From a methanotrophic endosymbiont of Bathymodiolus puteoserpentis (Logatchev) (GTDB taxonomy: Bacteria; Pseudomonadota; Gammaproteobacteria; Methylococcales; Methylomonadaceae): DNA of 64,000 bases. The translations under genes and the position numbers were made by a program. Under the pieces are notes generated by a model. It worked only from the letters and a program-made list of their open reading frames with translations. It was not told the DNA's origin and did not search any database. Positions 1 to 64,000 of this stretch are shown here, piece by piece; position 1 is the first letter of the stretch, and each line of letters opens with the position of its first letter. The DNA is taken from positions 1 through 64,000 of the forward strand of contig NZ_FQTQ01000092.1 of NCBI RefSeq assembly GCF_900128525.1, given 5' to 3'.

Positions 1-93
1 AAAACAAAAATAGGATATTTGATTACATTTCAACGAACTATGCCACCTTTTTAGATTTTTTGTCGTGTACAGAGAGTCAACTGGAAGCAATTG

Positions 94-675
94 TTACACT
101 TTTTCATTTATTTCAACCTTACCTGATTTTGTAATTATCATTTTCGCTGAACTCCCCATTCCGCCAGTAACATAACCGAACATAATACCTCTGTATTTAT
201 TTCCATTCCTTGTGAAAGAATAACTAACGGCCCCTTCAGACTGAAAGTGAAACCCTTTTTCAAGTGTTTGATTGGGTAATACCGAACCTATTTCGTATAC
301 ATGCTCTCGCTCTGACAAGTATATATCTTCAACTTTAGTGCTTGATTGATTCTCGAACACCACGGTGCTAGCACTTACCACATAGCGTACTGTGCTGACT
401 ATTGTTACGGCTACAGGAATGTTTGCCAACAGAATCATTAAGGCTACAATACTATTTTTCCAATACCCTCCAACAGTATTTTTTTGTGCTTTGTAGAAGT
501 AAACAATAAGGCTAATTATACCTATACAAAATAACATTAGCCCTGCATATAGGTTTATTATCCCGGCTACTTCAAGCCAATGAGCGCGAGTAGTCAACCA
601 AGCAAGAAATATAAATATTCCAACACAGAGCGGTATGAAGCCACATGCCAGAGAAACTAGATGCCATCGGTTCAT
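94..675 (-). CDS. Unknown small integral membrane protein
   Basis: 193 residues; I do not recognise a family. Three hydrophobic stretches (about residues 6-27, 38-60 and 77-100) look like membrane helices. They are followed by a soluble, Ser/Thr- and Gly-rich C-terminal domain of about 90 residues, probably on one face of the inner membrane. The gene lies just downstream of the V-type ATPase operon in the same direction, about 80 bases after the subunit A stop. That gap holds a short CAGTT/AACTG inverted repeat, so co-transcription is uncertain. No catalytic motif is visible. Confidence 0.6.
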   Translation of the reverse strand: MNRWHLVSLACGFIPLCVGIFIFLAWLTTRAHWLEVAGIINLYAGLMLFCIGIISLIVYFYKAQKNTVGGYWKNSIVALMILLANIPVAVTIVSTVRYVVSASTVVFENQSSTKVEDIYLSEREHVYEIGSVLPNQTLEKGFHFQSEGAVSYSFTRNGNKYRGIMFGYVTGGMGSSAKMIITKSGKVEINEKV

Positions 676-757
676 GCTTTTAAAATATAATATTTATGTT
701 TACTCTTATACCGGTCAGTTAAAAAACTGGTTTTAAATTTTCACATTTTGTTCCACT

Positions 758-2578
758 TTAGGTCTTATCTTGCATAACAGACTTTCTTAATGCTTCTATT
801 TTTTCACTATACTCATTATATTCATTGGATTTTCTAGGTGAATAATTAAGATTCTTAAATAGACCTGTTAATTTGGTAAAATAATCGCGCGTCGCATCTT
901 TATCAGTAAAGTAGTAATCTGTATTCACTAACTTAACTATCATATTTAAACTTTCTTGCTGCCTCTCTAAGGGTACGGCTAAATCGACTGGGTCAAAAGC
1001 ATCTTGCTGCAAATAGACCATATCCAGAAATAAAGCTTGTTGAAAGGTAATATAATCCTCATTAGTGACACCTTCTTCACCTGTCACCTGAATCATTTGC
1101 GATATTTCATCGCCTTTGCGTAGCAACTTTAGTAATTGCTGTACATTATCTACCCATGACTGCGATAAATTCTCCGTAAACCACGGCTGTAACTGCTCTA
1201 AATAACGAGACCATGATAATAGCGGGTCAACGGCAGGGTAAAAACGTTTATAAGCACGCGCTGCACTCAAGCCTAAAAATGTCTTTACTGTGCCTAGTGT
1301 TGCTTGTGTTACGGGTTCTTCAAAATTTCCACCCGCAGGGGATACGGTACCAATCATAGTTAAGGTACCCTCTCTTTGATCAGCTGTTCTAATGACCCCG
1401 GCACGTTCATAAATGCCTTTTATTGAAGAGTCTAAATAGGCTGGAAAGGCCTCTTCACCTGGAATTTCTTCTAATCGACCTGAGGTTTCACGCATCGCCT
1501 GCGCCCAACGTGATGTTGAGTCAGCAATAAGTAACACATTCAACCCCATTTGACGGTAGTATTCGCCTAGGGTAATCCCTGTATAAATGGATGCTTCACG
1601 CGCAGCAACAGGCATAGATGAAGTATTGCAAATAATAATCGTTCTATCCATTAACGTATCACCCTTGGCATCTTTTAGCTTAGGGAATTCGGTAATCGTT
1701 TCTACGACTTCTCCAGCACGCTCACCACAGGCAACCACAATGACGATATCGACATCTGAATTACGTGAAATTAAATTTTGCAATACGGTTTTCCCTGCAC
1801 CAAAAGGCCCAGGAATACAGCCCATGCCTCCCTTGGCAATAGGAAAAAAGCTATCAATAAGGCGTAAGTGCGTGACTAACGGTTCATGAGGGTAGATACG
1901 TTTAGCAATATTTTGCTTTAATAACATCTTTGGCAGGGCTTTACGTACTGGCCAACGCTGTTTCAATGTCAGTTTTCTTTCTTCCCCTGAAGCCAGTTTT
2001 ATGCTTGCTACCGGCTCATCAACAGTCACACTACCTTCCTGAATCCAGGTAACAGTAACCTCTTCCTGAATATCAAAAGGCACCATTATTTTATGCGTAT
2101 ACCCTCTTTCTGGTACGGTACCAATCACTGAACTCGCACGTAATACAGTCCCTACTTGCACGATAGGTGTAAAAGCCCATTTGGTTTTATTGTCTAAGGC
2201 TGAAAATTCGACACCTCTAGGCAAAAAATAACCAAACTCATCTGCTAATTTATCCAGTGGGTTTTGTAGACCGTCATAAACCTGACCTAATAATCCTGGC
2301 CCTAGTTCGACTGAAAGCATTTCCGCACTTTGCTCAACTAGATCACCAATAGCAACGCCCGCGGTACTTTCATAAACCTGCGCATCAGCAACTGAACCAT
2401 TAATACGTAAAATCTCTGCTTTTAATCGCTCCTGATGCTTTACCTCACTATTTGTAGGTAAAATATACACGACTTCATTTTTAGTTAAAGGCTGTTTACT
2501 TTCAGGTAATGTTTCTATTGATACCAAGCTATCTTGGACAGAGACAACCCTTGCACTTGCGTTAGTTATGTTCTTCAT
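758..2578 (-). CDS. atpA: V/A-type ATPase catalytic subunit A
   Basis: Catalytic nucleotide-binding subunit of a bacterial V/A-type rotary ATPase, which couples ATP hydrolysis or synthesis to H+ or Na+ movement across the inner membrane. The 606 residues match the usual length. A P-loop GPFGAGKT sits at about residues 257-264, preceded by the N-terminal beta-barrel and the A-type non-homologous insert (about 115-200). The arginine-rich SRWAQAMRETSGRLEE stretch is typical of the family. It is the last gene of the operon, 24 bases after the DUF2764 gene. In most bacterial operons of this type A directly precedes B, so its terminal position here is unusual. Confidence 0.97.
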   Translation of the reverse strand: MKNITNASARVVSVQDSLVSIETLPESKQPLTKNEVVYILPTNSEVKHQERLKAEILRINGSVADAQVYESTAGVAIGDLVEQSAEMLSVELGPGLLGQVYDGLQNPLDKLADEFGYFLPRGVEFSALDNKTKWAFTPIVQVGTVLRASSVIGTVPERGYTHKIMVPFDIQEEVTVTWIQEGSVTVDEPVASIKLASGEERKLTLKQRWPVRKALPKMLLKQNIAKRIYPHEPLVTHLRLIDSFFPIAKGGMGCIPGPFGAGKTVLQNLISRNSDVDIVIVVACGERAGEVVETITEFPKLKDAKGDTLMDRTIIICNTSSMPVAAREASIYTGITLGEYYRQMGLNVLLIADSTSRWAQAMRETSGRLEEIPGEEAFPAYLDSSIKGIYERAGVIRTADQREGTLTMIGTVSPAGGNFEEPVTQATLGTVKTFLGLSAARAYKRFYPAVDPLLSWSRYLEQLQPWFTENLSQSWVDNVQQLLKLLRKGDEISQMIQVTGEEGVTNEDYITFQQALFLDMVYLQQDAFDPVDLAVPLERQQESLNMIVKLVNTDYYFTDKDATRDYFTKLTGLFKNLNYSPRKSNEYNEYSEKIEALRKSVMQDKT

Positions 2579-2602
2579 TTAACTCTCAAAACCTCTAATC
2601 AA

Positions 2603-3286
2603 TTAGGCTGTTTGTAAAAAATCGCCTAAGCCGCGATTGACTAATGCTTCAAATTGAAGCATTGCCATTTGCTCGTCACACTGACTCCATCTATTGACTA
2701 TATCCCAGCGTAATACATAAAGTACAACCGCCTCAAAATCAAAATAATGGGTTTGGCCTATCTGTTCATAATGCTGCCAGCTCAGATTTAACAATAGTTT
2801 TTCCAGCTCCATACTTTCATTTTTAACAAATAAATCTTGTGCTTTAGCGACCCAAGGAAAACGGTGACTTAAACCAAAATCATCTAACTGCCAGTTATTA
2901 CGAATCAGAGGCAGAACTTGACCATAACCCCAGTGCTCTTGTTTAGTTGGCGGTGGGCGATTTAATTTGCGTCTTCTAATTGCTGTGACAATAATACGTA
3001 ACTCTAAGCGCCAAATAATAGCTTCTTGCAATAAGGGGTTATTAATAGATTTAATAACCCGTTCTGCTTCAGTAGCAATCTCGGCATCACTAATCGCTTC
3101 TTGCATTTTTGCCCAGTGTAAAATACTTTCTATGGCGGCTAATTGTTGACTATCCTGCTCAGAGAGTAATTTTAACTGACGTTCCAGGCGCAACCGCGTC
3201 ACTGGCTTATATTTAACATCCCACAAAGACATAGGATGCGGTGGCAAACTTGCCATTAACATCGTATAAGCCGTTTTTTGTGTCAC
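2603..3286 (-). CDS. DUF2764 family V-type ATPase accessory/subunit C-like protein
   Basis: 227 residues. The opening YTMLMASLPP and the helical body fit the DUF2764 family, which occurs in bacterial V-type ATPase operons (chlamydiae, spirochaetes, Bacteroidetes) between the E and A genes. That is its exact position here. It is thought to replace the C/d subunit joining the stalk to the rotor; this role is inferred from position and general fold. It overlaps the end of the subunit E gene by 4 bases, so translation is probably coupled. There is no enzymatic motif. Confidence 0.8.
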   Translation of the reverse strand: MTQKTAYTMLMASLPPHPMSLWDVKYKPVTRLRLERQLKLLSEQDSQQLAAIESILHWAKMQEAISDAEIATEAERVIKSINNPLLQEAIIWRLELRIIVTAIRRRKLNRPPPTKQEHWGYGQVLPLIRNNWQLDDFGLSHRFPWVAKAQDLFVKNESMELEKLLLNLSWQHYEQIGQTHYFDFEAVVLYVLRWDIVNRWSQCDEQMAMLQFEALVNRGLGDFLQTA

Positions 3287-3972
3287 TTGACAATACCTTG
3301 TAAAAGCGTTCTAAATCTAGGCTGCAAATGCTCAAGTAATAAGGCAGAAATCATTTCATCGGTAAAATCAATGACCATATCATCTGCCTCTAAACGCACG
3401 GATAAGCCTTTAGCAATATCTTCAGAAACTTGTATCGATACACCTTTGCGCAGCATATCAGCTGCAATAGAAGCCGTATAATGTGTTAAAGTGCCGACCT
3501 TCATTTCTTCAGGATTATTTTTTAATTCATCGACACCAACAGGGCTATTAGGTAAGAAAATACTGATATTTTCTTGTGAGTCTAAATCTAATTGTTCACG
3601 AACTTTACTTGCTAGTTGTAAAATAAGGCGCTCCAAAAAAGCATCTTGTTCCATTTTTTGCCCAACAACACGCTTTACTTCTTTGCTAAAGCTACCCAAT
3701 AACGTGTCACGTAATTTCAATAAAGCATCTCTCGTTGCTAATTTTAAAGCATCCTCACCTGACATACGTAAAGCATCACTTTGTTTTTTAGCTTCAACGA
3801 TTAATTGTTGCGCCTCTAACTCAGCCTCTTCAATAATCCATTCAGCACGTTTCTGAGCATCTAAAACAATATTTTCCGCCCGTTCTTGCCCCGCAGACAC
3901 ACCTTGCTCACGCAATCGTTCAATTAAACTTTCAACACCTGATGAGGTGACTTCTGTATTTTGTTCACTCAT
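3283..3972 (-). CDS. atpE: V/A-type ATPase peripheral stalk subunit E
   Basis: Peripheral stalk (stator) subunit linking the catalytic head to subunit I. The 229 residues form a long charged helix (about 10-100), rich in Ala, Glu, Lys and Gln in coiled-coil spacing, followed by a mixed globular domain that contacts the A/B head. This is the classical subunit E architecture. It lies 12 bases after the K gene and overlaps DUF2764 by 4 bases. Assignment rests on architecture and operon position more than on a single motif. Confidence 0.85.
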   Translation of the reverse strand: MSEQNTEVTSSGVESLIERLREQGVSAGQERAENIVLDAQKRAEWIIEEAELEAQQLIVEAKKQSDALRMSGEDALKLATRDALLKLRDTLLGSFSKEVKRVVGQKMEQDAFLERLILQLASKVREQLDLDSQENISIFLPNSPVGVDELKNNPEEMKVGTLTHYTASIAADMLRKGVSIQVSEDIAKGLSVRLEADDMVIDFTDEMISALLLEHLQPRFRTLLQGIVK

Positions 3973-3984
3973 ACCAGATTATCC

Positions 3985-4440
3985 TTACGCTACCGACTGA
4001 GGAAGGCTACCACTAAGCACTAAAGCAAAGATAAAGGTAAAAACCGAAAAACCTTCTACAATCGCTGCTGGCGCCACCGATAAACCGAAAATCTCAGGCT
4101 TTGCTTTAGAAGCATGTATTGCAGATGCACAGCATTGTCCTTGATAAATAGCACTGAACAATAGTGAAACTCCAGATAAAATGCCAATAGCAAACAAACC
4201 GGGGGCGACTTCAACAGTAACAGTTCTTTGCAGGGTAAACATCAATACAATACCGAAAATAACCTGTGATGAAGGCATTGCCGACAAGCCTAAATACTTA
4301 CCATAGCCACTATCGGTATCTAACATAGCACCAATAGCAGCCTGGCCAGCAATCGCGCAGCCAATAACACTACCTATCGCCGCTAAAGCCATCGGGGCAA
4401 ATAAGCCTATCCAACCTAATATAATAATAAAATCATTCAT
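3985..4440 (-). CDS. atpK: V/A-type ATPase rotor ring subunit K, Na+-site residues present
   Basis: 151-residue c-ring (proteolipid) subunit with four membrane helices from two fused hairpins. The ion-binding glutamate is E129 in the last helix (VEGF). Polar partners S58-Q59 (PSSQ) and Q100 (YQGQ) line up with the Thr64-Gln65, Gln110 and Glu139 cluster that binds Na+ in the Enterococcus hirae NtpK ring. H+-coupled rings usually lack those glutamines, so Na+ coupling is the better prediction. The gene overlaps the end of subunit I by one base, as expected for co-translated membrane subunits. Confidence 0.93.
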   Translation of the reverse strand: MNDFIIILGWIGLFAPMALAAIGSVIGCAIAGQAAIGAMLDTDSGYGKYLGLSAMPSSQVIFGIVLMFTLQRTVTVEVAPGLFAIGILSGVSLLFSAIYQGQCCASAIHASKAKPEIFGLSVAPAAIVEGFSVFTFIFALVLSGSLPQSVA

Positions 4441-6242
4441 TAATAACCCTCTTTTTTAGAAAATGCTTTAAACGGGTAACCTTCATCAGAGACACTCCAG
4501 TTATAAAATTCAATAAAATTTAAACGCAAACCATGCACGACACCGCTCATAATGCCTAAAATAATATTTAACGCATGTCCCATCAATAAAACAAGAATGC
4601 TAAACAATAGTCCCGTTCCCGGCATAGCATGATAAACCTGCACAGCCAACTGATTAAAGGTAATCGCTAAAGAGGCACTCGCCAGCCCTAAAGCAAATAG
4701 TCGCATATAACTTAAAACATCACCAAATATTTTGGTAATACCCGTTAAACTTTTCAAGCCATCAAATAAGCGTAACACTAAATCCAATGGTTTCTGTATT
4801 TTTCGATCACTGGTAAATAATATTAAACAGCATCCCGCTATGACGAAAAGCCCATAAGCTACTTGCTTTAAAATAATTTGCTCACTAGATTGTGCTAACC
4901 AAAGCATAAAACCAGCCACAACAAATAACGCCCAACCTAATGCCGACAAACTTCTTGTACTGTGTCTAAGTTGATATGCTTTTACCAAGTTTGACAAAGC
5001 AATATGCAGCACACCCACAAAAATAGAAATACGCATCATCGTATCAGAATCATTCATATCTAAGATATGTAACCTTCCTGCCAATTGTTCAGGTGCTGGT
5101 GTAAAACCGAAATAACTGCCCACCATGATTCCCCACACGGCAGAAAAAATTAAAGTAATTAGCAGTAACATCCTAAATCGAATGCCCTGAGTGGTACTCC
5201 CCATACGCTGCCATTTAAGCGCTAAAATCCCCATAAATAATGCAGCATAGCCCGCATCAGAAAGGATCATGGCAAAAAATAAAGCAAAAGAAAAGAACAC
5301 GATGATCGAAGGGTCCCAACTATAATAATTTGGTATTTGATAGAATTTCACCACCTCTTCGCCGCCAGCAAAGGTCGTCGTATTTTTTAACAAGGTTGGC
5401 GGCTGCTCAACCCCATCAGGATCTTCAATTAACATGGCTAATTGATGAGCTTGAGAAAATTTTTCAACTCGTGGTATATCTTCTTCAGCAACCCAAGATT
5501 GGACAACAAAAACATCTGGCTCATCACGGGTTAATAAATGGGCGTTATCTAAATCTGACTGATTCTTATAAGCAGCCAAATTAAGCATAATTAATGACAT
5601 CCAACGCGTTAAATATTCACGTTTAGCATAGGCATCTTCTATTGCTAATTCTGTGTTATCTAATTTTTTATGCAATTGAGATAAAGATAAACTCCCCACA
5701 TGTGTTCTAGGCACAGGCATCGCTTTACTTGCTGGTTCATCTTTAGCAATCACAACAACATAGGCATCCGTATTTGTTTGGTTAACCATTTGCCAAACTT
5801 GATCCGATTGATGTACAAGTTTCATTAAACGTCTTGGTACAATATAAAACCAAAGTTTATAGTCTTGCAGTTGTCCATCAGCCGCTAATGTAAAGTCACC
5901 CCATAAAGAGACCTCTTTAATTCGTTGCTGCAAAAATTCACGTTGATCCAACAAATCAAGTAAATGATTTTTTAGTTCTAAAACCTCTTGAACAACGCTT
6001 GCAAACTCAAAACTCTCTGAGTGCCTCACTTGATGGCGCTTTTTAGAGCATTGCTGCAAATACTTTAAAGCGGTTAATGCATCTTCAATATTATGCACAG
6101 GGGTAGCATTATCAAGTTTTTTCCCCTTACCCGCCAAGGGAATAAGGTGCGTTCCACCTAAACTTTGCAACTCATCTAAAACCCATGTTTTATCCATGAT
6201 TAGCCCGCAGAGAGTAATCTTTTTAAGCGTTACAATGGCCAT
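4440..6242 (-). CDS. atpI: V/A-type ATPase membrane stator subunit I
   Basis: 600-residue homologue of eukaryotic subunit a. The first ~310 residues are a soluble stalk-like domain with coiled-coil character (about 60-110 and 190-220) that binds subunit E. The C-terminal half holds about seven or eight membrane helices, starting near SIIVFFSFALFFAMILSDAG. The conserved FGDVLSYMRLFALGLA segment carries the essential arginine that faces the rotor ring. It sits between D and K with single-base overlaps on both sides. Function: half-channels for the coupling ion. Confidence 0.95.
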   Translation of the reverse strand: MAIVTLKKITLCGLIMDKTWVLDELQSLGGTHLIPLAGKGKKLDNATPVHNIEDALTALKYLQQCSKKRHQVRHSESFEFASVVQEVLELKNHLLDLLDQREFLQQRIKEVSLWGDFTLAADGQLQDYKLWFYIVPRRLMKLVHQSDQVWQMVNQTNTDAYVVVIAKDEPASKAMPVPRTHVGSLSLSQLHKKLDNTELAIEDAYAKREYLTRWMSLIMLNLAAYKNQSDLDNAHLLTRDEPDVFVVQSWVAEEDIPRVEKFSQAHQLAMLIEDPDGVEQPPTLLKNTTTFAGGEEVVKFYQIPNYYSWDPSIIVFFSFALFFAMILSDAGYAALFMGILALKWQRMGSTTQGIRFRMLLLITLIFSAVWGIMVGSYFGFTPAPEQLAGRLHILDMNDSDTMMRISIFVGVLHIALSNLVKAYQLRHSTRSLSALGWALFVVAGFMLWLAQSSEQIILKQVAYGLFVIAGCCLILFTSDRKIQKPLDLVLRLFDGLKSLTGITKIFGDVLSYMRLFALGLASASLAITFNQLAVQVYHAMPGTGLLFSILVLLMGHALNIILGIMSGVVHGLRLNFIEFYNWSVSDEGYPFKAFSKKEGY

Positions 6243-6844
6243 TAACCTGCCTCTCTAAGACGTTTTTGTTTAGTACTTTTAGCACGCACAACCCCTGCCG
6301 TATCCATATCTGATAAATAAATACGAATTTTACGAATATCCTGTTGGGCTTGTGGTATCAGCACTTTATCGAATAAATTAACCCGTTGTGTTACCTTTTT
6401 CAGCGCTTGGCCTAAAATATCAACGCGTTGCATATCAATTTTCTGGCGAATTTTTAGCTCCATCATAACTTTTAACTGAACAACCAGCTGGTCTACCCAG
6501 TGTGGCTCAGTAAAAAGTGAGTATGGCCGTACATCGACTACCATTTTATCCAATATCGGCACATGTACCCCGACCACATTTTCTTCACCTATAACAACTT
6601 GCGCCAACTTAACCAAGTCTGTGACATGAATTGTTTTATCCGCTAACATTGGCAGCATGGCTGCTGTTTGCTTATAACATTGCTCTATTTCTACTTCTGT
6701 CTGCCGTAAGCGTAACTGGGCTTTCTTACGTTCAGCTGCTAATTGTTGGCGCTTTAAATCTAAAGAAGGCAAAAACTTTTTATAACGCTTAAGTTTTGCG
6801 CCTATTTTGCTTAAAGATGCCTTACTGTACGCTAACCTAGCCAT
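6242..6844 (-). CDS. atpD: V/A-type ATPase central rotor subunit D
   Basis: Central shaft subunit, 200 residues. It has the family's long antiparallel N- and C-terminal helices and a short middle region. The start SKASLSKIGAKLKRYKKFLP is typical of subunit D, and the C-terminal segment is basic and helical (KKVTQRVNLFDKVLIP). The gene overlaps subunit B by 8 bases and subunit I by 1 base. No separate subunit F or G gene is visible; the seven-gene bacterial type (as in Chlamydia) also lacks them. Confidence 0.92.
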   Translation of the reverse strand: MARLAYSKASLSKIGAKLKRYKKFLPSLDLKRQQLAAERKKAQLRLRQTEVEIEQCYKQTAAMLPMLADKTIHVTDLVKLAQVVIGEENVVGVHVPILDKMVVDVRPYSLFTEPHWVDQLVVQLKVMMELKIRQKIDMQRVDILGQALKKVTQRVNLFDKVLIPQAQQDIRKIRIYLSDMDTAGVVRAKSTKQKRLREAG

Positions 6845-8189
6845 TTGAATTCATTATTTTCGGAAAGTATTTATCAACTAAGGCTTGTTTCATTAACAAT
6901 TCGCTTTCATCAAAGCATTCAGCCAAAGTTTGCCAACATAAATCCAAAGCTTCTTCCAGAGGAATAGAGACATCAAGGCGTATAAATCGCTCCCTAAACA
7001 AGCTGCCAAATTTAATTTGCTTCTCATCAAATACGGATAAATCAAACGCCATCGCTTGTTTTTGTTCTGCTTCCACCGCACCCGAATAAAAACGAATCAT
7101 AGTATTCATAATTTGTGCATGATCCTCACGAGTACTTGAGCCAATCACATGTTGTTTTAACCGAGATAAAGAACCAAAAGGGTCCAGCATATGATCATGC
7201 AAATAAAACTGCCCTTCAGTAATATAACCGGTATTATCAGGGACTGGGTGTGTTACATCATCGCCAGGCATAGTCGTGACAGACAGTATAGTGACCGAAC
7301 CAGCGCCATTATAATCACAAGCTTTTTCATAACGGCGTGCCAATTGCGAGTACAAATCGCCCATATAACCTCGGTTAGCAGGAACGCGCTCCATAGAAAT
7401 CCCCACTTCTTTCATCGCATCAGCATAAGCGGTCATATCAGTCGCTAAAACTAAAACACGCTTGCCCTCTTCTACAGCAAAACGCTCAGCAACAGCCAAA
7501 GCCATATCTAACACTAGCAATCGTTCAACAATTGGGTCTGACGCGAGATTACAGAACATAACCGTACGCGCAAACACACCGGCTTCTTCAAACTGGGTCT
7601 GAAAATAATGAAAATCATCAAAGATCAATCCTAGCCCCGCAAAGACTACAATATCGGCATCAGCCTGAATGCCAATACGCGCCAAAAAAGCATTATAAGG
7701 TTCGCCCGATACAGAAAAAATAGGGATTTTCTGACTCTCAACCAAACAATTGAAAACATCAATCATCGGTACATTCGTACGAATCATTTTAGAAGCAAGA
7801 ATGCGTTTGACTGGATTAACAGAAGGGCCATCAATACTAACTTTTGGGTCATGTTCTAATTTGGAACCACCATCCATCGGCTCGCCCATACTATTAAATA
7901 TTCGGCCTAAAATATCAGCTGAATAAGTGACCTTCATGGCCGTTCCTAAAAATCGAATCGAGGCCGCATTAGACACGCCTTGGGTACCGGAGAATACTTG
8001 TAAAGCAATTTCATTCCGGTCAATTTTAATAACCTGAGCAATCGAAGTACTAAATTCATCTTCGACTATCGCTAAATCACCAAACCGCGTTACTGCACCG
8101 CTACTTCCTTCTTTCTGAGCAACACTGACAGTAATAATATTGCCAACGATGGAAAGGATATTATGATGCCTGACCATTTGTTGAATCAT
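6837..8189 (-). CDS. atpB: V/A-type ATPase regulatory subunit B
   Basis: Non-catalytic nucleotide-binding head subunit that alternates with A in the hexamer. I place the start at the ATG at 8187-8189 (MIQQMVRHHN), preceded at good spacing by GGAG. The frame stays open upstream to 8432, but that extension runs through a group II intron relic on the opposite strand and is not family-like. With this start the protein is 450 residues, the normal size. The P-loop is replaced by SGEPYNAFLARI, as expected for B, and the PGDDVTHPVPDNTGYITEGQ stretch is conserved. It is the first gene of the operon, which is unusual. Confidence 0.95.
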   Translation of the reverse strand: MIQQMVRHHNILSIVGNIITVSVAQKEGSSGAVTRFGDLAIVEDEFSTSIAQVIKIDRNEIALQVFSGTQGVSNAASIRFLGTAMKVTYSADILGRIFNSMGEPMDGGSKLEHDPKVSIDGPSVNPVKRILASKMIRTNVPMIDVFNCLVESQKIPIFSVSGEPYNAFLARIGIQADADIVVFAGLGLIFDDFHYFQTQFEEAGVFARTVMFCNLASDPIVERLLVLDMALAVAERFAVEEGKRVLVLATDMTAYADAMKEVGISMERVPANRGYMGDLYSQLARRYEKACDYNGAGSVTILSVTTMPGDDVTHPVPDNTGYITEGQFYLHDHMLDPFGSLSRLKQHVIGSSTREDHAQIMNTMIRFYSGAVEAEQKQAMAFDLSVFDEKQIKFGSLFRERFIRLDVSIPLEEALDLCWQTLAECFDESELLMKQALVDKYFPKIMNSNG

Positions 8190-8215
8190 GCGGAACTCCA
8201 AAGTTATTAATAATG

Positions 8216-8263
8216 CTAAGGAATGAGCACAAATTAATTTAGGCAAGTTCAATTTAAGAATTA
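8216..8263 (+). repeat. 48-bp inverted repeat, left arm
   Basis: These 48 bases recur without mismatch, in inverse orientation, at 12347-12394. The arms bound about 4.1 kb. This copy lies in the 5' leader of the V-ATPase operon; the other overlaps the broken 5' end of a methyltransferase pseudogene. The last 24 or so bases correspond to coding sequence of that pseudogene (LGKFNLRIN), so this copy is probably a fragment left by a rearrangement. Confidence 0.95.
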
Positions 8264-8343
8264 TAATGATGCAACTCATAAACTTTATTAACCCAAATTG
8301 TTTGTACACTGGAGCTTTACTTAATGAAACGGTTGGGTGATAG

Positions 8344-8416
8344 GAGCCGTATGAAGCGAGAGTTTCACGTACGGTTCTGTGAGAGCCTGAGGGGGAAGTA
8401 CTTCGGGCTACTCGAC
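8344..8416 (+). mobile_element. Group II intron relic (domains V and VI)
   Basis: Positions 8344-8377 form a 34-base hairpin with pairing arms GAGCCGT and ACGGTTC around a GCGAGAG-type loop. This is the sequence signature of group II intron domain V, including the AGC catalytic triad at 8345-8347. The next bases to 8416 fit domain VI and end in the CTACTCGAC seen at the 3' end of many gammaproteobacterial group II introns. No reverse transcriptase/maturase gene and no recognisable domains I-IV lie upstream. It is a truncated, dead 3' fragment, oriented opposite to the V-ATPase operon. Confidence 0.85.
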
Positions 8417-8575
8417 TTTGCAAAAAACGCAAAATTTCTGCCTAATGAATAGGTGTTTTCTGAATATGCTGTATCGAAAAAAGCACTAGAAATGTATTTG
8501 AATGCTGTGTATTATTTTTTTATTTACGTTAGCGATCTGGTATTGTAAGTACTCATGATTATTTGAGTGAAGAAT

Positions 8576-9301
8576 ATGCAGCGCAAAGTCCTAATCAATT
8601 GGTTTACTACAGCGAAGGGTCAAGTATTACAAAAGCAAGAGGCGGCTTATTTAAGGCGCTCTATTACTGCAAGTTGTAAACAAGTTGTCTTACAAGTCGG
8701 TGCTTTAGGTTGGGAAAATAAGTTTATTGATTGCTCCTTATACGAGCAATTTTATGTACTAGATAACGAGCAATTTGCATGGCCTGAAAGCAAGTTATTA
8801 AGAGGGGAGAGTTCTGCTTTGCCATTGCAGTCGGATTCAGTGGATCTGGTTATTTTGCCGCATTTATTAGAATTTGATACCAATAAACACCAAGTATTAC
8901 GCGAGGTTGAGCGTGTTTTAAAGCCAGAAGGTAAACTGATAATTCTTAGCTTTAATCCTTGGAATATCTATATTAATCTACAATATCTTTGCCATAAAGA
9001 AAAAAGTGCTCCTTGGTGGCCTAACCTTGTGAGCCGCACTAAAATGGAAGATTGGTTGCGTTTATTAAATTTTGAAGTTGAAATAGCAGCAGGTTTTGAT
9101 TTTGATAGTTCCAGAACTAGCACTGCAGATGCGGAACAGCGAAAAAATGACATAAGAATAACCGCTTATGCAATTAAAGCAATTAAGCGTCGTTATCATT
9201 TAATTCCTTTAACTCCAGTCAAAAAGTATCAATCTAAATTAGTAATGGCAAGGCTTATTGATATACCTTATAGACAAAAAGAATATGACAAAAATAGTTG
9301 A
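8576..9301 (+). CDS. Class I SAM-dependent methyltransferase next to rnhA
   Basis: About 241 residues with a Rossmann-type methyltransferase fold (Methyltransf_11 style). [13 protein letters not shown] stands in for the SAM-binding motif I. The acidic [20 protein letters not shown] region and the [20 protein letters not shown] segment are typical of the family. The same pairing, a methyltransferase just before RNase HI, is common in gammaproteobacteria (YafS-like proteins), but the substrate is unknown. I prefer the ATG at 8576 over the GTG at 8567 because a GAAG-like site precedes it. It overlaps rnhA by 17 bases, so the two are translationally coupled. Confidence 0.82.
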
Positions 9302-9719
9302 GATTTATACCGATGGCGCGTGTCGTGGTAACCCTGGACCAGGTGGCTGGGGCGTTTGGTTGAAATATGCTGATGCTGAAAAATTTTTATATGGTGGAGA
9401 GCAAGAAACCACTAATAACCGTATGGAGCTTATGGCAGCCATTCAAGCTTTAGAAATTTTAAAATATCCTTGTCGTATTAAATTATATAGTGATTCCAAA
9501 TATGTTTTGCAAGGGATCACCGAGTGGATGGCTAATTGGAAAAAACGTGGTTGGAAAACAGCAGCAAAGAAACCCGTTAAAAATGAAGATTTATGGCGTC
9601 GTTTAGATGAAGTGATGCAAAAACACACTATCAATTGGACTTGGGTTAAAGGTCATTCTGGTAATATAGGCAATGAAAAAGCTGATCAATTAGCAAACCA
9701 AGGTATAGATAGTTTATGA
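9285..9719 (+). CDS. rnhA: Ribonuclease HI
   Basis: Cleaves the RNA strand of RNA-DNA hybrids during replication and R-loop removal; cytoplasmic. With the start at the ATG at 9285 ([11 protein letters not shown]) the protein is 144 residues, close to the usual ~150. The four catalytic acidic residues fall at the canonical numbers: D10, E48, D70 and D134. The [11 protein letters not shown] and [11 protein letters not shown] motifs are intact. The upstream in-frame ATG at 9258 lies inside the methyltransferase gene and adds non-family residues, so I reject it. Confidence 0.97.
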
Positions 9720-9797
9720 TTGACGTAGCGCGGAAAACAATAAATATGCGTTTTCTGTGCCAATACCCTATATTTTATTCAAACTGAGGTGAAAATT

Positions 9798-10160
9798 ATG
9801 CAACACGTATACAAATCAATTATTGTTTTACTTTTATCTGCGACTGCGAGTATGTCTGTTTATGCTCAATATAAACCGATGAATATTAATACCAGTAAAA
9901 GCACTTCTAAATCGATGAATATGGGCATGTCTGAAGAAATGAAAGACCGGCAAGCACAGGCCATTCAGAAATACATATTACAGCGTGATGAGCTATCAGA
10001 TCAAATACGCGATGAGAAAAATTCAGCAAAAAAGCAAGCATTGATGGCTGAACAGCTAAAATTGATTAAAAAACATGAAGAGAGCAAGCGTGCTATGAAA
10101 AAGAAGATGATGAAAAAACACCACCAAAAAATGATGAATAAAAAAAGCATGAAAATGTAA
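9798..10160 (+). CDS. Small secreted Met/Lys-rich protein of unknown function
   Basis: 120 residues from the ATG at 9798, which has GAGGTG at ideal spacing; the GTG at 9789 is unlikely. The N-terminus is a clear signal peptide with probable cleavage after SVYAQ. The mature part is highly charged and helical: a Lys/Met/Ser-rich segment, an amphipathic helix (about 45-90), and a tail packed with Met, Lys and His (about 90-120). Such tails can bind metal (Cu, Ni) or polyanions, but this is only a compositional hint. I recognise no family. Confidence 0.7.
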   Translation: MQHVYKSIIVLLLSATASMSVYAQYKPMNINTSKSTSKSMNMGMSEEMKDRQAQAIQKYILQRDELSDQIRDEKNSAKKQALMAEQLKLIKKHEESKRAMKKKMMKKHHQKMMNKKSMKM

Positions 10161-10173
10161 TTAAAGTAAATTT

Positions 10174-10683
10174 GTGAAGCGTTTATTTTTTGCACTCTGG
10201 CCTAGTGTAGCGACTAGAAAGGCAGTGGATAAATTTAATCAAACACTTAAAGTACCAGGATTAAAAACAGTTAAGGCTGATAACTTACATGTTACTTTGG
10301 TCTTTTTAGGTAATGTAGATAGACAAACTGAGCGATTGATCAAACGGAAGGTCAGTGGTATTAGTGCTCAGCAATTTATGCTGAATTTTAATCAACTCGC
10401 ATTTTGGCATAAGCCGCGTATTTTGTGTTTATTAAGTCAGACTATTGAGCCGCAATTGTTATCCCTAGTCGATGCTTTAACGCAGGTAGCCGAGCAATGT
10501 GCTATTAAAGTAGAAGACCGGCCTTATCAGCCGCATATTACTCTAGCTAGAAAAGCACAAGAACTTATCAACACTAATGTTCTTGGTATTGAGTGGTATG
10601 CGCATTCTTTTTGTTTAGTTGAGTCTTGTCGTACGACAGAAGGTGTTCAGTATCGAGTAGTGCGGCAATGGAAGTTGGAGTAA
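10174..10683 (+). CDS. thpR: RNA 2',3'-cyclic phosphodiesterase (2H/LigT family)
   Basis: Member of the 2H phosphoesterase superfamily, which opens 2',3'-cyclic phosphates on RNA ends. The 169 residues carry the two H-x-T-hydrophobic motifs: HVTL at residue 39 (followed by VFLG) and HITL near residue 126. The start MKRLFFALWP is characteristic. The start codon is GTG at 10174; no ATG in frame gives a complete N-terminus. It is followed almost at once by trxC in the same direction, so the two are probably co-transcribed. Confidence 0.9.
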   Translation: MKRLFFALWPSVATRKAVDKFNQTLKVPGLKTVKADNLHVTLVFLGNVDRQTERLIKRKVSGISAQQFMLNFNQLAFWHKPRILCLLSQTIEPQLLSLVDALTQVAEQCAIKVEDRPYQPHITLARKAQELINTNVLGIEWYAHSFCLVESCRTTEGVQYRVVRQWKLE

Positions 10684-10688
10684 AAGTT

Positions 10689-11123
10689 ATGTCAGATTCA
10701 TATCATATTGTTTGTCCGCATTGTCAGTCTATCAATCGTATTCTTATCCCACGTATGAATGATCATCCTTTATGTGGCCGCTGTAAAAAGCCTTTATTTA
10801 CTCAGCACCCCATAGAATTGACGGCTACTACTTTTGCGCGACATATTAGTCGTAATGATATTCCGATATTGGTTGATTTTTGGGCACCTTGGTGTGGCCC
10901 TTGTAAAATGATGGCACCTGCTTTTGCTCAAGCAGCTGAACAGCTTGAACCACAGGTTCGGCTCGCCAAAGTGAATACAGAAATAGAACAAGCATTAGCT
11001 GGACAATACAATATTCGTAGCATCCCTACTTTAGCACTATTTAAAAATGGTAAGGAAGTAGCTCGTCAAGCGGGTGCAATGGCTAAAGCAGATATTATTC
11101 GCTGGGTGAATGCAAATAGCTAA
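10689..11123 (+). CDS. trxC: Thioredoxin 2 with N-terminal zinc finger
   Basis: Cytoplasmic disulfide reductase of the TrxC type. With the ATG at 10689 (preceded by GGAG) the protein is 144 residues. The N-terminal ribbon binds zinc through C9-x-x-C12 and C29-x-x-C32. The thioredoxin domain follows with active site W68-C69-G-P-C72 and the cis-proline segment SIPTLALFKNGKEV. The open frame extends upstream into thpR, but those residues are not family-like. The gene starts 5 bases after the thpR stop. Confidence 0.96.
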   Translation: MSDSYHIVCPHCQSINRILIPRMNDHPLCGRCKKPLFTQHPIELTATTFARHISRNDIPILVDFWAPWCGPCKMMAPAFAQAAEQLEPQVRLAKVNTEIEQALAGQYNIRSIPTLALFKNGKEVARQAGAMAKADIIRWVNANS

Positions 11124-11152
11124 CACAATGCCTCCTATTTTTCGAAAAACCT

Positions 11153-11181
11153 GTAGCCTGTATGAAGCTTGTGTAATACAG
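11153..11181. repeat. REP-like short palindrome
   Basis: GTAGCCTGTATGAAGC followed by a short loop and ATACAG gives a CTGTAT/ATACAG stem. The pattern resembles the widespread gammaproteobacterial intergenic REP-like element with GTAGCCCG...CGGG. It lies downstream of trxC. A matching GTATGAAG/CTTCATAC pair spans 11160-11225, so the gap may fold further. Confidence 0.45.
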
Positions 11182-11283
11182 AAAAAGTAGTGTATTCACT
11201 TCTCTTTACCCGCCTACTTCATACGGTACTATATCATTTCAGGTATTGTTAAAATTTAAATCACTAGTCAAAGAGGCATAGTT

Positions 11284-11967
11284 ATGAAAATCCTTATGGT
11301 GCTGACATCGCATGATCAATTGGGCGATACCAGTCAGAAAACAGGTTTTTGGTTGGAAGAGTTTGCCAGCCCTTATTATGTATTTAAAGATGCACTAGCG
11401 GATATTACTCTAGCTTCTCCGTTAGGCGGCAAGCCACCAATAGACCCTAAAAGTGAAGCAGCTGATTTTCAAACGGAGGCAACTCAACGCTTTAATAAAG
11501 ATACCGCTGGGCAAGAATTATTAGCCAATACTTTGAAGTTATCAGATATTGTAGCCGAAGATTATGATGCCTTATTTTACCCAGGAGGCCATGGGCCTTT
11601 ATGGGATTTAGTTGATGATGTTGACTCAATTGCTTTAATTGAGACTATGTATGCTTCTAGGAAAGCGGTAGCGGCTGTTTGTCATGCCCCGAGTGTCTTA
11701 CTTAAAGCTAAAGCCGTTAATGGATCTAGTTTAGTCAAAGGTAAATCTGTCACAGGTTTCAGCAATAGTGAAGAGGAGGCGGTACAACTCACAGACATTG
11801 TTCCTTTTTTATTAGAAAATGAATTAATTGCAAAAGGTGCAAATTATTCCAAATCTGATGATTGGCAGCCTTATATTATTGCAGATGGACATTTAATAAC
11901 TGGGCAAAATCCCGCTTCATCAGAAAGTGTTGCTAAGGCTTTACTGGCTTATAAAGCAGCGAAGTAA
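11284..11967 (+). CDS. DJ-1/PfpI family protein (Hsp31/glyoxalase III-like)
   Basis: 227-residue cytoplasmic protein of the DJ-1/PfpI superfamily, nearest in layout to type 1 glutamine amidotransferase-like and Hsp31/HchA-like members. The nucleophile elbow is AVCHAP with C133 and H134. The acidic partner is in WLEEFASPY (E25/E26), and the PGGHGPLWDL loop is typical. Related proteins act as glutathione-independent glyoxalases or chaperones; which applies here cannot be told from sequence. It stands alone, 160 bases after trxC. Confidence 0.85.
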   Translation: MKILMVLTSHDQLGDTSQKTGFWLEEFASPYYVFKDALADITLASPLGGKPPIDPKSEAADFQTEATQRFNKDTAGQELLANTLKLSDIVAEDYDALFYPGGHGPLWDLVDDVDSIALIETMYASRKAVAAVCHAPSVLLKAKAVNGSSLVKGKSVTGFSNSEEEAVQLTDIVPFLLENELIAKGANYSKSDDWQPYIIADGHLITGQNPASSESVAKALLAYKAAK

Positions 11968-12089
11968 ATATTCGGGTACTCAGCCTGCGGATTTTGCTGT
12001 GGTGAGGTTTTATTTTCTTCAGTTCAATACCCGTTTCAAGCATAGTTCAGCAACAGACTCCTGCTAAGAATAAAAACACCCAACAGGTT

Positions 12090-12383
12090 TCATTTCTTAA
12101 AGCATAATACTTTTAAGCCTTTATCCTCTGCTTCAGCATAAACTGCTGGCGGCTTAATTTCTTCAATATACTGGTAAGTGGGGGCTAGCTCAGCCATATG
12201 GCTAAGTAGGAAATCACGTTTTAATTCGGGTGCATTTAAACACAACATCAGAGTTGCATTCGTAGCCATAAATTGATCAAGGCGGCGTAATATTTTTGGA
12301 TAATCACGAGCAATATCAACACTGCCTTTTTGTAATGTCGGCGGATTAATTCTTAAATTGAACTTGCCTAAATTAATTTGTGC
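12090..12383 (-). pseudogene. Truncated class I SAM methyltransferase, C-terminal fragment
   Basis: Translating the - strand gives about 95 residues beginning near LGKFNLRINPPTLQKGS and ending LKVLCFKK before a TGA at 12090-12092. The NPPTLQKGS, DYPKILRRL and LCLNAPEL segments match the C-terminal half of SAM methyltransferases related to RlmI (Methyltrans_SAM type), where the first is usually DPPTFQKGS. The N-terminal half, with the SAM-binding motifs, is missing. An in-frame stop lies at 12384-12386, just inside the 48-bp repeat at 12347-12394. The catalytic Asp is also replaced by Asn. I judge it a dead fragment created by the rearrangement. Confidence 0.75.
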
Positions 12384-12394
12384 TCATTCCTTAG
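12347..12394 (-). repeat. 48-bp inverted repeat, right arm
   Basis: Exact inverted copy of 8216-8263. It overlaps the broken 5' end of the methyltransferase pseudogene, so the repeat is partly former coding sequence. Recombination between the arms would invert the ~4.1 kb between them. Confidence 0.95.
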
Positions 12395-12469
12395 AATGAA
12401 TCATACGATCAAGAACTTAATAGCTCTTCACAACCTACGCCTTTAAATAATATCCACACAAACACCACC

Positions 12470-13333
12470 CTAACGCTGCAAATACTTATAAAAATAGGCC
12501 TCAATCGCTAACATCTGTCGTTTAAACGCCTCTTTAGAGGTCATACTATCATCTTTAATACGCACAAAATGCCGGCAATTATGCGCTTTACTCCAAGCAA
12601 ATAGAGGGGCAACTTGCCGATTCAATTGTGCCACTGTCACGGTTGCTCCTGCTAACTTTTCTGCATCAGGAATTAAACGTAAATCAGCTTTTCGATGCTC
12701 TGGCCAAGCGGCAACAATCCTCATTTTATTTTCGTACAAGGTAATATTGTATAAATACTCCACCGCGCCACTTTGCGTATCCGCCCAACAAGGCGGGTGA
12801 TCTAGACCATTTTCTTGCAGTTTTTTCTGCATATAAGCCAAACGACCTTTAAGCGTTTTCTGCTCCTGCATTGCAAGCTCCGCTTTATTTAGTAATGTTT
12901 CAACGGCTTGCGGCGTGCCATTAGCAAGACCATTTCTAGCCAAAACATCAACCAACTTTTTATAATCTTGCAAAGCCACTAATTCACGTTTTAATTGGGT
13001 ATTAAGCTGTTGTAATTCAATTCCAGCTTGTGCTTCCTGTAATCTTGTGAAAAGCTCATCTAACTGTTGCTCACTGGGCTTAGCAATAAAACCTGCCGCT
13101 TGCAACAATCGACTTTCTAATAATTGTAAGCGCTTAAAATTTTCTTCGCTTGCCTGTAATGCATCAACTTCAGCTTGCAATTTGGCCTTTTGCTGAATTT
13201 CATCCACTAGTTTTAGTTTTGTATTTTGTAAGCTTGCCGCACTAATAATCATCAACAAAAAAAACATGATAAAACCTAGCTCATTTAGCGTGATACCCAA
13301 TAAAAAAGAACGCCGCCCTTCTTGTGTCGCCAT
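12470..13333 (-). CDS. Membrane-anchored coiled-coil protein, last gene of four-gene operon
   Basis: 287 residues; family not recognised. A single membrane helix (about 13-33, GITLNELGFIMFFLLMIISA) is followed by a long Gln/Leu/Ala-rich coiled coil (about 36-185). A compact C-terminal domain follows (about 190-287) with CWADTQSGAVEYLYNI, NCRHFVRIKDD and a final aromatic EAYFYKYLQR helix. One N-terminal helix plus a periplasmic domain recalls MotB/ExbD/ZorB-type partners, but I see no OmpA-like peptidoglycan motif and no clear channel Asp. It begins 2 bases after the preceding gene, so the two are surely co-translated. Confidence 0.65.
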   Translation of the reverse strand: MATQEGRRSFLLGITLNELGFIMFFLLMIISAASLQNTKLKLVDEIQQKAKLQAEVDALQASEENFKRLQLLESRLLQAAGFIAKPSEQQLDELFTRLQEAQAGIELQQLNTQLKRELVALQDYKKLVDVLARNGLANGTPQAVETLLNKAELAMQEQKTLKGRLAYMQKKLQENGLDHPPCWADTQSGAVEYLYNITLYENKMRIVAAWPEHRKADLRLIPDAEKLAGATVTVAQLNRQVAPLFAWSKAHNCRHFVRIKDDSMTSKEAFKRQMLAIEAYFYKYLQR

Positions 13334-13335
13334 AA

Positions 13336-14796
13336 TCAGCCCGCTAAACGGTCATTATTCTGCTTAACACTTGCAATAAGGTCTCGTTGCATAAAGCCTA
13401 GAGATTCTCTTGACTGCTGCAAAATATCAGCCATTTCTTGCTGATGCTGTTTGGCTAAATCAATATCGACCTGAGCGACACCACCCATATCAGCCATTAA
13501 TTGCGTATGTTGCTCCATTAATTGATTAAAAGTTTCTAAACGCTTAAAGGTAGATGTCACATGCATGCCAAAATCAGAAATCTGTTTTACAGTTTCTCGC
13601 GTATTCGTTAAAGCGAGTGCAATTTCTTGTAAATCAGCACCAATCTTAGCCCCTGAGTGAGTATTATCGGCAATTGCTTGAAAAGCAGTAAAAACATGCT
13701 CTGAAGATTGCTTTAATTTAGATGACATAATATCTAAATCATCCGGTAAAGTATTCACTGCTCCTACTAACTTAGTAAAATTCTGCATAGCTAAAGTTGA
13801 TTGTTCAGCCTGCTGTTCAAGGTTGGCAGAAATACCCATTGTTCTCTCTGATAAACTAGCAATCTCTTTAACGACTCGGGCAAAATCATCGTTCACTTTC
13901 GTATTGGTGTGTAACTTATCATTAAATACACTGATTGTTTGCGCTAAAACATCAACTTCAGCCACTGTACTACTCAGACTAGCAACAATATTTTGCGTAC
14001 CTTGCGATATTTTTCCCTGCCCCATATTCACTTCTTTCAGCAATATTTGAGTTTCATCCAAACGATTGATTAAACGCTCTAAAGGCACACTTAATTTTTC
14101 CGCAAATATTTCCTCAGGTAGCTTTATATTTTGTATATTTGTAGCAAAAACATCGACCACGCCAGTGATAGTTTGATTAGTTGTCTGAATATTATTTAGT
14201 AATGCAGTTGTACTTGCTTGCGTATTTTTTTCCATAAGTACTGCCATTTCTTGCATGCCTTCTGCAGCTTGCTCTATAGACTGCTGAATGGCTGCCTGAG
14301 TTTCTTGGTGCGAAACATCTAACTGCATAGAAATCAACTTTGCTTTTCTGACTAACTCATTTGCGGCTTGCTCAACTTCAGTCATAACTTGCCGCTCAAT
14401 ACTATTCAAATCAAGCTGAAAATTATTAATAAAAATCCTCACCGCAAGCCCGAATATTGTCGTAATTAAAGCCAAACTAAAGTTAGCGGTTAATAAGCTG
14501 GCTTCTAAGCTATCGCTTTGGTAAAAATACAAAGAAACCACTAAAGCAACGAGTGTTAATAGAAAGCCCAAATAATAAACACTATCTGCAAATTGCTCTA
14601 TAAAAGCGCTATCAACACTGTGTAAATAGCCGACCCACGTATAGATGATCATACATAACAGAGGCAATGCAACAGCCAGTAGCGGAAGATTAAAATACTG
14701 TGGTAAGCAAATACTTAAAACTCCACCTGCCAATGCAAAAATAAACATTTGGCGCACATCGTGTATCAGTCCTTGCTGTAATTTTTCATAAGTCAT
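13336..14796 (-). CDS. Four-helix membrane protein with long coiled-coil tail (MotA/ExbB-like candidate)
   Basis: 486 residues; no family I can name with confidence. Four membrane helices lie at about 17-33, 38-57, 72-92 and 104-123. A ~350-residue tail follows, rich in Gln, Thr, Glu and Leu heptads and resembling chemoreceptor or ZorA-type cytoplasmic coils. The last helix, SLALITTIFGLAVRIFINNF, resembles the pore helix of MotA/TolQ/ExbB proteins. That is my reason for suggesting a stator-like proton channel; it is an inference. The gene starts 5 bases after the VWA-like gene and ends 2 bases before the anchored coiled-coil gene. Confidence 0.65.
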   Translation of the reverse strand: MTYEKLQQGLIHDVRQMFIFALAGGVLSICLPQYFNLPLLAVALPLLCMIIYTWVGYLHSVDSAFIEQFADSVYYLGFLLTLVALVVSLYFYQSDSLEASLLTANFSLALITTIFGLAVRIFINNFQLDLNSIERQVMTEVEQAANELVRKAKLISMQLDVSHQETQAAIQQSIEQAAEGMQEMAVLMEKNTQASTTALLNNIQTTNQTITGVVDVFATNIQNIKLPEEIFAEKLSVPLERLINRLDETQILLKEVNMGQGKISQGTQNIVASLSSTVAEVDVLAQTISVFNDKLHTNTKVNDDFARVVKEIASLSERTMGISANLEQQAEQSTLAMQNFTKLVGAVNTLPDDLDIMSSKLKQSSEHVFTAFQAIADNTHSGAKIGADLQEIALALTNTRETVKQISDFGMHVTSTFKRLETFNQLMEQHTQLMADMGGVAQVDIDLAKQHQQEMADILQQSRESLGFMQRDLIASVKQNNDRLAG

Positions 14797-14801
14797 TAAA
14801 G

Positions 14802-15620
14802 TTATCCGTCAATTTTTTCAATCAAAGTGACTCGCCCACCAATAGACTGAATAAAATCAGACCAGAAAAAAGCATGGCGCTTATTTTGTAGTTTTTCCAT
14901 TCCTTCACGTCGTACATATAAAATATTCACCTCTGCTTGTTGTAAATCAGTATTAATACGCTGATAGTACAATGTTTTTTGTAGCTTAGAAAAGTCCATT
15001 TGACCACGATAATGCGACCATTCGGGCGTATGCTGCAACATATCCGAGATAAGAATAATTTGTTTTGGCACTGTTTCAGAGCCCAGTGGAAAAGCGCTTA
15101 AGGAAATAGTTTGAAACACTTCCATAATCGGTGAAAAATCTGCTTGGGCAGGTTGCATAAAACCATTAATAGCGAGATCCAGCGGCTGCTCAAACCGCTC
15201 ATGCCAGCGCTGTCTAATCAATTTAGGATTTTCATATAAAGCGTTAGCATCATCGCCTGTTCTGGGTACGCAGACGACAAAATCAGGCGCAATTTCTTTA
15301 TTATTGTGCGCATCAATTACATAGATGGAAATACGCGTACCTGGTAAGAGATTCGCTTTAAAGTCGTCAAAAAAACGGCGTAAAAATTGTTGCTGAATTT
15401 TGTTATACGCGTCGCTCTTATCAAACACTAACGCGACATATTTAGGACTAGTGATATTGCTAGGACACAAGGTTTCAGTATCGTATGCAAGCTGCTTATT
15501 CTGTAATTCATATCGAAAAAAAGCCAAAAACGCAACGAGCCCAAGCACTGCAAAAATAAGCAACGAACCTATAAGGTTTTTACGCTGTGTCGCTTGTTTT
15601 CTTTTGCGATATCTAGGCAT
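14802..15620 (-). CDS. Membrane-anchored VWA-like protein
   Basis: 272 residues. An Arg/Lys-rich N-terminus precedes one membrane helix (about 18-36), placing the rest in the periplasm. The body looks like a von Willebrand factor A/Rossmann domain: the strand YVALVFDKSDAYN carries a DxSxx MIDAS-like motif (DKSDA), and a later strand IILISDML supplies an Asp. The MIDAS motif is not perfect, so metal binding is uncertain. It overlaps the end of the upstream 480-residue gene by 8 bases, showing tight co-translation. Likely a structural or sensing component of the operon's complex. Confidence 0.65.
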   Translation of the reverse strand: MPRYRKRKQATQRKNLIGSLLIFAVLGLVAFLAFFRYELQNKQLAYDTETLCPSNITSPKYVALVFDKSDAYNKIQQQFLRRFFDDFKANLLPGTRISIYVIDAHNNKEIAPDFVVCVPRTGDDANALYENPKLIRQRWHERFEQPLDLAINGFMQPAQADFSPIMEVFQTISLSAFPLGSETVPKQIILISDMLQHTPEWSHYRGQMDFSKLQKTLYYQRINTDLQQAEVNILYVRREGMEKLQNKRHAFFWSDFIQSIGGRVTLIEKIDG

Positions 15621-17055
15621 TATTTAATACCGAGCTAGCACCTGTTTTATTCAATTTAAAATCAGGATCAATGCTTTGTAATTGCTGAAAAAATAACACA
15701 TAGAGCTTTTCAATTTCATTCGCTCTTTGCTGGCAATAATGCGGAAAATCTTGAAACAATTGCTTTTGCTCTTCGACCACAGCAATATCGTCCTGCGCAC
15801 CCCGAACTGTAAATTCATTATTAGGCCGCCAATCCTGCTCAAAATAAGCAGGAGCAGCATCTTTTCGCCGACTTCTATTAATATCTCGGTAACGGTAAAT
15901 TAGGGCATTAGCGGCGGCATGAAAATTAGTCATTGCATGTTCATATTCAGCCACAAACACTTGCTTATCCTCCACTAAATGCACAAGTCGAGTATGCTTT
16001 AGTAAAACGGCTTGCTTCATCTCTTCTAGTTTACGTAAGAAGTCATGGCGTACCTCTTCAATTTGCATAACAACATCATCACGGCGCTCATCATATTCTT
16101 CATTTAAAGCGAGTAAACGTCGATGCAGCTTTCCGTACCCGGGGTAAGCATCATCTCGTTTATAACCATCAATAAAGGCAAAAACTGCAAATAAAAGCCC
16201 CATAAAAAACAATATCCAAGAATTAAACTCAGACAAATGCAGAGGTGCTTCAATAAATCGTTGTACCGCTAAACTCCCTGCATCTTCAGGTTGAACAGCA
16301 AAATATTCACGATAATGCGCAACCAATAAATTAAACCCAAAGACACAAGGAAGATAAACCATAAGACTTATATAAGCCAACCATTTTTTCCATAAGGAAA
16401 CATGATTTTTATACCTAAAAATCCACCCCATTAAGAAAAAGGCAATGGATATATTAATTGCCGCAATAATCACCGCCTGCCCTACACCACCTAACAAGCC
16501 TAGTTCAGAGCCTTCGGCAAAAAAATAGCCATTACCCGCTGATTCTAAAAGCCAAAATAATAAAATAATAGCAAAATATAATAATTGAGAATCAGGGTAA
16601 TGTGCTGTGCGCTGTAGTTTATTATTTTTTTGGAATGTTTGAAATTCCTGCTCTATGTCACCTAACTCTTTCTTTAATTGCTTTAAGGCGCGAAATTCAC
16701 GTGCCATTAAACTTTTTACCGCTAATTTAGAGTGCTCGGTATGATTATTAATTAACGCACGTTCATCTTGTAGGTTTGTATCTGTAATCGAGGTATTTCG
16801 AAAACAAAGCCCTTCATTAACAATACGGTTAATATTGGTCATTCTGCTACTAAAATAAGCCTGAATTTCCCGCTCAGCACTATCAGGGCTTGTCGCATTT
16901 TTCTGCGGCAGATTGTTATCCGCTGAAGCTTCAGCTTTTGTTTTTATTGCTAACTGCTCGGCAATCGCATCCAAATCAATCACACATTCATCAGTCAAGT
17001 CAGACTGGCGACGAAATGCAATTTTTTTTTTGATTTTATCGGCCCAATTTTTCAT
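15613..17055 (-). CDS. Four-helix membrane protein with cytoplasmic coiled coils, first gene of operon
   Basis: 480 residues; family not recognised. A charged cytoplasmic N-terminus (1-150, coiled-coil tendency at 110-145) is followed by four membrane helices at about 157-178, 187-214, 224-246 and 277-298. Next comes a DGYKRDDAYPGYG motif just after the last helix, then a long charged C-terminal coiled coil. The DDAYPGYG motif looks conserved rather than random, but I cannot tie it to a named family. It is the first gene of a four-gene unit with overlaps or gaps under 6 bases. The promoter should lie in 17056-17324. Confidence 0.65.
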   Translation of the reverse strand: MKNWADKIKKKIAFRRQSDLTDECVIDLDAIAEQLAIKTKAEASADNNLPQKNATSPDSAEREIQAYFSSRMTNINRIVNEGLCFRNTSITDTNLQDERALINNHTEHSKLAVKSLMAREFRALKQLKKELGDIEQEFQTFQKNNKLQRTAHYPDSQLLYFAIILLFWLLESAGNGYFFAEGSELGLLGGVGQAVIIAAINISIAFFLMGWIFRYKNHVSLWKKWLAYISLMVYLPCVFGFNLLVAHYREYFAVQPEDAGSLAVQRFIEAPLHLSEFNSWILFFMGLLFAVFAFIDGYKRDDAYPGYGKLHRRLLALNEEYDERRDDVVMQIEEVRHDFLRKLEEMKQAVLLKHTRLVHLVEDKQVFVAEYEHAMTNFHAAANALIYRYRDINRSRRKDAAPAYFEQDWRPNNEFTVRGAQDDIAVVEEQKQLFQDFPHYCQQRANEIEKLYVLFFQQLQSIDPDFKLNKTGASSVLNNA

Positions 17056-17324
17056 AGTGTACTTAGTCAGTCACGCAGGTACTTAAGTTGACTGAAAATC
17101 ATAGCATAACAAAAAGAACTATTCTCACTACAATAGCTCACTATCAGATACAAATTTTTATACAGCCTACAATGGTTTGAAAGCAAAACACTTTTAATGG
17201 ATGATTTAAGCGAATAACCCTACTAGCTCATGAAATACAGAGGACTTCTGTTGCCAAACATTTATTCACATACGGCGAATTTAGGTTGATTTAAGCTGCT
17301 CACAGAGACCGTTTGGTTATTCCA

Positions 17325-17915
17325 CTATAAATAACCATTGATTTTTGCATTCCAAGTGACGATTGCAGGGGTATTATGGTAAGCGCCGAGCACGTTGAGT
17401 GTTGCGGTATCTAAGACAAACATACCACTTTCCTCGATCGGTCGATTAAGCCAGCGTGTAGCAAACACTCGTGACAGGTGTCCATGAGAAAAAACGGCGA
17501 CATCTCCGTCAATTGCTTGAACCTTTTTTATGATGCGGTCAACACGTATGCAAACTTCTTCAGGAGAATCTCCTTCAGGACACCCTTGTTCAAATAAATT
17601 CCAGCCAGGCACTTCTTTTTGAATCTGTGCAGTAGTTAAACCTTCATAGCGGCCATAGTTCCATTCGGAAAGATCTGGCTCCACAACCACGCCATCCGCA
17701 ACGCCAGCCAACTCACAAGTCTCGAATGCGCGCTTAAGTGGGCTGCTAAATACCTGTTTAAATTGCCAGTTATTCAGCGCCCCCTGTAGCAAGCTAGCTT
17801 CCTCTCTACCTTTTTCGGTCAACGATAAATCAGTGAATGATGTATGACGACCGGCAAGCGCCCATTCTGTTTCGCCATGCCGGATTAGTACAACTTTCTG
17901 TTTATATTTCTTCAT
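17325..17915 (-). CDS. Histidine phosphatase family protein (phosphoglycerate mutase-like)
   Basis: 196 residues of the branch-1 histidine phosphatase superfamily. The phosphohistidine motif is LIRHGETEW near residue 12. The second catalytic arginine lies in SSPLKRAFET, the acid in LSEWNYGRYEG, and the C-terminal His in FSHGHLSRV. The length fits phosphosugar phosphatases and cofactor-dependent mutase-like proteins rather than the longer GpmA. It lies 13 bases downstream of fda, with an AGGAG site, so it is co-transcribed with a glycolytic enzyme. A sugar-phosphate substrate is therefore likely but unproven. Confidence 0.88.
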   Translation of the reverse strand: MKKYKQKVVLIRHGETEWALAGRHTSFTDLSLTEKGREEASLLQGALNNWQFKQVFSSPLKRAFETCELAGVADGVVVEPDLSEWNYGRYEGLTTAQIQKEVPGWNLFEQGCPEGDSPEEVCIRVDRIIKKVQAIDGDVAVFSHGHLSRVFATRWLNRPIEESGMFVLDTATLNVLGAYHNTPAIVTWNAKINGYL

Positions 17916-17928
17916 AGGGACTCTACTC

Positions 17929-18822
17929 CTAGGTCAATGAAGCCTGAAAAATACTATCGATTGAGTCCTCCAGAACCCTATCGAACTCTTCATCCGACTG
18001 CTGTACTTTCAAGCCCTGCAATAAGACACGTGAGAAACTGGCGATAATACCGTTATTTCTTGTTAGTCTAGCATTAGCTTCTTCCCGCGAATAACCACCG
18101 GACAATGCCACGACTCTGACTACGTTCGAATGAGAGAGAAAATCAGCATATAGGTTATCCACCTCAGGCAATGTAAGCTTCAACATCACTAAATGACCAG
18201 GGGCGAGTGCTTTGAGTTCATCACATATCGCTGCTTTTAACAGGTTTTCAGCTTCGGCCTTATCTGGGCAATGAATATCTATTTCAGGTTCAATAATCGG
18301 CACTAGGCCCGCAGCAATAATCTGCCGAGCAATAGCAAACTGCTGTCTGATCACAGCACTTATACCCTCTACATTAGCGAGCTTGATGACAGAGCGCATT
18401 TTAGTACCAAAAATATCTTTTGCTTTTGCTTTAGTCAGCAATACATCAAGATCAGGTATCGGCTTCATCAGCTGCACACCATTCTGTTCATTTGCTAGAC
18501 CTTTGTCGACCTTCAGAAATGGCACAATATTTTTGACATCCCAAAGGTAATTTGCCGTAGCTTGCCCTTCAATCGTACGCTCTATGGTATCCTCAAATAA
18601 AATCGCACCAAGTATACGTTGACCATTGAATACCGAGCTAGTCATAACCCTTGTCCGCATCTGATGCTCAAGTTCGAACATTTCTTCCTCGGTCGACCAT
18701 GCATCTTCATCGATACCATAACTCTTCAATGCTTTCGGTGTGCTACCACCACTCTGATCCAGTGCTGCTATAAACCCCGTTGCTGAACTTATTTTTTGTA
18801 ACTGCTGTTGTTTTTTAGTCAT
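17929..18822 (-). CDS. fda: Fructose-bisphosphate aldolase class I
   Basis: Cleaves fructose 1,6-bisphosphate to dihydroxyacetone phosphate and glyceraldehyde 3-phosphate through a Schiff-base lysine. The 297 residues match the short bacterial class I type known from Staphylococcus (Fda). [17 protein letters not shown], the PFLKVDKGL strand with a catalytic lysine, VMLKLTLPE with the Schiff-base lysine, and [11 protein letters not shown] are all present. An AGGGAA site precedes the ATG. It lies between xfp and the histidine phosphatase, forming a carbon-splitting module with the phosphoketolase. Confidence 0.95.
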
Positions 18823-19123
18823 AATAATTCCCTTAAAATATCGAGTCTAACCTGTCTTTTTACGTCATACTTTTGGGCATTATTACTCCAACCTTCGAAA
18901 ATAACGATCAAGCCAGGTGTTATTCGTAACAAATTGAAAAACAAGAATTAAAAATCATTCCACAAGAGCCTAAGTCATGCCATAACATCTAGTTGTAAAT
19001 ATATTGCAATTGCTTACAAATTTAAATTCGAAAGCTGAGCTAAGGAAAGTACATGAGATAACATCCCGAAATTATTTAGAAATCGAGAGCTTGTTTCATG
19101 CACGTTCCTAAGCCCTATTTTTC
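18823..19123. other. Intergenic region xfp-fda with REP-like palindrome
   Basis: About 300 bases without a gene. It should carry the fda promoter; I find no convincing -35/-10 pair. The xfp-proximal end holds the imperfect palindrome at 19040-19112 described separately. Nothing else is visible. Confidence 0.4.
19040..19112. repeat. Imperfect palindromic dispersed element (REP/MITE-like)
   Basis: The left part (19040-19073, starting CTAAGGAAAGTACATGAG) is an imperfect inverted copy of the right part (19076-19112, ending CATGCACGTTCCTAAG). A third copy of the right arm lies at 37343-37378, with about 30 of 36 positions identical. Recurrence between unrelated genes suggests a dispersed intergenic repeat. 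It lies just downstream of the xfp stop and could also act as an RNA 3' hairpin. Confidence 0.6.
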
Positions 19124-21508
19124 TTATTTTACGTTTGCCCATTGCCAATCACGTATTTCCGGCATGTCTTCACCATATTCACGAACATAGCGTTTATGGT
19201 CAATCAGCTTATCATGCATTTGTTGCTTGATATAGACGGCGCGATGGCAAAGACTGGGGACGCGATCCACGACATCACTCACTAGATGAAAACGATCCAT
19301 ATCATTCATAACCACCATATCAAACGGTGTTGAAGTAGTGCCTTCTTCCTTGTAACCACGAACATGTAAATTATTATGATTATTGCGTCGATAGGTTAAA
19401 CGATGAATCAGCCATGGATAGCCATGATAAGCAAAAATAACAGGCTTGTCGGTGGTAAAAATATCATCAAAACGGCGACCTGTTAAACCATGTGGGTGCT
19501 CTTCACTAGGTAATAATTTCATTAAATCCACCACATTAACGACTCTGATTTTGAGTTCAGGCAGTAACTCTCTTAAGATAGTCACCGCCGCTAGAGTTTC
19601 CAGGGTAGGCACATCACCCGCACAGGCCATAACGACATCCGGCTCTCCATCTTCTTGGTCATTACTCGCCCAGTCCCATATGCCAATGCCGCTGGTACAG
19701 TGTTTAATTGCTTCATCCATGGTCAACCACTGCTCAGCTGGCTGTTTACCTGCAACAATCACATTAATATAGTTACGGCTACGCAGGCAGTGATCGGTAA
19801 CTGAGAGTAATGTATTAGCATCAGCAGGAAGGTAGACACGAATCACCGAAGATTTTTTGTTCACTACATGATCTATAAAGCCAGGATCTTGATGTGAAAA
19901 ACCATTGTGATCCTGCCGCCAGACATGGGATGTCAGCAGATAGTTCAGCGAAGCAATCGGTCGCCGCCACTCAATCTCTTCACTAGTATTCTTCAACCAT
20001 TTTGCATGCTGGTTGAACATCGAGTCAATGATATGGATAAAGGCTTCATAGCAATTGAAAAAACCGTGCCTTCCCGTTAGCAAGTAGCCTTCTAGCCAGC
20101 CTTGGCAAGTATGTTCAGATAGAATTTCCATCACTCTGCCATCCGGAGACAGATGATCATCTTCAGGTATTGTCGATTCCATCCAAGTCCGATCTGTCAC
20201 TTCAAAGGCTGGTGACCAGCGATTGGAAGCTGTTTCATCCGGTCCAAACAAACGGAAGTTTTGCGCTTGCATATTCAGCTTCATTACATCACGCAAAAAG
20301 GCCCCTTGAACCCGTGTTGCCTCAGCAGTAACAGAACCCGGGGAAGGTACATCAATTGCATATTCAGTAAATTCAGGAATGCGCAAATCCTTTAGTAACA
20401 ACCCTCCATTAGTGTGACTATTGTCACTCATACGCTTTTTCCCTTCAGGTGCCAACGCCTTTAACTCAGGTAAAAAAGTACCATTATCATCAAACAACTC
20501 TTCGGCTCTATAGCTTTTCAACCATGATTCCAGTAGCTTTAAATGCTCTGGGTTTTCCCGTACCCCAGAAAATGGTACCTGATGCGAACGCCAAAAACCT
20601 TCAGCCTTCAGTCCATCTACTTCTTTTGGCCCAGTCCAACCTTTCGGCGAGCGCAAAATAATTAATGGCCATCGAGGTCGGGTAAGACCCCCTCCGCTAC
20701 GCGCCTGTTGCTGAATTTGCTTAATCTCAGCAATAACGACATCGACAGTTGCTGCCATTTTCTGGTGCATTAGCTCTGGATCTGAGCCTTCGACAAAATA
20801 AGGCTTATAACCGTAACCGACAAACAAACTTTCCAGTTCTTCGCTTGGTATACGCCCCAAAATCGTTGGATTGGCAATTTTGTAACCATTTAGATGCAGT
20901 ATAGGTAATACTGCACCATCACGTTTAGGGTTGATAAATTTATTAGAATGCCAAGATGTCGCTAACGGCCCAGTTTCTGCCTCTCCATCTCCCACCACAC
21001 AGCAGGCAATCAAATCTGGATTATCAAAAACCGCACCATTAGCATGTGAGACAGAGTAGCCTAATTCCCCCCCTTCATGAATGGAGCCGGGAGTTTCCGG
21101 TGCAACATGACTTGGTATTCCACCAGGAAAACTGAACTGTTTGAATAACCTCTGCATCCCTTCTTTATCTTCAGAAATATTAGGATAATATTCACTGTAA
21201 GTACCTTCCAACCAAGTATTTGCTACCACGCCTGGGCCACCATGTCCTGGGCCGGCGATATACAGCATATTCAAATCCTGTTGTTTAATCACTCGGTTCA
21301 TGTGTGCATAAATAAAATTTAGCCCAGGTGTCGTCCCCCAGTGCCCCAATAATCTTGGTTTAACATGGTCAATGGCTAACGGTTCACTTAATAATGGGTT
21401 ATCTAATAAATAGATCTGTCCCACCGATAAATAATTGGCAGCTCGCCAGTAGGCATTGATTTTTTTAAGTTCATCAGCGGATAACGGCTGGTCTTCAATA
21501 GAATTCAT
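19124..21508 (-). CDS. xfp: Phosphoketolase (xylulose 5-phosphate/fructose 6-phosphate)
   Basis: Thiamine-diphosphate enzyme that splits xylulose 5-phosphate (and often fructose 6-phosphate) with phosphate to acetyl phosphate and a shorter sugar phosphate; cytoplasmic. The 794 residues match the family length. [28 protein letters not shown] and the TPP/Mg motif [11 protein letters not shown] are intact, as is the C-terminal [25 protein letters not shown] precedes the ATG. In methanotrophs this enzyme gives a shortcut to acetyl phosphate. The IS4 element sits only about 100 bases upstream, so the promoter region may be shortened. Confidence 0.97.
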
Positions 21509-21846
21509 ATATTAAGCTCCTGGTAGTTAAGTTAAATACGTTGACTGTTTGTCCATAGCTAAATTGAAATGGCAACTCTTTAAATAGATGCTATTAACTC
21601 ACATTATCATTAACGGTGTCCGCAACAATACATAAGATGGTAGACATACATCAAATCTATGGGTGATAATAAGTTTCCTAAGGTGTAAAAACCAACTTTT
21701 ACGGAATTCAATTGCACGAAAAAGTGGCGCTCAGAGGGAAGGACAGGCGTTCTAATTGATTGAAAATAATGCAAAAAAAGGCTTGACAGGTCGAATAGGA
21801 TTTGTTTGCGTATTACCATTTATAATCAGTCACTTACGCTTAAATA
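21509..21846. other. xfp upstream region and left end of the IS element
   Basis: About 100 bases of native upstream sequence (21509-21610) precede the IS left end at 21611. The rest, to the transposase start at 21847, is IS sequence. I see no further gene; an open frame on the - strand at 21610-21819 shows no family features and lies inside the IS end. Confidence 0.5.
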
Positions 21847-23162
21847 ATGTCAAAAAGATTAGATAGCTTGCAATCCACACTGATGGATAACACCGTTTTG
21901 GGAGAATGGTTCTTGCCCATGCAAAAAGCCCTAGATAAAGTTCGCTTTTCACGCCAAAAATATTCTGTACTCTCTGCTGAGTTTTTTATTTTATTAGGCT
22001 GCTTACGTCAATTTCAGGGAACAAAGATACTACGAGAACAAATTCAATCTTTATTCGACATTGATGACACCGCTGAAAAAGCCCCCTTAGCCCGCTCAAC
22101 ATGGTCAGATGCATTAGCCAATTCATCACGCAGCAAAATATTGAAACAGGCTGTCCAAGTCTTGGTGACTTCTGCAAGAAATGAACTGCCCGACAGGTTT
22201 TCGGGAAAAGAAGAGTTGGGGATGCGCTCTATTTTTGCCATAGATGCGAGTTATCAAAATGAATCAAGTCATTATCAACCGATTTATCCAGGCCAGGGTG
22301 GGACTGATAATAAGAAAGGGCACATGAATATGACGACCTATGATATGCGAGCAGGGATTGCCATTGATAGTCAGACAGAAACTCGCTCTATTGATGAAAT
22401 GCGCTTTATCAAAGAAAGCTGGGAAGGTTCTCACTGGACTTGCAAAAAAAATGCACTTTTTGTGGTTGACCGCGCCTTTATTGAAGCGCGTTATTGGGAT
22501 TTACGTAAAACAAAATACGATGTGACAGTGATTACACGAATGAAATCGACTTTCAAATATCAAATTCTTGAGGAAAGTCATGTTGAACAGTCGGCAGTTA
22601 ATGAGAATATTGTGTCTGATAGGAAAATTCAACTTAATAGCTCAAAACAAGTTTGGCGATTAATACAATTCGTATCGCCTGACGGCAAAGTTTATGAATA
22701 TCTCAGTAATGATTTTACATTGTCACCTGGTATGATTGCTTTTCTTTATCACCGACGCTGGGATGAAGAAAAATATTTTGATAATTACAAAACAGATATG
22801 GCTAATGCCAAAGCATGGGGGAAATCACCTATTGCTATTGAGCAACAAGCTTTATTGGCATTGGTTACACATATACTCATGCGCTTATTTCTAAATAAAA
22901 AGGGACAGGAGATGGGCTTGGAAGAAGACCATCAAACACAACAAAAACGCCATGAAGCAAAAGAAACCGCATACTGTATTGACTGGGAAGGCAATTATAA
23001 TCGTGCTTTTTTTAGAAAACTATCTAAGATTACCAAACAAGCTTGGCGGTTCTTAAAAAACAATTTCCTAAAGAAAAGCGCCACATGGCTCTTTGAGCGC
23101 AAGCTCCGACCTGTTTTGATGGCATATCTGTAATAAAATGTCGGACACCGTTACATTATCAT
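21602..23162 (+). mobile_element. IS4-family insertion sequence with 9-bp target duplication
   Basis: The element spans 21611-23153 (1543 bp). Terminal inverted repeats are TAACGGTGTCCG at 21611-21622 and its complement CGGACACCGTTA at 23142-23153. Both ends are flanked by the same 9 bases, CATTATCAT (21602-21610 and 23154-23162), a target-site duplication showing simple insertion. One transposase gene fills the interior. Intact repeats and gene suggest recent and possibly still active transposition. Confidence 0.93.
21847..23133 (+). CDS. IS4-family transposase (DDE)
   Basis: 428-residue DDE transposase. The first catalytic Asp is in FAIDASYQN, the second in VVDRAFIEAR, and the Glu is in the IS4 signature Y-x2-R-x3-E-x6-K, seen exactly as YHRRWDEEKYFDNYK. 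The frame is intact from start to stop, with no frameshift. The start at 21847 is the first ATG of the frame and is family-like (MSKRLDSLQS). It mobilises the element described at 21602-23162. Confidence 0.95.
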   Translation: MSKRLDSLQSTLMDNTVLGEWFLPMQKALDKVRFSRQKYSVLSAEFFILLGCLRQFQGTKILREQIQSLFDIDDTAEKAPLARSTWSDALANSSRSKILKQAVQVLVTSARNELPDRFSGKEELGMRSIFAIDASYQNESSHYQPIYPGQGGTDNKKGHMNMTTYDMRAGIAIDSQTETRSIDEMRFIKESWEGSHWTCKKNALFVVDRAFIEARYWDLRKTKYDVTVITRMKSTFKYQILEESHVEQSAVNENIVSDRKIQLNSSKQVWRLIQFVSPDGKVYEYLSNDFTLSPGMIAFLYHRRWDEEKYFDNYKTDMANAKAWGKSPIAIEQQALLALVTHILMRLFLNKKGQEMGLEEDHQTQQKRHEAKETAYCIDWEGNYNRAFFRKLSKITKQAWRFLKNNFLKKSATWLFERKLRPVLMAYL

Positions 23163-23284
23163 AGTTTTATGACATCTACCCGACTAAGGAACTCATAATA
23201 TGACAGGCGCTTTATTACACCCCCCTTATTTTGTCGTTCACAAAGCTCTTGAACTTAAAATAACCAATACTTTCAGCGCAGCTA

Positions 23285-24682
23285 TTAATCACATTTCAAG
23301 TGATACTTCTGCACACGATAACGCAAAGTTTCACGGGTTGACCCTAACATTCTTGCCGCAGCTGCCACATTATAATCGGTCAATTCTAGCACTTGCTGTA
23401 AGATATATTTTTCCATATCTTGTAAAGTCAAACTACCATCCAGTGGGATATGTAACTGCTGAGAATTTTCAGCTGACACAGACATTTCACCCGCTTGTTT
23501 TTTGCTCGGTAATTGTAACCATTGCAATGGGAACTCTTGATCTTCAGCTAGTAACACACAACGTTCGATAACGTTACGTAACTCACGCGTATTTCCAGGC
23601 CAATGATAAGCCTGTAATTGAGCCCATGTTTCTGGCGATAAATTAGCGCTCACTTTCTTGCCTGATTTAGCATTAAATTCAGCAATAAATGCCGGGACAA
23701 GTTCTTTCATATCTTCCAAACGCTCCCTTAAAGGTGGAATATTAACCGAGAGTACACTGAGACGATGATACAAATCTTCTCTAAACTTCCCCTCTGCTAC
23801 CTGTTGCGATAAATCACGGTTAGTCGCAGCTATAATCTGCACATCCACGTCAATTTCAGTTTCACTACCTAAGCGGCGAATTTTCAATTCTTCAACGGCT
23901 TTAAGGAGTTTACTTTGTAAACCTAATTCCATCTCACCGATTTCATCCAAAAACAAAGTGCCTTGATGGGCTTGCTCAAATAATCCCCTGTGTCTTTTTT
24001 TGGCATTGGTAAAAGCGCCGGCTTCAAAACCAAATAATTCCGATTCTAATAAATCATGCGGCAAAGCAGCACAGTTAATCTCCACCAGCGGTTTTGTGCT
24101 TCTGTTACCACTGTAATGTAAAACTTTTGCTAATAAGCCTTTACCTGCACCAGTTTCACCGCTAATGACTAAACTAGAAAAAGGCACTTGAGCAATTCTG
24201 CTTAACATCGACTTCAAGGTTTTATTGCTTTCGCTACTCCCTAGAAAAGAGCTAACTGAATATTTTGTATGACTACTTTTTGCTTCTTGTAATAAACGGC
24301 GCTGAGCTTTAGCACTGCGAGCAGCCCCTTCAATTTGTAAATTTAAGCGGTTTAAATCGCAAGGCTTTTCAATAAAATCAAAAGCACCTAAACGTAAGGC
24401 TCTTACCGAATCTGAGATACTGCCATAGCCTGTCAAAAATAGCCATTCACTACATTCAATGGGCTTGTCCCGCATGTCTTCTAAGAAATCCAGTGCATTA
24501 CCATCAGGTAAATTCATATCCGATAAGATCACTATAGGATCAATTTTTTGTGCTAATAAAATATGCCTTGCTTTGCTAAGAGACTCAACCCACTCAACTT
24601 CCCAGTCTTGTTTCCTAAAAAAACGCTGTAACTCTAGACCTAATAATTTTTCATCTTCAATAATCAATAAACAATCTTTCAT
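23285..24682 (-). CDS. Sigma54-dependent response regulator (REC-AAA+-Fis), GAFTNA variant
   Basis: 465-residue enhancer-binding regulator. The receiver domain (1-120) has the acidic pocket IIEDE, phospho-acceptor D55 and K in FIEKP. The AAA+ domain has Walker A GETGAGK (about 176-182) and Walker B TLFLDEIGEM. The C-terminal Fis-type helix-turn-helix (about 420-465) carries NVAAAARMLGSTRETLRYRV. The sigma54-contacting loop reads GAFTNA (222-227) rather than GAFTGA, so the fifth residue is Asn226. The gene overlaps the kinase by 4 bases. Its target is unknown; the sigma54 promoter at 35863-35881 is a candidate. Confidence 0.92.
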   Translation of the reverse strand: MKDCLLIIEDEKLLGLELQRFFRKQDWEVEWVESLSKARHILLAQKIDPIVILSDMNLPDGNALDFLEDMRDKPIECSEWLFLTGYGSISDSVRALRLGAFDFIEKPCDLNRLNLQIEGAARSAKAQRRLLQEAKSSHTKYSVSSFLGSSESNKTLKSMLSRIAQVPFSSLVISGETGAGKGLLAKVLHYSGNRSTKPLVEINCAALPHDLLESELFGFEAGAFTNAKKRHRGLFEQAHQGTLFLDEIGEMELGLQSKLLKAVEELKIRRLGSETEIDVDVQIIAATNRDLSQQVAEGKFREDLYHRLSVLSVNIPPLRERLEDMKELVPAFIAEFNAKSGKKVSANLSPETWAQLQAYHWPGNTRELRNVIERCVLLAEDQEFPLQWLQLPSKKQAGEMSVSAENSQQLHIPLDGSLTLQDMEKYILQQVLELTDYNVAAAARMLGSTRETLRYRVQKYHLKCD

Positions 24683-26085
24683 GACTTTAATATGGGTAAA
24701 GTTAAGGTAACACAGGCATGCCCATCACGGGTATTACTCAGCTTGATGGTTCCCTGCTGAGACTTAACAAAGCGTTGTACCATAGCCAAACCTAGACCTG
24801 TACCCTTTGCCTTTAAACTAATAAAAGGTCTGATGCCATGCTTGAGAAAGTCTGGAGCAAAACCAGAACCCGTGTCTTCCACTCTGATGATAATCTGCTG
24901 TTTATCTTGCTGAGCCGTGAGTTGAATTTGACCGGGGTTATTACCAATGGCTTGCTGAGCATTAAGAAGTAAGTTTAATAAGGCTAAACGAAATTCAGTC
25001 GCAGGAAGAAAAGTATTTAAACCCGTTTCTATAGCAAAATTCAAACTAACATCTTCGGGAACCTGATATTTAAGAAATTGGCGTAATTCATAACAAAGTG
25101 CTTGCATATCGACCTGTGTCGCAGTATTTGATGAGCTTCTCGTTAATGCTAATAAATCATTCAAATGACAGGTTAAGCGTTTGACTTCAGTATTAACGGC
25201 TTGAATTCGTTCAGATAAATCATCATCCGTACAATCTTGTAAAATATTTTCCAGTGCCACCTGAATGCCGGCAAGTGGGTTACGTAATTCATGTGCCGTG
25301 CTAGCGGACAATTCGGCGACTACTGATAAACGCTCGCTATGAGCAATGGCTTGGCTTTGCTCCAACAAAGTTGAAGTGATTCGACGTACCTCTTGCTCTA
25401 ATTCGCCGGTATAATTCAGGTGCTCTTTCTCTAGCTCTGTCAGCCGCATCACTAATTGATTATAATTATCAAATAAACCTTGCATCGCTGGATCGGCAGC
25501 TTTCTGTCGAATCGGTTGACGATCACCTGCCGCTAACATTTGTAAAAAGTCTTTTAAGGAATCAAGCGGGGATAGAATATTTCGTTTGAAAAAATATCGC
25601 GCAATGATAAAAATAACAACAAAAGACAATAATGGCAAAATGATTGAAAGTTGTAGCTCTAATTGACTATCTTCAGCAATTCTCTGTAATAACTCTTCTT
25701 CCTCATCAGCTTGCCGCAAAAATAACTGATGTGTGGTATTGATTGCTTGTACCAACCTATCTGCATCACCTTGCAATGCTTTATCAAATGAAGTCTCTAA
25801 GCGCTGTATTTCACTTGCAATCTCAGGGTTATCTATATAACCAGCAAGTAAGCTATTTTGTAATTGTACTTGTGCGCCCTCCTGCTTGCTGGGCTGTAAT
25901 TGGTTATGGAGTAAAACAAAAATAACTTCATTGAGTCGATGGCCATTACGAATATCATTTTGCAATGCATTTAAGCGTTGATGATTGCGCCAGGTCAGCC
26001 CACCAATGGCAATAAACTCACCAATAATAAATAAACCTAAAAGAATACTAACAAAAATAACGGGTTTAAATAATAGCTTGCGCAT
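24679..26085 (-). CDS. Membrane sensor histidine kinase
   Basis: 468 residues. A first membrane helix (about 7-30), a helical periplasmic sensor (30-145) and a second helix (about 147-167) are followed by a HAMP-like linker and a coiled coil. The phospho-accepting H265 lies in ELSASTAHELRNPLAG. The C-terminal ATPase domain has N (NLLLNAQQAIGNN), G1 (DTGSGFAP) and G2 (GTGLGLAMV) boxes. The four-helix periplasmic region has no obvious ligand signature. It is the cognate kinase of the overlapping sigma54 regulator, and the YggU gene lies 34 bases upstream in the same unit. Confidence 0.93.
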   Translation of the reverse strand: MRKLLFKPVIFVSILLGLFIIGEFIAIGGLTWRNHQRLNALQNDIRNGHRLNEVIFVLLHNQLQPSKQEGAQVQLQNSLLAGYIDNPEIASEIQRLETSFDKALQGDADRLVQAINTTHQLFLRQADEEEELLQRIAEDSQLELQLSIILPLLSFVVIFIIARYFFKRNILSPLDSLKDFLQMLAAGDRQPIRQKAADPAMQGLFDNYNQLVMRLTELEKEHLNYTGELEQEVRRITSTLLEQSQAIAHSERLSVVAELSASTAHELRNPLAGIQVALENILQDCTDDDLSERIQAVNTEVKRLTCHLNDLLALTRSSSNTATQVDMQALCYELRQFLKYQVPEDVSLNFAIETGLNTFLPATEFRLALLNLLLNAQQAIGNNPGQIQLTAQQDKQQIIIRVEDTGSGFAPDFLKHGIRPFISLKAKGTGLGLAMVQRFVKSQQGTIKLSNTRDGHACVTLTLPILKS

Positions 26086-26119
26086 AGGTTTATCTTCTTT
26101 TTAAGTGGATCGGTGCATC

Positions 26120-26482
26120 TCAGTTTGCATATTTAGCAATACTACGAGGCAAAACCTTCGGTGCTTTAATACGTAATTGCTTATTAATATTCATCCGTCC
26201 AAAAACGACTTCAATATCTTTAATATTAACCCCGAACTCTTTAGCCAAAAAACGCACCATATAGTCTGTTGCTTTGCCAGCAACGGGTTTAGCCGTAACG
26301 CTAATTTTCAATTGATTACCTTTAGGTTTACCAATAATATCGCGCTTAGCACTCGGAGTACCTAAAACATTCAAGACTAAAATATCCCCATCCCAAGCAT
26401 AAAAAGATTTCATTCTTTTGCTATTAAAATTTGAACTTTCTGTCTTTTCTTGTATTACTGCTGTTTTTTTCTTTTTAGCCAT
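26120..26482 (-). CDS. YggU/DUF167 family protein
   Basis: 120 residues. The core (about 30-115) matches the DUF167/YggU fold: LNVLGTPSAKRDIIGK, LKISVTAKPVAGKATDYMVRFLAKEFGV and the ending VVFGRMNINKQLRIKAP. The function of this family is unknown. An extra Lys-rich N-terminus of about 25 residues precedes the core. The gene is upstream of the sensor kinase and probably co-transcribed, but a functional link is not evident. The next gene upstream, of the complex I-like operon, ends 225 bases away. Confidence 0.85.
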   Translation of the reverse strand: MAKKKKTAVIQEKTESSNFNSKRMKSFYAWDGDILVLNVLGTPSAKRDIIGKPKGNQLKISVTAKPVAGKATDYMVRFLAKEFGVNIKDIEVVFGRMNINKQLRIKAPKVLPRSIAKYAN

Positions 26483-26564
26483 TGCATTAGATTTTTATTT
26501 TCCGAATTAAATACCCAGGTATGACTAACGAGAATACTGATATTGCCATAAATTAATGCCTAAT

Positions 26565-26622
26565 GTGAGTGGGCACTTTTAACCGCAACTTACAGGCAAT
26601 AGCAGTTAAAAGCACCTCTCAC
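26565..26622. terminator. Imperfect hairpin downstream of the complex I-like operon
   Basis: GTGAG...CTTTTAAC at 26565-26583 pairs with GTTAAAAG...CTCAC at 26604-26622, with a few mismatches. It lies 85-145 bases after the stop of the last gene of the operon. No T run follows on the - strand, so an intrinsic terminator is not proven; it could protect the 3' end. Confidence 0.4.
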
Positions 26623-26707
26623 AAATTCTCTCATAATCAAAGTTATTAAGACTCATACTTTAATAGTGGCATCTAGGCAAAAGAGTCACCACTTTCTCAT
26701 CAGGGCA

Positions 26708-27217
26708 CTATTTTTTCATCAAACTGAGTAACCCTTTAACCAAAGTTTCCGGTGTGGGTGGGCAACCAGGAATCACAATATCAACAGGAATGACATTAGC
26801 AACAGCACCACAACTGGCATAAGAAACACCAAACTCACCACCACAGGCGGCACAATCCCCCACCGCAATCACCCACTTAGGGTTCGGCGTTGCTTCATAA
26901 GTACGCAGCAATGCGGTTTGCATGTGTCGTGCAACAGGGCCAGTGACTAATAAAACATCCGCATGCCGAGGTGAAGCAACGAAATGAATACCATAGCGTT
27001 CAACATCATAAATAGGATTATTTAACGCATGAATTTCTAATTCACAGCCATTACAAGAGCCCGCATCGACCGCACGAATAGCAATACTGCCCGAAAAATA
27101 TTTATCTACCTGGCGCTTTACTTCTATACCCAAGGCGTCTAACTCAGAAGCATCAGGGCGTTTTATTTTTTCAGTAACAATGCCAGTTTTTAAAGTTTTC
27201 GCAAAAAGTCTTAACAT
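26708..27217 (-). CDS. hyfI: NuoB/HyfI-like [4Fe-4S] subunit of complex I-like complex
   Basis: 169 residues of the complex I 20 kDa/hydrogenase small-subunit family. All four ligands for the proximal [4Fe-4S] cluster are present: C55 and C58 (SCNGCE), C122 (GDCAACGG) and C152 (PGCPPTPE). It is shorter than E. coli HyfI (about 250) because the C-terminal extension is absent. It is the last gene of the operon, 9 bases after the large subunit. It would sit on the cytoplasmic side of the membrane arm as an electron-entry or relay subunit, yet no ferredoxin-like partner gene (HyfA/HyfH type) is nearby. Confidence 0.93.
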   Translation of the reverse strand: MLRLFAKTLKTGIVTEKIKRPDASELDALGIEVKRQVDKYFSGSIAIRAVDAGSCNGCELEIHALNNPIYDVERYGIHFVASPRHADVLLVTGPVARHMQTALLRTYEATPNPKWVIAVGDCAACGGEFGVSYASCGAVANVIPVDIVIPGCPPTPETLVKGLLSLMKK

Positions 27218-27226
27218 TGTGATGTC

Positions 27227-28810
27227 CTATAGGTCATTTCCAGAATAAGAAGGGTTAACTGATTTATTACAGACGGGAAAATCCGGTACGATATTATTCA
27301 GTACAATTTTTTCCAGAGCTAGAAAACCAAAATGGCTAGGATCTCGCGCATAAAAACGACTGATTTTATCATCACTGCTAAAGCGCACATAAGTCATAAT
27401 CTCACCTCGCCAGCCTTCAACCATGGCCAAGCCTTCGCTATATTCCTTAGGTTTTTGCCATGCCGTCACTAACTCGCCTTCCGGTAATTGAGTTAACATT
27501 TGGCTTAATAGCTTAATTGAGGCAAACACTTCTTTTATACGCACCCAGACTCGAGAGGCTACATCGCCTTGTTCTTCTACAGCCACTTTAATATTTAATT
27601 GATTATAGGGCGCATAAGATACATCACGGCGTACATCAAAATCTTGACCACTCGCCCTAGCCACATAGCCCACTACTCCGTAAGTCGCAGCGGTACTGGG
27701 CGATAAATAACCCGTAGTAAATAAACGATCTTCTAAAGAAGAGTTTAAGTCTAGCGCAGGGATAGTCTCATCTAGCTCTTTACGTAAAACTTTTAGTTCT
27801 TGCGTTAGTAAGGTGCAATCTGCTACAGATAAATCAACCTTAACGCCCCCCGGAATAAGCCTATCCATTAATAAACGATGGCCAAACACACTAGCCGAAT
27901 TACGTTGCCATTGCTCACGTAAACGACTGAATTGCATTTGTGCAAAAGCAAAACCAACATCATTACAAATAGCACCTATATCACCTAGATGATTAGCAAT
28001 ACGCTCACGTTCACATAAGATCCCGCGAATAAAAGCCGCGCGTTCTGGAATAGTAATACCAGCCGCTTGCTCCATTGCGCGACAAGCGGCCCAACTATGT
28101 GCCACGGTGCTATCTCCAGAAATTCGTCCCGCTAAACGCACTAGTTTTTCAGGCGTTCGACCTTCAGCCAGTTTCTCTATGCCTTTATGTACATAGGCAA
28201 GTCGCTCTTCAAGATTTAAAATCGTTTCACCAACCGCTTGAAAACGAAAATGTCCTGGCTCAATAATGCCAGCATGTATTGGCCCCACTGGCACTTCATA
28301 AACACCTGCACCTCGGGCTTTAACAAACTGATAATCCATATTCGCTGGGGTAATGACTTCAGGCATCCCCTGAAGAGGAAAATCTTTGCGCAAAGGATAA
28401 TCATGCTTTTTCCAAGCACAATGCCGCGTCCACTTTCTGGAATCAGGGCGATCAACAAAATGAATACCAAACATATCCTGCGTATGACGCTCACTACGAC
28501 TTGCTACTGGGTATATAGTGGCTTGTGAAGGCAGTTGAGGTTTCTCAATATGCAACTCAGTCTGTAACCATAAATATCCTGTTTGACTTGCAAAACAGGC
28601 GTTAACAACAAAAGTATCCTCCCTTTGTTCTGCCCAACCGGCTACCCAGCGTAAGTGGTGTTGCTGAGCAATCGTGGCAAAACGTAGCCAGTCATCAGCG
28701 CTAATTGTCCACCGTGCTAAATTATTAACAACAGTACTATTGTGTGGAATGACTTCAGCTTCCAGTGCTAACTGTAAGGCTAACTGCCAATTAGAATGGA
28801 CTTCACTCAT
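27227..28810 (-). CDS. hyfG: NuoCD/HyfG-like large subunit lacking [NiFe] ligands
   Basis: 527-residue fusion of a NuoC-like domain (about 1-150, with ERHTQDMFGIHF) and a NuoD/hydrogenase large-subunit domain (about 160-527). In group 4 [NiFe] hydrogenases the N-terminal motif reads RxCGxC and the C-terminal one DPCxxC. Here they read RISGDS (S231 and S234) and NPSYSG (S521 and G524), so all four metal cysteines are gone. It cannot carry a NiFe site and is best placed with complex I-like energy-converting-hydrogenase-related (Ehr) subunits. It overlaps the HyfF-like gene by 4 bases. Confidence 0.93.
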   Translation of the reverse strand: MSEVHSNWQLALQLALEAEVIPHNSTVVNNLARWTISADDWLRFATIAQQHHLRWVAGWAEQREDTFVVNACFASQTGYLWLQTELHIEKPQLPSQATIYPVASRSERHTQDMFGIHFVDRPDSRKWTRHCAWKKHDYPLRKDFPLQGMPEVITPANMDYQFVKARGAGVYEVPVGPIHAGIIEPGHFRFQAVGETILNLEERLAYVHKGIEKLAEGRTPEKLVRLAGRISGDSTVAHSWAACRAMEQAAGITIPERAAFIRGILCERERIANHLGDIGAICNDVGFAFAQMQFSRLREQWQRNSASVFGHRLLMDRLIPGGVKVDLSVADCTLLTQELKVLRKELDETIPALDLNSSLEDRLFTTGYLSPSTAATYGVVGYVARASGQDFDVRRDVSYAPYNQLNIKVAVEEQGDVASRVWVRIKEVFASIKLLSQMLTQLPEGELVTAWQKPKEYSEGLAMVEGWRGEIMTYVRFSSDDKISRFYARDPSHFGFLALEKIVLNNIVPDFPVCNKSVNPSYSGNDL

Positions 28811-30270
28811 AACGGAGCACTCCCTGAAATTAAAATAGTCGCCTGGGTAAACCAGTCAGCTAAAAAATCTGGCATCGCAAGACCCAGCCATAAAACAATC
28901 GCTAAATGAATCATTACCGGCCATAAATTGGCTTGAACAGCTTGCTGGCCTTCAGGTTTTTCACCATAAACCATAGGTTGAATATTTCTAAATAAACCTG
29001 CACAAGCAATACCAATTCCTAATAATAGAAAAGGAGCCAGCCATGGGTAACTTTGCATAGTTGCCAGTAACACTAAAAACTCACTGGCAAATACGCCAAA
29101 CGGAGGAAAACCTGCAATGGCTAAAGTACCAATCAGTAAGCCCCAACCGACTTGAGGTTGCGTTTTAATTAAACCACGAATTTTTTCAATACTTTGCGTG
29201 CCGGATATTTGTGCGGCATGGCCCACGGTCACAAAGATAGCGGATTTAGTCAGCGAATGCACAGTCATATGCAATAACGCGGCAAAGGTAGCAAATGGGG
29301 TTCCGATACCAAAGGCAAAGGTCATTAAGCCCATGTGTTCAATAGAAGAATAGCTAAACAAGCGTTTAATATCTTTTTGCCGATGCAGAAAAAATGCCGC
29401 GACTAGAAATGACAACATGCCAAACCCCATCATTAAATACCCCGCAATATGACTATCGGTAGCCCCATCAACCAACATTTTATTACGTACTACGGCATAC
29501 AAGGCATCATTCAATAATAACCCAGATAAAACCGCTGACATGGGCGTTGGCCCTTCTGAGTGTGCATCTGGCAGCCAATTATGCAAAGGAACAAGACCAA
29601 TCTTAGTTCCGTAACCTATTAGCATAAAGACAAAGGCAATTTCCAAAATCTCAGGGTCTAACAACTTGGCATTTTCATATAACACCGACCACGTTAAGGC
29701 ATTGTCAACATCACTAATTTGTATCGCTGCGTAGTATAATAAAATTGTACCGAACAGGGCCTGCGCAATCCCGACACCGCAAAGGATAAAATATTTCCAC
29801 GCAGCTTCAATAGACTCGGGGGTACGATATAAACTAACTAACAATACTGTAGCCAAAGTAGCTGCTTCCATAGCAACCCACATAATGCCCATATTATTCG
29901 TGGTCAATACCAGATACATGGCAAACATAAAACCTTGATACATCGAGTAATATAGTCTTAATCGATTGGCAGTCAATTTACCAATCTCTTGTTCATGCGC
30001 CATATAAGGTGCCGAAAAAATAGACGTGGTAAAGCCGACAAAAGCCGTTAAGACGATCAAGTAGACATTAAAGGAATCGACAATAAAATACTGATCAGTT
30101 GAGAGTATCGTACCTGACAGAAAGACATTCACCGCAAGCCATAAAGACAGGAGTAAAGTCACGCCATTAAAGCGAATATTTTGCTTACCGACGTCTTCCT
30201 TATGCCCTAATAAACCAAAATAAAGAATACCAAGCAAGGGTAATAATAATAACAAATAGGCTGGAATCAT
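28807..30270 (-). CDS. hyfF: HyfF/NuoN-like antiporter-type membrane subunit
   Basis: 487 residues with about 14 membrane helices, of the Mrp/NuoL-M-N/HyfF family that moves H+ or Na+. Conserved features are WVAMEAATLATVLLVSLYR (key Glu of helix 5) and KIGLVPLHNWLPDAHSEGPT (Lys of helix 7 and the HxWLPDAH motif). KRLFSYSSIEHMGL is also present. It overlaps HyfE-like and HyfG-like genes by 4 bases on each side. With the HyfB-like subunit it gives the complex two candidate ion pumps. Confidence 0.93.
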   Translation of the reverse strand: MIPAYLLLLLPLLGILYFGLLGHKEDVGKQNIRFNGVTLLLSLWLAVNVFLSGTILSTDQYFIVDSFNVYLIVLTAFVGFTTSIFSAPYMAHEQEIGKLTANRLRLYYSMYQGFMFAMYLVLTTNNMGIMWVAMEAATLATVLLVSLYRTPESIEAAWKYFILCGVGIAQALFGTILLYYAAIQISDVDNALTWSVLYENAKLLDPEILEIAFVFMLIGYGTKIGLVPLHNWLPDAHSEGPTPMSAVLSGLLLNDALYAVVRNKMLVDGATDSHIAGYLMMGFGMLSFLVAAFFLHRQKDIKRLFSYSSIEHMGLMTFAFGIGTPFATFAALLHMTVHSLTKSAIFVTVGHAAQISGTQSIEKIRGLIKTQPQVGWGLLIGTLAIAGFPPFGVFASEFLVLLATMQSYPWLAPFLLLGIGIACAGLFRNIQPMVYGEKPEGQQAVQANLWPVMIHLAIVLWLGLAMPDFLADWFTQATILISGSAPL

Positions 30271-30944
30271 TGATCCACCTCATTTAAACGATTCATTTTA
30301 TCCACATCCAAAGAATCAATACTGCTATTGATATGTAGAAAGAAAATACCAAATAATACGGCTGCTACTAGCACATCAAAGGCAACCCCTAATTCCACCA
30401 CCATGGGCATGCCATTCGTTGAAACAGTTGCCGCAAAAAACAAACCATTTTCAATCGACATAAAGCCAACCACATGAGCAATAGCTTGATGATGGGAAAT
30501 CATCAGTAACATACCTAATAAAATAACCGCAAGACTCAAAGACAACGCATTCAATAAAACCATCGAGGAGTTTTGCATAATGGGGTGCAATACGTAGTAA
30601 CTAAAGACCACAAGGCTTGCACCGCCCATCATAATGGCTGTTTTATTATTTAATGCTTCAACATCACGGTGCATATTGAGTTTCAAAATATGCCGCCTGA
30701 GCATCCAAGGGATAAATATCACTTTCAATGCCAAAGTAATGGCAGCAGAAATATACAGGTGTGGGTTATTAAAACTATAGGCCGCGATAGCAGTGGCCGA
30801 TACCAACATAAAGCCTTGTACTGCAAACACAAATACCAAGCGTAGCAAACGCCCTTGCGCTAGCATGATAAAAGAGCTCAGCATCACCAAAGCAGCCAAT
30901 GACAAAATAATTTGAGAATAATGATCTAAATTTTCAATTTCCAT
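30267..30944 (-). CDS. hyfE: HyfE-like (NuoK-related) membrane subunit
   Basis: 225 residues, about six to seven membrane helices, matching hydrogenase-4 component E in length (216 in E. coli). The MSIENGLFFAATVS segment carries the buried Glu that corresponds to the NuoK-type proton-path residue. Overlaps: one base with HyfC-like and four with HyfF-like. It would sit between the antiporter subunits and the NuoH-like subunit. No HyfD-type third antiporter gene is present in the operon. Confidence 0.9.
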   Translation of the reverse strand: MEIENLDHYSQIILSLAALVMLSSFIMLAQGRLLRLVFVFAVQGFMLVSATAIAAYSFNNPHLYISAAITLALKVIFIPWMLRRHILKLNMHRDVEALNNKTAIMMGGASLVVFSYYVLHPIMQNSSMVLLNALSLSLAVILLGMLLMISHHQAIAHVVGFMSIENGLFFAATVSTNGMPMVVELGVAFDVLVAAVLFGIFFLHINSSIDSLDVDKMNRLNEVDQ

Positions 30945-31888
30945 TAGCGTGCTGCCTCCAAAATAATATGACTGAGCATACCAAGTAAGCCCAATAAATA
31001 AGCAAAACTCAAAAATTCCTGTACACGAAATAAGCGCATTTTCGCTAGTAAAGTTTCAGAGATCGCTAGCACCACTACCAATAGCGCGAGCTTACCCATA
31101 ATCGCCAAAAGGCCATAGCCTAAAACTGAAAGTGACAAAGTTTCTGCAATGCCCCAAGGAAAGAAAATATTGGCAATTAACACGCCATAAAGCATCAGTT
31201 TTAACTGACTAGCCCATTCAATCAAAGCTAAATGACGACCACTGTATTCTAAAATCATGGCTTCATGAATCATGGTTAATTCCAAATGAGTCGCAGGATT
31301 ATCCACCGGAATACGCCCCGTCTCTGCCACAGCTACCAACATTAAGGCTGATAAGGAAAAAATAAATGAGGGCCGCAAGACTAAGCCTTCTTGCAAAACA
31401 TGGTCTATCGCAAAAGATAAATTAGTGGTTGAGGCTGTCATCGTTAAAGTAAAGACTGCCATTAACATCGCGGGCTCTGCCATAGCAGAAATCGTCATTT
31501 CTCGTGAAGAACCCATACCGCCAAAGGCAGTACCGACATCTAAGCCAGCCAATACCAGAAAAAACCGTGCAAAGGCTAAAAAACCAACGAGTACAATCAC
31601 ATCAGCACTGCTTGCCGTAGGTAAATCTACCGCAAGCAGTGGCACCACACTGACGGCTAAAGCCGTAGTAGAAAAAATAATATACGGTGCAATAATAAAC
31701 AACCAAGAAGCATCTTTAGAGACCACCGGTTGTTTATGTGTCAATTTAATCAAATCACGATAAGGTTGGAGCAATGAGGGTGCTCTACGATTTTGTAAAT
31801 GACATTTACACCACTTTACCCAGCCCGCTAATAACGGCGCTAAGGCGATAAATAATAATGTTTGAATAATGGCGAATAAGACATTCAT
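30944..31888 (-). CDS. hyfC: HyfC/NuoH-like membrane subunit
   Basis: 314 residues, equal to E. coli HyfC (315), with eight helices. The cytoplasmic loop PSLLQPYRDLIKLTHKQPVV and the ETGRIPVDNPATHLELTMIHE segment are the family hallmarks; the latter holds the conserved acidic residues that couple the catalytic arm to the membrane. The gene shares single bases with its neighbours. It is the anchor linking the soluble NuoB/NuoCD-like pair to the antiporter subunits. Confidence 0.94.
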   Translation of the reverse strand: MNVLFAIIQTLLFIALAPLLAGWVKWCKCHLQNRRAPSLLQPYRDLIKLTHKQPVVSKDASWLFIIAPYIIFSTTALAVSVVPLLAVDLPTASSADVIVLVGFLAFARFFLVLAGLDVGTAFGGMGSSREMTISAMAEPAMLMAVFTLTMTASTTNLSFAIDHVLQEGLVLRPSFIFSLSALMLVAVAETGRIPVDNPATHLELTMIHEAMILEYSGRHLALIEWASQLKLMLYGVLIANIFFPWGIAETLSLSVLGYGLLAIMGKLALLVVVLAISETLLAKMRLFRVQEFLSFAYLLGLLGMLSHIILEAAR

Positions 31889-34005
31889 TAGCTAATCACC
31901 CATAATAAGAAAATTAATGTAAAAAAAGAATAGCTTAAATAAACGCGGATATTCCCAGTTTGCATGCGACTAACCAGCCGAGCAATACGGTTTACAGACT
32001 TTTCTATCGGCTGATATAGTTTCGGCCAACTATGGTCATTAACATGCAACTCATAATGGATGTCAGTGACTTGCAAAGGCATAGTTCCAGGCTGTTTTGT
32101 AATCGTTTCATCAATTATCCAAACTTTAGAAAAGATACGTCTAAACGGCATAGTAAAAGCACTAGAGGTATATTGCATACGAGGGGTAAGCCCACCAAAC
32201 CCGCAATCCCAAGTCTCTGATTCGCGTAATGCCATTGCCGGATCACGGCGTAGATAGCGATAACTAATGCCACCAGCAATAGCCGCTAAGAACAGAACGA
32301 TAGGCGCGGAATAGGATGCTTTTTCTGCGGAAACAGGTGTTAACCATAACCAGCCTGCGGCTGTTGCATTCGGCAGGCTATGCCCTAATAATTGCAAAGC
32401 GACATTATCTAGCAGGTTAATCATTAAGCCCGGAAATATACCGAATAAAAAGCATAATCCAGCCAATAGACTCAAACTAAATAGCATCCCTTTGTCTTGT
32501 GTCTCTTCTGCTTTCGCCGCATGGCGTGTACGTGGCAAACCTAAAAACATCATACCAAATAATTTAACAAAACAAGCGGCTGCCAAGGCGGCTGTTAAAG
32601 CTAAAGCTGCGGCCATTACCGGAACCAAGCTGCGTAATACCGCATCATCCAGTACTCCCACTTGCAAGGCAGCTTGAAACGCCAGCCATTCAGAAACAAA
32701 ACCATTTAATAAAGGCAATGAAGAAATACTCATACAAGCGATCAAAAATAATTTACTGGTGTGTGGCATACGTTTAATTAAACCCCCCATATCATCTATA
32801 TTTAAACTATGTACCTGATGCTGGATAATGCCTGCACCAAGAAATAATAAATTTTTAAATAAAGCGTGATTAAAGGCATGAAACAACGCGGCAACAAAGC
32901 CTAAAGCCGCAAGAGTAGGATGTCCTTTGGCGAGAAAAATCATTGATAAACCCAGCACCATAAAAATAATACCGATATTTTCTACCGAACTGTAAGCCAA
33001 TAAACGTTTCAAATTTGGTTGCATCATGGCATATAAAATCCCACCTAAGGCGGAAATAGCACCAATAATCATTAGTGCAACCCCCCATTGCCATTGAATG
33101 TCACCGAGTAAATCAAAGCTAAAACGAATTAAACCGTAGACAGCGACTTTTAACATAACACCGCTCATTAGCGCGGAAATATGCGAAGGGGCAACGGGGT
33201 GCGCTTCAGGCAACCAAACATGTAACGGTACCAAGCCAGCCTTCATACCAAAACCCACTAACGCCAAAACAAAGGCGACACTCGCCCATGTATCAGATAG
33301 TGACGCATTACGTAAAGCATCAAAGGTAAATGCACCGCCGTCAGAAAAGCTAGCTAATACCCCAAATGCCAAAATAATGGCTATCGCCCCCACCTCAGCC
33401 ATAATTAAATAGATAAAAGCAGCATGACGATTAGCAGAATTTTCATGTTGGAAAGCCACCAGGAAATAACTAGCGACCGACATTAATTCCCATGAAATCA
33501 TAAAGAAGAAAGCATCATCAGCCAATAATACCAATAACATACCAGCAATAAATAAGCCGCTGAATAAACCTAATACTGCAAAAGGGTGTTCCTGCTCATT
33601 ATTACCTTTAACATAGCCAGGGCCATAGCAACTGACGGCAAAAATAGCGATACCGATAATGAGGAAAAATAGGCCAGATAAACTATCAAAGCGTACATGC
33701 CAAGGAAGCCAAGGCAGTCCTAAGGGTAATTGTGCTGTCATGGCTTGTTCACTAATTAAGCCACCTACTCCTGCAATCATGGCAAACACCCCTGCCATGC
33801 CCAAACATATAAAGCTAAGTTGCTGTATGCGCTGCGGATAGACAGATTGTTCTAGCCAGTTATTTAAGCACTGTTGCCAATCAGGCCGCTTGGTACAACA
33901 ATAATGCACCCACTTTATCACGCTACAATGTTGCCGCATCAGCAATGCCAGTATACCTGACAAAAAACTGAGTAGCACCGCTGCATAAGCTAAGAATAGA
34001 ATCAT
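31888..34005 (-). CDS. hyfB: HyfB/NuoL-like antiporter-type membrane subunit
   Basis: 705 residues and about 16 membrane helices, the first gene of the complex I-like part of the locus. WELMSVASYFLVAF (helix 5 Glu), KAGLVPLHVWLPEAHPVAPS and KRLLAYSSVENIGIIF are the antiporter-type signatures. A C-terminal extension includes a soluble WDCGFGGLTPRMQYTSSAFT segment as seen in hydrogenase-4 component B. The gene starts 152 bases after the SulP stop on the same strand, so it may be read from the SulP promoter or from its own. Confidence 0.94.
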   Translation of the reverse strand: MILFLAYAAVLLSFLSGILALLMRQHCSVIKWVHYCCTKRPDWQQCLNNWLEQSVYPQRIQQLSFICLGMAGVFAMIAGVGGLISEQAMTAQLPLGLPWLPWHVRFDSLSGLFFLIIGIAIFAVSCYGPGYVKGNNEQEHPFAVLGLFSGLFIAGMLLVLLADDAFFFMISWELMSVASYFLVAFQHENSANRHAAFIYLIMAEVGAIAIILAFGVLASFSDGGAFTFDALRNASLSDTWASVAFVLALVGFGMKAGLVPLHVWLPEAHPVAPSHISALMSGVMLKVAVYGLIRFSFDLLGDIQWQWGVALMIIGAISALGGILYAMMQPNLKRLLAYSSVENIGIIFMVLGLSMIFLAKGHPTLAALGFVAALFHAFNHALFKNLLFLGAGIIQHQVHSLNIDDMGGLIKRMPHTSKLFLIACMSISSLPLLNGFVSEWLAFQAALQVGVLDDAVLRSLVPVMAAALALTAALAAACFVKLFGMMFLGLPRTRHAAKAEETQDKGMLFSLSLLAGLCFLFGIFPGLMINLLDNVALQLLGHSLPNATAAGWLWLTPVSAEKASYSAPIVLFLAAIAGGISYRYLRRDPAMALRESETWDCGFGGLTPRMQYTSSAFTMPFRRIFSKVWIIDETITKQPGTMPLQVTDIHYELHVNDHSWPKLYQPIEKSVNRIARLVSRMQTGNIRVYLSYSFFTLIFLLWVIS

Positions 34006-34035
34006 AAGAGCTCTCTCAAATTAAAAGGAATTGGA

Positions 34036-34052
34036 GATGCAAGTGCATGCCC
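34036..34052 (-). promoter_or_regulatory. Weak sigma54-like site upstream of hyfB
   Basis: On the - strand GGGCATGCACTTGCA resembles the -24/-12 consensus TGGCAC-N5-TTGCA. However, the GG-GC distance is 10 only with one choice of GG, and the match is imperfect. It could give hyfB its own promoter downstream of the SulP gene. Low confidence. Confidence 0.3.
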
Positions 34053-34157
34053 CATAATTATTTTTTTGAAGTGTCATATCACAAAATATGAATATACTAT
34101 GCCAGTGCTCAACAAAATAAACACTGACACAGCATGCACTAAAAAAGAATAATTAGC

Positions 34158-35822
34158 TTAATGTTTACGATCATCAGCCGTCATAAGTCGGGCCGCTAAA
34201 TCATGATCAGAAAAAGTATGAATAGCATCACCGATTTGCTGACAATGCCCCCCATGTGATTCATAATCATGGATAAAATCATGCATATACTCCATAACTG
34301 TATGATCAATTAAATACGCATTTGTTAAGTCTAATGTGATATTTTTACCTTTCGGTAAATTATCCAGTGCTTTTTTCATTGGTAAAAAATTAGCAAATAA
34401 AGCCGAGCCATTCAATTTCAGAGTAACTTGTTCACCCGCCTCTTCTTTAATAGTGAAATAAATTTTGAATAAATTACTCCACCAGACACCACGCAAGATA
34501 TGTACTAAAAGTTTAACCACAATACCAATCGCCACACCGATCAATAAATCAGTCGCTAACACGCCAATAATAGTGACAATAAACATAAAAAACTGTTCGC
34601 TACCGACTTTTAATACTTTGCTAAATTCAGTTGGTGCAGCCAGTTTAAAACCAGTAAATACCAGTAATGCGGCCAATGCTGATAAAGGAATGCTATGGAT
34701 CACCCCAGGAAATAACACCACAAATAACAACATGATTGCGCCATGAAAGAAATTAGCCCAACCCGTTTTTGCACCATTATTAATATTCGCTGAACTCCGT
34801 ACCACCTCAGAAATCATCGCAGTACCACCAATTAGACCAGAAAGCGTATTACCTGCACCAATGCCTATAATATCTTTATCTAAATTTGAACGGCGCTTAT
34901 AAGGATCAAGTTTATCCACAGCAATCGTTGTCAACAGGCTTTCCAAGCTGCCCACGAGACAAATACTTATCACAGCCACCCAAAATTCCACTTCGGTAAT
35001 TTTAGAAAAGTCGGGAAAATAAAAGCTAGATATAAAATGATCTGAAATTGAAACCAGATAATTAGGGCCTACCTGACCTTCATGCACTAAATGCCCCGTT
35101 AGCATATCGAGCTGATGTGGCACATGATAAATATGGGTATGATTTAGATCAAAGTACATCCCTAAACCAATACCTAAAAGTACAACGATAATAGGGGCGG
35201 GTATTTTTTTCAGTAAGGGCTGCTGTAGCCTACTCCACAAAATCATGATCAGTAAACCAACAATACCAATAAAGGCAATTTCACTATTCATGTTCATAAT
35301 ACTATGCGGTACTTGTGCCATAGAGGAAAACAGGCTGCCGGGTTCTGGCGTAGCTCCTAACATGACATGAATTTGTTTGGTAATGATAATAATACCAATT
35401 GCCGCCAACATACCGTGAACGACCGAAGTAGGAAAAAATGAACTTAGGCTACCTAATTTTAAAAAGCCGATAACAATCTGTAATATACCGGCAACGACAA
35501 TAGCAGCTAGAGTGTATCGATAACCCGCCATTGGGTCACCGGCCCCCATCGTTTGGACAGCATCTAATATCACGACTATTAGCCCCGCAGCAGGCCCTGC
35601 AATCGTAACAAAAGAGCCATTTATACGCGAAACAAACATCCCACCCACAATAGCACTGAGAATACCTGCCATAGGCGGTAAACCTGAAGCCATTGCAATA
35701 CCTAAGCTGAGAGGTAAGGCAATCAAAAAAACAAGAAAACCAGAAATTAAATCTTGATGCCAGTATTTTTTTAAACCAGCAATCCCCGTTTCCGGTACGC
35801 CCTGTAAAGTAGAATCATTCAA
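34158..35822 (-). CDS. SulP family anion transporter with STAS domain
   Basis: 554 residues: about 11-12 membrane helices (20-430) with the SulP signature IAGPAAGLIVVILDA, then a C-terminal STAS domain (about 450-545; ITLDLTNAYLIDHTVMEY). SulP carriers move sulfate, bicarbonate, molybdate or carboxylates; some bacterial ones supply bicarbonate for carbon fixation. The start is TTG at 35820-35822, supported by GGAGG six bases upstream. It stands at the head of the complex I-like operon behind a strong sigma54 promoter. Substrate is not determined by sequence; bicarbonate is an inference from the neighbours. Confidence 0.93.
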   Translation of the reverse strand: MNDSTLQGVPETGIAGLKKYWHQDLISGFLVFLIALPLSLGIAMASGLPPMAGILSAIVGGMFVSRINGSFVTIAGPAAGLIVVILDAVQTMGAGDPMAGYRYTLAAIVVAGILQIVIGFLKLGSLSSFFPTSVVHGMLAAIGIIIITKQIHVMLGATPEPGSLFSSMAQVPHSIMNMNSEIAFIGIVGLLIMILWSRLQQPLLKKIPAPIIVVLLGIGLGMYFDLNHTHIYHVPHQLDMLTGHLVHEGQVGPNYLVSISDHFISSFYFPDFSKITEVEFWVAVISICLVGSLESLLTTIAVDKLDPYKRRSNLDKDIIGIGAGNTLSGLIGGTAMISEVVRSSANINNGAKTGWANFFHGAIMLLFVVLFPGVIHSIPLSALAALLVFTGFKLAAPTEFSKVLKVGSEQFFMFIVTIIGVLATDLLIGVAIGIVVKLLVHILRGVWWSNLFKIYFTIKEEAGEQVTLKLNGSALFANFLPMKKALDNLPKGKNITLDLTNAYLIDHTVMEYMHDFIHDYESHGGHCQQIGDAIHTFSDHDLAARLMTADDRKH

Positions 35823-35862
35823 GAGAGACCTCCAATATTAAAGAAGAAAGATTAGAATACCT

Positions 35863-35881
35863 AAAGCAATCCTTGTGCCAC
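35863..35881 (-). promoter_or_regulatory. Strong sigma54 (RpoN) promoter of the SulP/complex I-like locus
   Basis: On the - strand the sequence reads TGGCAC, AAGGA, TTGCT, a full match to the -24/-12 consensus with exactly 10 bases between GG and GC. Transcription would start near 35854, about 32 bases before the TTG start codon with its GGAGG site. Any such promoter needs an enhancer-binding activator. Confidence 0.88.
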
Positions 35882-35962
35882 ACACATTGACGACTTTAAC
35901 TTATTGATTATATAGATAAGTTAATTAAACCCTTCCTTTAAGGGCCCAAAAATAAAATAAAG

Positions 35963-36001
35963 TGGTTCATATAAACCAGGCTAGATGGTTTATATGAACC
36001 A
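35963..36001. repeat. Perfect 16-bp inverted repeat, candidate enhancer site
   Basis: TGGTTCATATAAACCA at 35963-35978 and its exact complement at 35986-36001 are separated by 7 bases. Relative to the predicted sigma54 start it lies at about -109 to -147, the normal location for an activator's upstream site. Alternatively it could be a hairpin in RNA; no T run follows it on the - strand. Confidence 0.75.
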
Positions 36002-36330
36002 TAAAAAGATCATAGCTCTCTCTATCAACCGTCTTTAAAAACCCCTTGATCAATACAAGTTTGTTGTAAAAACACAGCGTTATCAAAATTAATTTCAGCT
36101 AAAACGTACTTGGCATTAATACTGCTTATATCGTCCTGTTAGTTAGCTGATGATAACCATAACTTACACCAAAGCACCCAGCTCACACCCCATTTGAAAA
36201 GCGAAGTATGACAGTAGAATGCGCATTAAATATGCGTTGTATGCCCTACGTAATAATAGTAGGGCCCAAAATTTAACGGAAGAAACCAATCATTGATGGG
36301 CTTATTAATTAACATGATTAAGGTAAATAC

Positions 36331-37077
36331 ATGAATAAAATCAGACATACAATCCTATTAAGCGGCTTATTAAGCTTACCAATCTCAGGCTTTTCTGCTG
36401 AAGTCATCATACCCCCCGGATCGAATGCGCCTGCGAGCACAAATAATGTCTTTGGTGTATGGGGCTCTGTCACATTAAAAGGTGATTTCAAAGCGGTATC
36501 CCCTTCCCTAGACAAATTTCATTGGCAAATTATGAATCAAACGCGTACCCGAGATGATTCAGACCAAGGTACACGATTTACAGAAAATTTATTATTCACT
36601 CAAATCGGTTATCAACTAAATAAACATGCTTCGATTTGGCTGGGTTATGTACATGACTGGATTGCACCTTTAAATAAAACAACGCTTAATGAAAACCGTA
36701 TCTATCAGGATTTTGTCTGGAAACAGAGTTTCGGGGAATTTAATTTCACTAGTCGCACCCGTATGGATGAGCGCATGCATTTACGTACGGGGGGACCTAA
36801 CGCTTACCGACCACGACAATTGTTAAAAATCAGTCATGCCTTACCCTTTGCCGATGGCTTGAGTGCTTACATTGGGGATGAGGTGTTGTTTTACCTAAAT
36901 AAAAACCATTTTGGTAAACAAGGTTTTTCTGAAAATCGTATTTTTACAGGTTTAAGCTATCAAGCAAATCAGAAGGTAGGATTGAAATTAGGCTATATGG
37001 GGCAGTATGTAGACACTATTTCAGGCAGTAATTTATTTACGCACAATATACAAGCAGATATTAGCTATAAATTTTAA
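36331..37077 (+). CDS. DUF2490 outer-membrane beta-barrel protein
   Basis: 248 residues. A signal peptide ends near GFSAE, and the mature chain has alternating beta strands typical of the DUF2490 family (FGVWGSVTLKGDF, FTENLLFTQIGYQL, ENRIYQDFVW), closing with a C-terminal aromatic strand ending in F. The family is predicted to form small outer-membrane barrels of unknown function. It is transcribed divergently from the SulP/complex I-like operon, which suggests but does not prove a link. Confidence 0.85.
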   Translation: MNKIRHTILLSGLLSLPISGFSAEVIIPPGSNAPASTNNVFGVWGSVTLKGDFKAVSPSLDKFHWQIMNQTRTRDDSDQGTRFTENLLFTQIGYQLNKHASIWLGYVHDWIAPLNKTTLNENRIYQDFVWKQSFGEFNFTSRTRMDERMHLRTGGPNAYRPRQLLKISHALPFADGLSAYIGDEVLFYLNKNHFGKQGFSENRIFTGLSYQANQKVGLKLGYMGQYVDTISGSNLFTHNIQADISYKF

Positions 37078-37091
37078 TAAAACAATAATCC

Positions 37092-37142
37092 CCCTAAATG
37101 AGCTTGTTGAAAATAATGGACTATTTTCTGATTTATTTAGGG
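37092..37142 (+). terminator. Nested inverted repeat after the DUF2490 gene
   Basis: Outer arms CCCTAAAT (37092-37099) and ATTTAGGG (37135-37142) enclose inner arms GAAAATA (37109-37115) and TATTTTC (37122-37128). It lies 15 bases after the stop codon. The structure suits a 3' end hairpin, but no strong T run follows. Confidence 0.4.
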
Positions 37143-37342
37143 AATTATGATGCCACAATTTACTTATTACAAAAATAAAAACTCAAAAAAAGCCTACCCA
37201 TATTTTTTTTATTAATGTGCAAAGCAATCTTTTGGTTGACTTGAATTCCAGGCTGGTAATTCCTTTATCCGCACAAGCAACATTGAACAACTGTTATGCT
37301 ACCTAACGAATGAGATCATTTCAGCGGGAGTAAAAAGACAAG

Positions 37343-37378
37343 TTAGAAATCGGGAGTTTGCTTCATGTACCTTCCTTA
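37343..37378 (+). repeat. Dispersed repeat copy related to 19076-19112
   Basis: TTAGAAATCGGGAGTTTGCT and the following CATGTACCTTCCTTA match the right arm of the palindrome near 19.1 kb at about 30 of 36 positions. No inverted partner is evident beside this copy. Confidence 0.5.
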
Positions 37379-37408
37379 TCATCAAATATCTAGCTAACAC
37401 CCTGAAAA

Positions 37409-39487
37409 TTACGCATCATTAAATTCCTTCTTAAGCAAAACATATAATTTACTGGAAATAATTTCATGTTTATGTAAATCTTTGAGGGTATCTGCCTGAG
37501 TAATACTTAGCAAAGCTTTTGCGGATTGTGCATTCATCTCATCCACTAGGTCTTTGTTTGATTTGATTTCATCGGCCATTTGCTGCACGGTTTTACTTTG
37601 CAGATATTGATAAATATTTTCGACATTCTGAAAAGCTTTGGGGTCATCGAAGATTTCGATTAAGGGCGATTTTTTTATTAAAGCCAGATCATCAATTACT
37701 TTGCTAACCAGTTTGTATTGTGTCCGATAATAAAGATAAAGCTCTTGTGTTTCACTTAAATTACTAGATGACGAGAAAAAACGCTTGATAATAAGATTTA
37801 TTTTACCTACCCATGAATCTAAATATGTATTGAGTGATTCTAATTGAGGGCGATCCTGTTCAATCCGCTCTGTTTGTGTTTCTAAAATCAACAAATTCTT
37901 TTTGTATATATTCTCATTGATTTCGGCACGCCTAAAAATTTCTTTCAGTTCTCTTTTCTGTAGTGCCAAGGTATAAATACGCAACATATTTTCAACCACA
38001 TGGCTAGAGTCTTTATTTTTTTCATTACATTGCCGACAAATATTTTGGTATAAAGCTTGATGCTCTTCTGTCAAAGACTTGTACTGTGCTTCATTAATAT
38101 ATTGATGCTCAAAAAGCTCTTTAGTGCGAGCATTTAAACTTTGATAAATGAGCGCCTTACTTTTAAAGTAGCTCATTCTTTCATGAGGTAACAAAGTATC
38201 AATATTTAGCCAGTGTATTACCTTGCCAATCGTTGTCGCTTTAATAATCAAAGTAAAATAAATGCTACCGATAGTGATAGCAGTAATAAACTCTTTGATT
38301 GTAAATTCGTAATTCCAGTTAGGGAGGCTCAAATCATCAGGGATAAGCATAACCATAATAACGGCAATAGCACCCCGTAAACTGCCCCAAGAGAGTAGAT
38401 GTTGCCAGTTTACAGGAATATCTTCTTCCGATTGATTGAGATTCGCCATGCCTATTGAACAATAAACAGAAACTGCACGAGCAACGACAACAACTATAAT
38501 TGTGATCAAAATTGGCAGGATCGCAACATGTAGAGCAATGGAAAGGCTGGTAAACAACAAGCCCATTAGAATAAAAACGAGAGAGTTAGCGAGAAAAGCA
38601 AAATAAGACCAGAATTTTTCCATGTACTCTTCAACGCCAGCAGACATTTTATAACGCCCAAAATTCCCCATAACAATGGAAGAAACGAGTGTGGCAATAA
38701 TAGAAGAAATCTGAATATGATAGCTATTTATGACTAATTCCTCAGAAATAAGCTCCGCTAAAAGAAAGGTAAAATGGGCGACCAGTAAAGTCAAGGTAAT
38801 TTCAAGATGCTCATGGCCTTTCACCCATTCAATAAGCTTAGAAAATAAAAACCCCATCAATAAGCCAAAGAGCCCACCTCCCACAATCATGGTAAAGAAT
38901 GCAAAAATCCCTTGTAAAACAGTCGTTGTACCGTGAAAACCATGTAGCATAACTTCTAGGAAGACCAGAAAGATAGCAAAGGCAGTTCCGTCGTTAAATA
39001 GACTTTCGCCTTCAAATATCAAAGTTAAACGACGCGGAGCACCATACTCTTTAAATAAGGACAAAACGGCCACGGGATCCGTTGCAGAAATAATGGCACC
39101 AAAGAGCAAGGTAACTAGCAGCGGAATATCAAAACCCAGTAGCCCAAATGCCCAACGACCAACATAGCCAATAAAAAAAGTTGAAATCAGCAAGCCAACA
39201 ATAGCTAACATACTGATAGCAAATTTATTTTCTTGGATATTACGAATTTTCATATTGTAGGCCGACTCGAAAATTAGAATCGGTAGAAAAACGAAAAACA
39301 ACAGTTCCGGTGTTAGTTGAAAACTGGTAACAAAAGAAAATGCCTCTATATTAGCAAGCGGCACCAGCAAAGAGCCGCCAATAACAAGCAGGACAGTATA
39401 AGGAATACGCGTTTTCAGCGAAAGTATGTTGATTCCCAGAGAAAATAATATCAGGGTAAAAATGGATAAATATACATCGAGTGTCAT
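37409..39487 (-). CDS. NhaP-type cation/H+ antiporter with long cytoplasmic tail
   Basis: About 692 residues from the ATG at 39485-39487 (MTLDVYLS), where the first membrane helix begins. The frame is open to 39592, but that extension is polar and not family-like; the ribosome site is weak, so the start is uncertain. The first ~415 residues form 12 or so helices of the CPA1 Na+/H+ exchanger family, with FGAIISATDPVAVLSLFKE and FEGESLFNDGTA as hallmark segments. The last ~270 residues are a charged helical cytoplasmic domain, probably regulatory. It fits the Na+ handling suggested by the V-ATPase ring. Confidence 0.9.
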   Translation of the reverse strand: MTLDVYLSIFTLILFSLGINILSLKTRIPYTVLLVIGGSLLVPLANIEAFSFVTSFQLTPELLFFVFLPILIFESAYNMKIRNIQENKFAISMLAIVGLLISTFFIGYVGRWAFGLLGFDIPLLVTLLFGAIISATDPVAVLSLFKEYGAPRRLTLIFEGESLFNDGTAFAIFLVFLEVMLHGFHGTTTVLQGIFAFFTMIVGGGLFGLLMGFLFSKLIEWVKGHEHLEITLTLLVAHFTFLLAELISEELVINSYHIQISSIIATLVSSIVMGNFGRYKMSAGVEEYMEKFWSYFAFLANSLVFILMGLLFTSLSIALHVAILPILITIIVVVVARAVSVYCSIGMANLNQSEEDIPVNWQHLLSWGSLRGAIAVIMVMLIPDDLSLPNWNYEFTIKEFITAITIGSIYFTLIIKATTIGKVIHWLNIDTLLPHERMSYFKSKALIYQSLNARTKELFEHQYINEAQYKSLTEEHQALYQNICRQCNEKNKDSSHVVENMLRIYTLALQKRELKEIFRRAEINENIYKKNLLILETQTERIEQDRPQLESLNTYLDSWVGKINLIIKRFFSSSSNLSETQELYLYYRTQYKLVSKVIDDLALIKKSPLIEIFDDPKAFQNVENIYQYLQSKTVQQMADEIKSNKDLVDEMNAQSAKALLSITQADTLKDLHKHEIISSKLYVLLKKEFNDA

Positions 39488-39592
39488 ATTTTTTCTTATA
39501 TGGGTTATTTTATTACTTATCTGACCACTCATTAAGGATAGGTTCTCAATGAGCAGAGCCTGACCGATCTTTTGGGTATTATACACTTTCAC

Positions 39593-39963
39593 CTCTTAGC
39601 ATAGGAGCAGCGTCACACAAGCCCGACCTAATAATATAAGGCTGTAAAAATTTGGGCTTTGTCATATTTATCATAAACCTTTTTAGCGCTATGTGAAATA
39701 CAGTTAATAATGCAATATAAATTTTCAGCAATAGCTAGGTAGCATTGAAAACCAACCTTATCTATCCTAATTCCGTTCGTGCACTCATTATTTAACCAAA
39801 CAATATAATGTGCCTTACATCACATAATTAATAACTTTAAAATACCTAGTGTTTTAGTAGGTTTATAATCTATACGCTTCTCTTACAGTAAACTCTATGT
39901 TTGGTAAAAGAAGACAAATCTAACCCCTTATCCCTATAAATAAAGTAACAAGGAGTCTCATTT
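39593..39963. other. Intergenic region upstream of the globin gene
   Basis: About 370 bases between the divergent antiporter and globin genes. A TATAAT hexamer on the + strand near 39866 could be the -10 of the globin operon, without a clear -35. AAGGAG precedes the globin start at 39964. Nothing else is identified. Confidence 0.4.
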
Positions 39964-40524
39964 ATGGCGCATGATTTTGAACAACTGACACAGTATGCTA
40001 GGTCGTTCACGCACCTAACCTCAGAAGACGAGGCATTATTAAAGGAGGTGGGGGCAACCATCACCCCCCATTTAAAATCAATTACTGAAAGCTTTTATAT
40101 ACAGCTAGGCCTTATTCCGGAAACCCAACCTTTCCTAGAGGGCCGAGTGGATTCACTAAAAGCAATGCATACACAGTGGTTAGAAAGTTTATTTACCACA
40201 GAATTTAATGCCAGTTATACAGAGCATATGTATAAAGTGGGCAGTGTTCATGTACAAGTACAGCTACCTGTTGAATTTATGTCAGGCGGTATGACCTTAA
40301 TTAATGACCAATTGATCCCTTTAATCATTAATCTATTTGGTGAAGATACAGATAAGTGCGCAAAAATTTTATCCGCCATTAATTCTGCAACAGGCTTTTC
40401 TCTCTTAACAATGCAACAGTCTTACCAAGAAGCGAGCATCGCGGAAGAATTAGAAAAATTTTTGAAAATATCAGGCATGAGTCGAGTGTTATTCTCCAAT
40501 CTTGCTAAAGCTTATAACAACTAA
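39964..40524 (+). CDS. Single-domain sensor globin (protoglobin/GCS-type)
   Basis: 186 residues matching the heme domain of globin-coupled sensors and protoglobins. The HTQWLESLF segment is followed by the proximal-helix motif VGSVHVQVQLPVEF, with H96 as expected heme ligand. No signaling domain (MCP, GGDEF, kinase) is attached; the protein ends after the globin fold with a short helix. Likely role: binding of O2, NO or CO in the cytoplasm. It is followed 14 bases later by a roadblock/LC7 gene, so the output may pass through that partner. An AAGGAG site supports the start. Confidence 0.85.
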   Translation: MAHDFEQLTQYARSFTHLTSEDEALLKEVGATITPHLKSITESFYIQLGLIPETQPFLEGRVDSLKAMHTQWLESLFTTEFNASYTEHMYKVGSVHVQVQLPVEFMSGGMTLINDQLIPLIINLFGEDTDKCAKILSAINSATGFSLLTMQQSYQEASIAEELEKFLKISGMSRVLFSNLAKAYNN

Positions 40525-40538
40525 TAAAAGGAAAAATT

Positions 40539-40901
40539 ATGCGTTCAGATATGCTAACTTCAATTCTAAATGACTTAAATGGAACCTCTGCTGATATTGA
40601 AGCAACAGGCATTATTTCTACTGATGGTTTAATGATGGCATCTGCTTTACCTGCCAATTTAGACGAAGATCGAGTAGGTGCAATGAGTGCCGCTATGCTA
40701 TCTTTAGGTGATAGGACAGCACAAGAACTAGCACGCGGAACATTGGAGCAAGTGTTGATTAAAGGCGATAGAGGCTATGTTTTGATGACTCACGCTGGCG
40801 ATGAAGCGGTACTGACTGTTTTGGCCAAACCTAATGCTAAATTAGGCTTAATTTTTCTTGATGTAAAACGTGCTGCCTCTAGTATTTCAGAGGTTTTATA
40901 A
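40539..40901 (+). CDS. Roadblock/LC7 domain protein
   Basis: 120 residues forming one roadblock/LC7 fold, as in MglB and Rag-type GTPase regulators: GIISTDGLMMASALP, RVGAMSAAMLSLGDRTAQEL, EQVLIKGDRGYVLMTHAG. Such proteins form dimers that regulate small Ras-like GTPases or act as scaffolds. No GTPase gene lies next to it. AAGGA precedes the ATG, and the gene is co-transcribed with the sensor globin. It may relay gas or redox signals; this is inferred from pairing alone. Confidence 0.88.
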   Translation: MRSDMLTSILNDLNGTSADIEATGIISTDGLMMASALPANLDEDRVGAMSAAMLSLGDRTAQELARGTLEQVLIKGDRGYVLMTHAGDEAVLTVLAKPNAKLGLIFLDVKRAASSISEVL

Positions 40902-41232
40902 AAAATTCACCACAACTATGCAATTTTATATGGCAAATGAACTAGCCTGCATCACGCTAGTTCATTTGCCATCATAATAGAGGCTATTCAACTGCGCACA
41001 CAAGTCATTACCTCCAAGCTAACTCAACGCCCCTCTCTGCCACCTATTGTAAACTGATAGCTTGCAATACAAATTCCCTGCAAATCTGTAATTTTTCTTA
41101 TTTTTCACAACCTTTGTCATAGAAATCGCGTAGAATACGCTCCCTCTAAAGTCTTTAATATATAACTAATAGGACAATGCATTCGCTCTCTTGAGCAGGC
41201 AACTATTGGTCAGCTTCTATCTGGAATAAAAC
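40902..41232. other. Intergenic region with a 17-bp perfect hairpin before ybiT
   Basis: About 330 bases. It starts with the hairpin at 40930-40972 and ends with the ybiT leader. A TAGAAT hexamer near 41130 is a possible -10. Nothing else is visible. Confidence 0.4.
40930..40972 (+). terminator. 17-bp perfect inverted repeat after the roadblock gene
   Basis: ATGGCAAATGAACTAGC at 40930-40946 pairs without mismatch with 40956-40972 across a 9-base loop. It lies 29 bases after the stop codon. The stem is very stable, but no T run follows, so it may be an RNA-stabilising 3' hairpin or a protein-binding palindrome rather than a classic intrinsic terminator. Confidence 0.6.
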
Positions 41233-42828
41233 ATGCTCGCAACCGCAAACATCACTATGCAATTTGGTGCTAAACCACTTTTCGAAGACGTTTCTGTTAA
41301 ATTTAATAACGGCAACCGATATGGACTCATTGGCGCTAATGGCTGCGGAAAATCAACTTTTATGAAAATCTTAGGGGGAGACTTAGAGCCGTCTGCAGGT
41401 AATGTCTCTAAAGATCCACATGAACGCCTCGGTAAATTAAAACAAGATCAATTTGCCTACGAAGAGTTTACAGTATTAGACACGGTCATTATGGGGCACG
41501 AAGCATTATGGTCAGTAAAATCAGAACGTGATGCCATTTACGCTAATCCTGAAATGACTGAGGCTGATGGCATGCGTGCTGCTGATCTGGAATCTGAATT
41601 TGCAGAAATGGATGGTTATACAGCCGAAGCTCGTGCCGGTGAATTATTAGAAGGTGTAGGTATTCCAACTGAACAACATTACGGCCTTATGAGTGAAGTT
41701 GCTCCTGGATGGAAATTACGTGTATTGCTAGCACAAGCACTCTTTTCTGAGCCTGATATTTTACTACTTGATGAACCAACCAATAACCTCGACATCAATG
41801 CTATTCGCTGGTTAGAAGAGATATTAAATGCACGTAAATGCACAATGGTCATCATCTCTCATGACCGTCATTTTCTAAATAGCGTATGCACCCACATGGC
41901 TGACCTAGACTACGGTGAAATTCGCCTTTACCCTGGTAACTATGACGACTATATGACAGCGGCAACCTTAGTAACCGAACAACTTCAGTCTGAAAACGCT
42001 AAAAAGAAAGCACAAATTTCTGAGCTTAAAGCCTTCGTCAGTCGTTTCTCAGCTAATGCATCAAAATCTAAACAAGCAACATCACGCGCAAAACAGTTAG
42101 ATAAAATAAGCCTAGCGGAAATAAAACCTTCTAGTCGTCAAAATCCATTTATTCGCTTTGATCAATCTAAAAAATTGCATCGCCTAGCACTAGAATTAGA
42201 AGGTTTATGCAAAAGCTATGATGACAATGAGTTATTTAACAATTTCAATTTAATGGTTGAAGTAGGCGAACGCATTGCCATTATCGGCCCAAATGGTATT
42301 GGTAAAACCACCTTATTAAAATGCTTAGTAGGTGATATTCAACCGACCCAAGGCACTGTAAAATGGTCAGAAAATGCTGAAATAGGCTATTGCGCACAGG
42401 ACCATGCAGCCGACTTTAAAGATGACAAACTATTATTTGATTGGATGGAGCAATGGCGCCAACCTAGCGATGACGATCAAGTGATTCGTGGCACTCTGGG
42501 GCGTTTATTATTCACACAAGACGATATAGGCAAAAAAGTCAGTGTTCTTTCCGGTGGAGAAAAAGGCCGTATGATTTTTGGTAAATTAATGTTGCAACGC
42601 ACCAATATCATGCTATTAGACGAACCTACCAACCATCTTGATATGGAATCAATTGAGTCATTAAACCTAGCCTTAGAAAACTACCCTGGCACTTTAATTT
42701 TTGTTAGTCATGACCGTGAGTTCGTATCCTCATTAGCCACGCGCATTATTGAATTAACACCAAATGGTATTGTTGATTTCCACGGTACTTATGATGACTA
42801 TTTAAGTAGTCAAGGTGTTCAAAAATAA
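41233..42828 (+). CDS. ybiT: ABC-F family ATPase YbiT
   Basis: 531 residues, the same as E. coli YbiT (530). Two ABC domains: Walker [10 protein letters not shown] and GPNGIGKTT, Walker [13 protein letters not shown] and [12 protein letters not shown], signature LSGGEKGR in the second domain and a degenerate EVAPGWKLR in the first, as is usual in YbiT. The inter-domain linker is basic and helical. ABC-F proteins act on the ribosome E site; YbiT has no membrane partner. It stands alone with its own leader. Confidence 0.96.
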
Positions 42829-42844
42829 GTAAATAAAAGTTTTA

Positions 42845-42895
42845 GCCACAAGAAAGAGAAAAAATTTCAACAGAGAAAATTTTTATGTTTTTTGT
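42845..42895 (+). terminator. Long-stem hairpin downstream of ybiT
   Basis: AGCCACAA and the complementary TTGTGGCT enclose an inner AAAAATTT/AAATTTTT pairing, just after the ybiT stop. A short CTGTTCTTT follows. It is a probable transcription terminator with a large loop; confidence is moderate. Confidence 0.45.
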
Positions 42896-42976
42896 GGCTG
42901 TTCTTTAACAAGCTGAGCTAGAAGAATCATAGTTCTGGAACTGCTATTCATAACTTATAACGGCTCCTTAACTCTA

Positions 42977-43612
42977 TCAAATTGTCCATTGATCATTAAT
43001 AATGGCAATAAGCCACCAGCCCTTGTCTTGTCGTTTTTCAAACACCAGAATCAGGTTACGCCAATCCATCCCCTGAAATTTAGGTTCAAACCCCTTAAAG
43101 TGATATTCGACAAAAATTGAGTTAGGAAACACTTCTTGAATATTACTATAGCTATTACCTTGCCCTAACCTCTTATTAATGGCGATCAGTGGTGCAGAAG
43201 TATAGTCGGCAGCATATACAAACGTTTTAAAGTAATCCACAATACTCATTTTGATTGGTTGTCCACTACCATCATAGTTACCCCAGATTATCACAGGATT
43301 GGAGCGCCATATTTTGGCAAGCTCCCCTTCTTTCACTATAACGCGATTGACCGAAACATGCCCATAAGGTGAAAAGCTCAGTCCTTTTGTAGGGTGCACA
43401 TATTTAGCCAATTTATCAAGCTTTCGGTCTCTAATCAAAAGGATAAGCTTATTGGCAAATCCTACTATTTCCGCCCTAGTTGACCTCAGATTAGTTACTT
43501 CTAAAGAAACGGGTGAACAGGAAATCAAAGTGACCGAGATTAAAAGGTGCAGAATGAAAGCTTGATGTTTTCTGGTCAAATGACTGGCTACTGCGCTAAC
43601 AACTAAAAGCAT
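42977..43612 (-). CDS. Putative lipoprotein of unknown function
   Basis: 211 residues from the ATG at 43610-43612, whose A is shared with the TAA stop of the upstream amidase gene (TAATG), so translation is coupled; AAGAG lies just upstream. The N-terminus has a long signal with lipobox LISC (Cys near residue 32), which suggests membrane anchoring. The mature domain resembles small alpha+beta proteins (KYVHPTKGLSFSPYG, WWLIAIINDQWTI), but I recognise no named family. Pairing with an amidase suggests a role in the cell wall. Confidence 0.7.
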   Translation of the reverse strand: MLLVVSAVASHLTRKHQAFILHLLISVTLISCSPVSLEVTNLRSTRAEIVGFANKLILLIRDRKLDKLAKYVHPTKGLSFSPYGHVSVNRVIVKEGELAKIWRSNPVIIWGNYDGSGQPIKMSIVDYFKTFVYAADYTSAPLIAINKRLGQGNSYSNIQEVFPNSIFVEYHFKGFEPKFQGMDWRNLILVFEKRQDKGWWLIAIINDQWTI

Positions 43613-44439
43613 TACGCTCTTTTTAAGTAGCGCATATGTACCCATCCTTGTAGGTCCATTTCTTCACCAACCGAATCAAAAACATCTACAAAGCGCCAGC
43701 TTTCCTGAGCCTCTAAAATAACTACCTTTGTGCCTTTAGGTAAACCATTGGGTATAAGTTTCTCATAACGAGCGCTAGGTCCAGATCTGATATTTAACGT
43801 TTCAGTTGTAATAAAACTCATATCATCTTCATTTTCGCTACGACCTAAAATATGGGCCCGAAAATTCTCCATAGGGAAAGCGGGGCCAGGATCTGTCTTT
43901 CTTTTAGGTGCAATATCATCATGACCAACAATATCGAGAAGGTTGTATTTTTGCACAAGTGTAGCCGACACCATTAAGGCTGTTTCCAGTTGTTCCTTTG
44001 TATACGCATGCCACCCTGATTCTGATATTTCATGTTTATGCTGAGCAACGATCACATCTTCATCAGGAATTTCTTCGCCAAACCAAGTCACCCACTTATT
44101 ACCTTGACGTTTCAGCTTCCCCGCATTATCCAATTCAATCCCAAGCGAATAACTATTAAGTCCAGCTCTTCCATTCCATTGACTTAATCCGGCATGCCAT
44201 GCTTTTTTATTAAATGAAACAAGCTGAACAATACTTCCATCTCTACCAATAATCAAATGAGCTGAAGCTTTTGCAGTTGGATCCGTCAACCATTTTTCAC
44301 TGGATTGCATACTTCTCCCAGCAGTAAAGTGAATAACAAGGTATTCAGGTATGACTATTTTTCCTGCACAATTCGGGCTTGGCGCATAACGTATTTGATT
44401 GTTTTGATTATCAAATAAAAAATGTTTCTTGATTTTCAT
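43612..44439 (-). CDS. N-acetylmuramoyl-L-alanine amidase (Amidase_2) with C-terminal SH3 domain
   Basis: 275 residues from the ATG at 44437-44439 (MKIKKHFLFD), preceded by AAAGGA. The frame extends to 44499, but that part is not family-like. The Amidase_2/AmpD-like domain (about 25-195) keeps the zinc ligands: H37 in LVIHFTAG, and His and Asp in the VGHDDIAPKRKTDPG stretch. A bacterial SH3 domain (about 205-275, ETLNIRSGPSARYEKL) follows. There is no signal peptide, so it is either cytoplasmic (AmpD-like recycling) or exported by another route, as for phage or toxin-type amidases. Confidence 0.88.
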   Translation of the reverse strand: MKIKKHFLFDNQNNQIRYAPSPNCAGKIVIPEYLVIHFTAGRSMQSSEKWLTDPTAKASAHLIIGRDGSIVQLVSFNKKAWHAGLSQWNGRAGLNSYSLGIELDNAGKLKRQGNKWVTWFGEEIPDEDVIVAQHKHEISESGWHAYTKEQLETALMVSATLVQKYNLLDIVGHDDIAPKRKTDPGPAFPMENFRAHILGRSENEDDMSFITTETLNIRSGPSARYEKLIPNGLPKGTKVVILEAQESWRFVDVFDSVGEEMDLQGWVHMRYLKRA

Positions 44440-44734
44440 AGTACACATTCCTTTTGATTTATTTAGGTGCAACTTAAATGTTCCCCCCCTCCAAAACACA
44501 TCAAATTACTTTTTAGATATAAGCTTCTTACACCAAAAGCACTAGTATTATAAGTGATACGAATATTTTAAGAATTTAGCAAAGGCAGATAATGAATACG
44601 GGATAGCAGTCTAGGCTTAAAACCAGGTTTAACTATATCTCTGAGTGCACGAGAGACCTTTAGCCTAACTTTACCAGCTGCCTAAAGGCCTGCGCTCCAT
44701 TATGTCATTCTTATTTCATAAGCATTTCTTAACA

Positions 44735-44762
44735 ATAGTGGGCTGAAGCCCGCCCTACTACT
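44735..44762. repeat. REP-like palindrome
   Basis: AGTGGGCTGAAGCCCGCCCTAC forms a GGGCT/AGCCC stem with a short loop. It lies just downstream of the amtB stop at 44778 and resembles common intergenic REP-type elements. It could also help end the glnK-amtB transcript. Confidence 0.45.
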
Positions 44763-44777
44763 TGCAATTTTCTTAAC

Positions 44778-46076
44778 TTATAAATTATGGTACCCCGTTT
44801 CCTCATGCAAGATAATATCAAGACCTTGCACCTCTTCATCTTCAGAAACACGTAAGCCCATAACTTTATCCAGCACCTTTAAAATAACATAACTAAACAA
44901 AGCACTCCAAACAGCAACAACCACAACCGCTAAAGTTTGTACGCCAACTTGATAAAGCATCGTTGCTTCACCTAAACCGACTCCCCCCATACTTTTTGCC
45001 GCAAACACACCCGTTAAAATTGAGCCTACAACACCACCAACACCATGTACAGGAAATACATCTAAAGAATCATCTATTTTAAAACGGCGCTTAATAATTT
45101 GTACTGCATAAAAACATACAATACCTGATGTTACGCCAATAACAAGAGCCCCTGCAGGACCAACAAACCCTGATGCAGGCGTAATCGTACCCAAACCGGC
45201 AACCATGCCAGTGACAATACCTAATACGCTTGGCTTACCAAAACGTAACCATTCAATAACCATCCAGGTTAACGCCCCTGCAGATGCACTAATATGAGTT
45301 GCCAGCATAGCCATGCCTGCCGAGCCGTCAGCAGCCAAGGCGCTACCTGCATTAAAACCAAACCAACCCACCCAAAGCATTCCAGCACCCGTGACAACCA
45401 TAGGCATATTATGTGGCGGCATTGCGGTAGTAGGAAAACCTTTTCTACTACCTAAGACTAGCGCAGTCACTAAAGCAGAAATACCTGCTGTAACATGGAT
45501 CACAATCCCACCAGCAAAATCTTTAACACCTAACTCAGCTAACCAACCATCCCCCCAAACCCAATGACAAACCGGTACATACACCAATAATGCCCAAAAA
45601 CCACTAAAGGTCAACATAGACGAGAATTTCATTCGCTCAGCAAAACCACCCACAATTAAAGCAGGGGTAATAATAGCAAAAGTCATCTGAAACATAAAAA
45701 AGACAGACTCGGGAATATCTCCAGTTAAACTGCCTGCCCCGATATTAGGCATAAAAACTTTTTCTAAGCCGCCAATAAAGGACTGCGCTACGCCACCGTC
45801 AGTAAAAATAAGACTATACATGCCTGCTAACCACATAATAGAAATCAAGCAAGTAATAGCAAAGCATTGCATCAATACGGATAATACGTTTTTACTACGC
45901 ACTAACCCTGCATAAAATAGCGACAACCCCGGCAAAGTCATAAACAAAACTAAGGCTGTAGATGTCAAAATCCATGCCGTATTGGCTTGATTAAGCTCTG
46001 TAGCCATTGCAATACTAGGCAATAAAGCCAAACCAACAAATAAAACAATTTTTTTATTTTGTAAAAAATTTATCAT
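44778..46076 (-). CDS. amtB: Ammonium transporter, second copy
   Basis: 432 residues with an N-terminal signal-like helix and 11 membrane helices of the AmtB/Rh family. The DFAGGIVIHVTAGISALV segment holds one of the twin pore histidines, and FPVHGVGGVVGSILTGVF the other. FAITCLISIMWLAGMYS is the first hallmark. It is paired with an upstream glnK separated by 10 bases, the classical arrangement in which GlnK blocks the pore under high nitrogen. The paralogue at 46575 has a different N-terminus without the signal-like stretch. Confidence 0.95.
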   Translation of the reverse strand: MINFLQNKKIVLFVGLALLPSIAMATELNQANTAWILTSTALVLFMTLPGLSLFYAGLVRSKNVLSVLMQCFAITCLISIMWLAGMYSLIFTDGGVAQSFIGGLEKVFMPNIGAGSLTGDIPESVFFMFQMTFAIITPALIVGGFAERMKFSSMLTFSGFWALLVYVPVCHWVWGDGWLAELGVKDFAGGIVIHVTAGISALVTALVLGSRKGFPTTAMPPHNMPMVVTGAGMLWVGWFGFNAGSALAADGSAGMAMLATHISASAGALTWMVIEWLRFGKPSVLGIVTGMVAGLGTITPASGFVGPAGALVIGVTSGIVCFYAVQIIKRRFKIDDSLDVFPVHGVGGVVGSILTGVFAAKSMGGVGLGEATMLYQVGVQTLAVVVVAVWSALFSYVILKVLDKVMGLRVSEDEEVQGLDIILHEETGYHNL

Positions 46077-46086
46077 AAGAACTCAA

Positions 46087-46461
<375 letters not shown>

Positions 46462-46477
46462 CTATTCTACACAAAAA

Positions 46478-46511
46478 AAAGGGCGCAATGATTAACTCAA
46501 TTGCGCCCTTT
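46478..46511 (-). terminator. Rho-independent terminator after the first amtB
   Basis: AAAGGGCGCAA (46478-46488) and TTGCGCCCTTT (46501-46511) form an 11-bp perfect stem with a 12-base loop. Read on the - strand it is followed at once by a run of T, so it ends the transcript of the first glnK-amtB pair. The second pair therefore needs its own promoter or read-through. Confidence 0.9.
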
Positions 46512-46574
46512 GTTATTTTTTAAATTATTATAGTTTAAAACATCAAGCCCTAAACTTAAAAAAACTAACCTCTA

Positions 46575-47825
46575 TTACTTTCCAGTACCTGTAAATTCAG
46601 GGTACGCCTCCATACCACACTCTGAATAATCCACACCTTGATACTCTTCTTCTTCTGTGACTCGTATACCCATCACTATTTTAATAACATACCATGTAGC
46701 AAAACTTGCAACAAATACGAAACCAAAAATTGAACCAATTCCAGCAAGCTGCGCCACTAAAGTAGCTTCAGGGTTAGAGATACAAACTGCTAATAATCCC
46801 CAGATACCAACAACGCCATGCACCGAAATAGCTCCTACTGGATCATCAATTTTCATTTTATCCAAACCAATGACTGAAAAGACTACGATAACGCCTGCTA
46901 TTGCACCAATCACAGAGGCCAATAAGGGTGTTGGTGTTAATGGTTCAGCCGTAATCGCAACTAACCCTGCTAACGCACCATTTAAGGTCATTGATAGATC
47001 TGCTTTACCGAATAGAAGATGTGCCGTTAATAAAGCTGAAATAACACCTGCAGCAGCAGCAGCATTAGTATTCACAAATACCATGGCCACCGCATTAGCT
47101 TCGCCTATATCTGATATTTTCAACTCAGAGCCACCATTAAAACCAAACCAGCCCATCCATAAAATAAACATACCTAAAGTTGCTAGCGGCATATTACAGC
47201 CTGGAATGGGATGAATTTCACCATTAGAACCGTATTTACCTTTACGAGCGCCTAATAATAAAACGGCTGCTAATGCAGCTGTTGCACCACATAGGTGCAC
47301 AACACCTGAACCAGCAAAATCCAAGAAGCCCATTTGATCAAGAAAACCTCCACCCCATTTCCAGAAACCTTGAATAGGGTAAATAAATCCTGTCATAACC
47401 ACTGAGAAAACTAAAAACGCCCACAATTTCATACGCTCAGCAACCGCACCTGAAACAATTGACATTGCAGTTGCAACGAAAACAACCTGAAAGAAAAAAT
47501 CCGCCATTACTGAGTAATACGTTTCACCGTTACTCGCCAATACATCGGTAGCCGTATGGTCTTCACCTAATAAAAAACTGATACCAGGCCAAATACTATT
47601 GACTGCTTCTGCTGGGTACATAATGTTATAACCACATAACTGGTACATAACACAAGCAATAGCAAATAATGCGACATTCTTAGTTAAAATTTCTGCGGTA
47701 TTTTTTGAGCGCACCAGGCCCGCTTCTAACATGGCGAAACCAGCTGCCATCCACATAACCAGCGCACCACTAATTAGAAAGTAAAACGTATCTAACGCAT
47801 AACTTAATTCTGTTAATTTATCCAC
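46575..47825 (-). CDS. amtB: Ammonium transporter, first copy
   Basis: 416 residues, 11 helices, AmtB/Rh family. The pore histidines are in DFAGSGVVHLCGATAALAA and GAISVHGVVGIWG. MWMAAGFAMLEAGLVRSKN is a family hallmark. It is 26 bases after glnK. Compared with the second amtB in the window it differs over much of its length and has no signal-like N-terminus, so the two are diverged paralogues rather than a recent duplication. Confidence 0.95.
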   Translation of the reverse strand: MDKLTELSYALDTFYFLISGALVMWMAAGFAMLEAGLVRSKNTAEILTKNVALFAIACVMYQLCGYNIMYPAEAVNSIWPGISFLLGEDHTATDVLASNGETYYSVMADFFFQVVFVATAMSIVSGAVAERMKLWAFLVFSVVMTGFIYPIQGFWKWGGGFLDQMGFLDFAGSGVVHLCGATAALAAVLLLGARKGKYGSNGEIHPIPGCNMPLATLGMFILWMGWFGFNGGSELKISDIGEANAVAMVFVNTNAAAAAGVISALLTAHLLFGKADLSMTLNGALAGLVAITAEPLTPTPLLASVIGAIAGVIVVFSVIGLDKMKIDDPVGAISVHGVVGIWGLLAVCISNPEATLVAQLAGIGSIFGFVFVASFATWYVIKIVMGIRVTEEEEYQGVDYSECGMEAYPEFTGTGK

Positions 47826-47851
47826 CTTAATACCTCTTTGTAATGTTGTTA

Positions 47852-48190
<339 letters not shown>

Positions 48191-48225
48191 TTAAGTCTCC
48201 ATTAATTTACAAGTTCACACAGCAT

Positions 48226-48244
48226 AAAGCACAGGCCATGCCAA
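48226..48244 (-). promoter_or_regulatory. Sigma54 promoter of glnK-amtB
   Basis: On the - strand TGGCAT, GGCCT, GTGCT matches the -24/-12 consensus with 10 bases between GG and GC. The predicted start is near 48218, giving a 28-base leader to glnK. Fits nitrogen-starvation control by NtrC. Confidence 0.75.
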
Positions 48245-48317
48245 AAACAATAAGATATTGTTTTATAGTAATTTTTACCTTTATTTTTATGGGTTAAAAG
48301 AAAACGCCCCTTATAAT

Positions 48318-48334
48318 CGCACAAAAATGGTGCG
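48318..48334. promoter_or_regulatory. NtrC-like binding site for glnK promoter
   Basis: CGCACAAAAATGGTGCG resembles the NtrC consensus TGCACCA-N3-TGGTGCA, with matching GCAC and GGTGC cores. It lies about 100-116 bases upstream of the predicted glnK start. Confidence 0.65.
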
Positions 48335-48519
48335 TATGGTGCATTATGCACTTTTATATATTAAATCGTAACGGAATCAGTATTCCCCCTGTAGCCTGAT
48401 AGCATCGACCCTATAGAGACAAGGAAAGACTAAGGACTTATCGATAAATTTTTTCTCTCCTTATTTATCAAGAAAAAACGCTTCAGGTTAACTCAAGGTA
48501 ATACAAGACACGCTAAAAT

Positions 48520-48536
48520 CGCCCCACATTGGTGCA
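48520..48536. promoter_or_regulatory. NtrC-like binding site for porin promoter
   Basis: CGCCCCACATTGGTGCA has a complete TGGTGCA half and a GC-C-CCA partner half. It is about 101-117 bases upstream of the predicted porin transcription start, the same geometry as for glnK. Confidence 0.6.
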
Positions 48537-48610
48537 ATACGTTTAAAAATAACAATAATTAAAATAAAAAATAAGCATAACCCATTAAATAAAAAGAAAA
48601 ATTTATTAAT

Positions 48611-48626
48611 TGGCACATATCCCGCA
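48611..48626 (+). promoter_or_regulatory. Sigma54 promoter of the porin gene
   Basis: TGGCAC, ATATC, CCGCA: a full -24 box and a weaker -12 box with correct GG-N10-GC spacing. The predicted start is near 48637, about 50 bases before the ATG. Confidence 0.65.
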
Positions 48627-48687
48627 TATAAACTAAAAAAGTACACTTTACCAACGACCTTACAATCTAATAATATATAGGGCTATC

Positions 48688-49839
48688 ATGCATAAAAAAA
48701 TGTTATTTAAACGATCTCTACTCAGTGCTGCAATCCTTGCTGCCAGTTTTCAAGCCTCTGCCGATGCCGGCATGGTTGAATCTTTAACCGATTTTAATAT
48801 TAATGAAACCTCTTTTTTAAAAGATGCAGGCATTGAAGTAGGACTGTGGGCTTCAGGTGGTGTGACAGGTAATTCTAATGGCAATACCAATGCTCCCGTT
48901 TCATTCAACGACCGCGTTAATGAATTCACTCTTAATCAACTAAACTTCTACATTGAACGAGCTGTCAACACTGAAGGCGATAGCTGGGATATTGGTGGAC
49001 GTATGGACTTTATGTACGGTACAGATGCGCGGTTTACTCAAGCATCAGGCTGGGATGATAAATGGAATGCTGGCTCTAGCGGCTACTATGATATAGCCAT
49101 GCCGCAGTTATATGTTGAAATTTTTGCGCCTATCGGCAATGGTATTACTGCAAAATTAGGACATTTTTACACAACTATCGGTAATGAAGTCGTCACCTCT
49201 CCCGACAACTTTTTCTATTCACATGCCTATACCATGCTATACGGTGAACCGTTCACCCATACAGGTGCTTTATTTAGCTATGATATTGATGATAACTTCT
49301 CTATTAATGGGGGAGCTGTTATGGGCTGGGATAATATGACCGAGAATGCAGGCGCATGGAGCTTTTTAGGAGGTGGTAGTTGGACTAGTGATGACGCAGC
49401 CTCTTCAGTCACCATACAGCTCATTAGCGGAGATCAAAGCGATACAACATCAGGCAACACCACCATGTATAGCATTGTTGCAACCCATGATTTCACTGAA
49501 AACTTACATTATTTACTCCAGCATGATTATGCGAACCAGGAAATTGCACCTGGCAATAATGTTAACTGGTATGGCATTAACCAATATGTCACCTATGATA
49601 TTAATGATAAAGTAGCCATTGGCGTACGTGGAGAATGGTTTAACGATGGCGATGGTGTACGAGTTAACAGTCAAGGAGCTGACTATCTTGCAGCATCCAT
49701 TGGCATAAACTATTCACCCGTTAGCTGGTTTAAATTTCGCCCAGAAATCCGTTATGACTGGGCCTCGAAACATGTCTTTAACAATAATAGAGATCAAGAT
49801 CAAATCGCTATTGCTATGGATATGATTGTTACATTCTAA
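48688..49839 (+). CDS. Outer-membrane beta-barrel porin (OmpL-like, BBP2 type)
   Basis: 383 residues. A signal peptide ends near QASA-DAG. The mature chain alternates strands typical of the beta-barrel porin-2 family: FTLNQLNFYIERAV, WDIGGRMDFMYG, GHFYTTIGNEVVTSPDNFFYSH, FRPEIRYDWA, and a final strand ending in F. Predicted to allow small solutes through the outer membrane. The sigma54 promoter and NtrC-like site, shared region with glnK-amtB and strong downstream terminator suggest a nitrogen-regulated porin, perhaps for ammonium, urea or amino compounds; this substrate is inferred. Confidence 0.87.
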   Translation: MHKKMLFKRSLLSAAILAASFQASADAGMVESLTDFNINETSFLKDAGIEVGLWASGGVTGNSNGNTNAPVSFNDRVNEFTLNQLNFYIERAVNTEGDSWDIGGRMDFMYGTDARFTQASGWDDKWNAGSSGYYDIAMPQLYVEIFAPIGNGITAKLGHFYTTIGNEVVTSPDNFFYSHAYTMLYGEPFTHTGALFSYDIDDNFSINGGAVMGWDNMTENAGAWSFLGGGSWTSDDAASSVTIQLISGDQSDTTSGNTTMYSIVATHDFTENLHYLLQHDYANQEIAPGNNVNWYGINQYVTYDINDKVAIGVRGEWFNDGDGVRVNSQGADYLAASIGINYSPVSWFKFRPEIRYDWASKHVFNNNRDQDQIAIAMDMIVTF

Positions 49840-49867
49840 ATTTAGCTCTTTAAAAGTCCCCCCCAAG

Positions 49868-49901
49868 AAGCCCACATTTCAGCGTGCTGAAATGTGGGCT
49901 T
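49868..49901 (+). terminator. Rho-independent terminator of the porin gene
   Basis: AAGCCCACATTTCAGC and its perfect complement form a 16-bp stem with a two-base centre, followed by a T run. Strong intrinsic terminator 28 bases after the stop. Confidence 0.93.
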
Positions 49902-50038
49902 TTTTATGTTTAACTCGGCCTTAAAAAATAGTAATTAAACCTGATAATCTGCGTAATAAGACCGAAAGGTATAAATACATTTCAACAGCTTACAACTAAA
50001 GTTACCACTTTTTATTTTTAAAAGATGTAGGGTGAGCT

Positions 50039-50079
50039 GAGGGGCAAAGCGCATCATTTACGCGTGCGCTTTGCTCCTC
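50039..50079. repeat. REP-like long palindrome
   Basis: GAGGGGCAAAGCGCA (50039-50053) pairs with TGCGCTTTGCTCCTC (50065-50079) at 14 of 15 positions. Flanking GTAG at 50028 and CTAC at 50089 extend the symmetry. It lies in the convergent gap and looks like a REP-type intergenic element. Confidence 0.55.
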
Positions 50080-50149
50080 AACACATATTCTACAACACTA
50101 GCCTGCATTGATTTACAGGGACGACCGATAGCGGAATGCAGCCTTTCAG

Positions 50150-51550
50150 TTAGGTTCTGCCATATTTGTCTTCAAAGCGCACGATATCATCTTCGCCCAA
50201 ATAACTACCAGACTGCACTTCCACCATTTCTAACGGAATGACACCGGGATTTTCTAAACAGTGAATAACACCCAAAGGAATATAAGTAGATTCATTTTCT
50301 GATAACAGCATAGTTTCATCACCTTTTGTCACTAAAGCCGTACCTTTCACGACAACCCAGTGCTCAGCGCGATGATGGTGCTTTTGTACTGACAATTTAG
50401 CACCTGGCTTAACAACAATACGCTTGGTTTTATGGCGCTCACCATGATCGACCGAATCGTAATGCCCCCACGGACGATAAACTTTACGGTGTAAATCTGC
50501 TTCACAACGCTGTTGTTGCTTTAAGGTATTAACAATTGCCTTAACCTCTTGTACTCTATCTTTAGGTGCAACCATTACAGCATCATCTGTTTCTACAATA
50601 ACAAGATCTTTAACCCCAATAACTGCAACGAGTTTATTTTCCGAATGGATAAAGGAATTTTCTGTGTCTAAGGCTAAAACATCCCCAGATAAGGCATTGC
50701 CACGCGAATCCTTAGCTCTTACATCCCAAAGTGCCGACCATGAGCCAACATCATTCCAATGAGCATCCAAAGGAATAACCACGGCTTTGTCAGTTTTTTC
50801 CATGACGGCATAATCAATAGAATCCGCTGGACATTGTGCAAATAATTCTTTATCTAAACGCACAAAATCAGCATCAACCTTAGCAGCCGCAAAAGATGAT
50901 CGGCAAGCTGACAGCATCTCTGGGGCAAATTTTTCTAATTCCTGCAAGTAACACCCTGCTTTAAATGCAAACATACCGCTATTCCAATAATACTCTCCAC
51001 TATCAACATAAGCTTGAGCAATTTCTGTATTCGGTTTTTCGACGAATTCAGCCACTTTAAAAGCCTCTGCTATATTTTCGTGAGATCGCTTGATATATCC
51101 ATATCCGGTTTCTGCCGCCGTTGGCACAATACCAAAAGTAACAAGAAACCCCTGTTGCGCTAATTCCCCTGCTTTAATAACTGCTGCTTGAAAAGCCGCT
51201 ACATTGCCTATAACATGATCCGCAGGGAGCACCAATAAAATATCTTCAGGATCTTTTGCAGCTAATGCTGCCATAGTAACTGCGGGTGCAGTGTTCTTAC
51301 CTATAGGCTCTAATATGATGCATTCGGGATGAATATCAATCCTGCATAACTGCTCAGCCATCATAAAACGATGATCTTCATTACAAATAGCAATAGGAGC
51401 CTGCAGGCCTTCTATACCTTTTAATCTAAGCACGGTTTCTTGCACCATCGTTTTATCTGAAACCAGTGGCAAAAACTGCTTAGGGTAAATTCCTCGTGAT
51501 AAAGGCCATAATCGAGTGCCAGAACCACCCGAGAGTATTACAGGTATCAT
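50150..51550 (-). CDS. manC: Mannose-1-phosphate guanylyltransferase / mannose-6-phosphate isomerase
   Basis: 466-residue bifunctional sugar-nucleotide enzyme that makes GDP-mannose for exopolysaccharide. The N-terminal nucleotidyltransferase (1-280) has the pyrophosphorylase motif LSGGSGTRLWPLSR and FVEKP. The C-terminal cupin (about 350-466) is the type II phosphomannose isomerase with QKHHHRAEHWVVVKG as zinc site. It lies 54 bases downstream of prsR on the same strand, in keeping with an exopolysaccharide programme. Confidence 0.95.
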   Translation of the reverse strand: MIPVILSGGSGTRLWPLSRGIYPKQFLPLVSDKTMVQETVLRLKGIEGLQAPIAICNEDHRFMMAEQLCRIDIHPECIILEPIGKNTAPAVTMAALAAKDPEDILLVLPADHVIGNVAAFQAAVIKAGELAQQGFLVTFGIVPTAAETGYGYIKRSHENIAEAFKVAEFVEKPNTEIAQAYVDSGEYYWNSGMFAFKAGCYLQELEKFAPEMLSACRSSFAAAKVDADFVRLDKELFAQCPADSIDYAVMEKTDKAVVIPLDAHWNDVGSWSALWDVRAKDSRGNALSGDVLALDTENSFIHSENKLVAVIGVKDLVIVETDDAVMVAPKDRVQEVKAIVNTLKQQQRCEADLHRKVYRPWGHYDSVDHGERHKTKRIVVKPGAKLSVQKHHHRAEHWVVVKGTALVTKGDETMLLSENESTYIPLGVIHCLENPGVIPLEMVEVQSGSYLGEDDIVRFEDKYGRT

Positions 51551-51604
51551 GCTATTCCTTTTTTAGGTTATAGTTTATAAAAATCTATTAGTAAGGACAG
51601 TTTA

Positions 51605-52966
51605 TTAATGCCCTTCAATGCCATACTTACTAAACAGAGTATACAGTGTCGGTCGTGTGATTCCCAAAAGCTTAGCTGCATTTGAAATATTGTTATCAGC
51701 ATGCGCTAAAGCCCTTTTAATCGCAACTGTTTCTGCATGCTCACGCACTTGCTTTAAATTCAAAGGCAAAGATGATAGCCCTAGGTCTGTTGGCGTTTGC
51801 ATTGCCAAATCTTCTAAACTAATATAAACATCATCCGTCATAACCACAGCACGCTTGATTTTATTCTCTAATTGACGAATATTTCCAGGCCAAGAATATG
51901 CTTCTATCGCATGCTTTGCTTCGGCAGTAAAACCCTTAATATCTCGTTTCTCTTGCTCGCTATAGCGATTTAAGAAAGCTTTTGCAATCACAATAGCATC
52001 ACCATCACGCTCTCTTAATGCCGGAATATTAACCACCATTTCACTTACTCGATAGTACAAATCTTCTCTAAAACTGCCGGCATCGATTAAATCTTGTATG
52101 TTTTTATGAGTTGCACAAATGATACGCACATCAACCGGTATTTCACCACGCCCTCCCAAACGCTCAATCACACGCTCCTGAATAAAACGCAATAATTTAG
52201 CTTGTAAAGAAAAAGGTAAATCACCTATCTCATCGAGAAAAAATGTTCCACCTTGCGCATATTCAATCTTGCCGATAGTTTGCTTTGCTGCGCCTGTAAA
52301 AGCGCCTTTTTCATAACCAAATAATTCACTTTCTAATAAAGTTTCAGGGATAGCTGCACAATTCACAGCAACAAATGGCTTTCCTGCTCTAGGGCTTAAT
52401 TCATGGATAGCATGCGCAAGCACTTCTTTTCCTGTGCCGCTTTCACCCAATAATAAGGTAGTAATTGAACTAGGAGCAATTTTCTCAATCATACGAGAAA
52501 GTTTTTGCATTTTTTCACTCACAGCAATAATGCCCGATAAGGGTTCACTCGTTTGCTGTTGTAATTTAATATTTTCCTGCTCTAAACTGTTTAATTGAAA
52601 GGCTCGCGAGACAATTAAATTCAAAACATCAATATCAGCGGGTTTTTGATAAAAATCATAAGCGCCCATCGCTACTGCTTTAATAGCATTTTCACGATCA
52701 TCATTACCCGTCACGACAATTACTTTTGTTTTTGGGGCTAGTTCTAAAATTTCTTTTAATGTTGCCAATCCTTCACTAGCATTAGCTGGGTCTGGAGGCA
52801 ACCCTAAATCTAAAGTCACAACACTTGGTGTATAACGCCTTAAAGCATCAATCGCAGACTCTCTATCACCAGCAATGACGACTTGATAAGCAGGAAAACT
52901 CCACTTAAATTGCTTCTGCAAACCAAGGTCATCTTCTACTACTAATAATACTTTTTTATCGTCCAT
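51605..52966 (-). CDS. prsR: PEP-CTERM system sigma54 response regulator PrsR
   Basis: 453 residues. The receiver has DD at the start, phospho-acceptor D53 (TLDLGLP) and the family insert PPDPANASEG. The AAA+ domain has GESGTGK, an intact GAFTGA loop and Walker B TFFLDEIGDL. The Fis-type helix-turn-helix (NISNAAKLLGITRPTLYTLF) ends the protein. In bacteria with PEP-CTERM/exosortase systems this regulator, with PrsK, controls exopolysaccharide and PEP-CTERM genes from sigma54 promoters. It overlaps prsK by one base. Confidence 0.93.
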   Translation of the reverse strand: MDDKKVLLVVEDDLGLQKQFKWSFPAYQVVIAGDRESAIDALRRYTPSVVTLDLGLPPDPANASEGLATLKEILELAPKTKVIVVTGNDDRENAIKAVAMGAYDFYQKPADIDVLNLIVSRAFQLNSLEQENIKLQQQTSEPLSGIIAVSEKMQKLSRMIEKIAPSSITTLLLGESGTGKEVLAHAIHELSPRAGKPFVAVNCAAIPETLLESELFGYEKGAFTGAAKQTIGKIEYAQGGTFFLDEIGDLPFSLQAKLLRFIQERVIERLGGRGEIPVDVRIICATHKNIQDLIDAGSFREDLYYRVSEMVVNIPALRERDGDAIVIAKAFLNRYSEQEKRDIKGFTAEAKHAIEAYSWPGNIRQLENKIKRAVVMTDDVYISLEDLAMQTPTDLGLSSLPLNLKQVREHAETVAIKRALAHADNNISNAAKLLGITRPTLYTLFSKYGIEGH

Positions 52967-55050
52967 TACATTTCCTCCTGATCTTGTTGAATAACACGCG
53001 GTAATTTAATACTGAATACCGTACCTACGCCTACTTCACTGAGGACTGAAATATCTCCGCCCTGACTAAGAATATATTCACGCGCCTCATACACGCCGAT
53101 ACCCATGCCAGCATTACCTTTCGTGGTATCAAATGGCCTGAACAAACGCTCGGCAATAAATTTTTGTTCCATACCACACCCCGTATCAATAACATCAATT
53201 AAAACATTATCTTGGTCACAGTCTAAGCGAATTCTAACTTCTCCGTCATCAGGCGTTGCATCTTGAGAATTTTGTACTAAATGGCCTAATATTGCGACTA
53301 ATTGCTCTTTATCTGCCAAAACCTGACATTCCGGCATGACATAATCAATTTTCACTACAGGTTTATTGCCAGCCTGTTGCAACACTATATCGGAAAGCAC
53401 ATCAACGACTTTAATAGCTGTTTTTGATGTGCTTTTAACCTCCCCTTTCTTTAATTGCGTTAACAAACGCTCAATTTTATTAACAACATTTTCCAAAGTA
53501 TCAATAGCATCATCAATAAACTCAGGATTACGCTTATGCTGCTCTGCATTACGTACAATCATTGACACTTGGGCAACCAAGTTTTTTAAATCATGTACTA
53601 AAAAAGCAGAAAAACGACTATAAGCTTCAAACTGTCTAGCGCGAGACAAATCATCAGTCACATTACCTAATGTTAAAGCATTAGCCAATTGCATGCCTAC
53701 CGTTTTTAATAAATCATGATCTTCATAATTTAACTGACGCATCACTAATGGCTGAGTTAAGGCCACGAATGCAACCAGCTTATTTTGCTGTAATAAAGGA
53801 ACAATTAGCCACATATTGTCGCATTTCAGCCACGCTGACAAATTTACATCATCATACATTTCTGGAGTATTATTAAATTCACAAAAATCAATCACCCACT
53901 GCTTAACACTCAAAAACTGAATAAACTGATCATCGGATTCCAAAGCAATAGCAGCAGTAGCTTCACAACCTAAAGACTGCTCCTCAGCCAAATAAAATAC
54001 ACCTTGATCATTAGACAACCATAACCCGCCGCCGCCACTACCAACTAAATCTGCTAATGTTTTAATAACAAACGGTGATAAATCTTCTAATTTATGTAAT
54101 GCAGCAATTTCACGACTTAAGTTAATCCACTCCTGTCTATAATCATACTGATGTTGGAAGAAATGCTTATTAAAATAAACCTTAAAATACGCCCGGATAG
54201 TTCCCGACGCAAAGACAATAATCAAAAAAAGAGCGGCTAAAAATATAAAAAATGTCTGAAATACAGCCCCCCAAGTCCCGCCAAAATTTTTAATATAATA
54301 GCCTGCTAAAGACATTAAAACCATATACAAGCCAGCACCAAACAGTACTGTAGTATGCACCACTGTGGTACGCGATATAGTGACTCTATCATCAGTGTCT
54401 TGTAGTCGGCTAAATGAAATAGCCAGTAATGGAGCACATAAAGCATTAATTAACCCTCGCGCATCCCAAAGCAAGAAGTCAAGCTGCCCAAATAACAAAG
54501 ATTTACTATAAATAATAAAATCAAAAATAAAGATGGCCGATAGACCTAAGCACAAATATTTAATCGCCCAACGCTGATCTACTGCAACGCTTCGATACAG
54601 CTGCTCAACTAACATTAGACCGATAATGGCAAAACTAATATGAGCAAATAAACGAATATCCTGCCCAAAAATTAGCTTCAAACCGTCTAATATATCGGGT
54701 GATAATTCAGCGGTAAAAACTGTAGCTAGCCAAATAATTAATACAATAGAAAGCTTTGATTTTTTGAAAAAAGCATATTTATCATTAAATAATTGTTTAG
54801 CAAGCAAAACGCCTAAGAATAAAAACCACGCCGCATTACGTAAAGTCTCAAAGGCAAAGGTATCAGCAATATATAAAGTATCATTCTGTAAGACAAAAAG
54901 TACATCTCCCATCCAAAGCACAGTGGCGCTTATCGCTAATACAAATTGCGGCACAAAGGGATTTTTCTTTATCCGCAAACAAGCCAACAGTAATACTATA
55001 ATAAAAACTATTATCCCTGTTAGATAACTATAAAAAGCAAAATTTTGCAT
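52966..55050 (-). CDS. prsK: PEP-CTERM system histidine kinase PrsK
   Basis: 694 residues. About eight to nine membrane helices fill 1-285. A GAF domain (about 310-465) follows. H486 in SAFLVHDLKNLVAQ is the phospho-accepting histidine of this subfamily, and the ATPase domain has DTGCGM and GMGIGVYEARE. Architecture, length and overlap with prsR identify it. The signal sensed is unknown. No exosortase (EpsH/XrtA) or PEP-CTERM substrate gene lies in the window, so those must be elsewhere. Confidence 0.93.
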   Translation of the reverse strand: MQNFAFYSYLTGIIVFIIVLLLACLRIKKNPFVPQFVLAISATVLWMGDVLFVLQNDTLYIADTFAFETLRNAAWFLFLGVLLAKQLFNDKYAFFKKSKLSIVLIIWLATVFTAELSPDILDGLKLIFGQDIRLFAHISFAIIGLMLVEQLYRSVAVDQRWAIKYLCLGLSAIFIFDFIIYSKSLLFGQLDFLLWDARGLINALCAPLLAISFSRLQDTDDRVTISRTTVVHTTVLFGAGLYMVLMSLAGYYIKNFGGTWGAVFQTFFIFLAALFLIIVFASGTIRAYFKVYFNKHFFQHQYDYRQEWINLSREIAALHKLEDLSPFVIKTLADLVGSGGGGLWLSNDQGVFYLAEEQSLGCEATAAIALESDDQFIQFLSVKQWVIDFCEFNNTPEMYDDVNLSAWLKCDNMWLIVPLLQQNKLVAFVALTQPLVMRQLNYEDHDLLKTVGMQLANALTLGNVTDDLSRARQFEAYSRFSAFLVHDLKNLVAQVSMIVRNAEQHKRNPEFIDDAIDTLENVVNKIERLLTQLKKGEVKSTSKTAIKVVDVLSDIVLQQAGNKPVVKIDYVMPECQVLADKEQLVAILGHLVQNSQDATPDDGEVRIRLDCDQDNVLIDVIDTGCGMEQKFIAERLFRPFDTTKGNAGMGIGVYEAREYILSQGGDISVLSEVGVGTVFSIKLPRVIQQDQEEM

Positions 55051-55087
55051 ATCACTCCTAACGTAACCGTTTACCCCCTTATTAAAG

Positions 55088-55116
55088 TCCCCTTCTCGCT
55101 CTGGCTTAGAAGGGGA
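55088..55116. repeat. Short inverted repeat upstream of prsK
   Basis: TCCCCTTCT (55088-55096) and AGAAGGGGA (55108-55116) form a 9-bp perfect stem with an 11-base loop in the divergent gap between prsK and the RND genes. It resembles common intergenic REP-type hairpins. Confidence 0.45.
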
Positions 55117-55329
55117 GCGTTAAAAAGATAAGGGGACAAATGCTTATTGCCTAACTTAATGAAAAAATTTAATAAATCAGCTCTACTAATTTCACCAATT
55201 TTTGTTTTTTCTCTCACTTTCGCTTCGAGTATACAAAAATCCACAATTTCAGTTGACTATAAATGATGTTCTACCATAATACATTCAAGCAACGTTATAT
55301 TTTATAATTACTTTAAAAAATTGAAGAAT

Positions 55330-56328
55330 ATGCATACTAAACAAATTATTATCAATGTTCTATTCTCCCTATTATTTTATCTAACTACAAGCCTCAGTTA
55401 TGCAAATGAAGATTTATTAGTCACAGTACAGCCTTCATTTCAAACTATTACCATCTCTGGATTTACCAGAGCAAGACGTAGTATGCCTATTGCCAGTGAA
55501 ATATCAGGTAAAGTTACACATATTTATGCTGATATTGGCCAGCCTATCCCTGAAAATGGTATTTTTGCATGCTTAGATGATACCTTTATTAAGCTTGATA
55601 TCGCCTCGACAGAAAACAGTATTGCCCAACATGGCATCGACTTAAAATTCCTAAGTAAACAAGTTGGGAGACATAAAAAATTAGTTAAATCTAATAGTGC
55701 TGCGATTAGCTTACTTGATGACCTAACTCGCCAAAAAGGCAACGCCTACCGCGCCATACAAAACGAAAAAATACGCAAACAAAAACAGCAAGAAACAAAA
55801 AACAGGCACTGCATCAAAGCCCCTAAAAACTGGAAAATTACCCAAAGAAATATAGAGCCAGGTCAATGGATTACTGCAGGAAATACCATTGCCCAAGCCA
55901 GCGACTATAGCCAACTATTAATCCCTATTACCTTAACAACAGAAGAACTCGCAGCGCTACAAGCCCAAGTTAAACTATCCGTTTACTTACCCGAATACCA
56001 ACAGAAAATACCGGTTAGCATTGAACATATTTCCCCAGAATTTGATCCACAATCACACAAAATTCTCGTCAATTTAGTTATTAAAGATACCTCTAAATAT
56101 CAACGTGGCGGTATCAGGGCAGAACTCACTTTAAATGTTTCTGATAAACTCAATAATTTCCTCATTCCTAAAGACGCACTCGATGCACGCTTTGAAGAAG
56201 TCTGGTTAACCCGTAAAAATGGCGAAAGAATACGCGTCATGCTCCAAGGCTATGCAGATAGTAATACTGCAAAAATCTCTTCAGCTGAAATTAAAATCGG
56301 CGACCAATTTAAACGACAAAACCCTTAA
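55330..56328 (+). CDS. RND efflux periplasmic adaptor subunit
   Basis: 332 residues from the ATG at 55330 (MHTKQIII); an upstream TTG at 55321 is less likely. The signal peptide ends near SYANE. The adaptor has the split lipoyl/barrel-sandwich layout (PIASEISGKVTHIYADIGQP and RNIEPGQWITAGNTI) around a short charged helical hairpin, then a beta-barrel domain. It links an inner-membrane RND pump to an outer-membrane channel. The permease follows after 3 bases. No TolC-like gene is nearby. Confidence 0.9.
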   Translation: MHTKQIIINVLFSLLFYLTTSLSYANEDLLVTVQPSFQTITISGFTRARRSMPIASEISGKVTHIYADIGQPIPENGIFACLDDTFIKLDIASTENSIAQHGIDLKFLSKQVGRHKKLVKSNSAAISLLDDLTRQKGNAYRAIQNEKIRKQKQQETKNRHCIKAPKNWKITQRNIEPGQWITAGNTIAQASDYSQLLIPITLTTEELAALQAQVKLSVYLPEYQQKIPVSIEHISPEFDPQSHKILVNLVIKDTSKYQRGGIRAELTLNVSDKLNNFLIPKDALDARFEEVWLTRKNGERIRVMLQGYADSNTAKISSAEIKIGDQFKRQNP

Positions 56329-56331
56329 GTT

Positions 56332-59300
56332 ATGGATTCAATAGTACGTTTTTCACTAAAACAAAAGGTCTTTTATAACTTATTGTTTGTTTTGATGTTT
56401 GTTGCTGGTTTTTTTGCTATCAATGAACTGCCTATTGAACGCTATCCTAATGTGAATTTTGGCGAAGTCGTGATTACCACGGTTTACCCTGGAGCATCGC
56501 CAAGTGATGTAGAAGCATTAGTTACGCAAAAGATTGAAGACAGTCTCGAGAGTATAGAAAATATAGAATGGTTAAAAGCTACCTCCTATCCTGAGCGCTC
56601 ATATGTCCATCTTAAATTTATTGATGATACAGATTATAAATCTCTTTTTAACGAAGTACGCCTAAACATCCTCAATATTATAAATGAGCTTCCTGCAGAA
56701 ACAGATCCACCACTGATTGATAATTATACTGTTAATGACTTTTACCCTGTCGTCACTGTCAATATTAGTGGCTCACAAGATAATCGTGCTTTAACCCTTA
56801 TTGCCAAAGAAATAAAAACACACCTAGAAAAATTACCAGGCATCAATAAAATTACTATAGATGGTGAGTATATTAGGGAATTTCATATAAACCTTGATCC
56901 AAAAAAATTACGCCGGTATGGCGTTACTTATAATGAAGTTGCCCAAGCTCTCAAAGAAATCAACATCTCGATTCCTGCTGGTAGTGTCAACACCCCTTAT
57001 GGTAACTACCTGATCAAAGTTGATGAAACATTCAATAATCGCGAACAAATCATCAGATCAATTATCCGTAAAGATGGCGACTCAAATTTTCTCAGACTAA
57101 AGGACCTAATAACAAACGCGCAACTAGACTATCGTGACCCTATTGTTATTTCATCGGTAAATGGGAAAAATGTTATCGCACTTAAAATAGTTAAAAGCGA
57201 TACAGGTGATGCTTTATCAATAAAAAAAGATATTCTTGCTACACTCGAGCAATTAAAGCCCCTAATAAAGCAAGAGCAATTAAGTATTGCGTTTACACAA
57301 GACTCGACAATAAAAATTAATGATGGAATCACTACCCTAGGGCTTAATATGCTGGTAGGAATGACGCTGGTTTCAATCATTATCTGGTATTTCATGGGTA
57401 TTAGGAATGCAGGGCTTATCACTATTGGTATCCCTTTTTCTTTTATGATTACCATGTTACTTATGTACTTAACAGGCAATAGTCTCAATGAAATGACACT
57501 GTTTGCATTTGTACTGGTAACCGGCATTATTGTCGATGATGCTATTGTCGTCACTGAAAATATTTATCGTCACATTCAAGAAGGCAGAGACCTTGATCAA
57601 GCCGTTATTTTCGGCACCTCTGAAGTTGCTTTACCTGTCATTGCTTCAACGCTGACGACAATATCAGCCTTTTTACCTATGCTGATGATGTCAGGATCCA
57701 CGGGGGAATTTTTTGCGCAAATCCCAATTGCAGTATGTTATGCGCTAGTTGCCTCGCTAATTGAATGCCTGCTTATTCTCCCTATCCATTACTATGATTA
57801 CGGCCCACGTCATACGAAAGAACTATCAACTCGACTAGAAAAAGATGACTTTATATTATCTTTTATTCGTAGAATTACAGAACAAACGCTCAATATTACC
57901 CTAAAATACCCTCGAACTAGCTTGACTCTTGTTGTCGTCCTTCTGGCTATCTCCTTTGGCATTATGGCTATTTCTATATCAGGTAAGCTTCCTTTGGTAA
58001 AAATCCAATTTTTCCCCAGTGATTACTCTGTTTACCATGTTAATATCAAAGCAAAACCGGAAACTCCGATAGAGCAAATTGATAAAAAATTAAGGGAAAT
58101 TTCTCAATATATACTTAACGATGGCCCTGGAAAAGTAGAATCAGCAGCAGGGTTTGCTGGGTACTATATTAGTGATAATTACCTACCCATATATAGTAAT
58201 AATTATGGTGCTGTGATGGTCACACTTCCTGAAAAAGATAAACGTAGCTTTACTGATCCCATGCAACATCTGGAAGACATGCGCTCTAGATTAAAGGAGA
58301 AATTTGCACACAATGGCTACCAAATACATGTACAAGAACAAAAAGAAGGGCCAGTGACAGGTAAAGATATTAGCGTACGTATTTTAGGCAGCAATGAAGT
58401 ATCAATAAATGGGCTTAGCCAAGCATTAAGTACATTTTTAAAAACAACACCTTCAATAACTCCCTACTTAGTTGGCCTAAAAAATGACCAAGGACAATTA
58501 AAGAAAATTATTAGTATAAAAATTAATCATGAAAAAACGAGCGAATACCAATTAAACAACCGCTTAGTTACCCAACTAGCAGGTAGTGTTTTAGATGGCC
58601 AATATATAGGAAAATACCGCCTTAATAATGGTGAAATAGACTTAAAACTTGCCATTGACCCTAAAAGTATCACCCCACTACAAAAAGTTTTAGAAATTCC
58701 TTTTATTGAAAATGCGACGGGGCCAATTTTGTTAGGCGATATTGCAAAACTTGATAGCTATTCAGCCGAAGGAGAGCTCAATCGTTATAACTTACAACGC
58801 TCTGTGAACTTTACCGCCAACATAAAAGCCGATTCACCCACTAATACAGCGACCGTTTTACATGAGATAAATAATTTTTACCAACAAATACGCACTCAAT
58901 ATCCAGGGGCAAACCTTATTTTTGCTGGAGATTTTGCTGCCACACAAAAGTCCTACACCTCCTTAGCTTATGCTTTTGTTATGGCCATCTTAATTATCTA
59001 TTTAATTTTAGCGGCGCAATTTCAATCTTATTTGCAGCCCATCATCATTTTATCTGCCATCACCTTTGCCTTAATTGGTGTTATTTTAGGGAAGTTCGTT
59101 ACGCAGTCCTTATTTACAGTGAATAGTTTTATGGCCATTATTGGCGTTGCGGGCGTGGTTGTAAACGACTCGTTAATGTTAGTCGATTTTATGAATAAAA
59201 GTTATCGTGCCGGATTATCACGGCGCAAAGCTATTGCTGAAGGTATACGCGTAAGGCTTAGACCTATTGTGCTCACCACACTGACAACAACATTAGGCCT

Positions 59301-59466
59301 CCTACCAATGGCCATAGGATTTCCAAATTACTCTATCGTTTGGGGCTCTATGGCATCCACTTTTGTCACAGGATTAATAACGGCCACTCTACTTACTTTA
59401 TTTATCGTACCGGTTTTATGGGATATGATACAAGCAAGGCAAGAAAGAAAAATATTGATCGAATAA
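56332..59466 (+). CDS. RND efflux pump permease (AcrB/HAE-like)
   Basis: 1044 residues, normal RND length, with 12 membrane helices and two large periplasmic loops. The proton-relay pair Asp-Asp is in GIIVDDAIVVTENIYRHI (helix 4). GASPSDVEALVTQKIEDSLE and FAGDFAATQKSYTSL are family segments, and the second-half GVAGVVVNDSLMLVDF mirrors helix 10. The driver is the proton gradient; substrates (drugs, lipids, metals) cannot be told. It forms an operon with the adaptor and ends at a clear terminator. Confidence 0.95.
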   Translation: MDSIVRFSLKQKVFYNLLFVLMFVAGFFAINELPIERYPNVNFGEVVITTVYPGASPSDVEALVTQKIEDSLESIENIEWLKATSYPERSYVHLKFIDDTDYKSLFNEVRLNILNIINELPAETDPPLIDNYTVNDFYPVVTVNISGSQDNRALTLIAKEIKTHLEKLPGINKITIDGEYIREFHINLDPKKLRRYGVTYNEVAQALKEINISIPAGSVNTPYGNYLIKVDETFNNREQIIRSIIRKDGDSNFLRLKDLITNAQLDYRDPIVISSVNGKNVIALKIVKSDTGDALSIKKDILATLEQLKPLIKQEQLSIAFTQDSTIKINDGITTLGLNMLVGMTLVSIIIWYFMGIRNAGLITIGIPFSFMITMLLMYLTGNSLNEMTLFAFVLVTGIIVDDAIVVTENIYRHIQEGRDLDQAVIFGTSEVALPVIASTLTTISAFLPMLMMSGSTGEFFAQIPIAVCYALVASLIECLLILPIHYYDYGPRHTKELSTRLEKDDFILSFIRRITEQTLNITLKYPRTSLTLVVVLLAISFGIMAISISGKLPLVKIQFFPSDYSVYHVNIKAKPETPIEQIDKKLREISQYILNDGPGKVESAAGFAGYYISDNYLPIYSNNYGAVMVTLPEKDKRSFTDPMQHLEDMRSRLKEKFAHNGYQIHVQEQKEGPVTGKDISVRILGSNEVSINGLSQALSTFLKTTPSITPYLVGLKNDQGQLKKIISIKINHEKTSEYQLNNRLVTQLAGSVLDGQYIGKYRLNNGEIDLKLAIDPKSITPLQKVLEIPFIENATGPILLGDIAKLDSYSAEGELNRYNLQRSVNFTANIKADSPTNTATVLHEINNFYQQIRTQYPGANLIFAGDFAATQKSYTSLAYAFVMAILIIYLILAAQFQSYLQPIIILSAITFALIGVILGKFVTQSLFTVNSFMAIIGVAGVVVNDSLMLVDFMNKSYRAGLSRRKAIAEGIRVRLRPIVLTTLTTTLGLLPMAIGFPNYSIVWGSMASTFVTGLITATLLTLFIVPVLWDMIQARQERKILIE

Positions 59467-59553
59467 ATGACCATTATAGAAATGCCAGATTATTTCACGC
59501 AGTCTTTATGCACAACCTGCCATGACCCAGCATACTACTATCAAGGTATATAA
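59467..59553 (+). CDS. 28-residue micro-ORF with CxxCH motif (uncertain)
   Basis: An ATG follows the permease stop without a gap and opens a 28-codon frame that reads MTIIEMPDYFTQSLCTTCHD and ends YYYQGI. It contains a CTTCH motif, the covalent heme-c signature, but there is no signal peptide. The ribosome site would be inside the permease gene. It may be chance, or a small protein translated by termination-reinitiation. Listed for completeness. Confidence 0.25.
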   Translation: MTIIEMPDYFTQSLCTTCHDPAYYYQGI

Positions 59554-59554
59554 A

Positions 59555-59591
59555 CTCCCCGTAAAAGTAGCCTCGGGGAGAGGTAGTTTTT
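59555..59591 (+). terminator. Rho-independent terminator of the RND operon
   Basis: CTCCCCG (59555-59561) and CGGGGAG (59574-59580) form a 7-bp GC-rich stem with a 12-base loop, followed after a few bases by a T run. Confidence 0.85.
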
Positions 59592-59635
59592 AAGATACTA
59601 TTAAAACTAATTTTCTTATTGAAAAAGCTTTATTA

Positions 59636-62600
59636 ATGATAGAAAAAAATACGAAGTCACCATTAGCCCACTATTACCAGCTAGTACAAAACATCATTCT
59701 CGATCGGCAAGACCCTATTACTGGCTTATTACCCGCTAGTACAGCAGTGACCGCTCATGGTGATTATACCGATGCTTGGGTACGTGATAATGTATACAGC
59801 ATTCTTGCAGCTTGGGGGCTTGCGCTGGCTTATCGTCATAGTGGCAAAAACAAAGGGCGCACTTATGAATTAGAACAAAGTGTGGTCAAATTAATGCGTG
59901 GCTTATTAATATCGATGATGCGCCAAGCGCATAAAGTAGAACGTTTTAAATATACCCAAGATCCGCTGGATGCTTTACATGCAAAATATGATACCCATAC
60001 CGGCGATATCGTGGTTGGCGATCATGAATGGGGGCATTTGCAATTAGATGCTACTTCACTCTATTTATTGATGCTAGCACAAATGACCGCTTCTGGTCTG
60101 CGTATTATTTTTACTATTGATGAAGTCAATTTTATACAAAACCTAGTCCATTATATAGGTCGTGCCTATCGCACACCTGATTATGGTATTTGGGAGCGTG
60201 GCAATAAAAGTAATCACGGTATTGCTGAGTTGAATGCTAGCTCAGTCGGCATGGCTAAAGCGGCATTAGAAGCCATGTCAGGATTTAATTTATTTGGCGC
60301 TCATGGCGACCAAGCTTCTATTATTCATGTGCTCAGCGATGAAATTGCCCGCTCGCATATCGCCTTAGAATCCCTATTACCGCGCGAATCTATCTCTAAA
60401 GAAGTTGATGCCGCAGTACTCAGCATTATCGGCTACCCTGCATTTGCTGTCGAAGATCCTGACTTATTAAAAAAAACTGAGCAGCATATTTGTAAGAAAT
60501 TAGAAGGAAAATACGGCTGTAAACGTTTTTTACTTGATGGCCACCAAGTGGCCATTGAAGATCGCCAGCGCATGTATTATGAATCTCATGAATTAAAACA
60601 ATTTATGGATATAGAGTGTGAATGGCCGTTATTTTTTAGCTATTTACTACTCAATAACTTATTTGCTGGCAATACTGAAAAGGCTCGAGAGTATCGCAAG
60701 AAATTAGAAGGCCTGTTAGTTGAGCATAATGGCCAATTATTACTACCAGAACTCTATATTGTACCTAAAGATCAAATAGCAGCGGAACGTGAAAATCCAC
60801 ATAGCCAAGAGCGTGTGCCCAATGAAAATATACCTTTAGTCTGGGCACAGAGTCTATTTATTTTGGGAGAAATGATCCAAGACGGCCTATTAAAAACTCA
60901 CGATATTGACCCTTTAGGTCGCGGCCATTGCACACACTGCAATCGTGACCCTAACCTCAAGGTTCAACTCACTCTACTTGCTGAAGATACTGTGGTACAA
61001 GGCAAATTAAATGAGCTTGGTATTCAGACACAAACTTTTGACCAAATTGCACCGATTCAGGTTCGAGAAGCTAGCCATTTAGTCGCAGCACTAACCCAAG
61101 TTGGACGTAATAAACGTTTAGGTTTAAGTGGTAGGCCAAGTAAACAAATTAGAGCGCTAGGCACTTCTTTGCTGTACAAACTAGACGATAAGCCAATCGT
61201 TTTTTTACCTCAATTTATGGACCAACGCGGTTTTTATTTAGCTTTAGATATCCGTTTACTGGTAGATCGCTTGCGCCTTGAATTAAGTTATATTTTCCAT
61301 TACTGGGATCGCCCAGGAAAGCCATTAGTAGCCATTCTAATTAGACATAATATGTTGGATAATGAAGGCCACCAACTTTTACTAGAATTCATGACAGAAC
61401 TACAACAAGGAGAAATCCGCGGTATCCCAGTCCAGTCAGGTAGTTTAAATGAATTCATCAACACGACTAGCTATGAAACAATCAACTATTTGCATGACTT
61501 TCGTTTTCCCGAAACATGCGTTCAAGAAGTCACTCGGCCTTGTGACAGCCTATTACCCCCCCTAGATATAACGACAACAACGCCCATTGACCTACGGGTG
61601 TTAAATGACTGGAATAAATTAAATGATGAATCGCTCATTCAAACGCTCAGCGCAAACAGCAACTTGTATGCCCAGTTTGAAATTCTAAACTTACTCAACC
61701 AACGACATGGCATAGATTTTAAGTTACAGGAAAATGAAAATCACCAATGTTGCTTACGTGATTGGTTTGAAGAGGTTTATACACGGGCAGGTAACCAAAA
61801 TATCTGGAGCTTAGTCCGCCGCAGTGCAGGGCTGTTAGGTAAATACGACGCTGACCTTGAGCAAGCGATCACCGATATGCTGGTACGCCAAAAACGCATC
61901 AGTGTAGGCCGCGAATATAGTAATGGAGCAACGATTCAGCGCCCCGCCAGTAGCATAGAAATTCTAGATAGAATTCGTACTTATAATAGTCCCAATGTTT
62001 ACGTACATATTCTTACCCAAGAATTGATTCTCTACCTAGGCGTATTAATTAAATCTAACCCTGACTTATTTGTTGATATGCACACTGTACGCGTTGGACA
62101 TATTATGCAATTGATTATTATTCGCCTACAACGCCATATGGATTGCACATTAGGGGAAGCCTTTGATACTCTACTTGCTTTAGCACCACATGAAATTGCG
62201 CGCCAAGTAAAGGAAACTTTAGCAGATTATCAAAACTCAGAATCGCAATTAAGCCTCAGTGAATTACTCCGCTATGATAAACAATGCAACCAGCTCACTT
62301 GCGCCCGATTTACCACACAGCTTAATCCTAAAGACCGAGGCAGAGCACTGGATTGGCATGAATGGCGAGAACAACGCGGTAGTGTCGGCCGACAATCTGA
62401 AGCATTTTTCGCGGCTGTTTGGGAGGTACTACATCATTGTAAAGGCTTAATCATCAGTGAAAAGCTCAGCAATGATCGCCGCTTAGATAGCGAAGAGATA
62501 CTCGCGCAAATGACCGCACAAGAACAAAGTTTCGTCTTATTAATTAACCATAGGCTAGACAAAATTCAATCCCCTGACTTCCGTCAATTAACCATGGAAA

Positions 62601-62866
62601 CACTGCAAGCATTAGCGCTTATTTTCCAAGAAAATCCTAATTTGAAAATTGACGACACTATATTAACTGATACGTTAATTAACCATGCGGTACGTCTTAG
62701 TTGGCTGGAAAAACACCCAGAACGTGCGCCACACTATGAACAAGATCAAGCTTTATCTTGGCAGGAATTTTATCAATTGCCACCTAACGAAGTAGCAAAC
62801 GGAATTATCGATGCTTTAAATTATTTATTAAACGTAAACAACGAAATTCAAGGAGTTCAGGCATGA
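59636..62866 (+). CDS. Glycoside hydrolase family 15 / phosphorylase kinase alpha-beta-like protein
   Basis: 1076 residues. The N-terminal (alpha/alpha)6-barrel-like domain (about 1-450) is of the glucoamylase/GH15 type: GDYTDAWVRDNVYSILAAWG, VGDHEWGHLQLDATSLYLLM, WERGNKSNHGIAELNASSVG. The long C-terminal half has segments typical of eukaryotic phosphorylase kinase alpha/beta subunits. Such large bacterial homologues are poorly studied; an alpha-glucan role is likely because the gene overlaps glucokinase by 4 bases. The trait suggests glycogen or starch regulation or hydrolysis; whether catalytic residues are all intact needs an alignment. Confidence 0.85.
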   Translation: MIEKNTKSPLAHYYQLVQNIILDRQDPITGLLPASTAVTAHGDYTDAWVRDNVYSILAAWGLALAYRHSGKNKGRTYELEQSVVKLMRGLLISMMRQAHKVERFKYTQDPLDALHAKYDTHTGDIVVGDHEWGHLQLDATSLYLLMLAQMTASGLRIIFTIDEVNFIQNLVHYIGRAYRTPDYGIWERGNKSNHGIAELNASSVGMAKAALEAMSGFNLFGAHGDQASIIHVLSDEIARSHIALESLLPRESISKEVDAAVLSIIGYPAFAVEDPDLLKKTEQHICKKLEGKYGCKRFLLDGHQVAIEDRQRMYYESHELKQFMDIECEWPLFFSYLLLNNLFAGNTEKAREYRKKLEGLLVEHNGQLLLPELYIVPKDQIAAERENPHSQERVPNENIPLVWAQSLFILGEMIQDGLLKTHDIDPLGRGHCTHCNRDPNLKVQLTLLAEDTVVQGKLNELGIQTQTFDQIAPIQVREASHLVAALTQVGRNKRLGLSGRPSKQIRALGTSLLYKLDDKPIVFLPQFMDQRGFYLALDIRLLVDRLRLELSYIFHYWDRPGKPLVAILIRHNMLDNEGHQLLLEFMTELQQGEIRGIPVQSGSLNEFINTTSYETINYLHDFRFPETCVQEVTRPCDSLLPPLDITTTTPIDLRVLNDWNKLNDESLIQTLSANSNLYAQFEILNLLNQRHGIDFKLQENENHQCCLRDWFEEVYTRAGNQNIWSLVRRSAGLLGKYDADLEQAITDMLVRQKRISVGREYSNGATIQRPASSIEILDRIRTYNSPNVYVHILTQELILYLGVLIKSNPDLFVDMHTVRVGHIMQLIIIRLQRHMDCTLGEAFDTLLALAPHEIARQVKETLADYQNSESQLSLSELLRYDKQCNQLTCARFTTQLNPKDRGRALDWHEWREQRGSVGRQSEAFFAAVWEVLHHCKGLIISEKLSNDRRLDSEEILAQMTAQEQSFVLLINHRLDKIQSPDFRQLTMETLQALALIFQENPNLKIDDTILTDTLINHAVRLSWLEKHPERAPHYEQDQALSWQEFYQLPPNEVANGIIDALNYLLNVNNEIQGVQA

Positions 62867-63855
62867 TTTTAGCAGGAGATATTGGCGGCACAAAAACTGT
62901 TTTAGCGTTATATAGCAAAAACAATCAAAATGGCAAAGTCGAGTTACAATGCAAACTTGAGCAAACATTTGCTAGCGCTGACTACCCACAGTTCAATGAT
63001 ATCTTATCGGTTTTTCTGCAGCCGAATATGACGATAGACTCAGCTTGTTTCGGTATTGCTGGCCCGATTGTCGATCAGCGTTGTCAAACTACAAACCTAC
63101 CCTGGATAATAGATGCTCAAGAGCTGATGCAAAAATTTGACACCAGCAAAGTCAAATTACTCAATGACTTAGAAGCCATGGCTATCGGTATGCTTAATAG
63201 CCTTACCGAAGATCTAATCGAGCTTAACCCGCACGCAAAAAATAAACATGGCAATATTGCCGTTATTGCTGCCGGTACCGGCTTAGGCCAGGCTATTCTT
63301 TATTGGGACGGACAACAGCACCACCCTATTGCAACTGAAGGTGGGCACTCTGATTTCGCCGCACAAACAAAACAACAAGATCAACTACTCAATTATCTGC
63401 GTAAACGCTTTAATAGTCATGTGAGTTGGGAGCGAGTGCTCTCTGGTGATGGCTTCGGTTATCTTTATGATTTTTTAGTTGATACAGGTTTTGCACCCGC
63501 CTGCCCTGCTGTTCCAAGCCCAAATGATAGCAGTAGCTATGCAGGCGATCGCAACGCCATTATCTCTCGCTTAGGTATTAAACAAGAAGCTCCTATCTGT
63601 ATTGAAGTTATGCGTTTATTTGTCGAACTTTATGCAGCTGAAGCGGGCAACCTAGCCTTAAAATGTTTAGCAACGGGGGGCGTATTTATTGGTGGTGGTA
63701 TCAGCCCTAAAATTCTTCCTGCTCTGCAAAGCGAAAATTTCATACGTGCGTTCACAGCCAAAGGTCGCTTTCAATCATTGCTCAGCGATCTATCCATTAA
63801 ATTATCAATGAACCCAAATACACCTTTAATAGGTGCTGCTAATTATTTTTTGTAA
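62863..63855 (+). CDS. glk: Glucokinase
   Basis: 330 residues of the bacterial Glk family: ATP-binding AGDIGGTKTVLALY at the start, LPWIIDAQEL, NDLEAMAIGM, GTGLGQAIL and EGGHSDFA, and the C-terminal GGVFIGGGISPK. Phosphorylates glucose to glucose 6-phosphate, feeding glucose freed from alpha-glucans to glycolysis. The ATGA overlap with the GH15-type gene shows co-translation. The last 145 bases of the window hold no further feature. Confidence 0.95.
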   Translation: MILAGDIGGTKTVLALYSKNNQNGKVELQCKLEQTFASADYPQFNDILSVFLQPNMTIDSACFGIAGPIVDQRCQTTNLPWIIDAQELMQKFDTSKVKLLNDLEAMAIGMLNSLTEDLIELNPHAKNKHGNIAVIAAGTGLGQAILYWDGQQHHPIATEGGHSDFAAQTKQQDQLLNYLRKRFNSHVSWERVLSGDGFGYLYDFLVDTGFAPACPAVPSPNDSSSYAGDRNAIISRLGIKQEAPICIEVMRLFVELYAAEAGNLALKCLATGGVFIGGGISPKILPALQSENFIRAFTAKGRFQSLLSDLSIKLSMNPNTPLIGAANYFL

Positions 63856-64000
63856 CCATTTAAGTTCTTTCATTCTCCACCTCAACCATTTGGCTGAGTG
63901 ATTAAAATAAATAGTAGCAGGCTAAACGATGACTATTTTTCAGGTGGGCCTATAAAGTCACAGTTTTATCATTTATTCAAGCGCTTACAGTTTTTAAATT

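Follow-up and report, generated by a model that had tools for sequence, protein, structure and literature searches.

Known Hyq, Ehr and complex I-type systems

The formate hydrogenlyase and hydrogenase-4 systems of Escherichia coli are under sigma54 control, a likeness to the operon described here, and the E. coli hyf genes are accompanied by focB (a Foc-type channel) and HyfR. In DAB/DAC and in cyanobacterial NDH-1, complex I-type subunits are paired with the uptake of inorganic carbon. The Hyq core (hyqRBCEFGI in Azorhizobium caulinodans) was published in 2009; a section of PMC3357923 pointed out in 2012 that it has no CxxC motifs. HyqG is a NuoC-NuoD fusion lacking CxxC, and the hyq operon has a sigma54 promoter (PMC2650096). 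Ehr stands for energy-converting hydrogenase-related (Marreiros 2013, cited in a passage of PMC6349859), and one passage of PMC10284858 calls the function of Ehr complexes unknown. Hyq-type genes are often annotated as hydrogenase-4 or formate hydrogenlyase, labels that may lead to methanotrophs being wrongly credited with H2 metabolism.

Gene content and layout of the operon

In a 64,000-nucleotide stretch (hereafter the window) from a methanotrophic endosymbiont of Bathymodiolus puteoserpentis, a SulP carrier and a six-subunit, complex I-like Hyq/Ehr membrane complex without [NiFe] ligands are encoded together in one unit, which has a conserved sigma54 site. The first-pass annotation had placed SulP ahead of hyfBCEFGI; all seven genes were found there on the minus strand, Pfam and NCBIfam scans agreed, and we regard the identification of the operon's parts as close to certain. 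The SulP-family anion carrier (554 aa, 34158..35822; PF00916, 4.2e-61) starts with TTG behind GGAGG. It is followed by HyfB/HyqB, a NuoL-like antiporter subunit (705 aa, 31888..34005; NF005086, 806 bits, cut-off 667), NuoH-like HyfC/HyqC (314 aa, 30944..31888; PF00146, 2.7e-37), the small membrane subunit HyfE/HyqE (225 aa, 30267..30944; NF008556, 5e-25, below cut-off with 88.6 of 136 bits, its position being conserved in relatives), the antiporter-like HyfF/HyqF (487 aa, 28807..30270; NF005045, 768.7 bits, cut-off 543), HyfG/HyqG, a NuoC-NuoD fusion without [NiFe] cysteines (27227..28810; Complex1_30kDa and Complex1_49kDa), and the NuoB-like small subunit HyfI/HyqI (26708..27217; PF01058, 3e-34). 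HyfB carries WELM, GFGMKAGLVPLH and HALFK segments, which we take to have a proton channel role, and the channel-type lysine segments are kept in both HyfB and HyfF, which counts in favour of a bicarbonate module. The overlaps of 1 to 4 bases reported earlier hold from hyfB to hyfG (1 base at B/C and C/E, 4 bases at E/F and F/G), but G and I are separated by 9 bases and SulP and hyfB by 152. The latter gap (34006..34157, minus strand) lacks a sigma54 site and contains an AT-rich 18-pair hairpin (34135-34094), a candidate terminator, attenuator or mRNA end whose tail deviates from a clean T run.

Judged by sequence, the six hyf genes are the core complex known from Azorhizobium: the structural genes come in identical order, without A or D, and Azorhizobium HyqG is 44% identical over HyfG residues 93-527. 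As in Ehr complexes, the large subunit is Group 4-like without Ni/Fe ligands and accompanies antiporter-like subunits. Unlike in Azorhizobium, SulP replaces the small regulatory gene hyqR and a two-component pair follows, and, unlike in rhizobial Hyq in the narrow sense (hyqR plus nif regulon), nifH of this genome stays below the cut-off. The unit further differs from E. coli formate hydrogenlyase/hydrogenase-4 in that the [NiFe] cysteines are missing and that neither ferredoxin subunits nor HyfD nor a formate dehydrogenase is encoded in it. Among ORFs of at least 80 aa around the operon (inspected by eye, 11 of them Pfam-scanned), no HyfD, HyfA, HyfH or hyp genes were seen, which bears out the earlier remark that HyfD, a ferredoxin subunit and maturation genes are not seen. 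Neither a maturation system nor another hydrogenase, which would have spoken against the first reading, is encoded in the vicinity. Nor was a NuoEFG NADH-oxidising module found among the ORFs around the operon.

The large and small subunits

The best PDB sequence match of HyfG (1.5e-66) and its closest fold (7z0s_E, Foldseek 7.7e-31) are both E. coli formate hydrogenlyase/hydrogenase-4. All four [NiFe] cysteines (two CxxC pairs) were present in none of 141 aligned HyfG proteins, with one kept in 6 and with 6 alignment rows gapped at the second pair, a result in keeping with the proposed Ehr-type complex lacking a [NiFe] site. RxSGD and SYSGxDL motifs stand where the cysteines were; HyfG itself has RISGDS (229-234) and NPSYSG (519-524), motifs shared by HyqG of Azorhizobium and R. 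leguminosarum. By alignment, HyfG has also lost the quinone ligands of complex I: Ile183 and Gly232 (kept in 142/143 and 141/143 rows) stand opposite His228 and Tyr277 of E. coli NuoD, which we take to be the quinone head-group ligands. An AlphaFold2 model of HyfG had a mean pLDDT of 79 that fell below 50 exactly at 159-207 and 505-527, and pocket geometry was therefore dropped and no claim is made on it. Cysteines 55, 58, 122 and 152 of HyfI fit an N2-type cluster, an assignment made by comparison with HyqI as given in a part of PMC3357923. A search with the HyfG protein (not a NuoD model) returned no second, NuoCD-like match in this genome, which possibly leaves Hyq as the sole complex I-type arm there; 12 of 61 genomes had such a match (presumed NuoCD by score and length).

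Conservation of the SulP-hyfB order

Of 56 informative near loci, 39 had SulP directly upstream of hyfB and in the same orientation, 3 had it on the opposite strand, and 14 lacked it. The order is thus not confined to this genome, a finding that would have refuted the first reading. The near loci were the best 80 of 462 confirmed and are therefore skewed to near relatives; 24 were excluded (14 without a scorable hyfB, 10 with less than 2 kb upstream, SulP being visible in 2 of these), one locus (L036) is near-identical to that of the window, and at least 5 of the 56 (L097, L098, L103, L110 and L115, all without SulP) are titled outside Methylococcales or order-less. Outside the order, SulP was upstream in 0 of 50 informative regions, out of 60 taken from 39 of the 42 outside-order class-search genomes, a second locus of one genome (G415) and 20 phylum-search genomes (72 other genomes matched in all in the phylum search), with outside-order status being a kinship label assigned by the tool. 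The SulP link is thus mainly a trait of one order, and the Hyq complex, mostly alone elsewhere, does not need SulP. In one outside-order locus that was not counted (L119), a distant SulP precedes hyfF-hyfG.

Many genera keep the order, and the sigma54 site then stands at the first SulP. SulP-hyfB gaps had a median of 100 bases and reached 661; by a loose criterion, 16 of 39, L036 included, contained a hairpin resembling a terminator, and the other 23 did not. One locus (L052) retains a 91-residue SulP remnant upstream of hyfB. The link of SulP to the Hyq/Ehr complex is the new element here, a SulP-headed Ehr operon not having been found among the top-ranked literature matches, and a functional link between carrier and complex is probable.

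The sigma54 site and a candidate regulator

The near-perfect sigma54 promoter of the first-pass annotation proved to be a perfect match (TGGCAC-N5-TTGCT, 35865..35880, minus strand, 0 mismatches; TGGCACAAGGATTGCT), 42 bases ahead of the SulP start codon. In shuffles of the window 0.13 perfect sites were expected and 13 of 100 held at least one, so the lone site is no more than suggestive; what makes it convincing is its conservation, 31 of 39 operons having a site with at most two mismatches ahead of the first SulP, compared with 250 of 2000 random 460-base windows. In this survey the start codons were those of a simple ORF caller, and distances to the site may err by tens of bases. None was found within the SulP-hyfB gap (0/41), and SulP is therefore the head of a regulated unit. 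Eight of the 39 first-SulP heads had no site within two mismatches (L057, L059, L060, L064, L068, L076, L087 and L099); SulP is split or cut at a contig end in L059, L060, L064 and L087, and in L076 a site precedes the second SulP. Of the 19 operon heads that lack SulP, 4 also had a weaker site (at most two mismatches).

A membrane histidine kinase (24679..26085, minus strand; HisKA and HATPase_c; family in 20/80 near loci) is followed by a sigma54-activating response regulator (23285..24682, minus strand; Response_reg, Sigma54_activat and HTH_8), relatives of which occur on the same strand in 20/80 near loci. The adjacent regulator is a candidate for control of the operon. Counting against this role, its loop, presumably the one that contacts sigma54, reads GAFTNA where GAFTGA is present in 17 of 20 homologues.

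The SulP carrier

SulP has no STAS domain (Pfam, E <= 0.05), and its best solved relative is 6ki1 (5.8e-26), which we take to be BicA. Several features count against bicarbonate as cargo: SulP falls below every NCBIfam SulP cut-off (BicA 136.6/880, DauA 194.8/614, sulP 143.1/380 bits), there is no carbonic anhydrase within the operon, and the 6ki1 alignment places Glu at the BicA Na+-site position, the BicA counterpart presumably being a Na+-binding Asp. In favour of a bicarbonate module, the Hyq-linked SulPs cluster together in a midpoint-rooted tree, where tandem SulPs split into two subclades. Also in its favour, of the two nearest paralogues in the genome, one (L003) is fused to a beta-carbonic anhydrase and the other (L001) has one as its next gene, an arrangement interpreted as bicarbonate transport in passages of PMC6458275 and PMC11423575. 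One of two Thiomicrospira SulPs, as described in part of PMC12628692, did not rescue an E. coli carbonic-anhydrase mutant, so membership of the SulP family does not by itself imply bicarbonate transport. The SulP described here shares its family with carbonic-anhydrase-linked SulPs and cyanobacterial BicA, but differs from them in having a complex I-like partner, no carbonic anhydrase and scores far under the BicA cut-off. We give bicarbonate as its cargo an even chance.

DabA (PF10070) had no match in this genome. Its gene follows hyfI in two loci, L050, which has no SulP, and L076, which has two SulPs, and this counts for the bicarbonate reading; as a regular partner it was rejected, being confined to these two of the 80 near loci and found in 0 of 60 outside regions. 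Its association with Hyq over 61 genomes (12/27 vs 8/34, p 0.10) was not significant, which counts against bicarbonate. A further point for the bicarbonate reading is that, according to a passage of PMC8788690, a Methyloprofundus isolate transcribes a beta-carbonic anhydrase very highly, for an unknown reason. The text of PMC6977074, on the Methylobacter hypoxia response, did not contain the terms sought.

Proposed function and alternatives

By analogy with DAB/DAC and cyanobacterial NDH-1, where complex I-type subunits go with inorganic-carbon uptake (PMC10880623, in part), the operon may encode a module for bicarbonate uptake that is induced through sigma54 and that the Hyq complex drives or balances, a tentative chain that we rate somewhat below even. 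It differs from DAB in that the genome has no DabA, the carrier is a SulP, and the redox subunits HyfG and HyfI are present. Shortage of inorganic carbon, perhaps together with low oxygen, would act as trigger, and the operon would be turned on through a sigma54 activator, most likely the kinase/regulator pair next to it. SulP would then import bicarbonate, driven by membrane potential or an ion gradient, while electrons from a cytoplasmic donor would enter the single N2-type cluster of Hyq and its two antiporter-like subunits would move H+ or Na+, paying for uptake and offsetting the pH change. The DUF2490 protein encoded divergently from SulP (36331..37077, plus strand; PF10677, 8.3e-50; family in 24/80 near loci), which we infer is possibly an outer-membrane barrel, may pass the anion across the outer membrane. 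That SulP and the cysteine-less Hyq form a single redox- or gradient-driven bicarbonate pump is distinctly unlikely; if true, it would be a third complex I-based design for inorganic-carbon uptake beside cyanobacterial NDH-1 and DAB, and would give an Ehr complex a defined role. The SulP-Hyq operon may indicate how methanotrophs acquire inorganic carbon, and the recurrent SulP partner, fixed promoter type and candidate regulator make Ehr function testable in culturable Methylobacter.

SulP might instead carry sulfate or another anion and share promoter and condition with Hyq without mechanistic coupling. Hyq without SulP in 50/50 outside regions and 14/56 near loci, the long gaps and hairpins between SulP and hyfB and the L052 remnant would all fit this, but the persistence of the order and of the sigma54 site across many genera, the tandem SulPs in two subclades and the short, hairpin-free majority of gaps argue against it, and we consider it unlikely. 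We hold it equally improbable that SulP is a formate carrier (or a formate/bicarbonate exchanger) and that Hyq, at low oxygen, is fed with electrons by formate or H2 metabolism, an idea for which the Foc-type channel alongside E. coli hyf is a precedent. In its favour, in Azorhizobium, whose HyqG has the same motifs, hyq is under a sigma54/NifA promoter and its deletions alter H2 uptake and evolution in vivo (sections of PMC2650096 and PMC3357923), and FDH-Ehr complexes have been proposed elsewhere (PMC6349859, in part). HypD also accompanied Hyq among 61 relatives (26/27 vs 14/34 others, p 5.6e-6), but dependence on Hyp maturation was rejected when the association vanished over 369 sampled genomes of the class, 44 of which have a HyfG of the Hyq kind (HypD in 20/44 vs 123/325 others, p 0.33). 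N2 fixation as a general role, as in rhizobia, was discarded too (nifH above cut-off in 11/27 Hyq-positive vs 5/34 other genomes, p 0.04, but not in this one). The missing nifH counts against formate or H2 as well, and so does the neighbourhood of the operon, where neither formate dehydrogenases nor hydrogenases are a recurrent family; PF00374 matches only HyfG in this genome. HypD of this genome is on another contig.

A working hydrogenase that handles H2 at an unusual site, as in the 'endo-hydrogenase' of Azorhizobium, would agree with the genetics in part of PMC3357923 and with the fact that 118 of 139 rows combine Cys282 with either Cys514 or Cys520. Inclusion of rows in which all are lost brings this to 135/139; just 3 and 2 changes on the tree leave the covariation test without power, and a metal site defined by it was rejected. 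The near-total loss of the four cysteines, the absence of HypD from 24 of 44 Hyq-positive class genomes (all at least 91% complete), which indicates that [NiFe] maturation is not needed, and the doubt about the [NiFe] site voiced in PMC3357923 itself, in the part concerned, make such an enzyme very improbable, and an active [NiFe] hydrogenase was rejected on the cysteine and HypD counts.

Other neighbouring genes

A CPA1 antiporter, considered as a regular neighbour, was rejected, being seen only in L036 of the 80 near loci, many of which are too short to reach its position. A YggU/DUF167 protein (26120..26482, minus strand; PF02594), encoded between the operon and the two-component pair, is probably incidental to the operon; the match is present in L036 and L038 too.

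Structure and distribution of the SulP-Hyq operon

On the minus strand of the window, a SulP gene (35822-34158) heads hyfBCEFGI (34005-26708), downstream of which lie genes for YggU, for a histidine kinase and for a response regulator of the sigma54-activating type; a DUF2490 gene is divergent from SulP. All members of the SulP-headed, one-strand unit of HyfB-, C-, E-, F-, G- and I-like subunits described in the first-pass annotation were present, and the identity of the parts and of the family is firm. The endosymbiont genome comprises 3.23 Mb (estimated completeness 99.99%). Among the best 80 of 462 confirmed relatives in named genomes (near loci), the closest named relatives of the locus were from Methyloprofundus and Methylococcaceae MAGs. 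One near locus (L036), from a MAG titled Methylophaga sp., contained a 15 kb stretch with proteins 97-100% identical to those of the window locus, which makes its title or binning doubtful. Culturable Methylobacter are also represented among the near loci, for example M. tundripaludum SV96 (L065) and M. luteus (L068).

Of these 80 near loci, 14 had no scorable hyfB and 10 had less than 2 kb of upstream sequence, and 56 were informative. SulP was located at most 1.5 kb upstream of hyfB on the same strand in 39 of the 56, so that the synteny, as surveyed, extends beyond this genome; it was on the opposite strand in three (L042, L046 and L049) and absent in 14, and two of the 10 loci with short upstream sequence also carried it. 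Outside the order Methylococcales (60 regions from the same class or phylum), none of 50 informative regions had SulP upstream of hyfB. Given 39 of 56 near loci versus 0 of 50 outside regions, we regard the six-gene hyf core as widespread and SulP as mainly a Methylococcales addition. Two loci count against a strict limit of the SulP link to the order. L119 (6517-11828), one of six outside regions without hyfB, has a SulP-like gene (585 aa, 23% identical) on the same strand, 468 bases before hyfF-hyfG, with no hyfB, C or E between, and a Methylotetracoccus contig of the near set (L112, 2-2695) has SulP (48%) immediately before hyfG in a gene order unlike the others. In near locus L052, a SulP-like piece of 91 residues upstream of hyfB (4015-4290) suggests SulP decay in that lineage.

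Several operons carried tandem SulP pairs drawn from two subclades. Clustering of the ORFs of the best 80 of 462 near loci gave SulP (45 loci), hyfBCEFGI, DUF2490 (24), the kinase (20) and the regulator (20) as the frequent families, any other family being found in at most five loci. The Hyq complex itself is already known, having been described in passages of PMC2650096 and PMC3357923; its sigma54-associated operon with SulP in Methylococcales is a novel form of it, and no link between SulP and Hyq/hyf was found among the top matches listed from open-licence papers.

A complex without a [NiFe] site

HyfG is a NuoC-NuoD fusion; in the PDB it matched best the large subunit of E. coli formate hydrogenlyase, both by sequence (1.5e-66) and by fold (Foldseek, 7.7e-31). 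In an alignment of 141 HyfG rows (140 loci and the window), the four [NiFe] cysteines were together in none, one of them occurred in 6 rows, and 6 rows had gaps at the second pair, which bears out the earlier claim of a complex lacking this site. The cysteine-pair positions were occupied by RxSGD[ST] (first) and SYSGxDL (second). The same motifs were present in HyqG of R. leguminosarum and of A. caulinodans, the latter located by exact match to a published primer (1 of 391 genomes); the missing CxxC motifs of HyqG are already stated in a passage of PMC3357923. HyfI has kept cysteines that fit an N2-type cluster, and HyfB and HyfF have kept channel-type lysine segments; judged from these residues, the Hyq-type complex therefore appears capable of electron transfer and ion movement. 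By alignment, the complex I quinone ligands His228 and Tyr277 of NuoD are replaced in HyfG by Ile183 and Gly232, respectively. In 118 of 139 HyfG rows, Cys282 was accompanied by Cys514 or Cys520, and 17 rows had lost all of them together; residue 520 was Cys in 8 of 9 cases with Asn or Val at residue 514; few independent changes underlie either pattern. The HyfG search gave no second, NuoCD-like match in the endosymbiont (12 of 61 genomes have one), for which Hyq may be the sole complex I-type arm.

Maturation genes were surveyed in 369 genomes sampled from the class (HyfG threshold E <= 1e-60), of which 44 had HyfG, 143 had HypD and 20 had both. HypD was absent from 24 of the 44 HyfG-positive genomes (p = 0.33), all 24 being at least 91% complete. 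Among 61 relatives, HypD was present in 26 of 27 Hyq-positive genomes versus 14 of 34 others (p = 5.6e-6), a co-occurrence that we read as a shared lifestyle within the order. The endosymbiont itself carries hypF, hypC, hypD and a hypE-like gene on a contig other than that of the window (L208, contig C108, 10573-15316), with an IS200-type transposase adjoining hypF. HyfG was the sole match in a PF00374 search of this genome, and the hydrogenase genes located beside hyp in a relative (L209) were without counterpart in the 20 kb of endosymbiont sequence inspected. The presence of hyp genes without adjoining hydrogenase structural genes could reflect either decay or an assembly gap.

Predicted sigma54 control and possible co-transcription

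The site before SulP (35880-35865), previously claimed as a near-perfect sigma54 promoter, matches the consensus perfectly. Since shuffling the window 100 times also gave a perfect match somewhere in 13 cases, the weight of the site comes from its conservation: a site with at most two mismatches preceded the first SulP in 31 of 39 operons (from the best 80 of 462 loci), in 30 of the 31 at -1 to 49 bases before the called start. At the same threshold, sites were found in none of 41 SulP-hyfB gaps, before 1 of 14 middle SulPs, before hyfB in 4 of 19 SulP-less operons and in 250 of 2000 stretches of 460 bases drawn at random from these loci. The activator loop was GAFTGA in 17 of 20 regulator homologues and GAFTNA in the window's own protein and its two closest homologues (L036 and L037), which speaks against the adjacent regulator as the activator in the window's lineage.

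The SulP-hyfB gap had a median length of 100 bases (range 12-661, 39 loci). By a loose rule, terminator-like hairpins were predicted in 16 of the 39 gaps, including that of L036, which is equal in length to the window's. A single SulP-hyf transcript is plausible for many operons and may or may not be formed from that of the window.

Possible cargo and function

The solved structure nearest to SulP was 6ki1 (5.8e-26), named a low affinity sulfate transporter and presumably BicA; against the NCBIfam SulP models, no cut-off was reached. A tree of 60 SulPs, rooted at the midpoint and including the three others of the endosymbiont, placed the Hyq-linked SulPs together, beside a group holding two of those three, one fused to a beta-carbonic anhydrase and the other with a beta-carbonic anhydrase as the next gene. 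In passages on A. ferrooxidans (PMC6458275) and M. capsulatus (PMC11423575), the combination of SulP and carbonic anhydrase is interpreted as a bicarbonate transport system. DabA was found downstream of hyfI in L050 (12465-16957; no SulP), there with a NuoL-like gene behind it, and in L076 (12664-15183; two SulPs). According to part of PMC8788690, a Methyloprofundus isolate transcribes one beta-carbonic anhydrase very highly, for reasons that are unclear. The carbonic anhydrase-linked paralogues, the DabA cases and this transcription are leads, not proof, towards bicarbonate as cargo, and of two SulPs, one can fail a bicarbonate test (excerpt of PMC12628692).

We tentatively favour a role of the SulP-Hyq operon in inorganic-carbon uptake, which the Hyq complex would energise or balance. 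Two rather less likely alternatives stand close behind. The operon might serve formate or H2 metabolism or, with equal likelihood, SulP and the complex might be merely co-regulated. Genes that may be of this kind are labelled hydrogenase or formate hydrogenlyase in passages of a methanotroph paper (PMC10974252) and a sulfur-oxidiser paper (PMC4136832), the latter also remarking on the missing ferredoxin subunit. The function of Ehr complexes is called unknown in a passage of PMC10284858.

Other genes of the window were also noted. By eye, 758-8432 resembles a cluster of V/A-type ATPase genes, at the upstream edge of which Rfam gave a match to a group II intron (8342-8416, plus strand, 64.5 bits). 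Two genes from SulP, a gene resembling a CPA1-type Na+/H+ antiporter by eye (37409-39592) was matched only in L036 among the best 80 of 462 near loci, many of which end before that distance. Near the SulP-hyf locus, 39964-40524 encodes a protoglobin (PF11563), a possible gas sensor.
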